Source: a virus. From it: a DNA stretch of 39,990 nucleotides. Below, piece after piece: positions 1 through 39,990 of the stretch. The notes under the pieces are model-generated. The model searched no databases, was not told where the DNA came from, and was given only the letters and a program-made list of their open reading frames with translations. The position numbers and the translations under genes were made by a program. Within the stretch, counting starts at the first letter, position 1. Each line of letters starts with the position of its first letter. The stretch lies in IMG/VR virus record IMGVR_UViG_3300031754_000009, positions 1 through 39,990 of that record. One strand, 5' to 3'.

Positions 1-127
1 CGGCGTGCCCGCCAACCCCTCGGGCGTCGAAGTCGGGATCTGGCTCGCCAATCAGTCCTACAAATTCTGCATTCAGAACTCGCTCGGCGTGCAGCTCCGC
101 TGCATCGACAACATCCCTGGCTATGCC
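1..127. repeat. Terminal direct repeat, left copy (circular contig overlap)
   Basis: Bases 1-127 are identical to bases 39864-39990. The reading frame that begins at 39619 passes through the right copy and continues in the same frame after the left copy, so the repeat is an overlap of one circular molecule. The length of 127 equals a commonly used maximum assembly k-mer, which favours an assembly overlap over a biological terminal redundancy (inference). Confidence 0.95.
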
Positions 128-1603
128 TTCGGGATTCTGAATCTGGCGAACACCTGGGCTCTGGGGCAAACCTTTTCGACCGCGATCACCATCACCCCAA
201 CCGACAACCAGATCATCACTGGCGCCCCAGGTAACCAGACGACGGTCGATTTCCCGCCACCGACGGGAAACATCACCCTGCACTTCCCTTCCACGGGCGA
301 CACGATGGTCGGCCGCAATACCACGGACACACTGACCAACAAAACCCTGACCGCGCCCGTGATCAACAACGCGATCGAGACGATGCCGACGATCAACGGC
401 GCGGTGGTCGTGAATTCGCCGGGCACCTACGCCGCGATCGCGAACGCCAACCCGACCGGCACCACGGTTTCGACCCTCACCAAGCTGATCAACTCGACCG
501 CGCAGGCGACCATTGCAGCCACCACTGACACGCGCGGCATCATCGGGATCACGGTCTCGGGCGCAGGCAATACCGGAACCGCGATCGTCCAGGAATCGGG
601 TCTGGTGAACTGCGTTTTCGACGGGGCAACCAGCGCTGGGGACTACGTGCAGATTTCGGCGACGGTTGGCGGGGACTGCCACGACACCGGCTCGGCCACC
701 TATCCCTTGACCAACCAGATCGTCGGCCGGGTGATGACCACCAACGGCGGCGGGGGCACTTACCAGGTGTTGCTGTTCGGCCCGGACATCGAAGGCTCGT
801 CGGCGAATTCGATCGGCGTGACCATTGCGAACTCGGGTACAGGTACGAGTCTCTCGGCGCTTACGAAACTGGTGAATGCGCCCTCGCAGGCCCAGATCAC
901 CTCGACCGGCGACACGGGCGGCATCATCGGGATTACCACCGCCGGCGCTGGCACCACGGGAAGCGCCGTAGTTGCCCAGATGGGCTTGATCAACTGTCAA
1001 TTCGACGGCGCGACCACGGCGGGCGACTACGTGCAAAACTCGCCAACCGTGGGAGGCGACTGCCACGACGTGGGCGCAAGCTATCCCACCGCCGGGCAGG
1101 TGCTCGGGCGCGTGCTCTCGACCAACATCGGGGCCGGAGCGTACACCGTCGATCTCTTCCCGCCGGAAATCAACGCGCCTAAGTCGATTCTCGCCCAGTC
1201 GACCACCACCTCGCTCTCGACGACCGCGATCGGCAACTCGAACGCGACCGTGATCACGAAGGCCGTCACCATGCCGGCCTCGGGCTGTCCTTGCCGGGTG
1301 CAGGCCAACTGGTGGCTCTATGTATCGACGACCAACGCAGGGCAGGATGTAGCTTACGTCACCGACGGCACGGCGGGATTTGCCGGGTCGGAGACGGCGA
1401 CGACGGGCAGCGCGAGCGGCTATGGATTCAATGGCGCGGGAGCCTCGACCATCACCTACGCGAACAATGCCGTCATCACCTTCAACCTGATCATGGCATC
1501 GTCACACTCGGGCGGAACCACAGTCTCGAGCTCGCAACTCGGCACCTCGATTACGGGCGCGCCCGCCTCCGCGCTGAATCTGGTGGTCTATTCCTCGAAC
1601 TAA
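2..1603 (+). CDS. Tail fibre/spike protein, C-terminal part (gene continues from 39619)
   Basis: This is the 3' part of a 615-residue protein that starts at 39619 and crosses the contig junction. GTG at 5 is an internal valine codon, not a start. The N-terminal part has a signal peptide followed by a tail-fibre head-binding-like domain. This part holds a TLTNKTL motif typical of phage fibres (about residue 190), two tandem modules of about 120 residues (about 230-347 and 352-472), each with FDGAT and AGDYVQ and paired Cys (GGDCHD), and a Ser/Thr/Gly-rich C-terminal beta domain. It follows the ejection genes, where P22-like phages place the tailspike. Role as receptor-binding fibre is inferred. 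No catalytic motif is recognised. Confidence 0.85.
   Translation, partial: GVPANPSGVEVGIWLANQSYKFCIQNSLGVQLRCIDNIPGYAFGILNLANTWALGQTFSTAITITPTDNQIITGAPGNQTTVDFPPPTGNITLHFPSTGDTMVGRNTTDTLTNKTLTAPVINNAIETMPTINGAVVVNSPGTYAAIANANPTGTTVSTLTKLINSTAQATIAATTDTRGIIGITVSGAGNTGTAIVQESGLVNCVFDGATSAGDYVQISATVGGDCHDTGSATYPLTNQIVGRVMTTNGGGGTYQVLLFGPDIEGSSANSIGVTIANSGTGTSLSALTKLVNAPSQAQITSTGDTGGIIGITTAGAGTTGSAVVAQMGLINCQFDGATTAGDYVQNSPTVGGDCHDVGASYPTAGQVLGRVLSTNIGAGAYTVDLFPPEINAPKSILAQSTTTSLSTTAIGNSNATVITKAVTMPASGCPCRVQANWWLYVSTTNAGQDVAYVTDGTAGFAGSETATTGSASGYGFNGAGASTITYANNAVITFNLIMASSHSGGTTVSSSQLGTSITGAPASALNLVVYSSN
442..1170 (+). repeat. Intragenic tandem duplication (two ~384-bp modules) in the fibre gene
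   Basis: Two consecutive modules encode matching blocks: TLTKLINS/ALTKLVNA, RGIIGIT/GGIIGIT, NCVFDGAT/NCQFDGAT, VGGDCHD in both, and GRVMTTN/GRVLSTN. The first codons of the matching TKL blocks are 384 bp (128 codons) apart. Copies have diverged in DNA but keep the Cys pairs, indicating an old in-frame duplication of one beta-rich domain. Confidence 0.8.
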
Positions 1604-1624
1604 ACATGTCCTCGAACTAACATG
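1592..1624 (+). repeat. 16/17-bp tandem duplication spanning stop and start codons
   Basis: TCCTCGAACTAAACATG (1592-1608) is followed directly by TCCTCGAACTAACATG (1609-1624). The first copy ends the fibre gene (TAA at 1601-1603). It also creates a decoy ATG at 1606 that reads only four codons (M-S-S-N) before a stop. The second copy supplies the ATG at 1622 of the next gene. Confidence 0.85.
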
Positions 1625-2761
1625 AGACGCCTTCTCTTCTTTCGCCTTTCGCTGTTCCTGCTCGCGGTCTCCTCCTTCGCTCAGGTCAACTCCGCCCGCA
1701 TGCTCTCGGGCGTGAACGCGCAGACCGGCTCGAGCTACACCTTTGTCGCGCTCGACTCGACGCGCATCACCACGTTCTCGAATGGCGCAGGTGTGGCGGT
1801 CACGCTGCCGGCGGGCACGACGCAGAACTTCGGAGCGGGAGCGGTCTTCTCGGCGAAGAACATCGGCGCGGGTCTAGTCACCATCACCTGCTCGTCGTGC
1901 ACGATTAACTCGACCGGCACGGCGTCCTCGACGCTCGCGCTCGCGACTGGGCAGAACGCCGATCTCTACTCGGACGGGACGAACTACGTGGCCTTCGTGC
2001 CGCCGGTAGTCTCGAGCAGCACCCCGACCATCGGAGACTGCCTGCTGTTTTCGACCAACGGCAGCGGACTGTTCGATCCGAGCGCGTGCCCGCCACATTT
2101 CATCCAAGTCGTTGCGGACCCGATCTCTACTCTTTCCGTCATCGGGAGCGCGCAAGCGGCCCAAAGCATTGGGAACACCACGACTGTCATCGCCGGAACC
2201 GCAACCGAGACAGGGGCAGTGACGCTCACTTCGGCCGCGTCAGCCTCAACCAATGATGTGGTTGATGTCGACCAGGGATTCGGCGCGGCCCAAGGGGATT
2301 CTTTTAACACCTACGGCTCAATGCGGCACTATGCCGTGCGCCTTCGCCTGAACAACACCGCGAACGTGCGCTACTGGTGGGGTCTGGCGAATGCCGCTCC
2401 GCAATTCGGCACAGCAGCGTACTCGACCAACACGCCCAACACCACGTACTGCATGTTCCGCTATTCGGCGGGCACGGATACGACCATCAAGGCCGCCTGC
2501 GGCACGTCCTCGGCCGCGCAAACGATCGCGGACACCACGGTCGCAGTCGACACCACCGCCTCCCACCTCTTCGAGATCACGAACGTGGGCGGAGCGACGA
2601 CCAGCTTCAACTTCCTGATCGACGGAACGGTGCGGGCGACCATCTCGACCAATCTGCCGACGGCGGCGACCAACTACGGCATGCTGGCGGTCGGCGATAA
2701 CCAGAACACGGCGACGGCGATCGGGTTCACGTTCTTCAATTCGACCATCGTTCTCAAGTAA
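1622..2761 (+). CDS. Secreted fibre-like protein with C-terminal lectin-like domain
   Basis: 379 residues. The N-terminus is a clear Sec signal peptide: Arg-Arg, a hydrophobic stretch, then SSFA|Q near residue 21. After it comes a beta-rich segment (about 35-125) with the pattern NGAGVAVTLPAGT...FGAGAVFSAKN, like glycine-rich phage fibre domains. The last 190 residues look like a jelly-roll or concanavalin-like sheet (YWWGLAN, FNFLIDGT, FTFFNSTIVLK), though no family can be named. The gene follows the tail fibre directly. No Shine-Dalgarno is visible, so translation may be coupled to the upstream gene. It could be a second receptor-binding fibre or a secreted surface protein. The export signal is seen; the role is inferred. 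Confidence 0.75.
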   Translation: MRRLLFFRLSLFLLAVSSFAQVNSARMLSGVNAQTGSSYTFVALDSTRITTFSNGAGVAVTLPAGTTQNFGAGAVFSAKNIGAGLVTITCSSCTINSTGTASSTLALATGQNADLYSDGTNYVAFVPPVVSSSTPTIGDCLLFSTNGSGLFDPSACPPHFIQVVADPISTLSVIGSAQAAQSIGNTTTVIAGTATETGAVTLTSAASASTNDVVDVDQGFGAAQGDSFNTYGSMRHYAVRLRLNNTANVRYWWGLANAAPQFGTAAYSTNTPNTTYCMFRYSAGTDTTIKAACGTSSAAQTIADTTVAVDTTASHLFEITNVGGATTSFNFLIDGTVRATISTNLPTAATNYGMLAVGDNQNTATAIGFTFFNSTIVLK

Positions 2762-2788
2762 GTCGACTCCTTCGCTTAGGCAACACGA

Positions 2789-3655
2789 ATGAAAAAACTT
2801 CTAATCTTCTGCTCCTTCATGCTCCTGCTGTGGGCGGCGCTGTTCCTGCTGATGGGGCAGATCAACAATGGGGGGGGAGGCGGGAGCACATTCACCGGAG
2901 GCACGATCACAACTCCGATTCTGGGCGCGAACGGAACTTGTTCAGCCGCCACCTATGGCTTTACGACCAATTCAGGCTACGGAGAAATTTTCCTTTCTGG
3001 TGTAGGTGCGGCGATGGCGGCGGGCGGAAACTGCACGGCTGGGTTTTCATCGACCTCTGTCGTGATGGGGTCAGCGATTAGTTTGGAATGGACAAACGGC
3101 GCTCCATTGACCAACGCCAACGACACTGGAATGGACAGGCCGACTGGGGGATTGCTTCAAGAAAATGCAGGTACGCCGGGAACCGAAGGCGGGTTACTGC
3201 GCCCCGGATTTGATTCGTGTCGCGTCACCGCCGACATCACACTCCCAGTCAACACGGCAACGACGGTGTGCTCCTGGTCGCTGCCTGCGCTTGCGAAGGC
3301 TTGGGCATGGCAGTGTGAAATTCCCTGGGTGATTTCGGCGGGCACGGGCACGAACACCCTGGCCATCATCGCGAATGCCTCGCAGACTCCTACCGCCGCA
3401 ACCAACGGCTTTGCGGAGATTCTGACCACGAATACCGGCACGGCGACAGAGGCGACGACTGCGATCTCCGCCTCTGGAGCCACTACGCTTCTTACCTCCG
3501 GAACCATCACGCCCGCCGCGACGGTGTTCTCGGCCCGCACCTCTGGAACCGTTCTGGCTTCCGGGACTGCTGGAACGTTTGCCATCCAGATGACCGCAGC
3601 AGGGACAACGGCGACGGCAGCAGCCAAGGCCGGGGCGACCTGCTTGCTCTACTAA
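2789..3655 (+). CDS. Exported, Gly/Thr/Ala-rich fibre-like protein
   Basis: 288 residues starting MKKLL. A hydrophobic stretch to about residue 23 ends in LLMG|Q and is followed by a Gly run. It may be a signal peptide or an N-terminal anchor; Gly at -1 is acceptable but not ideal. The rest is low in charge and rich in Gly, Thr, Ala and Ser, with Cys pairs (near 51, 76, 144 and 157) that would suit an oxidising compartment. The C-terminal third has alternating beta-type repeats (TSGTVLASGTAGTFAIQMTA). It is second in a run of three signal-peptide genes after the tail fibre. No family is recognised. Confidence 0.7.
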   Translation: MKKLLIFCSFMLLLWAALFLLMGQINNGGGGGSTFTGGTITTPILGANGTCSAATYGFTTNSGYGEIFLSGVGAAMAAGGNCTAGFSSTSVVMGSAISLEWTNGAPLTNANDTGMDRPTGGLLQENAGTPGTEGGLLRPGFDSCRVTADITLPVNTATTVCSWSLPALAKAWAWQCEIPWVISAGTGTNTLAIIANASQTPTAATNGFAEILTTNTGTATEATTAISASGATTLLTSGTITPAATVFSARTSGTVLASGTAGTFAIQMTAAGTTATAAAKAGATCLLY

Positions 3656-3682
3656 CCTTGAGGAATTCTAGAAAGTGTCCGC

Positions 3683-5128
3683 ATGAAAGTGTCTCGGCTC
3701 TTAGCTGCATTCTTCGTCTTGCTCTCTTCCCTCTCCGCGCAGATCAGTCAGAACGGTGGAAGCGGAGGCGGAAATTCCTACCTCTGGACTCGTGTCGGAA
3801 CCGTGATCTATCCCCGCGCTGATCTGGCAATCGATCAACAGGCGGTGCAGGAAGTCAGCGTGATGTACGACACCAGCGGGAACTGCCCCGTCATCGGATC
3901 GGGATATGGGACGGGTTGCTGGCGGGCGTGGTTTCACTGCGGCTGGTCGACTAACAATATTTGCGCGGCCGAAAGTACAGACGCATTCACCTGGCAACGC
4001 AGTGCAGGGGCGGTAGGCGGGTTAACAGCGAACTCCTATGCCACGCCCTTCGTGTGGAAGGCTGGCACAACTTATTATTTCTTGGGCTCCCGAACCAGCG
4101 GAAATCTGGATGAGTGGACATCGACTGACGGGTTCAACTGGGCGAATCCGAGCGCTTCGATCCTGACTCCCGGAAGCGCGGGTACATGGGATTCCTCATC
4201 GCTTGGCAACACTTCGGTGGTCACTTTCGGGCCGGTCGCGGGGATGTGGTACATGCTTTACGATGCCGTGGGAACGGGCTGTTTAAAGAACTGCATCGGC
4301 ACTGCGACCTCAACAAATAACGGGGTTAGTTGGACAAAGGGCGGAAGCAACCCAGTCATGACCGGCGGCACGCTGGGAGGCATCGGCGGTCCCGATCTGC
4401 ACTATGCCAACGGGCAATGGTATGCCTACATGCACACCGGGCAACTGCCCAGCGACATCTACTTCTCGACCTCGACCGATTTCGTGAACTGGACAACTCC
4501 GACGTTGGTCTTAAGGCGACAGACTCCGGATGAAGGCGTCAGTATTGGAACAGGGAGTCAGGCGCAAATCTCTGACCCTTTTGTGATGGAAGCGCCCTGT
4601 ATCGCTTTTTGGCCGAACGCAAATACGCCCGTGCTCTACAACAGCACCAACAAATGCTCATTCATGTTTTATGAAGCCATCGTCTTCCAATCGAGCCCGA
4701 ACGATTCCCACATCAAGCTGGCCGTGGCGAATATGCCACTCGCGCAAACACTAGCCGCGCAGCAAGCGAGCGCCGCGAATCTGGGTGTCGAACTGGGAGG
4801 ACAACCATTCGTCCAGGAAATTTACGATGTGCCGACGACATCGTCTGCCGGAAAGCTTTTCGGAGTAACCCCGGATTACTGGATGACGCGGACCAGCGCG
4901 AACACGGATGTTGCTGGGGAGCTTGCGTTTTCTTCCGCGACCATAGCGACCTACTCCTGGGTCGGGAAGTACAGCAACCATCCCGAATGCGGCGCCACCC
5001 CGCAGTTTGATCTAGGCGCGACGCCGCCGCGCATGTGGATCACCTACTCGACCACTGTGTCCTTCACCATCAACTTCTCGGCAGCGGTGACCGGCTCAGT
5101 CAGCTATCACTGCGACGGACGCAACTAG
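3683..5128 (+). CDS. Secreted GH43/GH32-type five-bladed beta-propeller glycosidase-like protein
   Basis: 481 residues with a signal peptide (MKVSRLLAAFFVLLSSLSA|Q, cleavage about 19/20). The next 330 residues carry repeated blade motifs of the kind S-T-D/N-x-x-x-W: TDAFTW (99-104), STDGFNW (147-153), STNNGVSW (210-217) and STDFVNW (264-270). These recur in GH43/GH32/GH117-type five-bladed propellers. DP-F-VMEAP (298-305) resembles the segment with the general-acid Glu (E303), and D47 or D51 near the first strand could be the base. The last 110 residues form a separate beta domain. Likely an exopolysaccharide depolymerase acting outside the cytoplasm. Fold assignment is moderately sure; activity and substrate are inferred. 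Confidence 0.7.
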   Translation: MKVSRLLAAFFVLLSSLSAQISQNGGSGGGNSYLWTRVGTVIYPRADLAIDQQAVQEVSVMYDTSGNCPVIGSGYGTGCWRAWFHCGWSTNNICAAESTDAFTWQRSAGAVGGLTANSYATPFVWKAGTTYYFLGSRTSGNLDEWTSTDGFNWANPSASILTPGSAGTWDSSSLGNTSVVTFGPVAGMWYMLYDAVGTGCLKNCIGTATSTNNGVSWTKGGSNPVMTGGTLGGIGGPDLHYANGQWYAYMHTGQLPSDIYFSTSTDFVNWTTPTLVLRRQTPDEGVSIGTGSQAQISDPFVMEAPCIAFWPNANTPVLYNSTNKCSFMFYEAIVFQSSPNDSHIKLAVANMPLAQTLAAQQASAANLGVELGGQPFVQEIYDVPTTSSAGKLFGVTPDYWMTRTSANTDVAGELAFSSATIATYSWVGKYSNHPECGATPQFDLGATPPRMWITYSTTVSFTINFSAAVTGSVSYHCDGRN

Positions 5129-5176
5129 AACGCAATCTTTCTTCCCCACATCTTTTCCTCAAAGGAGTTCTCTCTC

Positions 5177-5347
5177 ATGAAATCCTGTCTCATTCGTTGC
5201 GCCCTCGCGGGCGTCGCTTCCCTTCTCACCGGCGGCTTCCTGGGCTATAGCTACGGAGCCTATGTGTACTCGCGAGCCGAGTACGTTTTCAAAGCTGCGC
5301 AGAATCTCGAAATCGGGCTGCGCAACAAGCTGCGGAATCTACTCTGA
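5177..5347 (+). CDS. Small membrane protein at the head of the lysis block
   Basis: 56 residues starting MKSCLIRC, preceded by AAAGGAG at 5161-5167. One hydrophobic segment (about 9-31) with Gly-rich helix packing (GGFLGYSYGAYVY) is followed by a charged amphipathic tail. The stop TGA (5345-5347) overlaps the ATG of the next gene, so the two are probably translationally coupled. Size, topology and position fit a holin, antiholin or other lysis accessory, but no family is recognised. The N-terminus could also be read as a signal peptide. Confidence 0.6.
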   Translation: MKSCLIRCALAGVASLLTGGFLGYSYGAYVYSRAEYVFKAAQNLEIGLRNKLRNLL

Positions 5348-5904
5348 TGGCCGGGGCACAAAACTTCATCCAGAAAGCTCTGCCCTGGATCGGCAAAGCG
5401 GTGGGTGCGTTTGCGGCCTCTGGGCCGATCGGACTGCTCACCGTCGCGGCGCAAGGCATCGGGGAGATTGTCGGCAAAAACGTGCCGCCCACCACCGACG
5501 CAATTTCGGCCGCCATCGCCGGAGCCACGCCCGACCAACTCATCGCCATGAAGAAAGTGGACGATGATTTCGCCGCGCAGATGAAGCAGATGGGCTTCAC
5601 CGACGCGGAGGAGTTGGAGCAGATCTTCGCGGGCGATCGGGCGAGCGCGAGAGAGATGCAAACGCAGACTCGCTCCTGGCTTCCGGGGGCACTGGCGATT
5701 TTCATCACCCTCGGCTTCTTCTCGCTCCTGGCCTTGATTGCATTTCACGCCACGCCAGCGAGCAGCGAAAAAGCCCTCGACATCATGCTCGGCTCGCTCG
5801 CGACGGCTTGGATCATGGTGGTCGGATTCTATTTCGGAAGTTCTTCCGGCCACGAGCGCGCAACCGAACTGCTGGCCCAGAGCACGCCTGTGGTCGCGAA
5901 GTAG
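5347..5904 (+). CDS. Putative holin, GTA-holin (3TM)-like
   Basis: 185 residues. A glycine-rich weakly hydrophobic N-terminus (about 10-42, WIGKAVGAFAASGPIG) is followed by a charged helical middle (70-110) and two strong membrane segments (about 111-131 and 144-165). The end of the second reads WIMVVGFYFGSSSGHE. This layout and the GFYFGSS ending recur in holin-like proteins of the GTA-holin 3TM type found beside phage endolysins. It lies four genes before the endolysin candidate at 6441. Role in opening the inner membrane is inferred from family resemblance and position. Confidence 0.65.
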   Translation: MAGAQNFIQKALPWIGKAVGAFAASGPIGLLTVAAQGIGEIVGKNVPPTTDAISAAIAGATPDQLIAMKKVDDDFAAQMKQMGFTDAEELEQIFAGDRASAREMQTQTRSWLPGALAIFITLGFFSLLALIAFHATPASSEKALDIMLGSLATAWIMVVGFYFGSSSGHERATELLAQSTPVVAK

Positions 5905-6195
5905 ATGGACCCGTTCTCCATCGATCCGCACGAGTATGAGTACTACAAGCAGGTGCATCCGCCGCGCGTCACCGACTACACCAAGCGCACGCCCGAGCAG
6001 ATGGCGCGCGACATCACGGTTTGCCACGACAACCTGCGTCGGCAGATTCGAATCAACGACAAGCTGGTCGCGCAACTGGAGCGGGAAAAAATCTGGCGGC
6101 GGGTTCTGATTTCGGCGGTAGTAGGGCAGTGGACCGTGCTGCTTATCCTGTTCAAGTGGGGACTGCCGCTCGCTATGAAGGGTTTGGGGAAGTGA
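5905..6195 (+). CDS. Single-pass membrane protein in lysis block (spanin-like position)
   Basis: 96 residues. A hydrophilic N-terminal half, with a short helical stretch (about 31-65, QMARDITVCHDNLRRQ...LVAQLEREKI), leads to one hydrophobic segment near the C-terminus (about 68-91). The ATG abuts the previous stop (TAG at 5902-5904), and its own stop overlaps the next ATG. With the membrane segment at the C-terminus it is not a classic inner-membrane spanin. It may be a holin regulator or membrane tether. Function unknown. Confidence 0.55.
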   Translation: MDPFSIDPHEYEYYKQVHPPRVTDYTKRTPEQMARDITVCHDNLRRQIRINDKLVAQLEREKIWRRVLISAVVGQWTVLLILFKWGLPLAMKGLGK

Positions 6196-6437
6196 TGCCT
6201 GAGAAAGTTTCCCGCATTGTGCTCGAAGAGTACGAACTGATTGGCAAGAACCGCTCCGCCACCGACGATGACTACTACGAGTTGGTGTTCAAGTTCGTGC
6301 ACCTGAAACCCTCGCGCATCGCGACCTTCCGCTTCGACAAAGGCCCGCGCACCTCCATCCTGACCCACAACAAGGCCAACGCGAAAAGCGTGCACGACGG
6401 AGACAAGTTCCGCATCGTGCTGGAGCGGGTGGAGTAG
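6195..6437 (+). CDS. Small hypothetical protein in lysis block
   Basis: 80 residues starting MPEKVSR at an ATG that overlaps the previous stop (TGATG, 6193-6197). The protein is charged and soluble with alternating beta-type segments (YYELVFKFVHLK, ATFRF, FRIVLERVE), and no signal peptide or membrane segment. It lies directly before the endolysin candidate. No family is recognised; a cytoplasmic lysis or virion accessory is possible. Confidence 0.6.
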   Translation: MPEKVSRIVLEEYELIGKNRSATDDDYYELVFKFVHLKPSRIATFRFDKGPRTSILTHNKANAKSVHDGDKFRIVLERVE

Positions 6438-6440
6438 CCG

Positions 6441-6830
6441 ATGTGGCTCTACGAACAGGCTACTGGGAAACTCTTCGATCAAGACGGAGAACTGGTCGGC
6501 GCCGGCTACTCCGGCGGAAATTGCGGCCAGAATCCTGAGGGGAAAAACAATCCCGCTATGCAGAAGATTCATTGCGTGGGCCCGCTCCCGATCGGCGTCT
6601 ACACCATCTCGCCACCAGAAGACACGGTGACCCACGGGCCGTTCGTCTTGCCGCTCACGCCCTACCCGACCAATTTCATGTTCGGGCGAAGCGGGTTTCT
6701 GATCCACGGCGATTCGGTGCTCAGGCCGGGGGATGCTTCGGAGGGTTGCATCATCATGCCGCGTGCGGTGCGTGAGCGAATCTGGCAGTCGCACGACTAC
6801 AGCTTGCAGGTGATCGCCGAGAAGGCTTAG
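6441..6830 (+). CDS. Endolysin candidate, Tlde1/DUF2778-type (L,D-transpeptidase-like fold)
   Basis: 129 residues. The whole protein matches the pattern of the DUF2778/Tlde1 domain: YSGGNCGQNP near 23-32, CVGPLPIGVY (45-54), THGPFVLPL, then GRSGFLIHGDS (82-92) and SEGCIIMP (100-107). His89 and Cys103 are spaced as in the catalytic His/Cys of YkuD-like L,D-transpeptidase folds. Tlde1 proteins cut or exchange cross-links in peptidoglycan. Here, after a holin-like gene and with no signal peptide, the natural role is endolysin. The stop overlaps by 4 bp the stop of the convergent gene at 6827. Confidence 0.75.
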   Translation: MWLYEQATGKLFDQDGELVGAGYSGGNCGQNPEGKNNPAMQKIHCVGPLPIGVYTISPPEDTVTHGPFVLPLTPYPTNFMFGRSGFLIHGDSVLRPGDASEGCIIMPRAVRERIWQSHDYSLQVIAEKA

Positions 6831-7216
6831 GGCGTGCAGCGCAGCTTTAGGGTTTGCTCAGGCGTACTGTAAAGCACTTGGTCGTGAGCGATGCCACTCA
6901 AATCCTCAGTATGCGCAGGCAGGACGGCTACGCAGTGCTGCTCGATCCATGAATCTAGATCAACAACTTGTTGGTATTCGTGATCCTTGCAAACTGCAAC
7001 CCGGCGTCCAGCCTGCGGCCCATCCCCAATTACAATCGCCTCACCTTCAAAACAATGGACGGCCTGTGTGGTGAAAGCAAGATTGCCGCTCGTACTAGGT
7101 TCGGGATTCTGGGCGTGGGCTGGCAGCGTTCCGCTCGCGCTAATCATTCCCCACAACCAAACCAGGAACAGCACGCTCAGAACGATCTCGAACCAGTTCC
7201 GTCTGATCCAGTTCAT
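6827..7216 (-). CDS. Exported small protein with Ala-x-Ala|Gln signal peptide
   Basis: 129 residues on the minus strand, preceded by AAGGG at a good distance from ATG 7216. Positively charged MNWIRRNW, a hydrophobic stretch (about 10-25) and TLPAHA|Q near 35 form a Sec signal peptide. The mature part has Cys pairs (near 54, 76, 95 and 127) that suggest disulfides. It is convergent with the endolysin and follows a Cys-rich minus-strand gene by 12 bp, so these two form a separate small operon read from the divergent region at 7604-7756. Possible superinfection-exclusion or envelope protein; no family recognised. Confidence 0.65.
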   Translation of the reverse strand: MNWIRRNWFEIVLSVLFLVWLWGMISASGTLPAHAQNPEPSTSGNLAFTTQAVHCFEGEAIVIGDGPQAGRRVAVCKDHEYQQVVDLDSWIEQHCVAVLPAHTEDLSGIAHDQVLYSTPEQTLKLRCTP

Positions 7217-7228
7217 AATTCCCTTTCT

Positions 7229-7603
7229 CTAGCCCGCCGCGTTCAGTCTCTTCTGTGGCGGGATGATCTCCGGGGCCGGCAGCGTCGCTTCCCTGCGAGA
7301 GAGCCGCGCTACCACCTTGCGGTGCAGTTCTTCGTAGCCCGCCGCGCACACTCCCGGATCGGTGCCCACCAGATTCTGCAGCGCGAAATAGGCGGCCACT
7401 TCGATCGGGTGATTGCCTCCCGGTTGTGAGCCCATGGCGGTCGCGAGCGCGCACTGGGTGCAGAGGTAAAGCCGCTCGGACTTCGAGGTGCGCTGCTTAC
7501 CCATGCCGACGGTCTGGTAGAACAGGCTCAAGGCGGCGGCACCTTCGTTGGTGTCAATCAAGCGATCGCATTTCATGCAGGTCTGGGGCTTGCGCACTGG
7601 CAT
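7229..7603 (-). CDS. Cys4 zinc-binding hypothetical protein
   Basis: 124 residues, preceded on the minus strand by AGAGGGAG upstream of ATG 7603. Two CxxC pairs, CMKC (9-12) and CTQC (48-51), flank a 35-residue segment as in treble-clef or zinc-ribbon folds, followed by a helical tail. First gene of the short minus-strand operon with the exported protein at 6827. The adjacent tandem palindromes (7624-7645) may be its operator. A DNA-binding or regulatory role is possible but not shown. Confidence 0.6.
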   Translation of the reverse strand: MPVRKPQTCMKCDRLIDTNEGAAALSLFYQTVGMGKQRTSKSERLYLCTQCALATAMGSQPGGNHPIEVAAYFALQNLVGTDPGVCAAGYEELHRKVVARLSRREATLPAPEIIPPQKRLNAAG

Positions 7604-7623
7604 CTGTGGCTCCCTCTTTGCTG

Positions 7624-7645
7624 CCTATTAATAGCCTATTAATAG
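7624..7645. promoter_or_regulatory. Tandem 10-bp palindromes between divergent genes (operator candidate)
   Basis: CCTATTAATAG occurs twice in direct succession (7624-7634, 7635-7645). Each copy holds the perfect palindrome CTATTAATAG, and the centres are 11 bp apart, about one helical turn. The site lies about 20 bp upstream of the minus-strand gene at 7603, in the 150-240 bp spacer that separates it from the plus-strand early genes. The rest of this spacer shows no convincing promoter. Confidence 0.55.
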
Positions 7646-7781
7646 ACCACACTTCCACCTGATTCTGCTCGGTGGCTGGACTCAGGGTAGGCAACAGGGG
7701 GAAGGGATCGGTTACTTCGGTTTGGCCGGATTCGCGTTCTTTGTGGCCGCTCGGACATGGCCGAAAGTAAAGTGAGTTCGG

Positions 7782-7850
7782 ATGGCCCCCGTTCTCCCAT
7801 TTCGCAAGCCCACGCCCAAACGCAAGGAAGAGCGTCCCAAGGCCGCATGA
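7782..7850 (+). CDS. Possible 22-residue leader microprotein
   Basis: ATG 7782 opens a 22-residue, very basic peptide (MAPVLPFRKPTPKRKEERPK...). Its stop TGA overlaps the ATG at 7847 of the next gene in the ATGA arrangement used throughout this phage. The ribosome-binding site is weak. It could be a coupled leader, or an accident of a 5' untranslated region. Confidence 0.25.
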   Translation: MAPVLPFRKPTPKRKEERPKAA

Positions 7851-8191
7851 GTGTCACCGCAGCATCCACGCTACCAGCCCGCAAGCCGCCTCAGTCAGAG
7901 CGCCGGAAAACTGCGCGCGCGAAAAAGCCCACCACGGTTGCCGAGCAATGGACTCTCGTGAAAGAGACCGAAGCCGAAGCGCACTTGCAATGGGAGAAGT
8001 TGCGCAAGGAAGTCCGTAAACTGGTGAAACTCGCGAACATGGGCCGCAAGCACAAGATGGTCGTGCCGATCTCGGACAGCCGCGGCATCAAGATCGTGAA
8101 TCAGTACCGCACGCGTGACGATAAAATTTTCACACCCGCATTTTGCAAACGCTTCGACGTGAAAGAAGTTCCGCTCGACAGCACGGAATGA
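7847..8191 (+). CDS. Basic hypothetical protein, first gene of plus-strand early block
   Basis: 114 residues from ATG 7847 (AAGG four bases upstream). An in-frame ATG at 7757 would add 30 residues but has no ribosome-binding site and an unlikely composition. The N-terminal 45 residues are Lys/Arg/Pro-rich, followed by a charged helix (about 47-80) and a compact C-terminal segment ending near FCKRFDVKEVP. No family recognised. The stop overlaps the next ATG (ATGA, 8188-8191), so expression is coupled to the Cys-rich protein that follows. Confidence 0.5.
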   Translation: MSVTAASTLPARKPPQSERRKTARAKKPTTVAEQWTLVKETEAEAHLQWEKLRKEVRKLVKLANMGRKHKMVVPISDSRGIKIVNQYRTRDDKIFTPAFCKRFDVKEVPLDSTE

Positions 8192-8460
8192 CCATTAAGC
8201 TTCAGTTCGGGCGCAAGAGGGAAGCGGACCAGATGTGCGCCGCGAAAGATCCCGGCCCGCCCGCGATGATGGAGCCGCGAGAATGCGCTCCGCCGCCGAA
8301 CCCTTGCCGATTCCAGGGCCACGACTACCAGGCGCTGGATAAATCTTCCAAAGCTATCCTGCTCTGCTGTCTTCGCTGCGCGGATGTGCAACGCATCCCG
8401 CTTCGTGCTTCGTCTTCGTCCGCTCCTCGCTCCTCTCCGCGCTTCGCCCACCTCGCGTAA
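8188..8460 (+). CDS. Small Cys-rich (zinc-binding) hypothetical protein
   Basis: 90 residues from ATG 8188. A single Cys4-type unit, C-RFQGHDY...LLCCLRC (about 45-70), resembles the one-finger phage microproteins seen later in the window. The C-terminal 20 residues are Ser/Arg/Pro-rich and look disordered. Coupled to the upstream gene by a 4-bp overlap. The gene ends at the start of the long non-coding tract that holds the iteron-like repeats. Confidence 0.5.
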   Translation: MTIKLQFGRKREADQMCAAKDPGPPAMMEPRECAPPPNPCRFQGHDYQALDKSSKAILLCCLRCADVQRIPLRASSSSAPRSSPRFAHLA

Positions 8461-8892
8461 GTTTTTCCCGCCTGCCTTTTTCCTCACGTTCCACACCTTT
8501 CACACTCTTCCCGCTGTCGCACATGGCAACCGACTTGCGATTTTCCTTTGTTGGAAGCTTTTGCTTTTGCGGTTGGGGTTGTTCGTTCTAAGAAATGCTT
8601 CGCTGATCCCGCGCGTGTGTGCGGTTTCGGTCTGACGGGGATCTGGGGCGCGGCTCCGACTTGCCTTTGACGTTTGACGGCTGCTGAGTTCATGCGTGCT
8701 GTGTGGTGCTCTCTACTCTGTAGTTCTAGTAATAAGTTCTTTCTGTTTCTTTGTCGGCTGATCCTGCCGATCTAATCGGTAGCAGTTGCCGAGTAATCAG
8801 CAGAAGTTGCCGGTTGATCGGCAAGAGTTGCTGATTGCTCCGGTTCCGCGAAGTCCCGGATGGCGAGTTAGGACCGGACGCGCAGATTTCCC
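8461..8892. other. Non-coding tract, probable replication origin/control region
   Basis: About 430 bp with no gene I can support. The first 60 bases are strongly pyrimidine-rich. A TTTGACG doublet lies near 8670. The 8753-8836 segment holds iteron-like 21-bp repeats, and a promoter-like element follows at 8893. It lies directly upstream of a winged-helix replication-initiator candidate, which favours an origin. Confidence 0.55.
8753..8836. repeat. Iteron-like array, 21-bp period
   Basis: Units begin at 8753 (most divergent), 8774, 8795 and 8816. The last three share the core (A/G)ATCRGYA...AGTTGCYG, and each unit is itself an imperfect dyad: in the last, ATCGGCAA, a 3-bp centre, then TTGCTGAT. 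The 21-bp period places every unit on the same face of the helix. The array can be read as replication iterons or as tandem operators; the initiator-like gene 500 bp downstream favours iterons. Confidence 0.7.
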
Positions 8893-8921
8893 TTGACCGT
8901 GTTACGTGTAACGGTTACCGT
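8893..8921 (+). promoter_or_regulatory. Candidate promoter with palindrome in the spacer
   Basis: TTGACC (8893-8898, 5/6 to consensus -35) is separated by 17 bp from TACCGT (8916-8921, weak -10). The spacer contains GTTAC-GT-GTAAC (8901-8912), and GGTTACC overlaps the -10. Transcription would begin within about 2 bp of ATG 8930. That gene lacks a Shine-Dalgarno sequence, so the mRNA may be leaderless. Confidence 0.4.
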
Positions 8922-8929
8922 GGGCTGCC

Positions 8930-9265
8930 ATGAGGGAACATCGCATCTGCGCCGCTGAGGATTGCGAAAACGAGTTCACGCCGAGAATCGGTGCCGGAAA
9001 CCGGCCCAGCCAAAAGTACTGCTCAAGCAACTGCGCGAGCAGAAGCCGTGTCCGCAACATGCGAGCACGTAAGCGGCTGCTGCAGCCGCCACCAGGCGGA
9101 GGCGACGGCGGAGGGCTCTTCGCCACCATTGGCGGGGCTGTCGAGTACGGGCAAGACGGCTCTGTGTCCGATAAGAACAGGTATTCTGTAAAGCCAGCGC
9201 CCGCCAAAAAGCAGCCCGTCCCCGTTCACCCCGAACCCCAGCGGAGCCATACGAATGCGGCTTAG
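8930..9265 (+). CDS. Zinc-finger protein, early gene
   Basis: 111 residues. The first 45 form a treble-clef-like finger: C7, C12, then F-x-P, then QKYCSSNC (C31, C35) and a basic helix (SRSRVRNMRARKR). This is the CxxxxC...F...YCSxxC pattern found in small DNA- or RNA-binding zinc proteins. The rest (about 50-111) is Gly/Pro-rich and probably disordered. First gene downstream of the candidate promoter at 8893, with no ribosome-binding site. A role as an early regulator or replication accessory is inferred from position. Confidence 0.6.
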   Translation: MREHRICAAEDCENEFTPRIGAGNRPSQKYCSSNCASRSRVRNMRARKRLLQPPPGGGDGGGLFATIGGAVEYGQDGSVSDKNRYSVKPAPAKKQPVPVHPEPQRSHTNAA

Positions 9266-9342
9266 CGCGTTTGTTCGGAATTTGGAACGCCGCTTCGTCC
9301 CAGCGTTCCTCGTAAGTCCCACTCTGTACAATCCGCTGCCCT

Positions 9343-10722
9343 TTGGCGGAGGAACGACTGGCCCGTCCTTCACTCTCCAGCCGAGTGTTGGTCCGGCTCG
9401 CGGCGGCAGAACTGCGCGAGCTGAATCCCCATTGGCAGGACGATTACCGGATCTCATGGATCACCGTGCGCAATGCCGCGCAGTGCGTGCCAGAGCCGCA
9501 CGTCGTCGCGAGCTACGCGGTTCTAGGTCTGCATCCCTCGAAAGTTTGGCCCGCGATCGTCGAGCGCCGCAAAGCGCTGCTGGGGCCGTTCTACGTGGAC
9601 GAATCACTTCCGCCGAAAAAGCCCTGCGAGTCGGTTTGCTTGGTCGAGGAACCCGTCCGGCGAGTGGCGGGCGAGGAGTTCTGCGGTAAACAAACGCGGC
9701 GCGAGATCTCGATAATTTCGCGCCGCTTGAAACGAGTTGAAGAGCCCGGAATGGCAGCCTCAACAGCGACAGCATCGCACAAACCGGACGACGGGCCAAG
9801 AGGGATTTATGAGCCCAAGGAATTCTATCGGTTAGCGGAGCGCCTGCCCATTCCGGGCCACCTGCAGCGCACCTTCCGGCTCTGGTACGCAGCTTGCGGC
9901 AACCCCACCGGCGAAACCATCGAGTTCTTCGCGACGATGAAAAAGTTTGCCCGCAAGGCGATGATTTGTGACCGGACCGCGCGCTCCCATGTGCAGCGCT
10001 TTGAGCAGCTCGGATTGGTCTCCCTCCGCCCCAAGAGCCCCTACCGAACGAAGGCGTACCGCTTGAACATTGCCCCGCTCTATCACCAGAGTTGGGAACG
10101 GTGCCAGTGTTGCGGACACCGGCACGAAAACGGGCACTGTGGCCATTCACTCGGGGCGCGCCGCATCGTGTTTCGCGTGGGCAGCGGCAAACAGCAGAAG
10201 CGCGCCGAGAAAGTGGTCGAGCGCGTGTGTCGCTGCGCGGCAGCCGCTCATCCCGGACCTGTTCCAGTGGTCCAGCCGGAAGCGCCCAAGCCCGCAGCGT
10301 CTGCGACGCGCCCAAACGTAGAGAGCGCGCTGCCCTATTCGCTGCAACAGCGTCTATCGCTCGCGGCGAAACTGCTGATGGAAATGTGCGGCCTTCCACC
10401 CCTGCCCGAAAGATCGGCGCACGTGGAATCGGCGATTCTTGCGGAAGCGAAGATGTTGGGGATTGAAGTCGAGCAAGCGGGCAAGCATCTGACGGAGTGC
10501 GCGCTGCGCGACCAGAAGGAAGGCGTCACGCTGAATCGCTTCTACTTCCTCGACTGCAAATGGAGGTCCCGTGGAACCCAGCAAACGAAACTCACCGCCG
10601 CTCAGTCGCGCTCTGAGCGTAGTAAACAAAGCCTCCTTAATGCCCTCGGCGAACTCCACCGTCGAGACCGAGAAGCTGCTGGCGGTACAGATTCACCTGA
10701 CCCGCCTGAACTCGAAGACTGA
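9343..10722 (+). CDS. Winged-helix protein, replication-initiator candidate
   Basis: Up to 459 residues. The start is uncertain: TTG 9343 and GTG 9385 both lack a ribosome-binding site, and the first ATG (9751) would remove a conserved-looking N-terminal helical region (PEPHVVASYAVLGLHPSKVW). A winged helix-turn-helix follows (about 190-235: MKKFARKAMICDRTARSHVQ...LGLVSLRP), then a Cys/His cluster (CQCCGHRHENGHCGH, about 254-268) that should bind zinc, a linker and a helical C-terminus. Position after the iteron-like repeats and before a helicase-loader candidate suggests the initiator (lambda O-like role). Not a sure family match. Confidence 0.6.
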   Translation: MAEERLARPSLSSRVLVRLAAAELRELNPHWQDDYRISWITVRNAAQCVPEPHVVASYAVLGLHPSKVWPAIVERRKALLGPFYVDESLPPKKPCESVCLVEEPVRRVAGEEFCGKQTRREISIISRRLKRVEEPGMAASTATASHKPDDGPRGIYEPKEFYRLAERLPIPGHLQRTFRLWYAACGNPTGETIEFFATMKKFARKAMICDRTARSHVQRFEQLGLVSLRPKSPYRTKAYRLNIAPLYHQSWERCQCCGHRHENGHCGHSLGARRIVFRVGSGKQQKRAEKVVERVCRCAAAAHPGPVPVVQPEAPKPAASATRPNVESALPYSLQQRLSLAAKLLMEMCGLPPLPERSAHVESAILAEAKMLGIEVEQAGKHLTECALRDQKEGVTLNRFYFLDCKWRSRGTQQTKLTAAQSRSERSKQSLLNALGELHRRDREAAGGTDSPDPPELED

Positions 10723-11161
10723 GCCGGATCAATACTTCGATGCCGAGTTCCTGCGCATCTTTCGCGCCGAGTCGCCCGAAGCGATTCAGTGGGTGTTTCA
10801 GGCATGGCGCAATGAGTCCCCGTATTTTCCGGCGATCTCGGACATTCAGCGCTTGCTCCGGGCTTGGCGGAGAGCGCAGCGCGAACGACTCGAACTGGAA
10901 GCGCGCCTGGAGGAAAAGTTCCTGCTCGAAGAGCGCCGCAAGCGGGGAGAGGTACCGGACTATGCCGAAATCGTCAGGCAGCTGCGCGCGATCGCGGAAC
11001 GAACTCCAGTGTCCGACGTTGAGGAACGGCGACGGAAGTTTTGCTCGCGCATCAGCAGCGTGGCGCAGATCGTTCCGGCGCTCCATCTTTCCGAGGAAGA
11101 AATCGCGGCGCGCCGCGAGAAGGAACGCGAAGAAATTCGCCGCTACTTGGAGAACGAATGA
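10571..11161 (+). CDS. Helicase-loader/replisome-organiser candidate
   Basis: 196 residues from GTG 10571, chosen because GGAGG lies at the right distance (10563-10567), although this makes a 152-bp overlap with the previous gene. Residues 35-105 (LLAVQIHLTRLNSK...SPYFPAISDIQRLL) resemble the small all-helical N-terminal part of phage helicase loaders (lambda P / G39P type), where a short acidic helix bundle ends in FP-x-x-x-x-I. The rest is a long charged helix. No Walker motif is present. Probably brings host DnaB to the initiator; inferred from size, order and weak resemblance. Confidence 0.5.
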   Translation: MEPSKRNSPPLSRALSVVNKASLMPSANSTVETEKLLAVQIHLTRLNSKTEPDQYFDAEFLRIFRAESPEAIQWVFQAWRNESPYFPAISDIQRLLRAWRRAQRERLELEARLEEKFLLEERRKRGEVPDYAEIVRQLRAIAERTPVSDVEERRRKFCSRISSVAQIVPALHLSEEEIAARREKEREEIRRYLENE

Positions 11162-11412
11162 TGAGCTCGCCGACTGATCCGCCCACCGCTTTCCCATCAG
11201 TCGGCCCGGAGGACGGCTGTCCTAACGTGAGGGGGTTGGCCGTCCTCCATCCCCTGAATCAACCGGTCGAGTTCATGCGCTTCTGCCCGAAGTGCCAGGA
11301 GGAGACGCGCTTCATCGCGCAGATCGAGATGCTGAACGGCTTGTGGGGCTGCTGCGCGAACTGTGGGGATGAACGAGTGGTGCCCTATACCAGAACGGTG
11401 GAGGCGGCGTGA
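11158..11412 (+). CDS. Zinc-ribbon microprotein
   Basis: 84 residues from ATG 11158, which overlaps the previous stop (ATGA); ATG 11161 is equally possible. A zinc ribbon is formed by CPKC (near 44-47) and CCANC (near 65-69) with a beta-type segment between. The first 35 residues are Pro-rich. First member of a long chain of overlapping tiny genes. Function unknown; such proteins can be transcription modulators or inhibitors of host enzymes. Confidence 0.6.
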   Translation: MMSSPTDPPTAFPSVGPEDGCPNVRGLAVLHPLNQPVEFMRFCPKCQEETRFIAQIEMLNGLWGCCANCGDERVVPYTRTVEAA

Positions 11413-11708
11413 GCGATGTTTTCTTATTCGCGCGCTGCATTGTGAAACTTGGCTTCACGACTGGTTTCTGGCCGTTTCTTTTTCTCATCTACGCGGTCGA
11501 GCGCTGGGGGAAAGCATTCCGGGTCCCTGCCCACAAGCAGGGGGAAAGGTGGACGCAATGGTTCAAGCCAACACGCACACGCTTCGAGATTTCACCGTGC
11601 CGATCGCGCTCTATTGCTTTCACTGCGAGCGGAAGTTGTCGAAGTCCACTCCGGTGCAGATCAACAGCAACGATGTCATCGCGTACTGCCAGAAGTGCGG
11701 GTGCATGA
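11409..11708 (+). CDS. Possible small membrane protein (doubtful)
   Basis: GTG 11409 overlaps the previous stop (GTGA) and opens a frame whose first 33 residues contain a plausible membrane helix (FTTGFWPFLFLIYAV). Past about residue 50 the composition becomes Ser/Arg-rich, and the frame overlaps the better-supported gene at 11558 by 151 bp. It is either a real coupled gene with an odd C-terminus or a spurious frame. Confidence 0.35.
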   Translation: MSDVFLFARCIVKLGFTTGFWPFLFLIYAVERWGKAFRVPAHKQGERWTQWFKPTRTRFEISPCRSRSIAFTASGSCRSPLRCRSTATMSSRTARSAGA

Positions 11709-11734
11709 GCATCTTCAAAATCGAGGCGGCGTGA
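11558..11734 (+). CDS. Zinc-ribbon microprotein
   Basis: 58 residues from ATG 11558, preceded by GGGGGAAAGGTGG. Contains CFHC (19-22) and CQKCGC (near 44-49), a compact four-Cys ribbon. The stop overlaps the next GTG (GTGA, 11731-11734). Similar in design to the protein at 11158, though not obviously a recent duplicate. Confidence 0.6.
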   Translation: MVQANTHTLRDFTVPIALYCFHCERKLSKSTPVQINSNDVIAYCQKCGCMSIFKIEAA

Positions 11735-11946
11735 GCGATCTCTCGGACAATGCGACGCGGGCTTTGCTGTTTCAGTACGCGCTCGATCGCGGAATCCCAG
11801 AGACGTGGGCAGGCGACAAGCACACGCGCTGCATCAGGATGTTTTGCCGGATCAGCGGACTCGGGGAAGCAGAGGCGCTCGCAGCATTCGCGGAGCTGGA
11901 AGATGCGCAGATGATTGACCGACTTCCGGACGAGGAAGAATTCTGA
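11731..11946 (+). CDS. Small acidic helical hypothetical protein
   Basis: 71 residues from GTG 11731 (overlap with previous stop). All-helical composition (LSDNATRALLFQYALDRG, then FAELEDAQMIDRL) and an acidic C-terminus (DEEEF). One or two Cys but no zinc pattern. The stop overlaps the next ATG (TGATG, 11944-11948). Unknown function. Confidence 0.6.
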   Translation: MSDLSDNATRALLFQYALDRGIPETWAGDKHTRCIRMFCRISGLGEAEALAAFAELEDAQMIDRLPDEEEF

Positions 11947-12188
11947 TGGAGTCCCCTGAAATCTTCGAGCGCTTCATGTCGACCGACTGCGCGGGCTGCG
12001 CCGGGCAAAAGAAAACCCGCAATGCTTTCTGCCTGTCCTGCTATCAGCAATTGCCGCGCGCGCTCAAGGTTTCGCTCTGGAAGAAATTCGGCGAAGGCTT
12101 TGAAGAAGCCTATCAAGCCTGCCTGAGCTGGTTTCGCACGCATCCGTTCCAGGGGGAACACCGGGCCAAGCAGCAACAACTTTTCTGA
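11946..12188 (+). CDS. Cys4 microprotein
   Basis: 80 residues. CAGC (15-18) and CLSC (29-32) frame a short basic loop, giving a classic small zinc knuckle, followed by a helical region (LPRALKVSLWKKFGEGFEEAYQ) of the type seen in many uncharacterised phage early proteins. Coupled to the upstream gene by a 1-bp stop/start overlap. Confidence 0.65.
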   Translation: MESPEIFERFMSTDCAGCAGQKKTRNAFCLSCYQQLPRALKVSLWKKFGEGFEEAYQACLSWFRTHPFQGEHRAKQQQLF

Positions 12189-12201
12189 TGGGAGGAAGGA
12201 G

Positions 12202-12387
12202 ATGGCGAAGTACTTTCTGATTTGTTCCTGGTGCGGCGAGCGAGCCGAAGCTCGCTCCGAAGGCAAAACCTACTGCGAGCTGTGCGGTCATCGGGCGGAC
12301 GTTCCCCAAAATGCTTGCGACTGCCGCAAGTGCCGGCGACGTTCGGCTTCCCCGCCAGCTCCGCAGAAACGGTGGGCGGCGGCATGA
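12202..12387 (+). CDS. Zinc-ribbon microprotein
   Basis: 61 residues, preceded by GGAGGAAGGAG, one of the strongest ribosome-binding sites in this block. Three Cys pairs, CSWC (8-11), CELC (25-28) and CDCRKC (about 39-44), could bind one or two zinc ions. The C-terminal tail is Arg/Pro/Ala-rich. The stop overlaps the next ATG. Confidence 0.6.
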   Translation: MAKYFLICSWCGERAEARSEGKTYCELCGHRADVPQNACDCRKCRRRSASPPAPQKRWAAA

Positions 12388-12698
12388 CACGCGACCACTA
12401 CATCCTCAACGACGATGGCACGATTCGTGTCGTCGATTTGCTTACGTGGGCGAAGTGGTTCGAAGTTGCTCAACGGCAAATTGCGCGGGACTACCTGCCA
12501 GATGGCGTGCGCGTTTCTACCGTCTTTCTCGGCATCGATCACAACTTTTCCGATCTAGGCCCCCCGCTTCTGTTCGAGACGATGATTTTCGGCGGGCCTC
12601 ACGACGGGTACCAGGATCGCTATGCGACGCGCGACGAAGCTATCGCCGGACACGCAAGGGCTCTCGAACTCGCGAAGAATCCTGTGGAGGCCCCATGA
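12384..12698 (+). CDS. Conserved phage hypothetical protein (MTRDHYILxDDG family)
   Basis: 104 residues from ATG 12384 (ATGA overlap). The sequence MTRDHYILNDDG...LLTWAKWFE...VSTVFLGIDHNF...PPLLFETMIFGG belongs to a small family I recognise as widespread in phages and prophages. No function is established to my knowledge. Acidic, soluble, single domain. Confidence 0.7.
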   Translation: MTRDHYILNDDGTIRVVDLLTWAKWFEVAQRQIARDYLPDGVRVSTVFLGIDHNFSDLGPPLLFETMIFGGPHDGYQDRYATRDEAIAGHARALELAKNPVEAP

Positions 12699-12931
12699 GC
12701 AATTTAGTCTCACTCCACGATGACCCCGACATCAACGTCCGCGCTCTCGACTTCGTGCGCGGCCTGCGCATGGCCGACGCTGAATTCGAAGCCAAGCGCG
12801 CCGACTACTACACCCTGCTGCGGGCTCTCGCGAACGTGGTCTACCGGGCACGCATCCGAACTGGGGGACGATTGTGTGACCCGATTGATTTCCGTCTCTG
12901 GCTGGAGGAAGTGGCGGAGGCCCTGAAGTGA
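12695..12931 (+). CDS. Small hypothetical protein
   Basis: 78 residues from ATG 12695 (ATGA overlap), preceded by GGAGG within the previous gene. Predominantly helical and charged, with a Tyr/Arg-rich middle (YTLLRALANVVYRARIR). No motif recognised. The stop overlaps GTG of the next gene. Confidence 0.6.
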   Translation: MSNLVSLHDDPDINVRALDFVRGLRMADAEFEAKRADYYTLLRALANVVYRARIRTGGRLCDPIDFRLWLEEVAEALK

Positions 12932-13071
12932 GCGTGGACCACTACAACTGCTGGCACTACTGTCCGGCTTGCGGTGCTCCCTGTCAAGGCATGAAGCATC
13001 ACGACGGCCAGCATACGTGCATCAATTGCGGCACACGATGGTGGGACGAAGCAGAGGACGAGGAACGATGA
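12928..13071 (+). CDS. 47-residue zinc-ribbon microprotein
   Basis: GTG 12928 overlaps the previous stop (GTGA). The peptide is almost entirely one zinc ribbon: Trp/His/Tyr-rich start, CPAC (about 12-15), C19, then CINC (about 31-34), and an acidic tail. The stop overlaps the next ATG. Confidence 0.6.
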   Translation: MSVDHYNCWHYCPACGAPCQGMKHHDGQHTCINCGTRWWDEAEDEER

Positions 13072-13259
13072 CCGAGCACTTCACCCGCTCGACCGTCTCT
13101 GCCGCCTTCTACTGCTCAAAGTGCGGGAAGCCCACGCAGCATAGAATCGACGATTGCCGGAAAGGGCCGTGCCTGGAGTGCATCGCCAGGCTGGAAGTCG
13201 AGCACAACGCGCCGAAGAAACCAGCGGCGGAGAAGCAGGGAGACTTATTCCATGCTTGA
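13068..13259 (+). CDS. Zinc-finger microprotein
   Basis: 63 residues from ATG 13068 (ATGA overlap). CSKC (16-19), TQHRIDDC, then CLEC (about 35-38) is a Cys4 zinc knuckle, followed by a Lys-rich tail. Overlaps the next gene by 8 bp. Confidence 0.6.
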   Translation: MTEHFTRSTVSAAFYCSKCGKPTQHRIDDCRKGPCLECIARLEVEHNAPKKPAAEKQGDLFHA

Positions 13260-13479
13260 AGTGAGCACCGTGGACCTTCTCTTCGCAGCCGGTGCAGTCG
13301 TGATCGTCGAAATTCTCTGCTGCATGGCCTTCCGCGATCTTGGCTACGCGCGCGGCTTACGGGATGGCCTGGCGAAAGGGCGCGACTCGGAAGCCGACTT
13401 CTGGATCGGCATCGAGAAGCAGGTCGACCGGGAGCGGCAACGATTGTGGGAGCAGGAGAAGAAGGGAGAGTGGCTGTGA
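13252..13479 (+). CDS. Small single-pass membrane protein
   Basis: 75 residues. One N-terminal membrane segment (about 7-26, VDLLFAAGAVVIVEILCC) is followed by a charged cytoplasmic helix with coiled-coil character (KQVDRERQRLWEQEKK). The stop overlaps GTG of the next gene. Could be a membrane-anchored early inhibitor; no family recognised. Confidence 0.55.
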   Translation: MLEVSTVDLLFAAGAVVIVEILCCMAFRDLGYARGLRDGLAKGRDSEADFWIGIEKQVDRERQRLWEQEKKGEWL

Positions 13480-13697
13480 CCCGAGATGAACATCTGGCGT
13501 GGGCGAAAAAGCGCGCTCTTGAATACGTGGACGCGGGCGACGTGCGGCAGGGCTTCACTTCGATGCTGTCGGATTTGTCGAAGCATCCCGAGCTGAAGGA
13601 TCACAAGGGCTGCGAGATCGGCGTCGGGTTCATGATGCTGCCGGGCTGGATCGATAACGAGCGCGAAGTGCGGCGCTGGATTGTGGGGTTCAACTGA
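13476..13697 (+). CDS. Conserved phage hypothetical protein (TRDEHLAWxKKRALEY family)
   Basis: 73 residues from GTG 13476 (overlap with stop; GGGAGAG upstream). The pattern TRDEHLAWAKKRALEYVDAG...SMLSDLSKHPE...IGVGFMMLPG...EVRRWIVGFN is that of a small protein often found in phages of soil and aquatic bacteria. Helical and soluble. Function unknown. Confidence 0.7.
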   Translation: MTRDEHLAWAKKRALEYVDAGDVRQGFTSMLSDLSKHPELKDHKGCEIGVGFMMLPGWIDNEREVRRWIVGFN

Positions 13698-14014
13698 TGA
13701 TTGCAATGCGGCTGCACGATGAGGAAAAGAAATCGATCTGCGTGATGCTGGTCCTTGAGCCCGGCAACCTGGAGAAGCTGAAGCAGGGCATGCCCATCCA
13801 CAAATGGCTGAACGAATTTATTCCGGAGCTGCCGACGAAGGTCGAGCTGCTCTTTGCCTACTCGCCCGATGTGGTCTGGGTCGCGGAGGAAATGCGGCGG
13901 CGCGGGATCAATCACGACGCGCTGAAGATGGCGGAGATCATCGAAGAGAGTCTCAGCCGGAAGCCGGTTGTGATCCGCGACAAAACGGCGGAAGAAATGA
14001 AGCGTGTGTTGTGA
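13697..14014 (+). CDS. Hypothetical protein
   Basis: 105 residues; the ATG overlaps the previous stop (TGATG). Alternates beta and helix (SICVMLVLEPGNLEKLKQG...VELLFAYSPDVVWVAEEMRRRG), suggesting a small alpha/beta domain. The C-terminal helix is acidic then basic. No motif recognised. Overlaps the next GTG by 4 bp. Confidence 0.6.
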   Translation: MIAMRLHDEEKKSICVMLVLEPGNLEKLKQGMPIHKWLNEFIPELPTKVELLFAYSPDVVWVAEEMRRRGINHDALKMAEIIEESLSRKPVVIRDKTAEEMKRVL

Positions 14015-14190
14015 GCTACCGCGAGGAGAACGGGCAGGTGGTCCTCACCATGAACAAAGAGGACTTCACAAGCCTGATGTACTTTCTGGGCCTCGGGGCG
14101 GCATTAACGCATCTTCCGACTCGCGGTGTTCTTGAGTTGCTGAACCGACTCAACCAGGGCAACCCGCACTACACGCCCTACAAAGTTTGA
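14011..14190 (+). CDS. Small hypothetical protein
   Basis: 59 residues from GTG 14011 (GTGA overlap). Beta start (NGQVVLTMNKED) then a helical middle (FTSLMYFLGLGAALTHL) and a short helix (VLELLNRLNQG). May be weakly membrane-associated. Last gene of the unbroken overlap chain before a 90-bp gap. Confidence 0.55.
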   Translation: MSYREENGQVVLTMNKEDFTSLMYFLGLGAALTHLPTRGVLELLNRLNQGNPHYTPYKV

Positions 14191-14206
14191 AGCTGTTTCT
14201 AGGCCG

Positions 14207-14247
14207 GGGCCGGGCGCAGCAAGGGGAAAAACGCTCGGCCCTGTTTT
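14207..14247 (+). terminator. Weak hairpin, possible attenuator
   Basis: GGGCCG (14207-14212) can pair with CGGCCC (14236-14241), followed by TGTTTTC. The stem is short, the loop is 23 nt and the T run is interrupted, so termination would be partial at best. It lies in the only sizeable gap of this operon. Confidence 0.25.
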
Positions 14248-14280
14248 CACTTTTCAGGACGGGGAGCGGCAAGGGAGAGC

Positions 14281-14400
14281 TTGATCTACCTGCACACCAC
14301 GCAGGCCATCGATCTGTTCTCGAAGTTGGCCGTGCAGCTCGCGGCCTACATGAACCAGGCCTCTCCGGAGCTGATTGAAATCAAGAGGCGGAGTTTATAG
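14281..14400 (+). CDS. 39-residue microprotein
   Basis: TTG 14281, preceded by AAGGGAGAG, opens a helical peptide (LIYLHTTQAIDLFSKLAVQL...). Its TAG shares its last base with the GTG of the next gene, the same coupling seen across the block. An alternative frame from 14187 has a worse composition. Function unknown. Confidence 0.4.
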   Translation: MIYLHTTQAIDLFSKLAVQLAAYMNQASPELIEIKRRSL

Positions 14401-14642
14401 TGAAGCGATGGGTCCGGGAAATCCTACAGAATCGGCCTCCCGGCTCAATTCCCGCAAAGCCACTTTCGCTGGAGAGCATCCAGAAAACTCTGAACTGGAA
14501 AGATTTTCGGCCCAGTGCACGCGATCTACTTTTGGCTGCGCAGGCTCTTGAGGAAATCGCGTGTTGGTTGGAAGGCACAGAGCATCAGCATCTCGCGAAG
14601 CTACTCTGGCCAATCGTGGTCGCACTTCGAAGGCTTGCCTAA
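14400..14642 (+). CDS. Small basic helical protein, last gene of plus early block
   Basis: 80 residues from GTG 14400. Basic start (VKRWVREILQNRPPG), then helices rich in Leu and Ala (ARDLLLAAQALEEIACWLEG) and another amphipathic helix. No known motif. Its stop TAA (14640-14642) overlaps the stop of the convergent HNH gene, so no terminator separates the two operons. Confidence 0.5.
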   Translation: MKRWVREILQNRPPGSIPAKPLSLESIQKTLNWKDFRPSARDLLLAAQALEEIACWLEGTEHQHLAKLLWPIVVALRRLA

Positions 14643-14965
14643 CCCCTCTCCCCGTTGCAAATCCAGTGGCTGACTCCATTGCCCTCTACGCGGTCATCCC
14701 GCCACGCCGCGCCCATCCCTCTCCTGCGCTGATGCTCGAACGTCGCCTGATTCAACGCCAAGCGTTTCTTGCACAGACAGCACCGGAAGTTCTGCCGTCG
14801 CCACATGATCTCGACTCGGCGTTTGTACTCCTTCCAGCCTTCGCGCGTGTCGAGGCAGACTTCCCTGCCGTCTTTGTAGCGGATCACGCCCGGCTGAATG
14901 AGTTCGTAGCGGAACGAGTGCTCGGGCTTGGGGGAGAAGCGCGGGATGGGGCGGCGGCGGATCAT
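14639..14965 (-). CDS. HNH endonuclease-like protein
   Basis: 108 residues. The C-terminal half has the HNH layout: CCLCKKRL (about 61-68), then ATFEHQRRRGMG (about 74-85) with the catalytic-type His, DDR, and H-W-x-C-N-G-E-R-G at the end supplying the last Cys and Asn. This EHxxxRGMGG...DDR...CN pattern is familiar from small phage HNH proteins. The N-terminal half is basic. It could assist packaging as HNH partners do elsewhere, or act as a homing or recombination nuclease, but here it lies far from the terminase. Last gene of the minus operon. Confidence 0.65.
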   Translation of the reverse strand: MIRRRPIPRFSPKPEHSFRYELIQPGVIRYKDGREVCLDTREGWKEYKRRVEIMWRRQNFRCCLCKKRLALNQATFEHQRRRGMGAAWRDDRVEGNGVSHWICNGERG

Positions 14966-15141
14966 GAATTCTTTATCGGACGGTGAATCTCAGCGTCGAT
15001 AGCCTCGTCACAAAGCTCGACCACTTTACTCAGGGCGTTGAACTGGTCCATCGCTGTTTGGTTGTGGATTGCTTCCTGCATCCGGTAGATCGCTTGCCTG
15101 ATTTCCTGCAATTTGTGCAGCATGTCGAAATCGTCCGGCAT
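14962..15141 (-). CDS. Small helical hypothetical protein
   Basis: 59 residues starting MPDDFDMLHK at 15141, preceded by AAGGGAG. Almost entirely helical with heptad-like spacing (LQEIRQAIYRMQEAIHNQT), so likely a short coiled coil. The stop overlaps ATG of the HNH gene by 4 bp (ATGA), indicating translational coupling. Confidence 0.6.
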   Translation of the reverse strand: MPDDFDMLHKLQEIRQAIYRMQEAIHNQTAMDQFNALSKVVELCDEAIDAEIHRPIKNS

Positions 15142-15142
15142 C

Positions 15143-15352
15143 TCACTCTCCCTTGTGGATGATTTCGGTGCAGCGAATCATAGGGCGTTCGCCGTCGCGC
15201 GAGCGGTGATGAACATCGTCGAAATCTTCGACGGGATAGTACGACAGGAGAGACGCGCCGCACTTTTGACAGCGCGGAGCAAATGTTTGGCGGCGAGACT
15301 TACAGCGCTCGCACTGGCAGTCAGGATCATGCGGCCCAATTCCTAGAGACAT
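15143..15352 (-). CDS. Zinc-binding microprotein
   Basis: 69 residues, preceded by GAGAGGAGAG. Cys pairs CQCERC (about 12-17) and CQKC (28-31) form a Cys4 site, followed by a beta-type tail with a final Cys. Ends 1 bp before the next gene begins. Unknown role. Confidence 0.6.
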   Translation of the reverse strand: MSLGIGPHDPDCQCERCKSRRQTFAPRCQKCGASLLSYYPVEDFDDVHHRSRDGERPMIRCTEIIHKGE

Positions 15353-15356
15353 CGTC

Positions 15357-15379
15357 TCTCCTCTCAGTGTGCGTGCGTC
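15357..15379. repeat. 23-bp direct repeat, copy 1 (other copy 15874-15896)
   Basis: Bases 15357-15379 and 15874-15896 are identical. In the minus-strand direction each copy lies at a gene junction and ends in the GAGAGGAGA ribosome-binding site of the next gene. This indicates that a junction segment was copied, perhaps during acquisition of the intervening gene (15378-15869). Confidence 0.7.
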
Positions 15380-15869
15380 ACACGTTTGCTTTCAGGATGA
15401 TTTGCAGGGCTTGGTTGAGCGTCGCGGAAATCAGGTTGGACTTGATCGCGTTCGGGTCGCCCGCCGCGTGACGACGTTGTCCGTCCTGCACTGCGGAAGT
15501 CAGTTCCACCAGAGCGAGCAAGAGGTCCTGATTCGCTTGTGCAACCGGGGCTGCGAAAGCTTGGTCCTGAATCCACTTGTCTACGGCATTTGCGCCATTG
15601 GTCGCGGCCATGGCGAGAGTGAGCACCATCATGGTTCGCGGGCCATCGAGCACGCCCAGCAAATCGCGATACAGCATCACCTTGCCTTCGCCATTCCAGA
15701 AATCGAAGGCGCAACGCAAGAGAATCTGTTCGCCGTGAGAAAGCGGAGAGCCTTCGAGGTAATCGCAGGCCATGCGTGTCGGTCCTTTCTCGGTCCACAA
15801 ACTTTCCATGTGGAGAGACGCCAGTAGAATGCGGATGGCTTGACATTGCTGTGCTTCAGAACGAAACAT
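15378..15869 (-). CDS. Hypothetical protein of minus early operon
   Basis: 163 residues from ATG 15869, chosen because GAGAGGAGA lies just upstream; an in-frame ATG at 15980 would overlap the previous gene and lacks such a site. Helical and soluble, with LSHGEQILLRCAFDFWNGEG...LLGVLDGPRTMMVLTLAMA as the most conserved-looking stretch. No catalytic motif recognised. Bordered by two identical 23-bp junction sequences, so it may be a cassette gained by recombination. Confidence 0.6.
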   Translation of the reverse strand: MFRSEAQQCQAIRILLASLHMESLWTEKGPTRMACDYLEGSPLSHGEQILLRCAFDFWNGEGKVMLYRDLLGVLDGPRTMMVLTLAMAATNGANAVDKWIQDQAFAAPVAQANQDLLLALVELTSAVQDGQRRHAAGDPNAIKSNLISATLNQALQIILKANV

Positions 15870-15880
15870 GATTTCTCCTC

Positions 15881-16093
15881 TCAGTGTGCGTGCGTCGTGA
15901 TCCACAGCCCCAGCGTAGCCGCCAGCAAGCTCACAGTGGCGAACAGGGCGGCGGCCTGCTGGTAGCGTTCCTTCCACCACTCCGACTTGATCCGGAACAT
16001 CATGGCGTGGATCTGGTGGGCCAAGCAGTCCATCTCGATCAGGATGCGGCCCAGGGCTTCCTGAATTTTGGCTATTGCGGTTTCAAAGTCCAT
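15881..16093 (-). CDS. Small membrane-anchored coiled-coil protein
   Basis: 70 residues from ATG 16093 (GAGAGGAGAG upstream); longer starts are less likely. A helical N-terminal part (AIAKIQEALGRILIEMDCLA) leads to a C-terminal membrane segment (about 48-66, AAALFATVSLLAATLGLWI), so it is probably a tail-anchored protein facing the cytoplasm. Lies directly downstream of the Sak4-like gene. Function unknown. Confidence 0.55.
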   Translation of the reverse strand: MDFETAIAKIQEALGRILIEMDCLAHQIHAMMFRIKSEWWKERYQQAAALFATVSLLAATLGLWITTHAH

Positions 16094-16152
16094 GGCTTCT
16101 CTCCTCTCGGCCAGAGTGGGATGACGAAGCGGTCGGGGGAGGACCGGCGAAG

Positions 16153-17352
16153 TTAGAACGGCACTTCCCAATGCTCGGATTCGCCACGATCATATTCGGC
16201 GATGCAGTCGTGCATCTGGATGAGCACCGTTTCCTTGGAGGTCATGTCATGTGCAGCCAGACTCTCGTAGGCGTGGAGAATCCGCAGCCCGCGCTCCAGT
16301 TGGTTGAGCGGCAGCGCGTCGGCGGCTTCTTTCGACTTCACCCCGAAGATCAGATCGGTGACCGCCAGCCGGACCTGGACGTCGTCTTTCCCGCGTCCGC
16401 CGAAGGAGAGATCGAGGCAAGCTTTGATCTCGGCCGAAATGGCTTCCTTGCGCTGCCGGTTCCGGTAGTACTCCGAGTCCCCGTTCGAGTCGAGCATTTC
16501 GTCCGAGGACGCTACCGTGTCGAGCGTGACGAAGGCCATGGTTTTCTGCACGGCTGCGAAGTGTGGCTTCAGGTCGTCCCACACGTACTTGAAGTCGCCC
16601 GCGCGGTAGGAATCCCGGTCCGGCCAGCGAAACACTTTTCCGTTCAGTGCCCAGGTGCGGTCTTTGGTGACGGTCGCGCGATGGACCACGCGGCCTTCTT
16701 CCTCGAAGGTCTTGCCCTTGCGCACCCGCGGCCGCTGTTCGCGGAACATGCGGATGACCAGGTGCGGCTCATAGCCGAAGTTGTTGCGCTGGCCGCCAGC
16801 TTTCATGCCTTCGCCGGTTTTGATCGATTGCATCTTGCCGCTCTCGGTCAGAACCTGCTCGACGATGTCCTGGATGCGGCCGAGCACCAGGCAGTGCGGC
16901 TTCGCATTGAGGAAGTGCGCCACAAAGTCCGACCACATGTAGTTCAACTCCAGCCCCCAGTTGTCGGGCTTCGCTTTCTGCAAGGCGCGCACGATCTCAA
17001 TCCAGGGCTTCGCGATTTCGACCGCCCACACACACGCGCCTTCCCGTTCCGCAAAGGCGAGATCGGCGAGCATGGCCTTGAAGGTGGGAATGGTGCGCTG
17101 CACCAGCTTGATTTTCTCGGCCTGAAAAATCACCGGGTCGAGAAACTGCCAGCCCAGCTCGGGATCGGTGACGTGGATGGGAGCGCCGCCGTGAAACTGC
17201 TTCGAGAGCGCGGCGGCTAACAGTCCGGCGGTGGTGGTTTTCCCGGTTCCCTGCTCGCCCATGAATCCCGTCTTGATGGGAATGATCTGGGCTTTCGCGG
17301 AAACCAGGTGCGGTTGAATGTTGTTGCCGTTAAGCGGCTGAGCGGTTGCCAT
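16153..17352 (-). CDS. P-loop ATPase, Sak4/AAA_24-like recombination protein
   Basis: 399 residues from ATG 17352, preceded by AAAGGAG; an upstream in-frame ATG (17373) lacks this site. Walker A is GEQGTGKTT (about 32-40). The start (PIKTGFMGEQGTGKTT) and the segment GMKAGGQRNNFGYEPHLVIRMF resemble phage AAA_24/Sak4-type ATPases, which are RecA-fold proteins that assist single-strand annealing recombination. It is longer than a typical Sak4 (about 230), with an extra 150-residue C-terminal region. No annealing protein or SSB is recognisable nearby. Main enzyme of the minus early operon. Confidence 0.65.
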   Translation of the reverse strand: MATAQPLNGNNIQPHLVSAKAQIIPIKTGFMGEQGTGKTTTAGLLAAALSKQFHGGAPIHVTDPELGWQFLDPVIFQAEKIKLVQRTIPTFKAMLADLAFAEREGACVWAVEIAKPWIEIVRALQKAKPDNWGLELNYMWSDFVAHFLNAKPHCLVLGRIQDIVEQVLTESGKMQSIKTGEGMKAGGQRNNFGYEPHLVIRMFREQRPRVRKGKTFEEEGRVVHRATVTKDRTWALNGKVFRWPDRDSYRAGDFKYVWDDLKPHFAAVQKTMAFVTLDTVASSDEMLDSNGDSEYYRNRQRKEAISAEIKACLDLSFGGRGKDDVQVRLAVTDLIFGVKSKEAADALPLNQLERGLRILHAYESLAAHDMTSKETVLIQMHDCIAEYDRGESEHWEVPF

Positions 17353-17560
17353 TCTGATTCTCCTTTCGTTCACTCGAGCGGGAGAGGAACTCGATGTAAT
17401 CGCGCGTGGCTTTCTGGTGGGAATCGACTGCCGGCTTCAGAATCCGGTAGGCGGTCTCATAGTCCTGGCATTCCCAGAATCGGATCGCGTTGATGGCGGC
17501 TCCGACCACGCGGGCGGCGGTGCGGTCCTTCTCTTTGAGTAAGTGGGTGAGGTTATCCAC
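17330..17560 (-). CDS. Small helical protein upstream of the ATPase
   Basis: 76 residues. Helix-rich (NLTHLLKEKDRTAARVVGAA, then YETAYRILKPAVDSHQKATR) with a basic, Asn/Ser-rich tail. Overlaps the ATPase start by 23 bp and the upstream gene by 8 bp, so these are one translational unit. Could be a partner of the ATPase; no family recognised. Confidence 0.6.
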   Translation of the reverse strand: MDNLTHLLKEKDRTAARVVGAAINAIRFWECQDYETAYRILKPAVDSHQKATRDYIEFLSRSSERKENQNGNRSAA

Positions 17561-17825
17561 GCTCCGCCTCCAGCGCCTTCGCGACCAGGGCGTAGTGCTT
17601 CGTGCAGAACGGGAGATCAGCTTCGAGGCAGTGGACAGTTCCCTTCTCCGAGCACGGCTGCCCGTCGCAGGCTCCCCAGTGCGATTCCGGGTACTCGTAG
17701 GCGCACAGGGGGAGGATCGAGCGCTCGTAGGTCCGCGAGACGCGCTCGACGAACCGGTCGAGACACGCGGCCAGGTGGATGTGGAAATCTTCGGTGGAAG
17801 ATGCTGCTAGAGTTTTCTGAGCCAT
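17553..17825 (-). CDS. Cys-rich hypothetical protein
   Basis: 90 residues from ATG 17825, preceded by AAGGAGG. N-terminal helix, then C48, C53, C58, C66 and C74 with CDGQPCSEKGTVHC; this can bind zinc in a compact fold (LPFCTKHYAL near the end). Part of the set of Cys-rich early proteins. Confidence 0.55.
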   Translation of the reverse strand: MAQKTLAASSTEDFHIHLAACLDRFVERVSRTYERSILPLCAYEYPESHWGACDGQPCSEKGTVHCLEADLPFCTKHYALVAKALEAERG

Positions 17826-17901
17826 CGGCGGCCTCCTTGATAGGTCGTTTGGTGGTTAGCTCCGGGTGGGTGTTCAAGCACTCACTCGGGGCGCTTCCGG
17901 G

Positions 17902-18189
17902 TTAGAGAACGTCCCAATCAACGCCGCCGCATTTCGGGCAGCGATCGTTGTAGTTTCCCTCGGGCGAGACTTTTCGCTTCTTGCCGCACTCGTTGCATTG
18001 CAGCGTGACCTTTGAAATTGAAACCCCCGCGGCCTTCCCGCTAGGCCGCCCGTCTCTGCTCATCGGCGCTGCTTCCGACTTGCCCGGTTTCCGGAGGACG
18101 GTGCAGGGGGTTGGTTGCTCTTCGGTCGTATCGGCAGCGCGATCTCGACCGACTGGCGGAACACTCGTTAAGAAGATTGCGTTCAACAT
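17902..18189 (-). CDS. Zinc-ribbon protein, first gene of the minus early operon
   Basis: 95 residues from ATG 18189. The C-terminal 35 residues are a zinc ribbon: CNECGKKRK (65-73) and CPKCGG (84-89). The N-terminal half is Pro/Ser-rich and may be disordered; an internal ATG at 18063 could give a shorter 53-residue product. No ribosome-binding site precedes ATG 18189, and the candidate promoter puts the transcript start at or next to this ATG, so the mRNA may be leaderless. Its promoter is covered by operator O1, making this the most tightly controlled early gene. Confidence 0.55.
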   Translation of the reverse strand: MLNAIFLTSVPPVGRDRAADTTEEQPTPCTVLRKPGKSEAAPMSRDGRPSGKAAGVSISKVTLQCNECGKKRKVSPEGNYNDRCPKCGGVDWDVL

Positions 18190-18195
18190 GTCAAT

Positions 18196-18224
18196 ACTCT
18201 ATACGTGGCCGCTACGTATGTCAA
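18196..18224 (-). promoter_or_regulatory. Early leftward promoter
   Basis: On the minus strand, TTGACA (18219-18224, perfect -35) is followed after 17 bp by TAGAGT (18196-18201, 4/6 to the -10 consensus). Transcription should begin at or within a few bases of ATG 18189. The 17-bp spacer is almost entirely the palindrome O1, as expected of a repressed promoter. Confidence 0.7.
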
Positions 18225-18291
18225 CAACTTTATTGGACGTGTTTTCTAAGAGATACGAGGCCGTTACGTAAGATTCGCGGCGGCTTCGTAT
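18201..18291. promoter_or_regulatory. Three 19-bp palindromic operator-like sites (O1-O3)
   Basis: O1 18201-18219 (ATACGTGGCCGCTACGTAT), O2 18253-18271 (ATACGAGGCCGTTACGTAA) and O3 18273-18291 (ATTCGCGGCGGCTTCGTAT) share the layout ATACG-n9-CGTAT. O1 lies between the -35 and -10 of the leftward promoter. O2 and O3, with centres 20 bp apart, cover the region just upstream of and into the rightward -10. This is the classic arrangement for a dimeric repressor acting on two divergent promoters. Confidence 0.75.
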
Positions 18292-18294
18292 AAA
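18289..18294 (+). promoter_or_regulatory. Rightward -10 element
   Basis: TATAAA (5/6) at 18289-18294, overlapping the end of O3. No good -35 is present at 16-19 bp. The expected start is about 18301, three bases before GTG 18304, and there is no Shine-Dalgarno, so this transcript too may be leaderless. Confidence 0.45.
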
Positions 18295-18303
18295 CTCCTC
18301 ACC

Positions 18304-18456
18304 GTGACCACTCTTCGCGAGCATCTCGCCAAACTCGGCAAGAAGGGCGGCAAGGCTCGGGCAAAGAAGATGACGCCCGAACAGCGCAAGGAATCGGCAC
18401 GGAAAGCCATCCAAGCGCGCTGGGCCAAACAGAAGAAAGAAAAGACGGGGGGATGA
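18304..18456 (+). CDS. 50-residue Lys/Arg/Ala-rich basic protein
   Basis: From GTG 18304. The core KKGGKARAKKMTPEQRKES followed by ARKAIQARWAKQKK belongs to a motif (GGKARAxKxxPEExxExARKAxxARW) found in many tiny bacterial and phage proteins. It is strongly basic and helical, likely nucleic-acid-binding. As the first gene right of the operator cluster it is a candidate regulator, but it is shorter than known repressors and has no recognisable helix-turn-helix. Confidence 0.55.
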   Translation: MTTLREHLAKLGKKGGKARAKKMTPEQRKESARKAIQARWAKQKKEKTGG

Positions 18457-18460
18457 CCAC

Positions 18461-18574
18461 ATGTTCGAAGGCTTGTTTCATCGGTTGGTCGTCCTGATCG
18501 TGCTGCTGATTTTCGGCGTTCCTTTCTTTTTAGTGTGCCGATTGCTTTGGCGCAAAGGAAGCAAGAAGGAGTAG
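18461..18574 (+). CDS. 37-residue membrane microprotein
   Basis: ATG 18461, four bases after the previous stop, with GGGGGG upstream as a possible ribosome-binding site. One membrane helix (LVVLIVLLIFGVPFFLVCRLL) is flanked by a short N-terminus and a basic C-terminus (WRKGSKKE), so the C-terminus should stay in the cytoplasm. Possibly an immunity or exclusion peptide; unproven. Confidence 0.5.
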   Translation: MFEGLFHRLVVLIVLLIFGVPFFLVCRLLWRKGSKKE

Positions 18575-18641
18575 GAAGAGAAAAACTCACTCATAAATTT
18601 CGGCCTCTTTCGTCCATTCTGACTATCAAGGAGTTAGAACC

Positions 18642-19835
18642 ATGAGGTCTCACATGCTCGTTCCGCTCGCTCTCGCAGTGTTGCTCGGCCTTTGTTCGGC
18701 CCAGACCAACATCTGCGCACAATTCAACCGCGCGCCCGCCCCGATTCAGTACGGCTCGGGCTCGACCTACGAACACCTCTCCGGCAGCCACAACTGGGTT
18801 GCGCTGATGGGCGCGAACTGCACCTACAGCGGAACCAATCCCCAACAGGCTTGCACCATCACCGCCAATGCCTCCGCCTCTGCGTTGGTCGGCGAATCCG
18901 GCGCACTCTCGAACCTGGTCGAGATTCACGAAGTCAACAAACAGACCGCGCAGGGTGCGGGCTTTTCAAATGGTCCTGCCTTGTCGGTCGATTCAGAAGC
19001 AGCCGCGGCGGCGCGCGATTGTCCGCCGTGGGGCTGTGGAGTGAGTATTGGCATTACCGGCTCCGGTCTGGGGGGCGGGTTCAGCGTCTCCTTCCCCTCC
19101 GACGCGATCTTCGCCGACAAGCAGCATTACGCAGTGAGATGCGCAGGGCCGGTCTATGGCAGCGGTACGGGGGGCTGCGTGGGCGGAGTCGAGACGAAAT
19201 GCGGCGGCGGCGGTGGCTCGCCCATCGTGATTGCCATGAAGCATCGGGCCGACGTGACCAAGCTTTTCTCGAACCCGAAAGAAGCCTGCGTGCGCTTCAA
19301 CCTGCACAACGACAACAAACCTCCGTGCCTGTCCTGGCCGAAACGGGATTCGCGCGTGGCATTCCTGGTCTACGACCGCGATCACGATGGCGGCATAGTC
19401 GATTCGGGGGCGGAACTTTTCGGCACCTTCACCCCGCACGCCGATGGCGACTACCTGGGAGCCAAGGGCAAAGCCGACGTGAGCGGCTTCACTGCGCTCG
19501 CCTGGTTCGATCAGCCTCAGCAGGGCGGCAACCTCGATCTCGAAATCACGCCCAAGGACAAAGTCTGGCCACAGCTCAAATTGTGGTTTCCCGATCACTG
19601 TTGGGACCATCCAGACGAAGCCTGTGCGTCGATTCCCTCGGAGCTTCATTCGCTCGACTCCGAAGGCATTCACTCGCTTTCCCTGGTGGTCAGTCCCTCA
19701 TGGGATGTCGATCCCTGGGGCAATCAATTCAAGTTCTACGCGCAAGTGAACCCGAAACCGCACGAGCTGCAGCAACCCGACGATGAGCTGAACGAGCGGC
19801 GGATGTGGGACGTGTGGCTGGCCGTGCGAAAATAG
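18642..19835 (+). CDS. Secreted cargo (moron) protein with DxDxDG-ELFG module
   Basis: 397 residues, AAGGAG 8 bp upstream of ATG. Signal peptide to about residue 20 (VLLGLCSA|Q). Residues 60-190 are Cys- and Gly-rich. Residues 236-370 hold an EF-hand-like loop DRDHDG (245-250) followed by VDSGAELFG (253-261), then LAWFD, LKLWFPD and DPWGNQFKFYA, and the protein ends RRMWDVWLAVRK. This calcium-binding-looking D-x-D-x-D-G...ELFG...GNQF architecture is one I associate with secreted acidobacterial proteins, not with virion parts. The gene stands alone with its own terminator beside the control region, the pattern of a lysogenic-conversion (moron) gene. Confidence 0.7.
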   Translation: MRSHMLVPLALAVLLGLCSAQTNICAQFNRAPAPIQYGSGSTYEHLSGSHNWVALMGANCTYSGTNPQQACTITANASASALVGESGALSNLVEIHEVNKQTAQGAGFSNGPALSVDSEAAAAARDCPPWGCGVSIGITGSGLGGGFSVSFPSDAIFADKQHYAVRCAGPVYGSGTGGCVGGVETKCGGGGGSPIVIAMKHRADVTKLFSNPKEACVRFNLHNDNKPPCLSWPKRDSRVAFLVYDRDHDGGIVDSGAELFGTFTPHADGDYLGAKGKADVSGFTALAWFDQPQQGGNLDLEITPKDKVWPQLKLWFPDHCWDHPDEACASIPSELHSLDSEGIHSLSLVVSPSWDVDPWGNQFKFYAQVNPKPHELQQPDDELNERRMWDVWLAVRK

Positions 19836-19863
19836 GGTCCTACAATCAGGGATAACTCTTCCA

Positions 19864-19897
19864 GGCGCGGACCATCACCGGCCTCCGCGCCTTTTTT
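19864..19897 (+). terminator. Rho-independent terminator after the cargo gene
   Basis: GGCGCGGA (19864-19871) and TCCGCGCC (19884-19891) form a perfect 8-bp GC-rich stem with a 12-nt loop, followed directly by TTTTTT (19892-19897). It lies 29 bp after the cargo gene stop. Confidence 0.9.
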
Positions 19898-20068
19898 GCG
19901 CCTCCGGAGCGCGCTAACACCTCGGTAACTTGCATTCCCGCCTGATGCTCGCAGAGAATCGCGCCTGGATACGAAGCCAAGGCTCCCCCTCGTTCTCCCA
20001 CGTCGCCTCGCACGTCATAAATTTAAGCGGGGTCCGCTCAGTGCCGTAGTCCGTCTACTCTCTCCCAA
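19898..20068. other. Intergenic spacer between cargo terminator and LuxR-type gene block
   Basis: About 170 bp with no gene, tRNA or convincing promoter. A small symmetric element AGCGG-GGT-CCGCT (20026-20038) follows an AT-rich patch CATAAATTTAA. A promoter for the downstream regulators must lie here if the terminator is efficient. Confidence 0.4.
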
Positions 20069-20359
20069 ATGGCAGCCAAAATCAGAATTCTGAGCTCATC
20101 CGGCGAGTTGCTGCGTCGTACCACGCGCGCTCGCGCCCTCCGTAAAGTCGAAAGCGGAACCCATGACTGGCTGAACGACCAGGCCATCGTGGAGGTGGTC
20201 GCGGAAGCCTCGCACTCCGACCCCAGACGCTTTTTCCGGTCCTCGCACTTTGTGCTCGACGAGCTGGACGGCGGGCCGATCCTGCCGCCGCGAGCGCCGG
20301 AGAATCTCCTGCTCTACTACCCGCACAGAGACCAAAGCTCGTATCAGTCCGCCAGTTAG
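20069..20359 (+). CDS. Hypothetical protein preceding the HTH gene
   Basis: 96 residues from ATG 20069, without a clear ribosome-binding site. Basic N-terminus (RRTTRARALRKVESG) then an acidic-aromatic middle and a Pro-rich stretch (PILPPRAPENLLLYYP). No motif recognised. Five bases separate its stop from the next gene, so the two are likely co-expressed. Confidence 0.5.
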   Translation: MAAKIRILSSSGELLRRTTRARALRKVESGTHDWLNDQAIVEVVAEASHSDPRRFFRSSHFVLDELDGGPILPPRAPENLLLYYPHRDQSSYQSAS

Positions 20360-20363
20360 TCTG

Positions 20364-20669
20364 ATGCTCCACCTCTCCCCAACCGACGTCCGCGTGCTCG
20401 ACCAGCTGGCCCTCGGCCGCAATCGTAAAGAAATCGCACGTGTGCTGGATTTCTCGGAGGGCTACGTCGAGCAGCGCTTCCAGTGGATTCAGGAAGTCTT
20501 CGGGCTGAAGAGCTTCGGCAAGAACGTCCGCATCCTGATGGCGCTGCGCTGGAAGGCACCGCTGTTCCGGATCGGACTCGAAGAGCTGGGCATCATGCCA
20601 TGTTCGACCAAGACCCCACCGAAGAGAATCCCGTCCCCGGCGAGCTCGGTCTGCGCGAACGCCAGCTGA
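20364..20669 (+). CDS. LuxR/GerE-type helix-turn-helix protein
   Basis: 101 residues. Residues 4-62 form the four-helix GerE-like DNA-binding domain: LSPTDVRVLDQLALGRNRKE, then IARVLDFSEGYVEQRFQWI, then VFGLKSFGKNVRILMALRW. The family binds DNA as a dimer. No receiver or ligand-binding domain is attached, so its activity is set by expression level or partners. The last 22 residues overlap the next gene and may be non-conserved. As the only clear HTH regulator in the late half, it is a candidate activator of the packaging and head operon. Confidence 0.75.
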   Translation: MLHLSPTDVRVLDQLALGRNRKEIARVLDFSEGYVEQRFQWIQEVFGLKSFGKNVRILMALRWKAPLFRIGLEELGIMPCSTKTPPKRIPSPASSVCANAS

Positions 20670-20683
20670 GGCGCAAGCGGTGA
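20600..20683 (+). CDS. 27-residue acidic/basic microprotein (doubtful)
   Basis: ATG 20600 gives MFDQDPTEENPVPGELGLRE followed by a basic end, with its stop overlapping GTG 20680. It lies inside the 3' part of the HTH gene in another frame. The stop/start coupling and charge pattern favour a real peptide; its short length keeps this uncertain. Confidence 0.35.
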   Translation: MFDQDPTEENPVPGELGLRERQLRRKR

Positions 20684-20799
20684 GCTGGTTCGAGCGTCAT
20701 TTTGGTTTCCACGGGGCGTCGGTCTTGTTCGGGATCATGCTGGCGGCCATCGTGGCGATCGGCGTGATCGTGTGGCTGCTGAACTGGCTGGGCTGGTAG
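20680..20799 (+). CDS. 39-residue membrane microprotein
   Basis: GTG 20680 with GAGG upstream and overlap with the previous stop (GTGA). A short aromatic start (SWFERHFGFHG) is followed by one membrane helix (about 14-36, GIMLAAIVAIGVIVWLLNWL). Similar in plan to the peptide at 18461. Unknown function. Confidence 0.5.
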   Translation: MSWFERHFGFHGASVLFGIMLAAIVAIGVIVWLLNWLGW

Positions 20800-20834
20800 G
20801 CTGCGCGCCCTGTCCGAATTTGGGGAACTCGGAC

Positions 20835-20863
20835 AAAAGTTGCTTCTTTCTTGCTTAAGCAAG
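20835..20863. repeat. Left repeat flanking the recombinase, with 14-bp palindrome (attP candidate)
   Basis: AAAAGTTGCTTCTTTCTTGC continues as TTAAG (20835-20859), closely matching AAAAGTTGCTTTTCTTGC continuing TTTAG at 21459-21481. The left copy contains the perfect palindrome CTTGCTTAAGCAAG (20850-20863). Repeated TTGCTT words on both sides of a tyrosine recombinase gene are good candidates for its core or arm binding sites, and so for attP. Confidence 0.55.
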
Positions 20864-20865
20864 TC

Positions 20866-21459
20866 ATGCACGCCTTCGAAATCGACGAAGTTTTGAAGCT
20901 CCTCAAGACCGCGCGCGCTAAGTCGGAATCGGACTGGTTGATGATCTTGATGACCTTCCTTCATGCCCTGCGAGCGCACGAAGTTGTCGGCGGCTCTGTC
21001 ACATGGAAGAACAAGAAAACAGGGAAGAAAAGCACAGTGCGCTACCCTGGATTGTCGGCCGAAAATGTCGTCGGAACGAAGCTCGTGGTCAGGCGCTTGA
21101 AGGGATCTCGCCCGGTCGAGGACGATCTCCTGGTGCACGAAAATCCGCTGCTGAATGAGCGCCCCGCGGTACTTGCTTTGTGTCGAAATACGCGCCCAAA
21201 GCAAAATCTGTTTCCGATCTCTGCGCGGACCTTCCAGCGCCGCATGCACTACTACGGCAAGCTCGCCGGATTGCCCGAACTTTACTGCCATCCGCACACG
21301 CTGAAGCATTCGGTTCTCACGTATCTCTCTGATCGCATGCCACTTGACAAGCTGCAAGATCGCTCCGGGCATGTGGAGCTAGGATCGCTGGGAATGTATC
21401 TGCACCCGAAGAAGGCCGTCACCGAGAAGCTGGTGAATGACGCTTTTGCCTCAATTTAA
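20866..21459 (+). CDS. int: Compact tyrosine recombinase/integrase (catalytic domain only)
   Basis: 197 residues from ATG 20866; a TTG at 20851 would add five residues inside the palindrome. Catalytic set in order: R36 (ALRAHEV), K79 (RRLKGS), H144-x-x-K147 (HTLKH), H169 (SGH) and nucleophile Y178 (GMYLHP). The usual second Arg of HxxR is Lys here. No N-terminal SAM-like or arm-binding domain is present, so the protein is shorter than typical phage integrases (330-400). It lies between near-identical TTGCTT-rich repeats. It could integrate the phage, resolve genome dimers or invert a small segment. Family sure; role inferred. Confidence 0.8.
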   Translation: MHAFEIDEVLKLLKTARAKSESDWLMILMTFLHALRAHEVVGGSVTWKNKKTGKKSTVRYPGLSAENVVGTKLVVRRLKGSRPVEDDLLVHENPLLNERPAVLALCRNTRPKQNLFPISARTFQRRMHYYGKLAGLPELYCHPHTLKHSVLTYLSDRMPLDKLQDRSGHVELGSLGMYLHPKKAVTEKLVNDAFASI

Positions 21460-21481
21460 AAAGTTGCTTTTCTTGCTTTAG
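21459..21481. repeat. Right repeat flanking the recombinase
   Basis: AAAAGTTGCTTTTCTTGC followed by TTTAG, the imperfect direct repeat of 20835-20859 (a 2-bp length difference in the T/C run and one change near the end). It begins at the last base of the recombinase stop codon and lies 15 bp before the packaging gene at 21497. It may also serve as part of that gene's promoter region. Confidence 0.55.
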
Positions 21482-21496
21482 TTCCGACCCATAGGG

Positions 21497-21913
21497 ATGG
21501 CCCACGGAGGCTCACGCAAACACCCGGCCGACTGCAAGTGCGGCAACTGCCCGAAGATGGGCCGGCCGAAGCAGGAACGGCCCACCAACGCGAACGTCGC
21601 CAGTAAGGTGCTCACGCAGGCGAAGGCCGAGCAGCTCTGGTTGGGCATGATTGACCTGGAGCGTCGACGTCTCGGTCTGAACAAAGATGGCTCGCTGAGT
21701 CAATCCGAACGCGGAGCGATCGACGGCCCCGACTACCAGGGCAAGTTCTCGATCATTCCCCTCACCAACGTGCTGCGCTATCTCGAAGACCGAGCCTACG
21801 GCCGGCCAGTTGACACCGTGAACCACCTGCACGACAAGCCGCTGGAGGTGAACATGACCGTCAGCTTGGCTGAGACCATTCAGAAAGCACGCAAGCGAGC
21901 TGAGTCGAAGTGA
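21497..21913 (+). CDS. Terminase small subunit candidate
   Basis: 138 residues. N-terminal CKCGNC (13-18) with GRPKQERP, then a long helical region (VLTQAKAEQLWLGMIDLERR) and a C-terminal helix (LAETIQKARKRAES). Directly overlaps the large terminase (GTGA, 21910-21913). Position and size fit the DNA-recognising small subunit, but the sequence does not clearly match a named small-terminase family, and the CxCxxC start is unusual for one. Confidence 0.55.
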   Translation: MAHGGSRKHPADCKCGNCPKMGRPKQERPTNANVASKVLTQAKAEQLWLGMIDLERRRLGLNKDGSLSQSERGAIDGPDYQGKFSIIPLTNVLRYLEDRAYGRPVDTVNHLHDKPLEVNMTVSLAETIQKARKRAESK

Positions 21914-23421
21914 TCTCAACGCAGGAACAAGCGATGCTGGCCGAGGACCTGGCGCGCTTCACGCACGATCCGCTGTCAGCCGTCCTCTACGGCTTCCCCT
22001 GGGGCGAGGGTGAGCTCGAGAAGCACGCCGGCCCGCGCAAGTGGCAAGCGCAGCTGCTCTCCGACATCCGCGACCACCTCTCGAACCCCGCGACGCGCTT
22101 TACGCCCTTCAAGGCAGCGGTATCGTCCGGGCACGGTATAGGGAAGTCGGCGGAAGTTGCTTTCATCATCTGGTGGGCGCTCTCGACCTTCGAAGACACC
22201 AAGATCATCGTCACCGCGAACACCAAAGGCCAGCTCGACACCAAAACCCAGCCCGAGGTGGCGAAGTGGTTTCGCCTGGCATTGAATTCCGACTGGTTCG
22301 ATGTCAACGTGGCCTCGATCAAGATCGACGAGCCCGGCCACGAGCGCAACTGGCGCGCGGACTTCAATCCCTGGTCCGAGGAAAACTCTTCCGCCTTCGC
22401 CGGCGCGCACAACCAGGGCAAGCGCCTGGTCGTCATCATGGACGAGGCTTCCGAAATCGCCTCGGTGATCTCGGCCGAGGTCGGCCGAGGCGCCATGACC
22501 GACGCCGACACCGAGCTGCTCTGGTTTAAGTTTGGGAATCCGACCATCAACTCGGGCGACTTCTACGACTGCGTGCACGGCAACCAGCGGCACCGCTGGA
22601 AAACCTACGTCATCGACTCGCGCACCGTCGAAGGCACCAACAAAGAAGAAATTGCCGAGTGGGAGCAGGATTACGGCGAAGACTCAGACTTTTTTCGAGT
22701 ACGCGTGCGCGGCCTTCCTCCGCGCGCTGCAAGTGGACAATTCATTGATCTTGAGACCATCCAGAACGCCCAGCGAAGACCTCTACACAATCTGCCGGAT
22801 GATCCCCTCGTTGCGGGCGTGGATTTCGCGTGGGGCGGCTCCGACGACAATGTCATCCGCTTCCGCAAAGGCAACGACGCGCGCTCGATCCCGCCGATCA
22901 AAATCAAAGGCGAGTTCACCCGCGACCCGGCCGTGATGACCGGCAAGCTGGCCGATGTGCTCTCGCGCAAATACAACGGCGAAAAGATTGCCATGCTGTT
23001 CTGCGATTCCGCCGGCATTGCCGGACCGGTGTTTCAGCGGCTGCGCACGCTCGGCTTCACGAACTTGATGGAAGTGAACTTCGGGCAGGACTCGACTGAT
23101 CCGAAGTACGCCTATCGCCGCGATGAGATGTGGGGAAAGATGCGCGAGTGGCTGATGGAGGGCGGAGCCATCGACAAGGACCCCGGACTCGAGTCCGATC
23201 TGTCGAAGCCCATCCTGGTGAGTGATCGGCTGCAGCGTATCAAACTCGAGCCCAAAGACGTGATGCAAAAACGGCTGGCGAAGATGGGCGCTGAATCAAG
23301 TTCGCCCGACGATGGCGATGCACTGGCGCTCACCTTCGCGATGCCGGTCATGCCCCCGCGCAAGCAGCAAGAGTACGAACCCCCACCGCCGCGCCACGAC
23401 AACGCCGGCTGGATGGCTTAG
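21910..23421 (+). CDS. terL: Terminase large subunit
   Basis: 503 residues from GTG 21910. ATPase: Walker A SSGHGIGKS (72-80), Walker B RLVVIMDEA (172-180) with catalytic Glu179. RNase H-like nuclease: D305 (VAGVDFAWGG), D366 (AMLFCDSAG) and D470 (DDGDAL) form the expected acidic triad. Full length for the family. It cuts and pumps DNA into the prohead at the portal. First long gene of the head operon, overlapping the small-subunit candidate by 4 bp. Confidence 0.93.
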   Translation: MISTQEQAMLAEDLARFTHDPLSAVLYGFPWGEGELEKHAGPRKWQAQLLSDIRDHLSNPATRFTPFKAAVSSGHGIGKSAEVAFIIWWALSTFEDTKIIVTANTKGQLDTKTQPEVAKWFRLALNSDWFDVNVASIKIDEPGHERNWRADFNPWSEENSSAFAGAHNQGKRLVVIMDEASEIASVISAEVGRGAMTDADTELLWFKFGNPTINSGDFYDCVHGNQRHRWKTYVIDSRTVEGTNKEEIAEWEQDYGEDSDFFRVRVRGLPPRAASGQFIDLETIQNAQRRPLHNLPDDPLVAGVDFAWGGSDDNVIRFRKGNDARSIPPIKIKGEFTRDPAVMTGKLADVLSRKYNGEKIAMLFCDSAGIAGPVFQRLRTLGFTNLMEVNFGQDSTDPKYAYRRDEMWGKMREWLMEGGAIDKDPGLESDLSKPILVSDRLQRIKLEPKDVMQKRLAKMGAESSSPDDGDALALTFAMPVMPPRKQQEYEPPPPRHDNAGWMA

Positions 23422-23429
23422 GAGAAACC

Positions 23430-23717
23430 ATGGTAGGCAAAGCAATGCTGACTTCAAGCCCGAAAGAGCGCAAACCCCCGAAAGTTCTCGATCACCTGCG
23501 CGTCTATCCCCAGCAAGGCGAGGGCGAAGGCCACCTGATCGAGCACCACTTCACCCATTACGAACACCAACCGGAGCGCCACGTGTTCGCCTCCGAAGAT
23601 GGCGCCGCTGCTCTGGCGCACATCGCCCAGCACGCCGGCATCAACACCGAGAAGCTTGACCTCGAGCACGAATCTGAGCCCGAGCACGGCGCCGAAGCAG
23701 TCGCACCCAAGAAGTAA
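23430..23717 (+). CDS. Hypothetical protein between terminase and portal
   Basis: 95 residues, AGGAGAAACC before ATG. His/Glu-rich: VYPQQGEGEGHLIEHHFTHY, then a helix (GAAALAHIAQHAG) and a Glu/His tail ending KK. The first half appears beta-stranded. No family recognised; similar small proteins sit between terminase and portal in other podoviruses. Confidence 0.6.
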   Translation: MVGKAMLTSSPKERKPPKVLDHLRVYPQQGEGEGHLIEHHFTHYEHQPERHVFASEDGAAALAHIAQHAGINTEKLDLEHESEPEHGAEAVAPKK

Positions 23718-23722
23718 ACGAG

Positions 23723-23785
23723 ATGCTCTGGCTGCTCTACTGGTTCATCGACGACGATGACGACGACGATTGGGAGCTCGCGTAA
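23723..23785 (+). CDS. 20-residue microprotein with Asp7 run
   Basis: MLWLLYWFIDDDDDDDWELA: a hydrophobic aromatic start followed by seven consecutive Asp. The ATG is five bases after the previous stop, and the TAA (23783-23785) abuts the next ATG, so the frame exactly fills the gap. AAGAAG and ACGAG precede the start. Too short to be sure. Confidence 0.35.
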   Translation: MLWLLYWFIDDDDDDDWELA

Positions 23786-23983
23786 ATGCCGAAATTCCTC
23801 GAAGACAAGCTGCGGGCCAATGTGCCCAAGGGAGTGGATCCCGATCGCTACGTCTATGGCGCAATGAACAACATGGGCGCCATGCGGGGCTCGAAGATCA
23901 CCGCCAAGGGCCGGCGCATGGAAAAGAAGCACGCCGAAAAGCAGGCCTCGCGTCTGAAGATGGCTTCCCTGCTCCATCACTAA
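23786..23983 (+). CDS. Conserved small phage protein
   Basis: 65 residues, very basic. MPKFLEDKLRANV...RYVYGAMNNMGAMRGSKITA and KGRRMEKKH match a small conserved family that I recognise from other phages, with the constant YG-x-x-N-x-x-G-x-M-x-G-x-x-x-T-x-K-G core. Function not established. Located in the head operon just before the chaperonin-like gene. Confidence 0.65.
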   Translation: MPKFLEDKLRANVPKGVDPDRYVYGAMNNMGAMRGSKITAKGRRMEKKHAEKQASRLKMASLLHH

Positions 23984-23989
23984 ACTCTT

Positions 23990-24337
23990 ATGCCGCGCGA
24001 ACAAATCCCTTTCCAGCCTGCGCTCGACCGAGTCCTGGTTCGTCGCATGGAAAAGAGCGACGACAACGGCTTGGTGGTGATCCGCGAGAATCCGCACCTG
24101 GTCGATGTGGTCTCAAATCAGACGGACGGCAATCATGGAGACTATCGGCGCGTGCCCGTGCTCGGCATCGTGGTCGCAGTCGGCCCGGGGAAGTACAACC
24201 AGAAATTCAAATTTAAGCCGACCACAGTGAAGCCCGGCGAAGTCGTGATCTTCACCGAGTGGAACGATTGGGCGGATGCTCCGGAAGGCCTCTACCTGAT
24301 CCGCGAAGCCGATATCTGGGGGCACTACGAAACCTAG
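23990..24337 (+). CDS. GroES-like co-chaperonin
   Basis: 115 residues. The GroES fold is visible throughout: PALDRVLVRRMEKSDDNGLV (matching the first strand and the mobile loop with its hydrophobic tip), then VLGIVVAVGPGKY, then VKPGEVVIFTEW, then LYLIREADIW. An insertion of about 20 residues (around 35-55) lies after the mobile loop. T4 gp31 is the classic phage co-chaperonin used to fold the coat protein with host GroEL. Its place just before portal, scaffold and coat supports the same role here. The host GroEL partner is inferred. Confidence 0.8.
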   Translation: MPREQIPFQPALDRVLVRRMEKSDDNGLVVIRENPHLVDVVSNQTDGNHGDYRRVPVLGIVVAVGPGKYNQKFKFKPTTVKPGEVVIFTEWNDWADAPEGLYLIREADIWGHYET

Positions 24338-24371
24338 TCTGATCAGCTCGCATCCCTTTCAGGCCGATTGC

Positions 24372-24608
24372 GTGTGCCCGAATTGCGCCGAGCATCGCAC
24401 GGAGCGCCGCTACGGCGTCTATCGCGATTACATCAACTGGGCAAATGCGCCGCTGCTCGCGGGATTGCAGCGGGTCGAGCGCCCCGCTGTTGCTGGCGTC
24501 GACATTCCGTTCCCTGTATGGAAAAGCGCAAGCCTGCCCGTGAGCAAACACCACAAGCCGGAGCGCGTATTCCGCGTCGGAGCGGCTTCTTGGTTAGGCC
24601 ATGCCTGA
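24372..24608 (+). CDS. Small Cys-containing hypothetical protein
   Basis: 78 residues from GTG 24372; no clear ribosome-binding site, and the true start may lie slightly upstream. Starts CPNC with a third Cys immediately upstream in frame (ADC-VCPNC), then EHRTERRYGVYRDYINWANA. Overlaps the portal gene by 8 bp. Function unknown. Confidence 0.5.
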   Translation: MCPNCAEHRTERRYGVYRDYINWANAPLLAGLQRVERPAVAGVDIPFPVWKSASLPVSKHHKPERVFRVGAASWLGHA

Positions 24609-26847
24609 GCGCAAGCGCGACCACCGCGGCCGCTACATCGGGGAAAAGTCGCCCGAGGCCCGCAAGCGCGAGCAATTCCTGCAGTTGGCGCTCGAACGCT
24701 TCAAGCTGGCTGCCGACGCCGAGGCCCGCTGGCGCCGGGAAGCCCTCGAAGATTTCAACTTCTACCTGGGCGAGCAGTGGCCGCAAGACATCAAGACGCA
24801 GCGCGATCGCGATCGCAGACCGTGTTTGACGATCAACCGCCTCAAGCCCATGAAGCGCATCGTCTGCAACGAAATGCGCCAGCAGCGGCCCTCGATCCAG
24901 GTGAACCCGGTCGGGGACGGAGCGACGGTTGAGACTGCGCAGATCGAGCAAGGCATCATCCGCCACATCGAAGTGAACTCCGATGCGGAAGTGGCCTACG
25001 ACACCGCCGACGACCACATGGTGATTGGCGGGCGCGGCTGGCTCGAGGCTTCCACGCGCTACCGGCCAGGGCGGACGATGTCGCAGGAGATCCACATCGG
25101 CGCCGCGACCAATCCCTTCATGCACTACACCGACCCGAACGCGGCCGAGCTCGATAAAAGCGATGCCAAGTGGCATTTCAAGATCTGGGACTACACCCGC
25201 GCCGAGTTCGAATCGAAGTACCCGGACTCGGAAGCCGCCTCGCTCTCGGATTTCCAGTCGGTGGGCGACAACGGCAAAGACTGGCTGCAAAAAGACGCCG
25301 TGCGCGTGGCCGAGTACTGGTACATCGAGTACGAAGACTCCACGCTCTACCAGCTCGAGGACGGCTCGATTGTCGAAGCACTCCCTGAAGGCGTGAACGA
25401 AGACGATGAAGGCGTGAGCGCGCGCCCTTGGGAGAAGCCGAAGTGCATGTGGTGCAAGATCACCGCGGTCGATGTGCTCGACGGGAACGATGACGCCACC
25501 GGCGGCCGCGAAACCGTCTGGGACTCGATTCCCAACATTCCGGTGATCGGCGAAGAGCTGGACGTGAACGGCAAGGTGCACATGTGCGGCATGGTGCGCG
25601 ACGCCAAAGACCCGCAGCGCCAGTTCAACTACTGGGAGACGGCCGCGACCGAGATGATTGCGCTGGCCCCGAAAGCCCAGTGGAAAGGCTATGCGGAAGT
25701 CATCGAGGGTCACGAAGAAGAGTGGAAGAACGCGAACCGCACCAACTACTCGATTCTTACCGGCAAAGCCGTGGTCAAAGACAACCAGCTCCTGCCCCTG
25801 CCTGAACGCGACCAGGCCGAGCCTCCCATTCAAGCGATGGCGGCGATGCGGCAGTCGGGCGCCGCGAACCTCGAAGCTGTCACCGGAATTAACGACGCGG
25901 TGCTCGGCCGCATGAAGGCCGACGAATCCGGCAAAGCCGTACTCGCCCGGCAGAAGCAGGGCGATGTATCGAACCTCAACTACTCCGACAATTCCGCCCG
26001 CGCCAAGCGCCGTCTCGGCCGCCTGATTCTGCCCGCCATTCCCAAGGTCTATGACGTGCCGACCATCATGCGCATCGTCAACCCGGATGGAACCTCCGAG
26101 CACATCGTCACCCACTTGGGCGAGGACCAGCAGGCAGACGCGGCCGCGATGATGCAGCAGAACCCGGCCATCAAGAAAATCTTCGATCTCTCGGTGGGCA
26201 CCTACGACGTCACCGTCTCGGTCGGGCCGAACTACCAGACCAAACGCCAGGAAGCGGTGGCCTCGATCATGGCGCTGATCCAGGCCGAGCCCGCGGTGCT
26301 CGCCCTGATTGGCGATCTCCTGGTCGGCAACATGGACTGGAACCAGGCGCCGGAAATTGCCAAGCGGTTGAAGCTCTGGGTGATGCAGCAGAACCCCTAT
26401 CTCGCTCAGGAAGAAGGCGACGACCCGCAGGTGCAGGCCCAGAAAGCGCAGGCCCAGCTCGCCGCCTTGCAGCAGGTCCATGGGCAAGTGGTCGAGGCAC
26501 TGCAGAACGCGCAGAACATCATCCAGTCGAAGATGGTCGAGCAGCAGGGCAAGAAGGCGATCGAAGAAATGAAGATCAACGCCGACATCCTGCTCGGCAA
26601 GTGGAAGCTGCTCATGCCGGCCATCGTCGCCGAGATCAACACCAAAGCCCAGGACGCCAGCGCGCGCCGGGAAATCGATGCGGATCTGATCAAACAGATT
26701 CGCGACCAGGTGCACGAAGCCACCATGTCGGCCATGGGGCACCAGCAGAATCTCGAGCTCGGTGACCAGACGGCCACCAATCAGATGGCGGTGGCCGCAG
26801 CCCAGCCTCAACCCGGAAACGGGAACGGAACCCAACCTCAGCAATAA
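24601..26847 (+). CDS. Portal protein, P22 gp1-like
   Basis: 748 residues, in the P22 size class (725). The start (EARWRREALEDFNFYLGEQW) and NRLKPMKRIVCNEMRQQRPS, then GIIRHIEVNSDAEVAYDTA, are characteristic of P22-type portals, as is the central EAVTGINDAVLGRM...SGKAVLARQ segment. The C-terminal 200 residues are Gln/Ala-rich helix (barrel-like), ending in a Gln/Gly/Asn tail. Forms the dodecameric vertex through which DNA enters and leaves. Confidence 0.9.
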   Translation: MPERKRDHRGRYIGEKSPEARKREQFLQLALERFKLAADAEARWRREALEDFNFYLGEQWPQDIKTQRDRDRRPCLTINRLKPMKRIVCNEMRQQRPSIQVNPVGDGATVETAQIEQGIIRHIEVNSDAEVAYDTADDHMVIGGRGWLEASTRYRPGRTMSQEIHIGAATNPFMHYTDPNAAELDKSDAKWHFKIWDYTRAEFESKYPDSEAASLSDFQSVGDNGKDWLQKDAVRVAEYWYIEYEDSTLYQLEDGSIVEALPEGVNEDDEGVSARPWEKPKCMWCKITAVDVLDGNDDATGGRETVWDSIPNIPVIGEELDVNGKVHMCGMVRDAKDPQRQFNYWETAATEMIALAPKAQWKGYAEVIEGHEEEWKNANRTNYSILTGKAVVKDNQLLPLPERDQAEPPIQAMAAMRQSGAANLEAVTGINDAVLGRMKADESGKAVLARQKQGDVSNLNYSDNSARAKRRLGRLILPAIPKVYDVPTIMRIVNPDGTSEHIVTHLGEDQQADAAAMMQQNPAIKKIFDLSVGTYDVTVSVGPNYQTKRQEAVASIMALIQAEPAVLALIGDLLVGNMDWNQAPEIAKRLKLWVMQQNPYLAQEEGDDPQVQAQKAQAQLAALQQVHGQVVEALQNAQNIIQSKMVEQQGKKAIEEMKINADILLGKWKLLMPAIVAEINTKAQDASARREIDADLIKQIRDQVHEATMSAMGHQQNLELGDQTATNQMAVAAAQPQPGNGNGTQPQQ

Positions 26848-26859
26848 AAGGACAACCCC

Positions 26860-27351
26860 ATGCATCTCTTGTTGCTCGTATTTTTCGCCGCACTGGCTTG
26901 CCCGATCGTGTTCGGAACGCTCTCTCATCAGGGAGCCTTTGACGCCTCCGCCCTGAGCGACGTGCTGATCTCGCAGTGCCAGTTTCAGAGCCTGGCGCTG
27001 ACAGCCAACAGCACGCTCCCCGTCGGTGCCATCACCGGAGCGCTCGACATCGTGCTGGTGAATACCACCAACGCCCCTGGAACCCAGACCACGCGCACCG
27101 CAGCCCAGATGTACGCGGACCTCACCGCTGCTCTCGGAATTCCGCCGCCGGCGAACTTCACTTTCTTTTTGACCATTGAGCACGCGGGCACCGGAACCTT
27201 GACACTCGCCGGTGGCACTGGTGTGACGATCTCGAATCCCACCGGCGGCGCGACCACGATCGCCACCGTGAGCGCGCGCGACTACATCGTGCAAGTCGTG
27301 AACCCCTCGACCATCAACATCGTGGCGATCGGTTCGCGCACCAACACCTAA
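26860..27351 (+). CDS. Exported beta-rich protein between portal and scaffold
   Basis: 163 residues, AAAGGA 8-9 bp before ATG. A strong hydrophobic N-terminus (MHLLLLVFFAALACPIVFG) looks like a signal peptide, although there is no positive charge other than His2 and the cleavage site is unclear. The rest is a Thr/Gly-rich beta domain (GTGTLTLAGGTGVTIS, then YIVQVVNPSTINIVAIG) like capsid decoration or fibre domains. It sits where P22-like phages have no gene. Either a decoration protein with a hydrophobic start or a truly exported protein. Confidence 0.7.
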   Translation: MHLLLLVFFAALACPIVFGTLSHQGAFDASALSDVLISQCQFQSLALTANSTLPVGAITGALDIVLVNTTNAPGTQTTRTAAQMYADLTAALGIPPPANFTFFLTIEHAGTGTLTLAGGTGVTISNPTGGATTIATVSARDYIVQVVNPSTINIVAIGSRTNT

Positions 27352-27423
27352 CGAGTTTTGTAAATCCCCGGCCTAGCGGCGGGCCTCATACACCGCGCCT
27401 GATCCCAATGGAGAGCCAATTCC

Positions 27424-28419
27424 ATGCCGAACGCGACTGAACAGCCCGACATCACCCTTGCTTCGACCACCGAAAGCCAGGCCGAACTCGATCACGCGAC
27501 TGGCCCCAACTGGCGCCAGCACTTCGATCCCGCCAAAGCCAAAGCCGAGGAAGAAGCCAAAGGGAAAGACAAGCCTGCGGAATCGTCCGTGAAAAAGGAC
27601 GAGACCAAGACCGCGCCCGCCTCAGAGCCGGGCAAAGTTGCGAGCCCGAAGGAAGACGACGAAGACAAGGACATTCCGCCCGGCGTCCGCAAGCGGCTGG
27701 ACCGGCTGACCGCGAAGCTCAGGGAAACTGAACGCGCGCTCGAAGCCTCCACCCGCCGCCCGGAAGCCCGCACGGACGGAGCGAAGACCGAACCGGCCAA
27801 GGCCGCTGTCGAAGCTGATCCCGAGCCCCAAGTCAAAGACTTCAAGAGTTGGGACGAGTGGAACGCAGCCCACAACCGCTGGCTGGTTCGCGACGAGCAG
27901 CGCAAGCTCGACGTGAAAGCCGCCGAGGAAGAAGCCAAGGAGAACGCGAAGGCAACCTTCGACGCTCACCTGGAACGGCTCGAGGCCGCTCGCGTCGACC
28001 ATGACGACTTCGATGACGCCATCAAGGGCATGCCGGTGTTCGAGTTTTCGAGCCCATCGGCGAACCAGGCCTTTCAGATGGCGCTGGTCGATTCGGAAAA
28101 CTCGGCCGAGCTGATGTACCACCTTGCGCATCACCCGGAAGACATGGCGAAGTTCGCCGACCTGTCTCCGGTCGGGGTGCAGCGCATGGTGGGCCGGCTC
28201 GAGGCCCGGCTTTTTCCGGAAAGCGCTGCGTCTTCCTCGAGCACCACAAGTCCTTCTTCGGCCGCTCGCGCCAAACCTGTCAGCCGCACCCCGAAGCCCA
28301 CCACGCCGGTGCGCGGCACAACCACGGCTCCGACCGCACTCGACGATCCCACGCTGGTGAAAGACACCGACGCCTGGATCGCGCGCAGGCAGGCGCAGCT
28401 CAGCTCCCGCCGGCATTGA
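27424..28419 (+). CDS. Scaffolding protein
   Basis: 331 residues directly before the coat gene. Lys/Glu-rich and mostly helical (EEEAKGKDKPAES; RLDRLTAKLRETERALEAST; KAAEEEAKENAKATF), with a Ser/Thr/Pro-rich, basic C-terminal region. P22 scaffold also uses a basic C-terminal helix to bind coat. Composition, size and position all fit, although there is no close sequence match. Directs prohead assembly and leaves before DNA packaging. Confidence 0.8.
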   Translation: MPNATEQPDITLASTTESQAELDHATGPNWRQHFDPAKAKAEEEAKGKDKPAESSVKKDETKTAPASEPGKVASPKEDDEDKDIPPGVRKRLDRLTAKLRETERALEASTRRPEARTDGAKTEPAKAAVEADPEPQVKDFKSWDEWNAAHNRWLVRDEQRKLDVKAAEEEAKENAKATFDAHLERLEAARVDHDDFDDAIKGMPVFEFSSPSANQAFQMALVDSENSAELMYHLAHHPEDMAKFADLSPVGVQRMVGRLEARLFPESAASSSSTTSPSSAARAKPVSRTPKPTTPVRGTTTAPTALDDPTLVKDTDAWIARRQAQLSSRRH

Positions 28420-28436
28420 AGGACCGGCTCTAGCCC

Positions 28437-29657
28437 ATGAACACCTATTTAACAATCGGCATGGTCACAAACGAGGCCTTGATGGTCCTCGTCAACAACC
28501 TCGCTGCCGTGAAGCGTGTGAATCGTCAGTACGACGACCGCTTCGGCATCGAGGGCGCAAAAATTGGGACGGTGTTGAACATCCGCCGTCCGCCCCGTTA
28601 TCTCACTGCTCTCGGACAATCTCTCCAGATCGAAGATGCGACCGAAACCTCGGTGCCATTAGTTCTGAACACCCAAAGACACCTGGGCCTCGCGTTCTCC
28701 TCCGTCGATCTCGCGCTCAACATCGACGATTTCTCGAAGCGCTTCATCCGGCCAGGCCTCGCCACGCTCGCGAACTTCATCGATTTCGACGTGCTCGGCC
28801 AGTACCTGAACGTCTTCAACGAAATCGGCACGCCCGGCACAGTTCCGAACCTCACCCTGACTTATTTGCAGGTCGGGCAGCGGCTCTCCGATATGTCGGT
28901 GCCCTTTGAAGACCGCTGCGTCGTGCTCTCAACCGGCATGAACGCGGTTCTGGTCGACACCGTGAAGGGCCTGTTCAACCCGCAGCGCACCATCTCCGAC
29001 CAGAACGAAAAAGGCATGGTGGCCCGCGATTTCTTGGGCTTCGACTGGTATGTCGACCAGAACACCCGCGTACAGACTGTCGGTGCCTATGCCGGCGGCA
29101 CGCCGGTGGTCAACGGTGCCGGGCAAACCGGCTCGTCGATCATCACCTCGGGCTGGCCGAACACGACCGCCATCCTGAACCAGGGCGACATCATCTCCTT
29201 CGCCGGCGTGTTCTCGGTCAACGCCCAGAACCGGCAGGCGAACTCCGCTCTGGCGCAGTGGGTTGTGACCGCGAACGTTGTCTCCTCCGGCGGCGGCGCG
29301 GCCACTATTCCGATCGCTGGACCTTCCGGCAACGGGCTGATCACAGCCGGGCCGTTTATGAACGCTTCGGCGTCTCCGGCCAACTCCGCAGCCATCACGG
29401 TGCAGGGCGCTTCCGGAACCGGGCCGTCCCCACGCGGACTCGCCTTCCACGAGGACGCATTCACTCTGGGCATGGCCGACCTGGTCGTACCCGGCGGCGT
29501 CGACATCGGCGAGCGGGCATCGTCCCAAGAGATGAAAGCCTCGTTCCGTCTGGTGCGGGCGTATGACATCAACCAGGACCGCTTCCCCTTCCGCGGCGAC
29601 GTTCTCTATGGAGTGGCGACACTCTATCCAGAACTGGCTTGCCGGATTGCGAGCTGA
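28437..29657 (+). CDS. Major capsid protein, P22 coat-like
   Basis: 406 residues, close to P22 gp5 (430). P22-coat features: MVTNEALMVLVNNLAAVKRV near the N-terminus, NTQRHLGLAFSSVDLALNID (strand/E-loop region), RDFLGFDWYVDQN, GDIISFAGVFSVN in the inserted domain, and the C-terminal RLVRAYDINQDRFPFRGDVL...GVATLYPELACRI. HK97-fold shell protein. A Gly/Ala-rich stretch (290-330) corresponds to the variable insertion. Start at ATG 28437 follows the scaffold by 17 bp. Confidence 0.92.
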   Translation: MNTYLTIGMVTNEALMVLVNNLAAVKRVNRQYDDRFGIEGAKIGTVLNIRRPPRYLTALGQSLQIEDATETSVPLVLNTQRHLGLAFSSVDLALNIDDFSKRFIRPGLATLANFIDFDVLGQYLNVFNEIGTPGTVPNLTLTYLQVGQRLSDMSVPFEDRCVVLSTGMNAVLVDTVKGLFNPQRTISDQNEKGMVARDFLGFDWYVDQNTRVQTVGAYAGGTPVVNGAGQTGSSIITSGWPNTTAILNQGDIISFAGVFSVNAQNRQANSALAQWVVTANVVSSGGGAATIPIAGPSGNGLITAGPFMNASASPANSAAITVQGASGTGPSPRGLAFHEDAFTLGMADLVVPGGVDIGERASSQEMKASFRLVRAYDINQDRFPFRGDVLYGVATLYPELACRIAS

Positions 29658-29694
29658 GGGAGCAGCTGAGAAATCACTCCAAAGGACAAAACCA

Positions 29695-30735
29695 ATGACC
29701 AAAACACTCAAGCGAATTCTCACTGCTCTGTTTACGTACGCGCTGTTTGACGCGCTGATCCTCGGCTACGCTGGGTTCTTGCCCGGCGTGCAGCTGGCAG
29801 CCGCGCAGACTACGCTGACCCAAACCACGCTCGCTGCCGACATGCCGGTCGGGCCAGCCTCGCTCGCCGGCGGAGCCCAGGGCGCTCTGGTGACCACGGT
29901 CAACCTGACCTCAGCCACCGGGGTGCAGCAAGCCTTCAACGGCTCGCCGATCACCTGGATTTATGTCGACACTGAGTTGATGGGGGTTCTGACCACAGTT
30001 CCTGGACAAACCACGATCTTCAATGTGCAGCGCGCCCAGCAAGGCACCAAGGCCGCGTTCCACAAAGCGAATGCCGTGGTCTACATCCAGGTCGGCTCTC
30101 CCCAGTTCGGCGGCTTCTCGGGATCAGGCGGGCTCTATCTCTCCGATCCGCCGATTCAGGGGAGTTGTCTCGCCTCGGGCACTCTGGTGACGCCGTGGAT
30201 CAATGTCATCTCGGGAACCCAGTTCCTGTGCGGAACCTTCGTCACGCCGGGCGGCAGTGTACTCACGGGATGGATTCCTGCGTCGGAGCCACAATTTCCT
30301 TCGCAGAACATCGCGCAAACGCTGTACGTGAACGCCTCCTATACCAACGCCACCACCACCTACTCGAACGTGCCGAACCTGGCATTTGTGGTGCAGGCGA
30401 ACCGCAACTACTCGGTGAATTGCAACCTCACCTGGCAGGTATCGGGCACGGTGGGGCCGAAGTTCCAGTTCACCGGACCAGGCTCGCCGACGTCGGTCGC
30501 AATCAATGCTTCCGCGGCGCAGACGGCGACGACCAGCGGCTACGGTTCAGCGACGGCGTTTGCTTCTTCGGTCACGGGCACGGGCGGAACGGTGACGACG
30601 ACTACGAACTTCGTCGCCAACGTGACGCTCGGGCTGATCAACGGGGCGAACTCGGGCACGGTGCAGCTGCAGGCGGCGGAAAACGGCGCGGGCACGCTCA
30701 CCATTCAGCCGGGCAGCTACTGCGAAGTGCAATAG
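29695..30735 (+). CDS. Secreted fibre-like protein after the coat gene
   Basis: 346 residues from ATG 29695 (AAAGGA 9 bp upstream); longer in-frame starts lie inside the coat gene. Long signal peptide: MTKTLKR, hydrophobic helix, then GVQLAAA|Q near 37. The mature part has a domain with DTELMGVLTTVPGQTTIFNV and QRAQQGTKAAFHKANAVVYI (about 90-140), of the type seen in phage base or fibre proteins. A long Thr/Ser/Gly beta region with three or four Cys follows. It is closed by the terminator at 30750. Exported decoration, fibre or surface protein; family unknown. Confidence 0.7.
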   Translation: MTKTLKRILTALFTYALFDALILGYAGFLPGVQLAAAQTTLTQTTLAADMPVGPASLAGGAQGALVTTVNLTSATGVQQAFNGSPITWIYVDTELMGVLTTVPGQTTIFNVQRAQQGTKAAFHKANAVVYIQVGSPQFGGFSGSGGLYLSDPPIQGSCLASGTLVTPWINVISGTQFLCGTFVTPGGSVLTGWIPASEPQFPSQNIAQTLYVNASYTNATTTYSNVPNLAFVVQANRNYSVNCNLTWQVSGTVGPKFQFTGPGSPTSVAINASAAQTATTSGYGSATAFASSVTGTGGTVTTTTNFVANVTLGLINGANSGTVQLQAAENGAGTLTIQPGSYCEVQ

Positions 30736-30749
30736 CTTTGCGCGCGCGA

Positions 30750-30800
30750 CCGGTGGCGGCGATCGCCCACAACCGACAGCCAACCGCCACCGGATTTTTT
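30750..30800 (+). terminator. Terminator after the coat/fibre segment
   Basis: CCGGTGGCGG (30750-30759) pairs perfectly with CCGCCACCGG (30784-30793), followed by ATTTTTT (30794-30800). The 24-nt loop is long but the 10-bp GC stem is strong. It would limit read-through from the highly expressed capsid genes into the tail genes. Confidence 0.75.
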
Positions 30801-30819
30801 CTCGAAAGGAACTTGAACC

Positions 30820-31251
30820 ATGAGCACCGAATCTTACGCTGTCCTGCAAGTCGATAAGCTCGAAGACAATCCCGTCCCGATTCCGCGTGCGGCCCGCATC
30901 TGCAAAGGCCCGCACAAGTACGACGGGACCATCGTCAACAACAAAGCCATCGGCTACGTGCCGGTGATGTATGAGTACCAGGAATTCCCGCGCATGCTCT
31001 ATCACCCGGAATGGGGCGCAAGGCCGAAGCCCGAAGGGGCGCGCTTTTTCATCGGGGCGATCACGCAGGAGCAGATGCAGAACGCGATGACCGCCTACCA
31101 GGAAGCGGAAAGCAAGTGGGCGCGCGGCAACCGCGTCAAACTGGTCGGGAGCCCGAAAGAGTTCGACCGCCTGGTGAAGAAGGGCTGGCTCGAGAAGCCG
31201 CCCATCCGCAAAGAAAATCCGATGTTCGACATGGAGTCGGACGAGCTCTAA
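30820..31251 (+). CDS. Hypothetical protein of head-tail module
   Basis: 143 residues, AAAGGA upstream. YEYQEFPRMLYHPEWG (about 51-66) is echoed in the next protein. A helical part follows (QEQMQNAMTAYQEAESKW) and a basic C-terminal segment. No signal peptide. Could be a virion or assembly protein; family unknown. Confidence 0.6.
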   Translation: MSTESYAVLQVDKLEDNPVPIPRAARICKGPHKYDGTIVNNKAIGYVPVMYEYQEFPRMLYHPEWGARPKPEGARFFIGAITQEQMQNAMTAYQEAESKWARGNRVKLVGSPKEFDRLVKKGWLEKPPIRKENPMFDMESDEL

Positions 31252-31291
31252 GTTTCGAATCCTGAATTTCACAATCACAAGGAGATTTCGC

Positions 31292-31540
31292 ATGAGACCC
31301 GCACAAGAGAAACCACCCGGAACCCACACCCATCACGAGTACGTTCCGCCCTCACCCGCCAAGGACGATTCCGCCCCGACCGGCTACGTCGAGCGCGAGT
31401 ACGAGCACCAGGAATACCCGAAGTGGGTGGGCGATCGGCTGGTGAAATCGGCCGAGGAAGAAAAAGCCCTCGCCGCCGAACCTGCTGAACCCGCGAAGCC
31501 TGCCCCGAGACGCCCTACACTGCGAGACATCGAAGGGTAG
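31292..31540 (+). CDS. Small protein sharing a motif with its upstream neighbour
   Basis: 82 residues, AAGGAG 8 bp upstream of ATG. VEREYEHQEYPKWVGD matches the YEYQEFPRMLYHP segment of the gene at 30820. The rest is Pro/Ala/Glu-rich and probably disordered (EPAEPAKPAPRRP). Ends 3 bp before the gp4-like gene. Likely a paralogous fragment or partner. Confidence 0.55.
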   Translation: MRPAQEKPPGTHTHHEYVPPSPAKDDSAPTGYVEREYEHQEYPKWVGDRLVKSAEEEKALAAEPAEPAKPAPRRPTLRDIEG

Positions 31541-31543
31541 CCG

Positions 31544-32323
31544 GTGGCGACTCCGCCTCTGATCCCGCCTGGCCTGTTCTGGGCCTCGCAGGACTACATT
31601 AATAGCTCTCTGCGCCTGATCGGCTCGCTCAGTTCGGGCGAGCTGCCCTCGGCGGCCGAGAACCAGGATGCGCTTGCGATCCTGAACCAGATGCTCGACA
31701 GCTGGCAGGCGCAGTCCTGGATGATTCCCGGACTGCAGCGCTTCATCTTCGCCCCGGCCGCGCTGAAGCAGACCTACGCGGTCGGACCCTCGGGCGACCT
31801 GAATATCGTTCGCCCGTCGAAGATCTCGGCCGTGTCGGTGATCGACCAGCCAGGTTCAACTCAGCCTATCGAGTTGGCCCTCGACATGATCAGCGCGACC
31901 TCCGAGCCCGGCGGCTGGCGCGATATTCCGGTGAAGAACACGCCAGGCTCATTGCCTTTGCGGGTTTGGGACGACTGCGCCTATCCCGCGCGCAACTTGA
32001 GCTTCTGGCCGGTCCCAACGGTTAACGTCAATTTCGCGCTCTATCTCCCGCAGGTGCTCACGCAGTTTTTCGACCTGGTGACGCAGTATCAGCTCCCGCC
32101 GATCTACACCAAAGCCATTCGCTTCAACCTGGCGAAGGACCTGATGGCGGAATTTCCGGGCGATCCGGCGCGCTACCCGCTGGTCTTGAGGACGGCGGAA
32201 GAGATGATCGGCGAAATCAAGACCATCAACTACCGGCCGCCGGTGGCCTCGGTCGATGCGGCGCTGGTGAATCCCAAGATGGATCTCTACAACTGGCTGA
32301 CGGATGAGCCAGCAGGAAGGTGA
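31544..32323 (+). CDS. Tail-accessory/head-completion protein, P22 gp4-like
   Basis: 259 residues from GTG 31544. Matches the P22 gp4 pattern: SLRLIGSLSSGELPSAAENQ with ALAILNQMLDSWQAQSWMIP at the N-terminus, then PARNLSFWPVPTVNVNFALY and YTKAIRFNLAKDLMAEFPGD. gp4 binds below the portal, closes the filled head and receives gp10. P22 gp4 is shorter (166), so the family's longer variants are the better comparison. Order portal-scaffold-coat-gp4-gp10 is as in P22. Confidence 0.8.
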   Translation: MATPPLIPPGLFWASQDYINSSLRLIGSLSSGELPSAAENQDALAILNQMLDSWQAQSWMIPGLQRFIFAPAALKQTYAVGPSGDLNIVRPSKISAVSVIDQPGSTQPIELALDMISATSEPGGWRDIPVKNTPGSLPLRVWDDCAYPARNLSFWPVPTVNVNFALYLPQVLTQFFDLVTQYQLPPIYTKAIRFNLAKDLMAEFPGDPARYPLVLRTAEEMIGEIKTINYRPPVASVDAALVNPKMDLYNWLTDEPAGR

Positions 32324-32328
32324 TCGCG

Positions 32329-32724
32329 ATGAAGAAACGAATTTCGCTCTGGTTGGTGGCGGCTGCCCTGCTGTTTTCTTTCGAGGTCTGGGTACTGATT
32401 CCGCCCGCTTCGGTGCACGCGCAGGTCACGCCCACGCCAGGCGTCGTCACCATTCAGGCTACGATCGGCGCCGGCACCAACACGCAGATCACCACTACAG
32501 ACACGCCCTGCTCGGAGCTCTATCTGCAAAACAACGCAGCGCATAACATGCGCGTTGGCGGCGCGGCTACGACCAGCTCGAAGGGCGCCCAGCTGACGAC
32601 GGTGACGGGTGGAGGCGGCGGTTCACTCACCGCAAACGGCTTCGGATTTCGGGGCACGAATGCGAATCAGTGGTTCGTCGCGGGCACCAACGGCGATGTT
32701 GTGGATGTGATCTGCATTCAGTAA
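32329..32724 (+). CDS. Exported small beta protein between gp4-like and gp10-like genes
   Basis: 131 residues from ATG 32329, with GGAAGG about 10 bp upstream; an in-frame GTG at 32320 also exists. Signal peptide: MKKRISLWLVAAALLFSFEV, then PPASVHA|Q near 31. The mature protein is one beta domain with CSELYLQNNAAHNMRVGG...SSKGAQLTTV and two Cys. The LYLQNNAAHNMRVG pattern resembles small structural proteins of other phages, which normally lack a signal peptide. Function in virion or periplasm undecided. Confidence 0.7.
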   Translation: MKKRISLWLVAAALLFSFEVWVLIPPASVHAQVTPTPGVVTIQATIGAGTNTQITTTDTPCSELYLQNNAAHNMRVGGAATTSSKGAQLTTVTGGGGGSLTANGFGFRGTNANQWFVAGTNGDVVDVICIQ

Positions 32725-32748
32725 TTCCCTTCTCTCTTTTTTCTTCCC

Positions 32749-34575
32749 ATGTCACGCTTCAGCTTCTGCGGGCCTAGCTACGCATCGCAGTCGGTTTCGG
32801 CCGACTGCCAGATTTGCCGCAACTGGTATCTCGAAGCCGTCGAGAGCCAGATGGGCAAGAGCGCCTTTGTGCTCTACCCGCGGCCGGGACTGAATCTCGT
32901 CTACCAGTTGGGCGGCGCGCCCATGCGCGGCGAGACGACGGTGCAGGGCCGGACGTTCGCGGTCCAAGGTACAACGCTCTGGGAACTCCTGGCAGGCGGC
33001 GGCAAGACCAACCGCGGCGCGATTGCCTCCGATGGCCTCCCCGTTTCGTTGGCGGGCGGGGGAACGCAGCTGCTCATCGCCTCCCAGCAGCGTGCCTGGG
33101 TCTACGACCTGAAGGCGAACACTCTGACCGAAGTAACCGCGACGATTGGCTTGCCGGTTGCGCAAGTCGCTTACTTCTTCGGGTTCTTCGTCGCGCTCAT
33201 CGCAGGGCAGAACAAGCTCCAGGCCTCCGCCGCGAATGATGCGACCACCTGGCCGGGCGCAAGCTTCACCGGAGTGCAGAATTTCACCGAGCCGCCGATC
33301 GCGCTCTTCGTCGATCACGAGCAGCTCTGGGTGCTTGGCCCGAAGGGCATCCAGCCGTACTACAATTCCGGCAACTTCCCTTTTCCTTTCGATGCTATCC
33401 AGGGAGGGTACATCGAAAACGGCCTTGGTGCGGCTGCTGCGATCGCCAAGGCCGATAATTCCCTCTTCTGGCTGGACGCGAGCGAGCGCGGCAACGCCAT
33501 GATCCGCCGCGCCAACGGTTTCGTTCCCGTGCGCGTCTCGAATCATGCCATCGAGTTTGCCATGCAGAGCTACGCGACGATTGCCGACTGCGTGGCCTTT
33601 TCCTATCAGGACCAGGGCCACGAGCGCGTGGTGTTTTCTTTCCCGACTGCGGGCAAGACCTGGGAATACGACGCGGCCACCGGACAGTGGAACGAGCCCG
33701 CTTACTGGGACACCAAGCTCGGCAAATTCACCCAGCACCGGGCCATGTTCCACACCTTCAACTTCGGCATGCACCTGGTCGGCGATCCCACCACCGGCAA
33801 CGTCTACCAGATGGCGATCCCGACGCTCGTGGGCGCGACCTATCAGTTTGTCACCGACAACAACAACCCGATCCGCCGGGTGCGAAGAGCTCCGCACATC
33901 TCGCAGGAGCAGGAATGGATTTTCCATTCCCAGCTGCAGGTGGACGTCGAGACCGGCTTAGGCCCGGTTCCGCCGCTCCAGGGTACGGGAACGCCGACGA
34001 CTTTCTATCTCGCCGATTCCTCGGGCGCAATCTGGGCGCTCACGGTCAACGATATTGGGATTCTGCAGACTACTCCCGCCCTGGCTGGGGCTTCGCCGGG
34101 CCTCTTGTTCATGAATGATCCCGTCGCCGGAACTTCGTGGCAGGTGGTTGTGTCGACACTGGGCGTCCTCCAGGCCGCGCCGGTCACATTCAATGGCAAC
34201 AATCAGAATGTGCAGGTGATGGTGTCCTCTACCGGCCAAACCGTCTGGAATTTCTTTGTGACCGATGTCGGCGGCGGGCATGCAGTGTTGAAGACGCAGG
34301 AGACCGGCATCTTCGCCCGCGGTCCGCAGATGATGATGCGCTTCTCAAACGACGGCGCCCACACTTTTTCGCAGGAGCAGTGGGTCGATTGCGGGCAGGC
34401 GGGAGAGTTCACCAAGCGCGCGATCTGGCGAAGACTGGGCAAGGCGCGAGACCGGGTGTACGAGATCGCGGTCACCGATCCGATTCCCTGGCGCATCATC
34501 GATGCCTACCTGAAAGCGAGTCCGGGGTACGGGCCGAGCGAGCGCTTACCGAAGGAACTGGCGAAGCGAGCCTAA
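32749..34575 (+). CDS. Packaged-DNA stabilisation protein, P22 gp10-like
   Basis: 608 residues. The N-terminus (YASQSVSADCQICRNWYLEA; SAFVLYPRPGLNLVYQLGG; GRTFAVQGTTLWELLAGG) is typical of the gp10/Phage_stabilise family, followed by beta-propeller-like repeats (FFVALIAGQNKLQASAANDA; VDHEQLWVLGPKG; NSLFWLDASERG). P22 gp10 is 472 residues; the extra length lies in a segment around 400-520 (YLADSSGAIWALTVND) that may be a separate inserted domain. Connects the head-completion ring to the tail tip. Confidence 0.8.
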   Translation: MSRFSFCGPSYASQSVSADCQICRNWYLEAVESQMGKSAFVLYPRPGLNLVYQLGGAPMRGETTVQGRTFAVQGTTLWELLAGGGKTNRGAIASDGLPVSLAGGGTQLLIASQQRAWVYDLKANTLTEVTATIGLPVAQVAYFFGFFVALIAGQNKLQASAANDATTWPGASFTGVQNFTEPPIALFVDHEQLWVLGPKGIQPYYNSGNFPFPFDAIQGGYIENGLGAAAAIAKADNSLFWLDASERGNAMIRRANGFVPVRVSNHAIEFAMQSYATIADCVAFSYQDQGHERVVFSFPTAGKTWEYDAATGQWNEPAYWDTKLGKFTQHRAMFHTFNFGMHLVGDPTTGNVYQMAIPTLVGATYQFVTDNNNPIRRVRRAPHISQEQEWIFHSQLQVDVETGLGPVPPLQGTGTPTTFYLADSSGAIWALTVNDIGILQTTPALAGASPGLLFMNDPVAGTSWQVVVSTLGVLQAAPVTFNGNNQNVQVMVSSTGQTVWNFFVTDVGGGHAVLKTQETGIFARGPQMMMRFSNDGAHTFSQEQWVDCGQAGEFTKRAIWRRLGKARDRVYEIAVTDPIPWRIIDAYLKASPGYGPSERLPKELAKRA

Positions 34576-34578
34576 CCG

Positions 34579-34827
34579 ATGCCTGCTCCCAAGTTTCAGC
34601 CCGCTCCGCCGCACGAGCAAGTCTTTCTCGATGGCGATAAACCCTCAAAGGCCTGGTACCAGTGGTTTACTTTGCTTCCGCCGCGCCTGACCTCGCCCGC
34701 CGTGGGTTCGACTCCGGCGAGCTCGGCGGCGAATGGCATTCCCGGCCAGATCAGCTTTGACCAAAACTTTCTATACATCTGCGTGGCAACCAACACATGG
34801 AAACGGCTAGCACTGAGCGCGTTCTAG
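34579..34827 (+). CDS. Small tail-region protein with NTWKR motif
   Basis: 82 residues. The C-terminal PGQISFDQNFLYICVATNTW followed by KRLAL is a motif common at the ends of phage tail-fibre and tail-needle proteins. The N-terminus is Pro-rich. It lies 3 bp after the gp10-like gene, the place of the tail needle (gp26) in P22, but is much too short to be one. Overlaps the GNAT gene by 31 bp. Confidence 0.6.
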   Translation: MPAPKFQPAPPHEQVFLDGDKPSKAWYQWFTLLPPRLTSPAVGSTPASSAANGIPGQISFDQNFLYICVATNTWKRLALSAF

Positions 34828-35171
34828 AAATTCGCCGGCTCAACTCGTCGGAGTACGACGAACTTCTGAAGATTGAGGAAGGCTATCGACCGGAGCCTGA
34901 GCATAGTGTCGTGGTGGTCGCGAAGCAGGACGGTGCAATTGTTGCGCGGACCATGCTCATCCGGCCTTTCCACATCGAGGGCACCTGGATCGATGAGCGA
35001 TTTCGTAAAGGCACTCTCGGACTGCGCCTGATGATGCGACTCGAAAAAGAAGCCAAGGACGCCGGGTTAACCAAGCTTTTCTCCTATGCGGCAGATGCTG
35101 ACATTGAGAGTTATTTAGAGCGCCTCGGCTACACGAAGCAACCCGTGACCGTCTGGACGAAAGACATCTGA
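34797..35171 (+). CDS. GNAT-like acetyltransferase
   Basis: 124 residues from ATG 34797, overlapping the previous gene. Signature of the GNAT fold: SVVVVAKQDGAIVARTMLIR (beta 2-4), RKGTLGLRLMMRLEKEAKDA (pyrophosphate-loop and alpha-3 region) and LFSYAADADIESYLERLGYT (alpha-4 plus beta-7). The RxxGxG/A loop is divergent (RFRKGTLGLRL). Embedded between tail genes, so it may modify a virion or host protein during late infection. No substrate can be proposed from sequence. Confidence 0.65.
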   Translation: METASTERVLEIRRLNSSEYDELLKIEEGYRPEPEHSVVVVAKQDGAIVARTMLIRPFHIEGTWIDERFRKGTLGLRLMMRLEKEAKDAGLTKLFSYAADADIESYLERLGYTKQPVTVWTKDI

Positions 35172-35172
35172 C

Positions 35173-36345
35173 ATGCCCCTTGCAGCCTTAGGCGTCATCG
35201 GAGCGATTGGAAGTATCGGCGGAGCAGCGATCGGTGCGAGCGCGGCCAGTAATGCGGCCTCGACGCAAGCCGATGCCGCGAAGACCGCCGCCCAGCTCCA
35301 ATTCGAATCCCAACAGCAAGCCCTGCAGTTCGAGGAACAGCAGTGGCAGCAGGCGCAGACCAATGCCGCACCGTGGCTCCAGACCGGGGGATCGGCGGAA
35401 CTGGCGCTGGGACAACTCTTGGGACTGCCGGGTCCTTCGAGCGGCATGACGCCGGGAAGTCCCTTCCCTGCCAGCGTTCCGGGTGCAGCTCCCACCGCTC
35501 CGAATCCGAATCCCGCGCAACCGACCGGCAGCCAGTTCTCCATGATGGGGCTGACCGCGCATCCGGGGGTCACGCCTCCAGGGATGTCGAGCGGCACTCC
35601 GGTCTCAGCTGGCTCGTTTGGGATGCCGGCTTCAGGAGTCACACCGGGAGCCTCGACGGGCAGGCCAGTCACTCCCGGAATGACGGGGACGGCCGCGGCT
35701 CCGACTGGCGCGGCAAATCCGCTGGGCGGGAATTTGCAGCCCTTCGCGCCCTGGACCACGCCCTTCGTTGCCCCGACCAACGTCACCGAACAGAACGATC
35801 CCGGCTATCAGTTCCGGATGTCGCAAGGCCTGGGCGCGCTCGAAAACTCCGCGGCGGCGCGCGGCGGCCTGCTCTCCGGCAACACCGCCGAAGCCGAGCA
35901 GCAATTTGCGCAAGGCTTAGCCTCGAACGAATACGGCAACGTTTATAACCGGGCGCTCGGCCAGTACCAGCAGAACTACAACATCTATCAGCAAAACCAG
36001 GCGAACCAGTGGAACCGGCTGGCCTCGCTCGCGGGCCTCGGGCAGACCACGGCGGGGCAACTCAACTCCGCAGGCCTGCAGGCGGGATCGTCGATCGGAA
36101 ACATCCTGCTCGGCGGCTCGCAGGCGATCGGGCAGAACCTCAACAACGCTGCCGCCGCGACGGCTTCCGGATACATCGGCGGAGCCAATGCCTACGGTGG
36201 AGCGCTCGGAGGCATCGGCGGCAATGTGGGGAATCTGCTCTTGATGCAGCAGTTGCTCGGCAACAAAGGCGGCCCGGTGGATCTCTCGGGCGTTTCGATG
36301 AATCCGGTTCCCGGCTCCGCCCTGGGCGATTACGGAGCACCTTAA
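35173..36345 (+). CDS. Ejection/DNA-transfer protein, P22 gp7 position
   Basis: 390 residues. A hydrophobic Gly/Ala N-terminus (LGVIGAIGSIGGAAIGASAA) could insert in membrane. A helical Gln-rich segment follows (40-62), then a 130-residue Pro/Gly/Thr-rich linker, then the conserved NDPGYQFRMSQGLGALENSA with ARGGLLSGNT, NEYGNVYNRALGQYQQNYN and a Gly/Asn-rich helical tail. This NDPGYxFRxxxG...RGGLxSG motif is common in podoviral internal or DNA-transfer proteins. Probably leaves the capsid with DNA and crosses the envelope. Confidence 0.75.
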   Translation: MPLAALGVIGAIGSIGGAAIGASAASNAASTQADAAKTAAQLQFESQQQALQFEEQQWQQAQTNAAPWLQTGGSAELALGQLLGLPGPSSGMTPGSPFPASVPGAAPTAPNPNPAQPTGSQFSMMGLTAHPGVTPPGMSSGTPVSAGSFGMPASGVTPGASTGRPVTPGMTGTAAAPTGAANPLGGNLQPFAPWTTPFVAPTNVTEQNDPGYQFRMSQGLGALENSAAARGGLLSGNTAEAEQQFAQGLASNEYGNVYNRALGQYQQNYNIYQQNQANQWNRLASLAGLGQTTAGQLNSAGLQAGSSIGNILLGGSQAIGQNLNNAAAATASGYIGGANAYGGALGGIGGNVGNLLLMQQLLGNKGGPVDLSGVSMNPVPGSALGDYGAP

Positions 36346-36349
36346 CTCG

Positions 36350-38026
36350 ATGGCCTCGATTCCCTTACCCGCGCTCGATGTGAAACCGGTACAGTCGCCG
36401 GACGCGCTCTCCCAGTATTCGAAGGCGCTGCAGATGAAGTCGCTCCTGAGCGAACAGCAGCTGCAGCAGCAGCAGATTCAACAGCGCCAGCAAGAGCTGC
36501 AGAGTCAGCAGGGCCTGATTAAAACCATCAAGGACGCGAACGGCGATCCCTCGAAAGTCACGCTCGAGACCATGGTCGGCAATGGCGTGCTCCCCGATCA
36601 TGCCGACGCCTATCTCAAGGCCCAGCTCGCCCAGCGGCAATCGATCGGCGCGCTCGACGCCAACACCCGCTCAACCCTGCAGGCCATCGACGAGAAATCC
36701 GCCGACGTGGCGCAGAGCGTGCGCAACATCAAGGACCCGGCCAAACGGCAGCAGGCCTACACCGAGGGCGTGGGGACCTTGCAGAGCTTCATTTCTTCCC
36801 AGCAGGCGCTCAATCCGCAGATGAAACAGAACGCGCTCGAGTCGGTCGCAAAACTCCCGCCGCAGGCTCCCAGCGATGACGACCTCGATACCTTTATCGC
36901 GCTGCACAACCACGGAGCGAACGTCACCAAGCAAGTATCGGAGGAGCAGGCGAAGTCGGCCGAGACCCAAGCCAACCTGGGAAAGGCTGCCGCCGAAAAT
37001 GCCAAGGCCGCTCTCGACAATCTGAAGCTCAAGGGCGCGCAGATGAGCCCGGCGGATATTCACGCGGCAGTCGCAAGCGTGGTTCCTTCAAACTGGGCTG
37101 ACCCGACGCTCGCGCGGCGCACCGAATCGCGCATGAACATTGCCCGCTCGAATGGTGACATCGAAGGCATCCAGCAGGCCCTCAAAGATGCCTCCGCCGA
37201 AATCGGAGCGGTCAAAAAGGAAACCAATCCCGACGTCCAGGCCGGAAAAGAAAAAGTGGCAGCGATCGAAGTGGCGGCCGCACAGAAGATCAAGGGCATG
37301 GCCGAGCCGGTCTATGCGACCGATCCGAAGACGGGCGTCACGCGGCCGATGAGCAAAACGGATGCGCTGCAGTCGGGCATGGCCTTCATCCGTCCGGTCA
37401 CCGAGCCGCAAGTCCGAGAAGACACTCAGCTCAACAATCGCTTGGGCGACATCCGTCAGAAAACCACACAGTACGAGGAGTTGTTGAAGACGCCCCTCTC
37501 TGCGCAGGATCAGGGAAATATTGCAGGGCTGCTTGGAACCAAGGGCAAACTGGGCGCATTCGGCACCGAGATTCCGCTGGACCGCGTGAACGCGGCGCTC
37601 AACAAAGAAAATCTTGAAAGCCTCTCGCCGCACGCTCGCGACGTGCTGGTCGCCTACCGCAGTGCGCGCGAAGCGATGCTCGGATACCAAAAAGTTCTCT
37701 CCGGATCGAGTCGGGCCAGCGACAAAGTATTCGAGATCAACGATCAGACGCTGCCCGACCCGAGCTACACCGACCCGGACATGGCGCAACGTGGGCTTAC
37801 GAGTTTCAAACAGAATCTTAAGGTCATAGGCCAAGGCTTGCCCGATTTAACCAGCATTGGCGTGAAATCTCCCGACCAGATCGAGCAGGAAGTCGTCCAG
37901 CGCGGAGCTGGCGGCGGCGCACCGGCGGGTGGCGGCTTCAGCGTGAAAGCTCCCAACGGCAAGACCTACAACTTCCCCGATCAGGATTCCGCCGATTCCT
38001 TCAAGAAAAGGGCCGGAATTCAGTGA
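36350..38026 (+). CDS. Internal virion/ejection protein, coiled coil
   Basis: 558 residues. Long Gln/Ala-rich helices (LLSEQQLQQQQIQQRQQELQ at about 32-51; EEQAKSAETQANLGKAAAEN at about 197-216) predict coiled coils. The C-terminal 40 residues (GGGFSVKAPNGKTYNFPDQD...FKKRAGI) form a small domain seen at the ends of podoviral ejection and lysin proteins, with the pattern V-x-x-P-[DN]-G-K-x-[YI]-x-F-P. Located as P22 gp20/gp16. Overlaps the next gene by 4 bp. Confidence 0.75.
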   Translation: MASIPLPALDVKPVQSPDALSQYSKALQMKSLLSEQQLQQQQIQQRQQELQSQQGLIKTIKDANGDPSKVTLETMVGNGVLPDHADAYLKAQLAQRQSIGALDANTRSTLQAIDEKSADVAQSVRNIKDPAKRQQAYTEGVGTLQSFISSQQALNPQMKQNALESVAKLPPQAPSDDDLDTFIALHNHGANVTKQVSEEQAKSAETQANLGKAAAENAKAALDNLKLKGAQMSPADIHAAVASVVPSNWADPTLARRTESRMNIARSNGDIEGIQQALKDASAEIGAVKKETNPDVQAGKEKVAAIEVAAAQKIKGMAEPVYATDPKTGVTRPMSKTDALQSGMAFIRPVTEPQVREDTQLNNRLGDIRQKTTQYEELLKTPLSAQDQGNIAGLLGTKGKLGAFGTEIPLDRVNAALNKENLESLSPHARDVLVAYRSAREAMLGYQKVLSGSSRASDKVFEINDQTLPDPSYTDPDMAQRGLTSFKQNLKVIGQGLPDLTSIGVKSPDQIEQEVVQRGAGGGAPAGGGFSVKAPNGKTYNFPDQDSADSFKKRAGIQ

Positions 38027-38607
38027 GCGACGGGACCGAGAGGATTGTCTATCGTCCCCAGCTTCGCGGCGGGCTTTTCCTCGAACCTTTCCCCGGCTCG
38101 AGCAACGAAGAAAAGGCCAAGCGGGAAATGGAGGAACGGCTGAACCGGCTGAACTTTGCCGCCCACTTCCATTACGAAGACCCTTGGACGCCGCGCGTGG
38201 CGGCAGTCACCTTCGATGAAAAAGGCAATTACAACTGTGGGCGCTGCAACAAGCAGGACGGGCGAAGCGAATGCCTGATCATCCCCATCACGGTCGACCT
38301 TAAGGCCGGTTCCTGCAAGCACTACGAGATTCGCTGCGCGTCCGACCGGGAAATCGACGTCTCGGGAATCGGCCACACCGCGGAAGAAGCCATGTACGGG
38401 GTTGCGGCCAATGGCAAGGGTTTCGGCTGCCATCGCTGCCCGTTCTCGAAACGTGCCCACGAACCCGACAGCGTAGGCCGTGAGCTCTATTGCGGCAAGG
38501 GCGAGTTTCGCGTGCCGTGGAATGCGTGCTGCGAGGTCAACGGGGCGAAAGTCCTGGCCGAATACGAAGGCAACAAGCCGGTAAAGCATGAGCACGCCAG
38601 CTATTGA
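38023..38607 (+). CDS. Cys-rich protein in the ejection module
   Basis: 194 residues from GTG 38023 (GTGA overlap). Cys at CGRC (near 72-75), SEC, SCKHYEIRC, then GFGCHRCPFS and LYCGKGEFR...NACCEVNG: about eleven Cys arranged in pairs, suited to two zinc sites or an Fe-S cluster. The last part (CxxCPFS...REL-Y-CG...ACCxxN) resembles uncharacterised phage proteins. Soluble, no signal peptide. It sits between two ejection-type genes, an unusual context. Confidence 0.6.
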   Translation: MSDGTERIVYRPQLRGGLFLEPFPGSSNEEKAKREMEERLNRLNFAAHFHYEDPWTPRVAAVTFDEKGNYNCGRCNKQDGRSECLIIPITVDLKAGSCKHYEIRCASDREIDVSGIGHTAEEAMYGVAANGKGFGCHRCPFSKRAHEPDSVGRELYCGKGEFRVPWNACCEVNGAKVLAEYEGNKPVKHEHASY

Positions 38608-39598
38608 TTACGACGCCATCGCGCGGCAGCACGGCGGCACCGCCGCGGCGGTAGTGGACTATGACGCCCTCGCTGCGCAGCATGGCGGCACGGCGCAAGC
38701 TCAGCCACCTGCACAGCCGAAGTCCCTTGGCTCCGACATGTTCGGCTCCATCCCCGACAACCTGTATACGCGCATCGGCGCGCGCATCAAGGAAAACCTC
38801 GACATCCCAAAACAGATTGCGGGGGCGAGTGATGCGATCAGTGCGGGAATCCAGCGAATCAAAGATGGCGGCTGGGAAGACGCTTTTAACTTCATCAGCA
38901 AGAAGGATTCCCAGCTTCCGGCCTTTCGCCAAGCACTGCGCGATGAATTCTCGAAGCCGGAGAACGTGATCGGCGACGCGCTCTCGGCCTACATCCTGGG
39001 GCAAGGGCACGAAGCCATGCGCGGGTCGACCGCGGACCTGGTCGACCAGCACATCCCCCCGGAAGGCTCGACCTATCGTCGAAACCTCGAAACCAAAGCT
39101 GCCATCGAGCAGCACCTCGAATCTGGCAACGTCGATAAGGCGCAGGCAGTTCTAGATGCAGCGCGGCGGGCGAGTGAACCGGTTCCCCCGAAAGCCAGCG
39201 CGCAATATCGCAGCGCCACGCAGATCCGGCCGTCGATTGAACGCATCATGCCGGACCAACCGGCTGCAGCTCCGCCCGCAGCGGCACCTGCGGTGGCGGC
39301 GCCAACTCCCGAAGCAACTGCCCCTCCGGCGACGGAAGCTCCGAAGCCCGAAGTAAATCAAACTCCACCGACAGAGAGCGAAGAGGCTTACAGCAGCCCG
39401 TACAAAAACAAAACGCCCGCGCAATGGAAGAAGTTCGACGAGCGGCTTACGAAGATTCTCGACGAGATCCGCTCAGAACCTCCGAAAGAAGCAGCACCCG
39501 CGGTGCCAGTCGAACAGGACTTGACTCCGCAACTGCTCGACTCCTTGCGCCAGATTCAGGCCCGCAAAGCTTTCCTAGATCAGAACGCAGCCCACTAA
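38588..39598 (+). CDS. Putative ejection/internal virion protein with N-terminal repeats
   Basis: 336 residues. Two N-terminal repeats, IDYDAIARQHGGTA (6-19) and VDYDALAAQHGGTA (23-36), then helical regions (DAISAGIQRIKDGGWEDAF; ETKAAIEQHLESGNVDKAQA), a Pro/Ala-rich linker (about 225-265) and a final charged helix. DYDALA(xQ)HGG-type N-terminal repeats occur in internal proteins of other podoviruses. Position matches P22 gp16. No lytic transglycosylase motif is visible. Confidence 0.7.
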   Translation: MSTPAIDYDAIARQHGGTAAAVVDYDALAAQHGGTAQAQPPAQPKSLGSDMFGSIPDNLYTRIGARIKENLDIPKQIAGASDAISAGIQRIKDGGWEDAFNFISKKDSQLPAFRQALRDEFSKPENVIGDALSAYILGQGHEAMRGSTADLVDQHIPPEGSTYRRNLETKAAIEQHLESGNVDKAQAVLDAARRASEPVPPKASAQYRSATQIRPSIERIMPDQPAAAPPAAAPAVAAPTPEATAPPATEAPKPEVNQTPPTESEEAYSSPYKNKTPAQWKKFDERLTKILDEIRSEPPKEAAPAVPVEQDLTPQLLDSLRQIQARKAFLDQNAAH

Positions 39599-39618
39599 GA
39601 CCGACTTACTAAGCTCCC

Positions 39619-39990
39619 ATGAAACTCCTGAAACGCCTCTTATTCGTGCTATTGCTGTGGGGCGGCTTCGCCCATCTCGTAGAAGCGCAAGTGCTGGTCT
39701 CGATCACGTCCTCGCCCTACCAGCAGTTTCTCGATAACTCCGGCAAGCCTCTCGCCGGCGGCAAGGTCTACACTTACAACGCCGGCACCACCACGCTGGC
39801 CAATAGTTACACCGATTCCTCAGGTACCACACTCAACACCGACCCGATCATCCTGGACGCCGCCGGCGTGCCCGCCAACCCCTCGGGCGTCGAAGTCGGG
39901 ATCTGGCTCGCCAATCAGTCCTACAAATTCTGCATTCAGAACTCGCTCGGCGTGCAGCTCCGCTGCATCGACAACATCCCTGGCTATGCC
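39619..39990 (+). CDS. Tail fibre/spike protein, N-terminal part (continues at 2-1603)
   Basis: Start ATG 39619; the frame runs off the window end and continues through the circular junction at base 2 (615 residues in all). Residues 1-23 are a signal peptide (MKLLKRLLFVLLLWGGF...VEA|Q). Residues 29-105 match the head-binding-like N-terminal domain of tailspikes and fibres: SPYQQFLDNSGKPLAGGKVY, TYNAGTTTLANSYTDSSGT, then PIILDAAG...GIWLANQSYKF. In P22-like virions this domain attaches the fibre to the tail and is made in the cytoplasm, so a preceding signal peptide is unexpected. There is no ribosome-binding site directly upstream. Confidence 0.85.
   Translation, partial: MKLLKRLLFVLLLWGGFAHLVEAQVLVSITSSPYQQFLDNSGKPLAGGKVYTYNAGTTTLANSYTDSSGTTLNTDPIILDAAGVPANPSGVEVGIWLANQSYKFCIQNSLGVQLRCIDNIPGYA
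39864..39990. repeat. Terminal direct repeat, right copy
   Basis: Identical to bases 1-127. The codon phase is preserved across the two copies (GTG at 39868 equals GTG at 5), which shows that the sequence is circular or terminally redundant. Confidence 0.95.

Follow-up and report, generated by a model that had tools for sequence, protein, structure and literature searches.

The fibre gene of a P22-like soil podovirus opens with a predicted signal peptide (SP) placed directly before the domain by which P22-type tailspikes dock onto the particle. The phage was recovered as a virus contig of 39,990 bases (IMGVR_UViG_3300031754_000009), which was analyzed in full and is referred to here as the window. 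We think it probable that the gene encodes a virion tailspike or fibre that carries a Sec SP ahead of its docking domain, is exported and disulfide bonded, and joins a particle built in the cytoplasm at lysis. The features on which this reading is based are listed in Table 1.

A signal peptide before a P22-type head-binding domain

The first 127 bases of the contig are identical to its last 127, a direct repeat that makes this a circular assembly. The ATG at 39619 opens a frame that begins with MKLLKRLLFVLLLWGGFAHLVEA, continues after the predicted cleavage site with QVLVSITSSPYQQFLDNSGKPLAGGKVYTYNAGTTT and runs to the end of the window. From there it crosses the circular junction to a stop at base 1603, which gives a protein of 615 residues; the truncation of the gene is a product of where the circular record was opened. 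The gene follows the ejection genes and is the first of a four-gene cassette (starting at 39619, 1622, 2789, and 3683). In the C-terminal part of the fibre (window 128-1603, plus strand), a GL(V/I)NC...GGDCHD module occurs twice, with a Cys pair in each copy.

The genome has the makeup of a temperate P22-like podovirus, with TerL, portal, scaffold, coat, Hc3, and ejection genes in order plus an integrase (PHROGs and Pfam). It also encodes the adaptor (gp4-like by order and conservation only) and the gp10-like hub that accompany a P22-type tailspike, and the Hc3/gp10-like hub is the likely docking partner of the fibre. No tRNA was found in the window.

Table 1. Features of the phage genome (window coordinates; ↓ marks a predicted cleavage site)
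Feature	Position	Strand	Basis
Direct repeat	1..127, identical to 39864-39990	.	End comparison
Fibre/tailspike gene, 5' part, residues 1-124 of 615	39619..39990	+	ORF and 127-bp end repeat
Predicted SP, residues 1-23, VEA↓Q	39619..39687	+	n-region KLLKR, hydrophobic core, AxA-type site
Predicted tailspike head-binding domain, residues 24-124	39688..39990	+	Sequence profile, AlphaFold2, Foldseek
Fibre gene remainder, shaft/receptor region, repeated Cys-pair module	128..1603	+	Same frame over junction
Second fibre-type gene, SP SSFA↓Q, phage minor-tail-type domain, 6 Cys	1622..2761	+	SP call, domain search
Third cassette gene, SP, 6 mature Cys	2789..3655	+	SP call, Cys count
Fourth cassette gene, SP LSA↓Q, GH43-like, 10 mature Cys	3683..5128	+	SP call, Pfam
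Protein with SP CSA↓Q, function unknown, 12 mature Cys	18642..19835	+	SP call; L007 homolog with SP
Portal protein, no SP	24601..26847	+	PHROG 156, E 2e-117
Scaffolding protein, no SP	27424..28419	+	PHROG 8865
Major coat protein, no SP	28437..29657	+	PHROG 283, E 9e-65
SP-bearing gene directly after coat, 4 mature Cys	29695..30735	+	SP in every clade member with whole gene
Tail adaptor (gp4-like by gene order), no SP	31544..32323	+	PHROG 12985 (function unknown); conserved in clade
Small SP protein, VHA↓Q, 2 Cys, between gp4-like and Hc3 genes	32320..32724	+	SP call
Head closure Hc3/gp10-like tail hub, no SP	32749..34575	+	PHROG 578, E 2e-88
DNA ejection protein, no SP called, no Cys	35173..36345	+	PHROG 598, E 4e-21

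Residues 24-124 matched the tailspike structure 9vyg in a single-sequence query against the PDB (E 6e-5) and, when a 54-row profile was used with hmmsearch, the head-binding domain of the cyanophage Pam1 tailspike (7eeq; E 6e-14). The AlphaFold2 model of the domain reached a pLDDT of 89.8. Its fold aligned with the P22 tailspike head-binding domain 1lkt (TM 0.76/0.74, E 1.2e-5), and all 23 Foldseek matches in the PDB at E<1e-3 were podovirus tailspike or tail-complex structures (P22, Sf6, Pan3, and Pam1). Matches in the Foldseek viral library were phage proteins, many of them annotated as pectate lyase-type, tail fibre, or chaperone-domain proteins. Pfam returned no significant family for the fibre N-domain of the window, and the family that we take to be the P22 tailspike head-binding entry, PF09008, had no match above its gathering score in the window or in any of the 54 aligned members. 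The predicted relation to the P22 tailspike rests on the modeled fold and on the 7eeq and 9vyg sequences. A preliminary description of this DNA had recognized a fibre-docking domain here and named a common extracellular beta domain as the finding that would overturn that assignment; the structural comparison upholds the assignment, every PDB match at E<1e-3 leading to podovirus tails.

Nearly all of the ~90 relatives of this domain, isolates included, start it at or near Met1 and have no SP; a few have an upstream extension of the frame, likewise without an SP. A P22-type tailspike carries the domain at the N terminus of its primary product, whereas 23 residues of SP precede it in the window. 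The Met1 of the SP-less homologs falls within ~3 residues of the N terminus that predicted cleavage would give the mature fibre.

Predicted signal peptides and even cysteine counts across the clade

SPs were called on mechanical gene calls with our own rule-based scorer (not SignalP), using one threshold for the clade and the controls. By this scorer, the fibre N terminus has the charged n-region, hydrophobic core, and AxA-type site of a Sec type I SP. The clade was defined from a scan with the Hc3 protein and has 11 fibre-bearing members (the window, L098, L099, L100, L101, L103, L104, L107, L182, L183, and L185), which together with L105 form one group in the Hc3 tree (support of 0.99). All 11 carry an SP on the fibre, those of L098 and L100 being judged by eye because of an upstream extension of the frame. 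None of the fibres found in sister P22-like contigs of the same scan has one. Over all genes, SPs were called in 27 of 151 in the clade versus 3 of 683 in the sister contigs (Fisher p 3e-18, a value that ignores relatedness); the caller also passed 3 of 231 shadow ORFs and 79 of 5,000 shuffles of the first 40 residues. A further scan of the collection with an alignment of the SP-clade fibres was dropped because the fibres are too divergent.

Within the clade, SPs are found on the fibre, the gene after coat, further fibre genes and, in some members, a small gene close to that of the adaptor; most of the predicted sites are A↓Q. No SP was called on the coat, portal, scaffold, gp4-like, Hc3, or ejection genes of the clade. 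The fibre gene does not stand alone in this, as the same phage has SPs on the three other cassette genes, on the after-coat gene, and on the gene between adaptor and Hc3. The last has small SP-bearing counterparts at the same place in L103 and L104. By gene order only, the after-coat protein would hold the cement-protein position of Pam1-type phages, in which a cement gene follows coat (PMC9382816); its AlphaFold model (pLDDT of 54) is too poor to support a virion role. The GH43-like match of the fourth cassette protein is below cutoff (E 3e-5), and its L103 homolog also bears an SP.

We considered whether the SP is an annotation artefact, in which the true start lies downstream and the hydrophobic frame upstream of it is due to chance. 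The fibre start in the window is not preceded by a clear Shine-Dalgarno sequence. However, in L103, L104, L107, L183, and L009 the SP start codon and the upstream stop share a 4-nt overlap (ATGA), which indicates that translation starts at the SP in these relatives, and strong Shine-Dalgarno-like sequences precede it in L005 and L185. Given also the conservation in 11 of 11 members and the rarity of SP calls in sister phages and shadow ORFs, the clade comparison largely refutes the artefact, which we regard as very improbable. Somewhat less remote, and still quite unlikely, is a gene with two products, an exported pre-fibre made from the ATG and a cytoplasmic fibre made from an internal start (GTG, codon 25 in the window). 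A GTG does stand right after the predicted cleavage site in both the window and L098, and for the window itself an internal start would be formally conceivable. In the L101 fibre, however, none of codons 16-45 is a start codon, and later starts lie at different places in different members.

The mature SP-bearing proteins of the clade contain 1.78 Cys per 100 residues, and the count is even in 33 of 34. SP-less core virion proteins of the same phages have 0.43 per 100, with even counts in 15 of the 25 that have any Cys, and SP-less fibres have 0.82 (38 even and 33 odd, or 38/71). The nominal binomial p for even counts is 2e-9, which ignores shared ancestry, since counts within gene families are not independent. 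Among the clade fibres the number itself varies (6, 8, 12, or 14) and yet is even in 10 of 11, L185 being odd. One gene (26860-27351) with a hydrophobic start lacks n-region charge, was not called and lies outside the SP set; counting it as odd (one mature Cys by eye) gives 33/35. The mature start of L103_1723 was set by eye at an A↓QQNLL site (4 Cys), and L103_4825 is even under either mature start (8, or 16 from an FG↓Q site). Even counts would reflect paired gain and loss of disulfide cysteines. In our reading, enriched and even cysteines on the mature side therefore provide indirect evidence of disulfide bonding, and hence of folding, outside the cytoplasm.

The same data bear on whether the segment is an uncleaved membrane anchor, which would tether fibres, and hence maturing virions, to the inner membrane or aid penetration of the next host. 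The hydrophobic core has the length of a signal anchor, and cleavage is a prediction. Against this stand the AxA-type sites, mostly with Q at +1, the enriched and even cysteines beyond them, and the domain's usual start at Met1, ahead of which an uncleaved helix would remain. We consider an anchor unlikely, if slightly less so than the two-product gene.

SPs on fibres appear, from sequence comparison, to have been gained independently in other lineages (L009, L005, and Tunturi_1/2). In L009, MKKFLAILLIALMLPVLGHAG precedes TRAIQIESIL, whereas nine close relatives (51-60% identity) begin M(S/T)TRA(I/V/L)QI with no genuine SP, so that a full SP occupies the place of their Met-Ser. A head-binding domain preceded by an SP also occurs in L005, which falls in another part of the Hc3 tree. 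An SP call in L192 was rejected as a false positive, as the called stretch lies inside the head-binding domain.

Several other genes were observed in passing. In the window, a gene at 6441-6830 (plus strand) has an above-cutoff match to Tlde1 (PF10908), a domain whose L,D-transpeptidase-like fold is familiar from T6SS effectors and here occurs in a phage; it is upstream-adjacent to a minus-strand ORF (6827-7216) with an SP-like N terminus (..LPAHA↓Q). A GNAT acetyltransferase gene (34797-35171, plus strand) lies between the hub and ejection genes, with similarly placed homologs in L182, L183, and L185, and Tunturi phages too have an acetyltransferase among their structural genes. In L002, a 94-aa ORF (2303-2587, minus strand) beginning MNRRGFLSLLGMGVAGIALEQAIP has a twin-arginine-like leader and is just upstream of the hub gene.

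Proposed assembly in two compartments and its main rival

The preliminary description saw a paradox in this gene, in that export would remove the fibre from cytoplasmic assembly. Its SP in front of a docking fold stands, backed by clade-wide conservation and cysteine parity, but the removal from assembly was overstated. Tailspikes of the P22 type are the last part to attach, and in extracts they can still be added to particles that are otherwise complete. Because their docking is the last step, export need not take the fibre out of assembly. We infer the following sequence of export, cleavage, disulfide formation, late docking, and incorporation into the virion. The head, portal, adaptor, hub, and ejection proteins would assemble in the cytoplasm, while host Sec would export the fibre, the other fibre-cassette proteins, and probably a head-surface protein, with loss of the SP. 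Cleavage would leave a mature N terminus ~3 residues or less from the Met1 of ordinary SP-less tailspikes. The exported proteins would then trimerize and form disulfide bonds in the periplasm. Lysis would open the inner membrane and bring packaged particles together with finished fibres, whose head-binding domain would then dock on the adaptor/hub to complete assembly.

The main rival is that the SP-bearing proteins are exported but do not enter the virion, acting at the cell surface or in the medium of the infected or lysogenic cell (as depolymerase, adhesin, decoy, or in superinfection exclusion), with the docking domain kept as a relic or trimer cap. In its favor are the integrase of the phage and precedents from bacteria: Pantoea WceF combines a Tat signal peptide, a head domain like that of P22, and the beta-helix of a tailspike (PMC7949094), and Bdellovibrio MAT fibres come after a signal peptide (PMC10769870). 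However, the SP-clade contigs yielded no SP-less gene with a head-binding domain, so that under a non-virion role these phages would lack a recognizable adhesin of this kind. The fibre gene also keeps its standard position after the ejection genes along with the docking fold, and the after-coat and hub-adjacent genes carry SPs too. We therefore regard a non-virion role as unlikely, though less so than the other alternatives, and favor a virion fibre that is exported before it docks.

More broadly, tailed-phage virions are usually viewed as built wholly in the cytoplasm. We give roughly even chances to a general two-compartment morphogenesis, in which a cytoplasmic core receives, at lysis, adhesins and head-surface proteins that were Sec exported and disulfide bonded in the periplasm, and which would have arisen several times and would affect whole sets of outer proteins. 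If outer proteins are exported and oxidized first, assembly gains a periplasmic stage, and disulfide-stabilized adhesins become possible. SPs, often read as a nonstructural feature, could then mark virion surface proteins in metagenomes. We found no report of SPs on tailed-phage virion proteins in the open-access literature.

Comparison with known systems

The tailspikes of P22 and Sf6 (1lkt, 8tvr, and 7sg7) and of Pam1 and Pan3 (7eeq and 9vyg) share with the window fibre the fold and sequence family of residues 24-124 and the place of the gene in a P22-like genome that also encodes an adaptor, Hc3, and ejection proteins. Unlike nearly all of the ~90 relatives, the window fibre has a 23-residue SP and enriched, even cysteines. 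In filamentous phages (inoviruses), the coat and minor coat proteins carry signal peptides and cross the inner membrane. These phages resemble the window phage in having virion proteins with signal peptides and differ from it in being extruded through the membrane, whereas the window phage encodes a terminase and a portal and has a tailed capsid.

WceF of Pantoea stewartii (6tgf), which modifies biofilm glycan, is similar in that a P22-like head domain and a trimeric tailspike fold come after its signal peptide, but it is a bacterial enzyme with a Tat signal and not a phage virion gene (PMC7949094). It was the next structural match after the tail complexes, and a weak one (Foldseek E 0.05). 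The Bdellovibrio MAT fibres are likewise phage-fibre-like proteins made by a bacterium with a signal peptide; they differ in being predation adhesins, and the likeness drawn here is by description (PMC10769870).

As to the host, a portal scan of bacterial genomes found only a phage contig from a Bacteroidetes MAG and a Paraburkholderia contig. The former (L188/L189; PLYJ01000004.1, 37,098 bp) is an apparent P22-like phage contig in a Bacteroidetes MAG bin, with a coat protein 44% identical to that of the window over the part read; it was set aside as a host clue because its fibre is SP-less, and the scan pointed to no host. We tentatively infer an Acidobacteriota host for the window phage.

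A parallel in SP placement comes from cultured Acidobacteriota phages. Tunturi_1 and Tunturi_2 (PP887698 and PP885685; PMC11924767) are podoviruses of Tunturiibacter with SPs on consecutive tail/fibre genes (gp12, gp13, gp14, gp16, and gp17), mostly with A↓Q sites and mostly with even Cys counts. In Tunturi_1, where gp14 is the tail spike, the SP proteins have 20, 10, 20, and 32 Cys and the short gp16 has 1. The term "signal peptide" is absent from the main text of the paper describing them. They differ from the window in that no protein similarity to it was found, and Tunturi_1 gave no match to the head-binding domain profile. The annotated structural genes checked in Tunturi_3 and in the half of Tunturi_4 that was read have no SP; host phylum is therefore not enough to account for the trait. 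As a cultured pair with SPs on tail genes, Tunturi_1 and Tunturi_2 make the idea of exported virion proteins directly testable.
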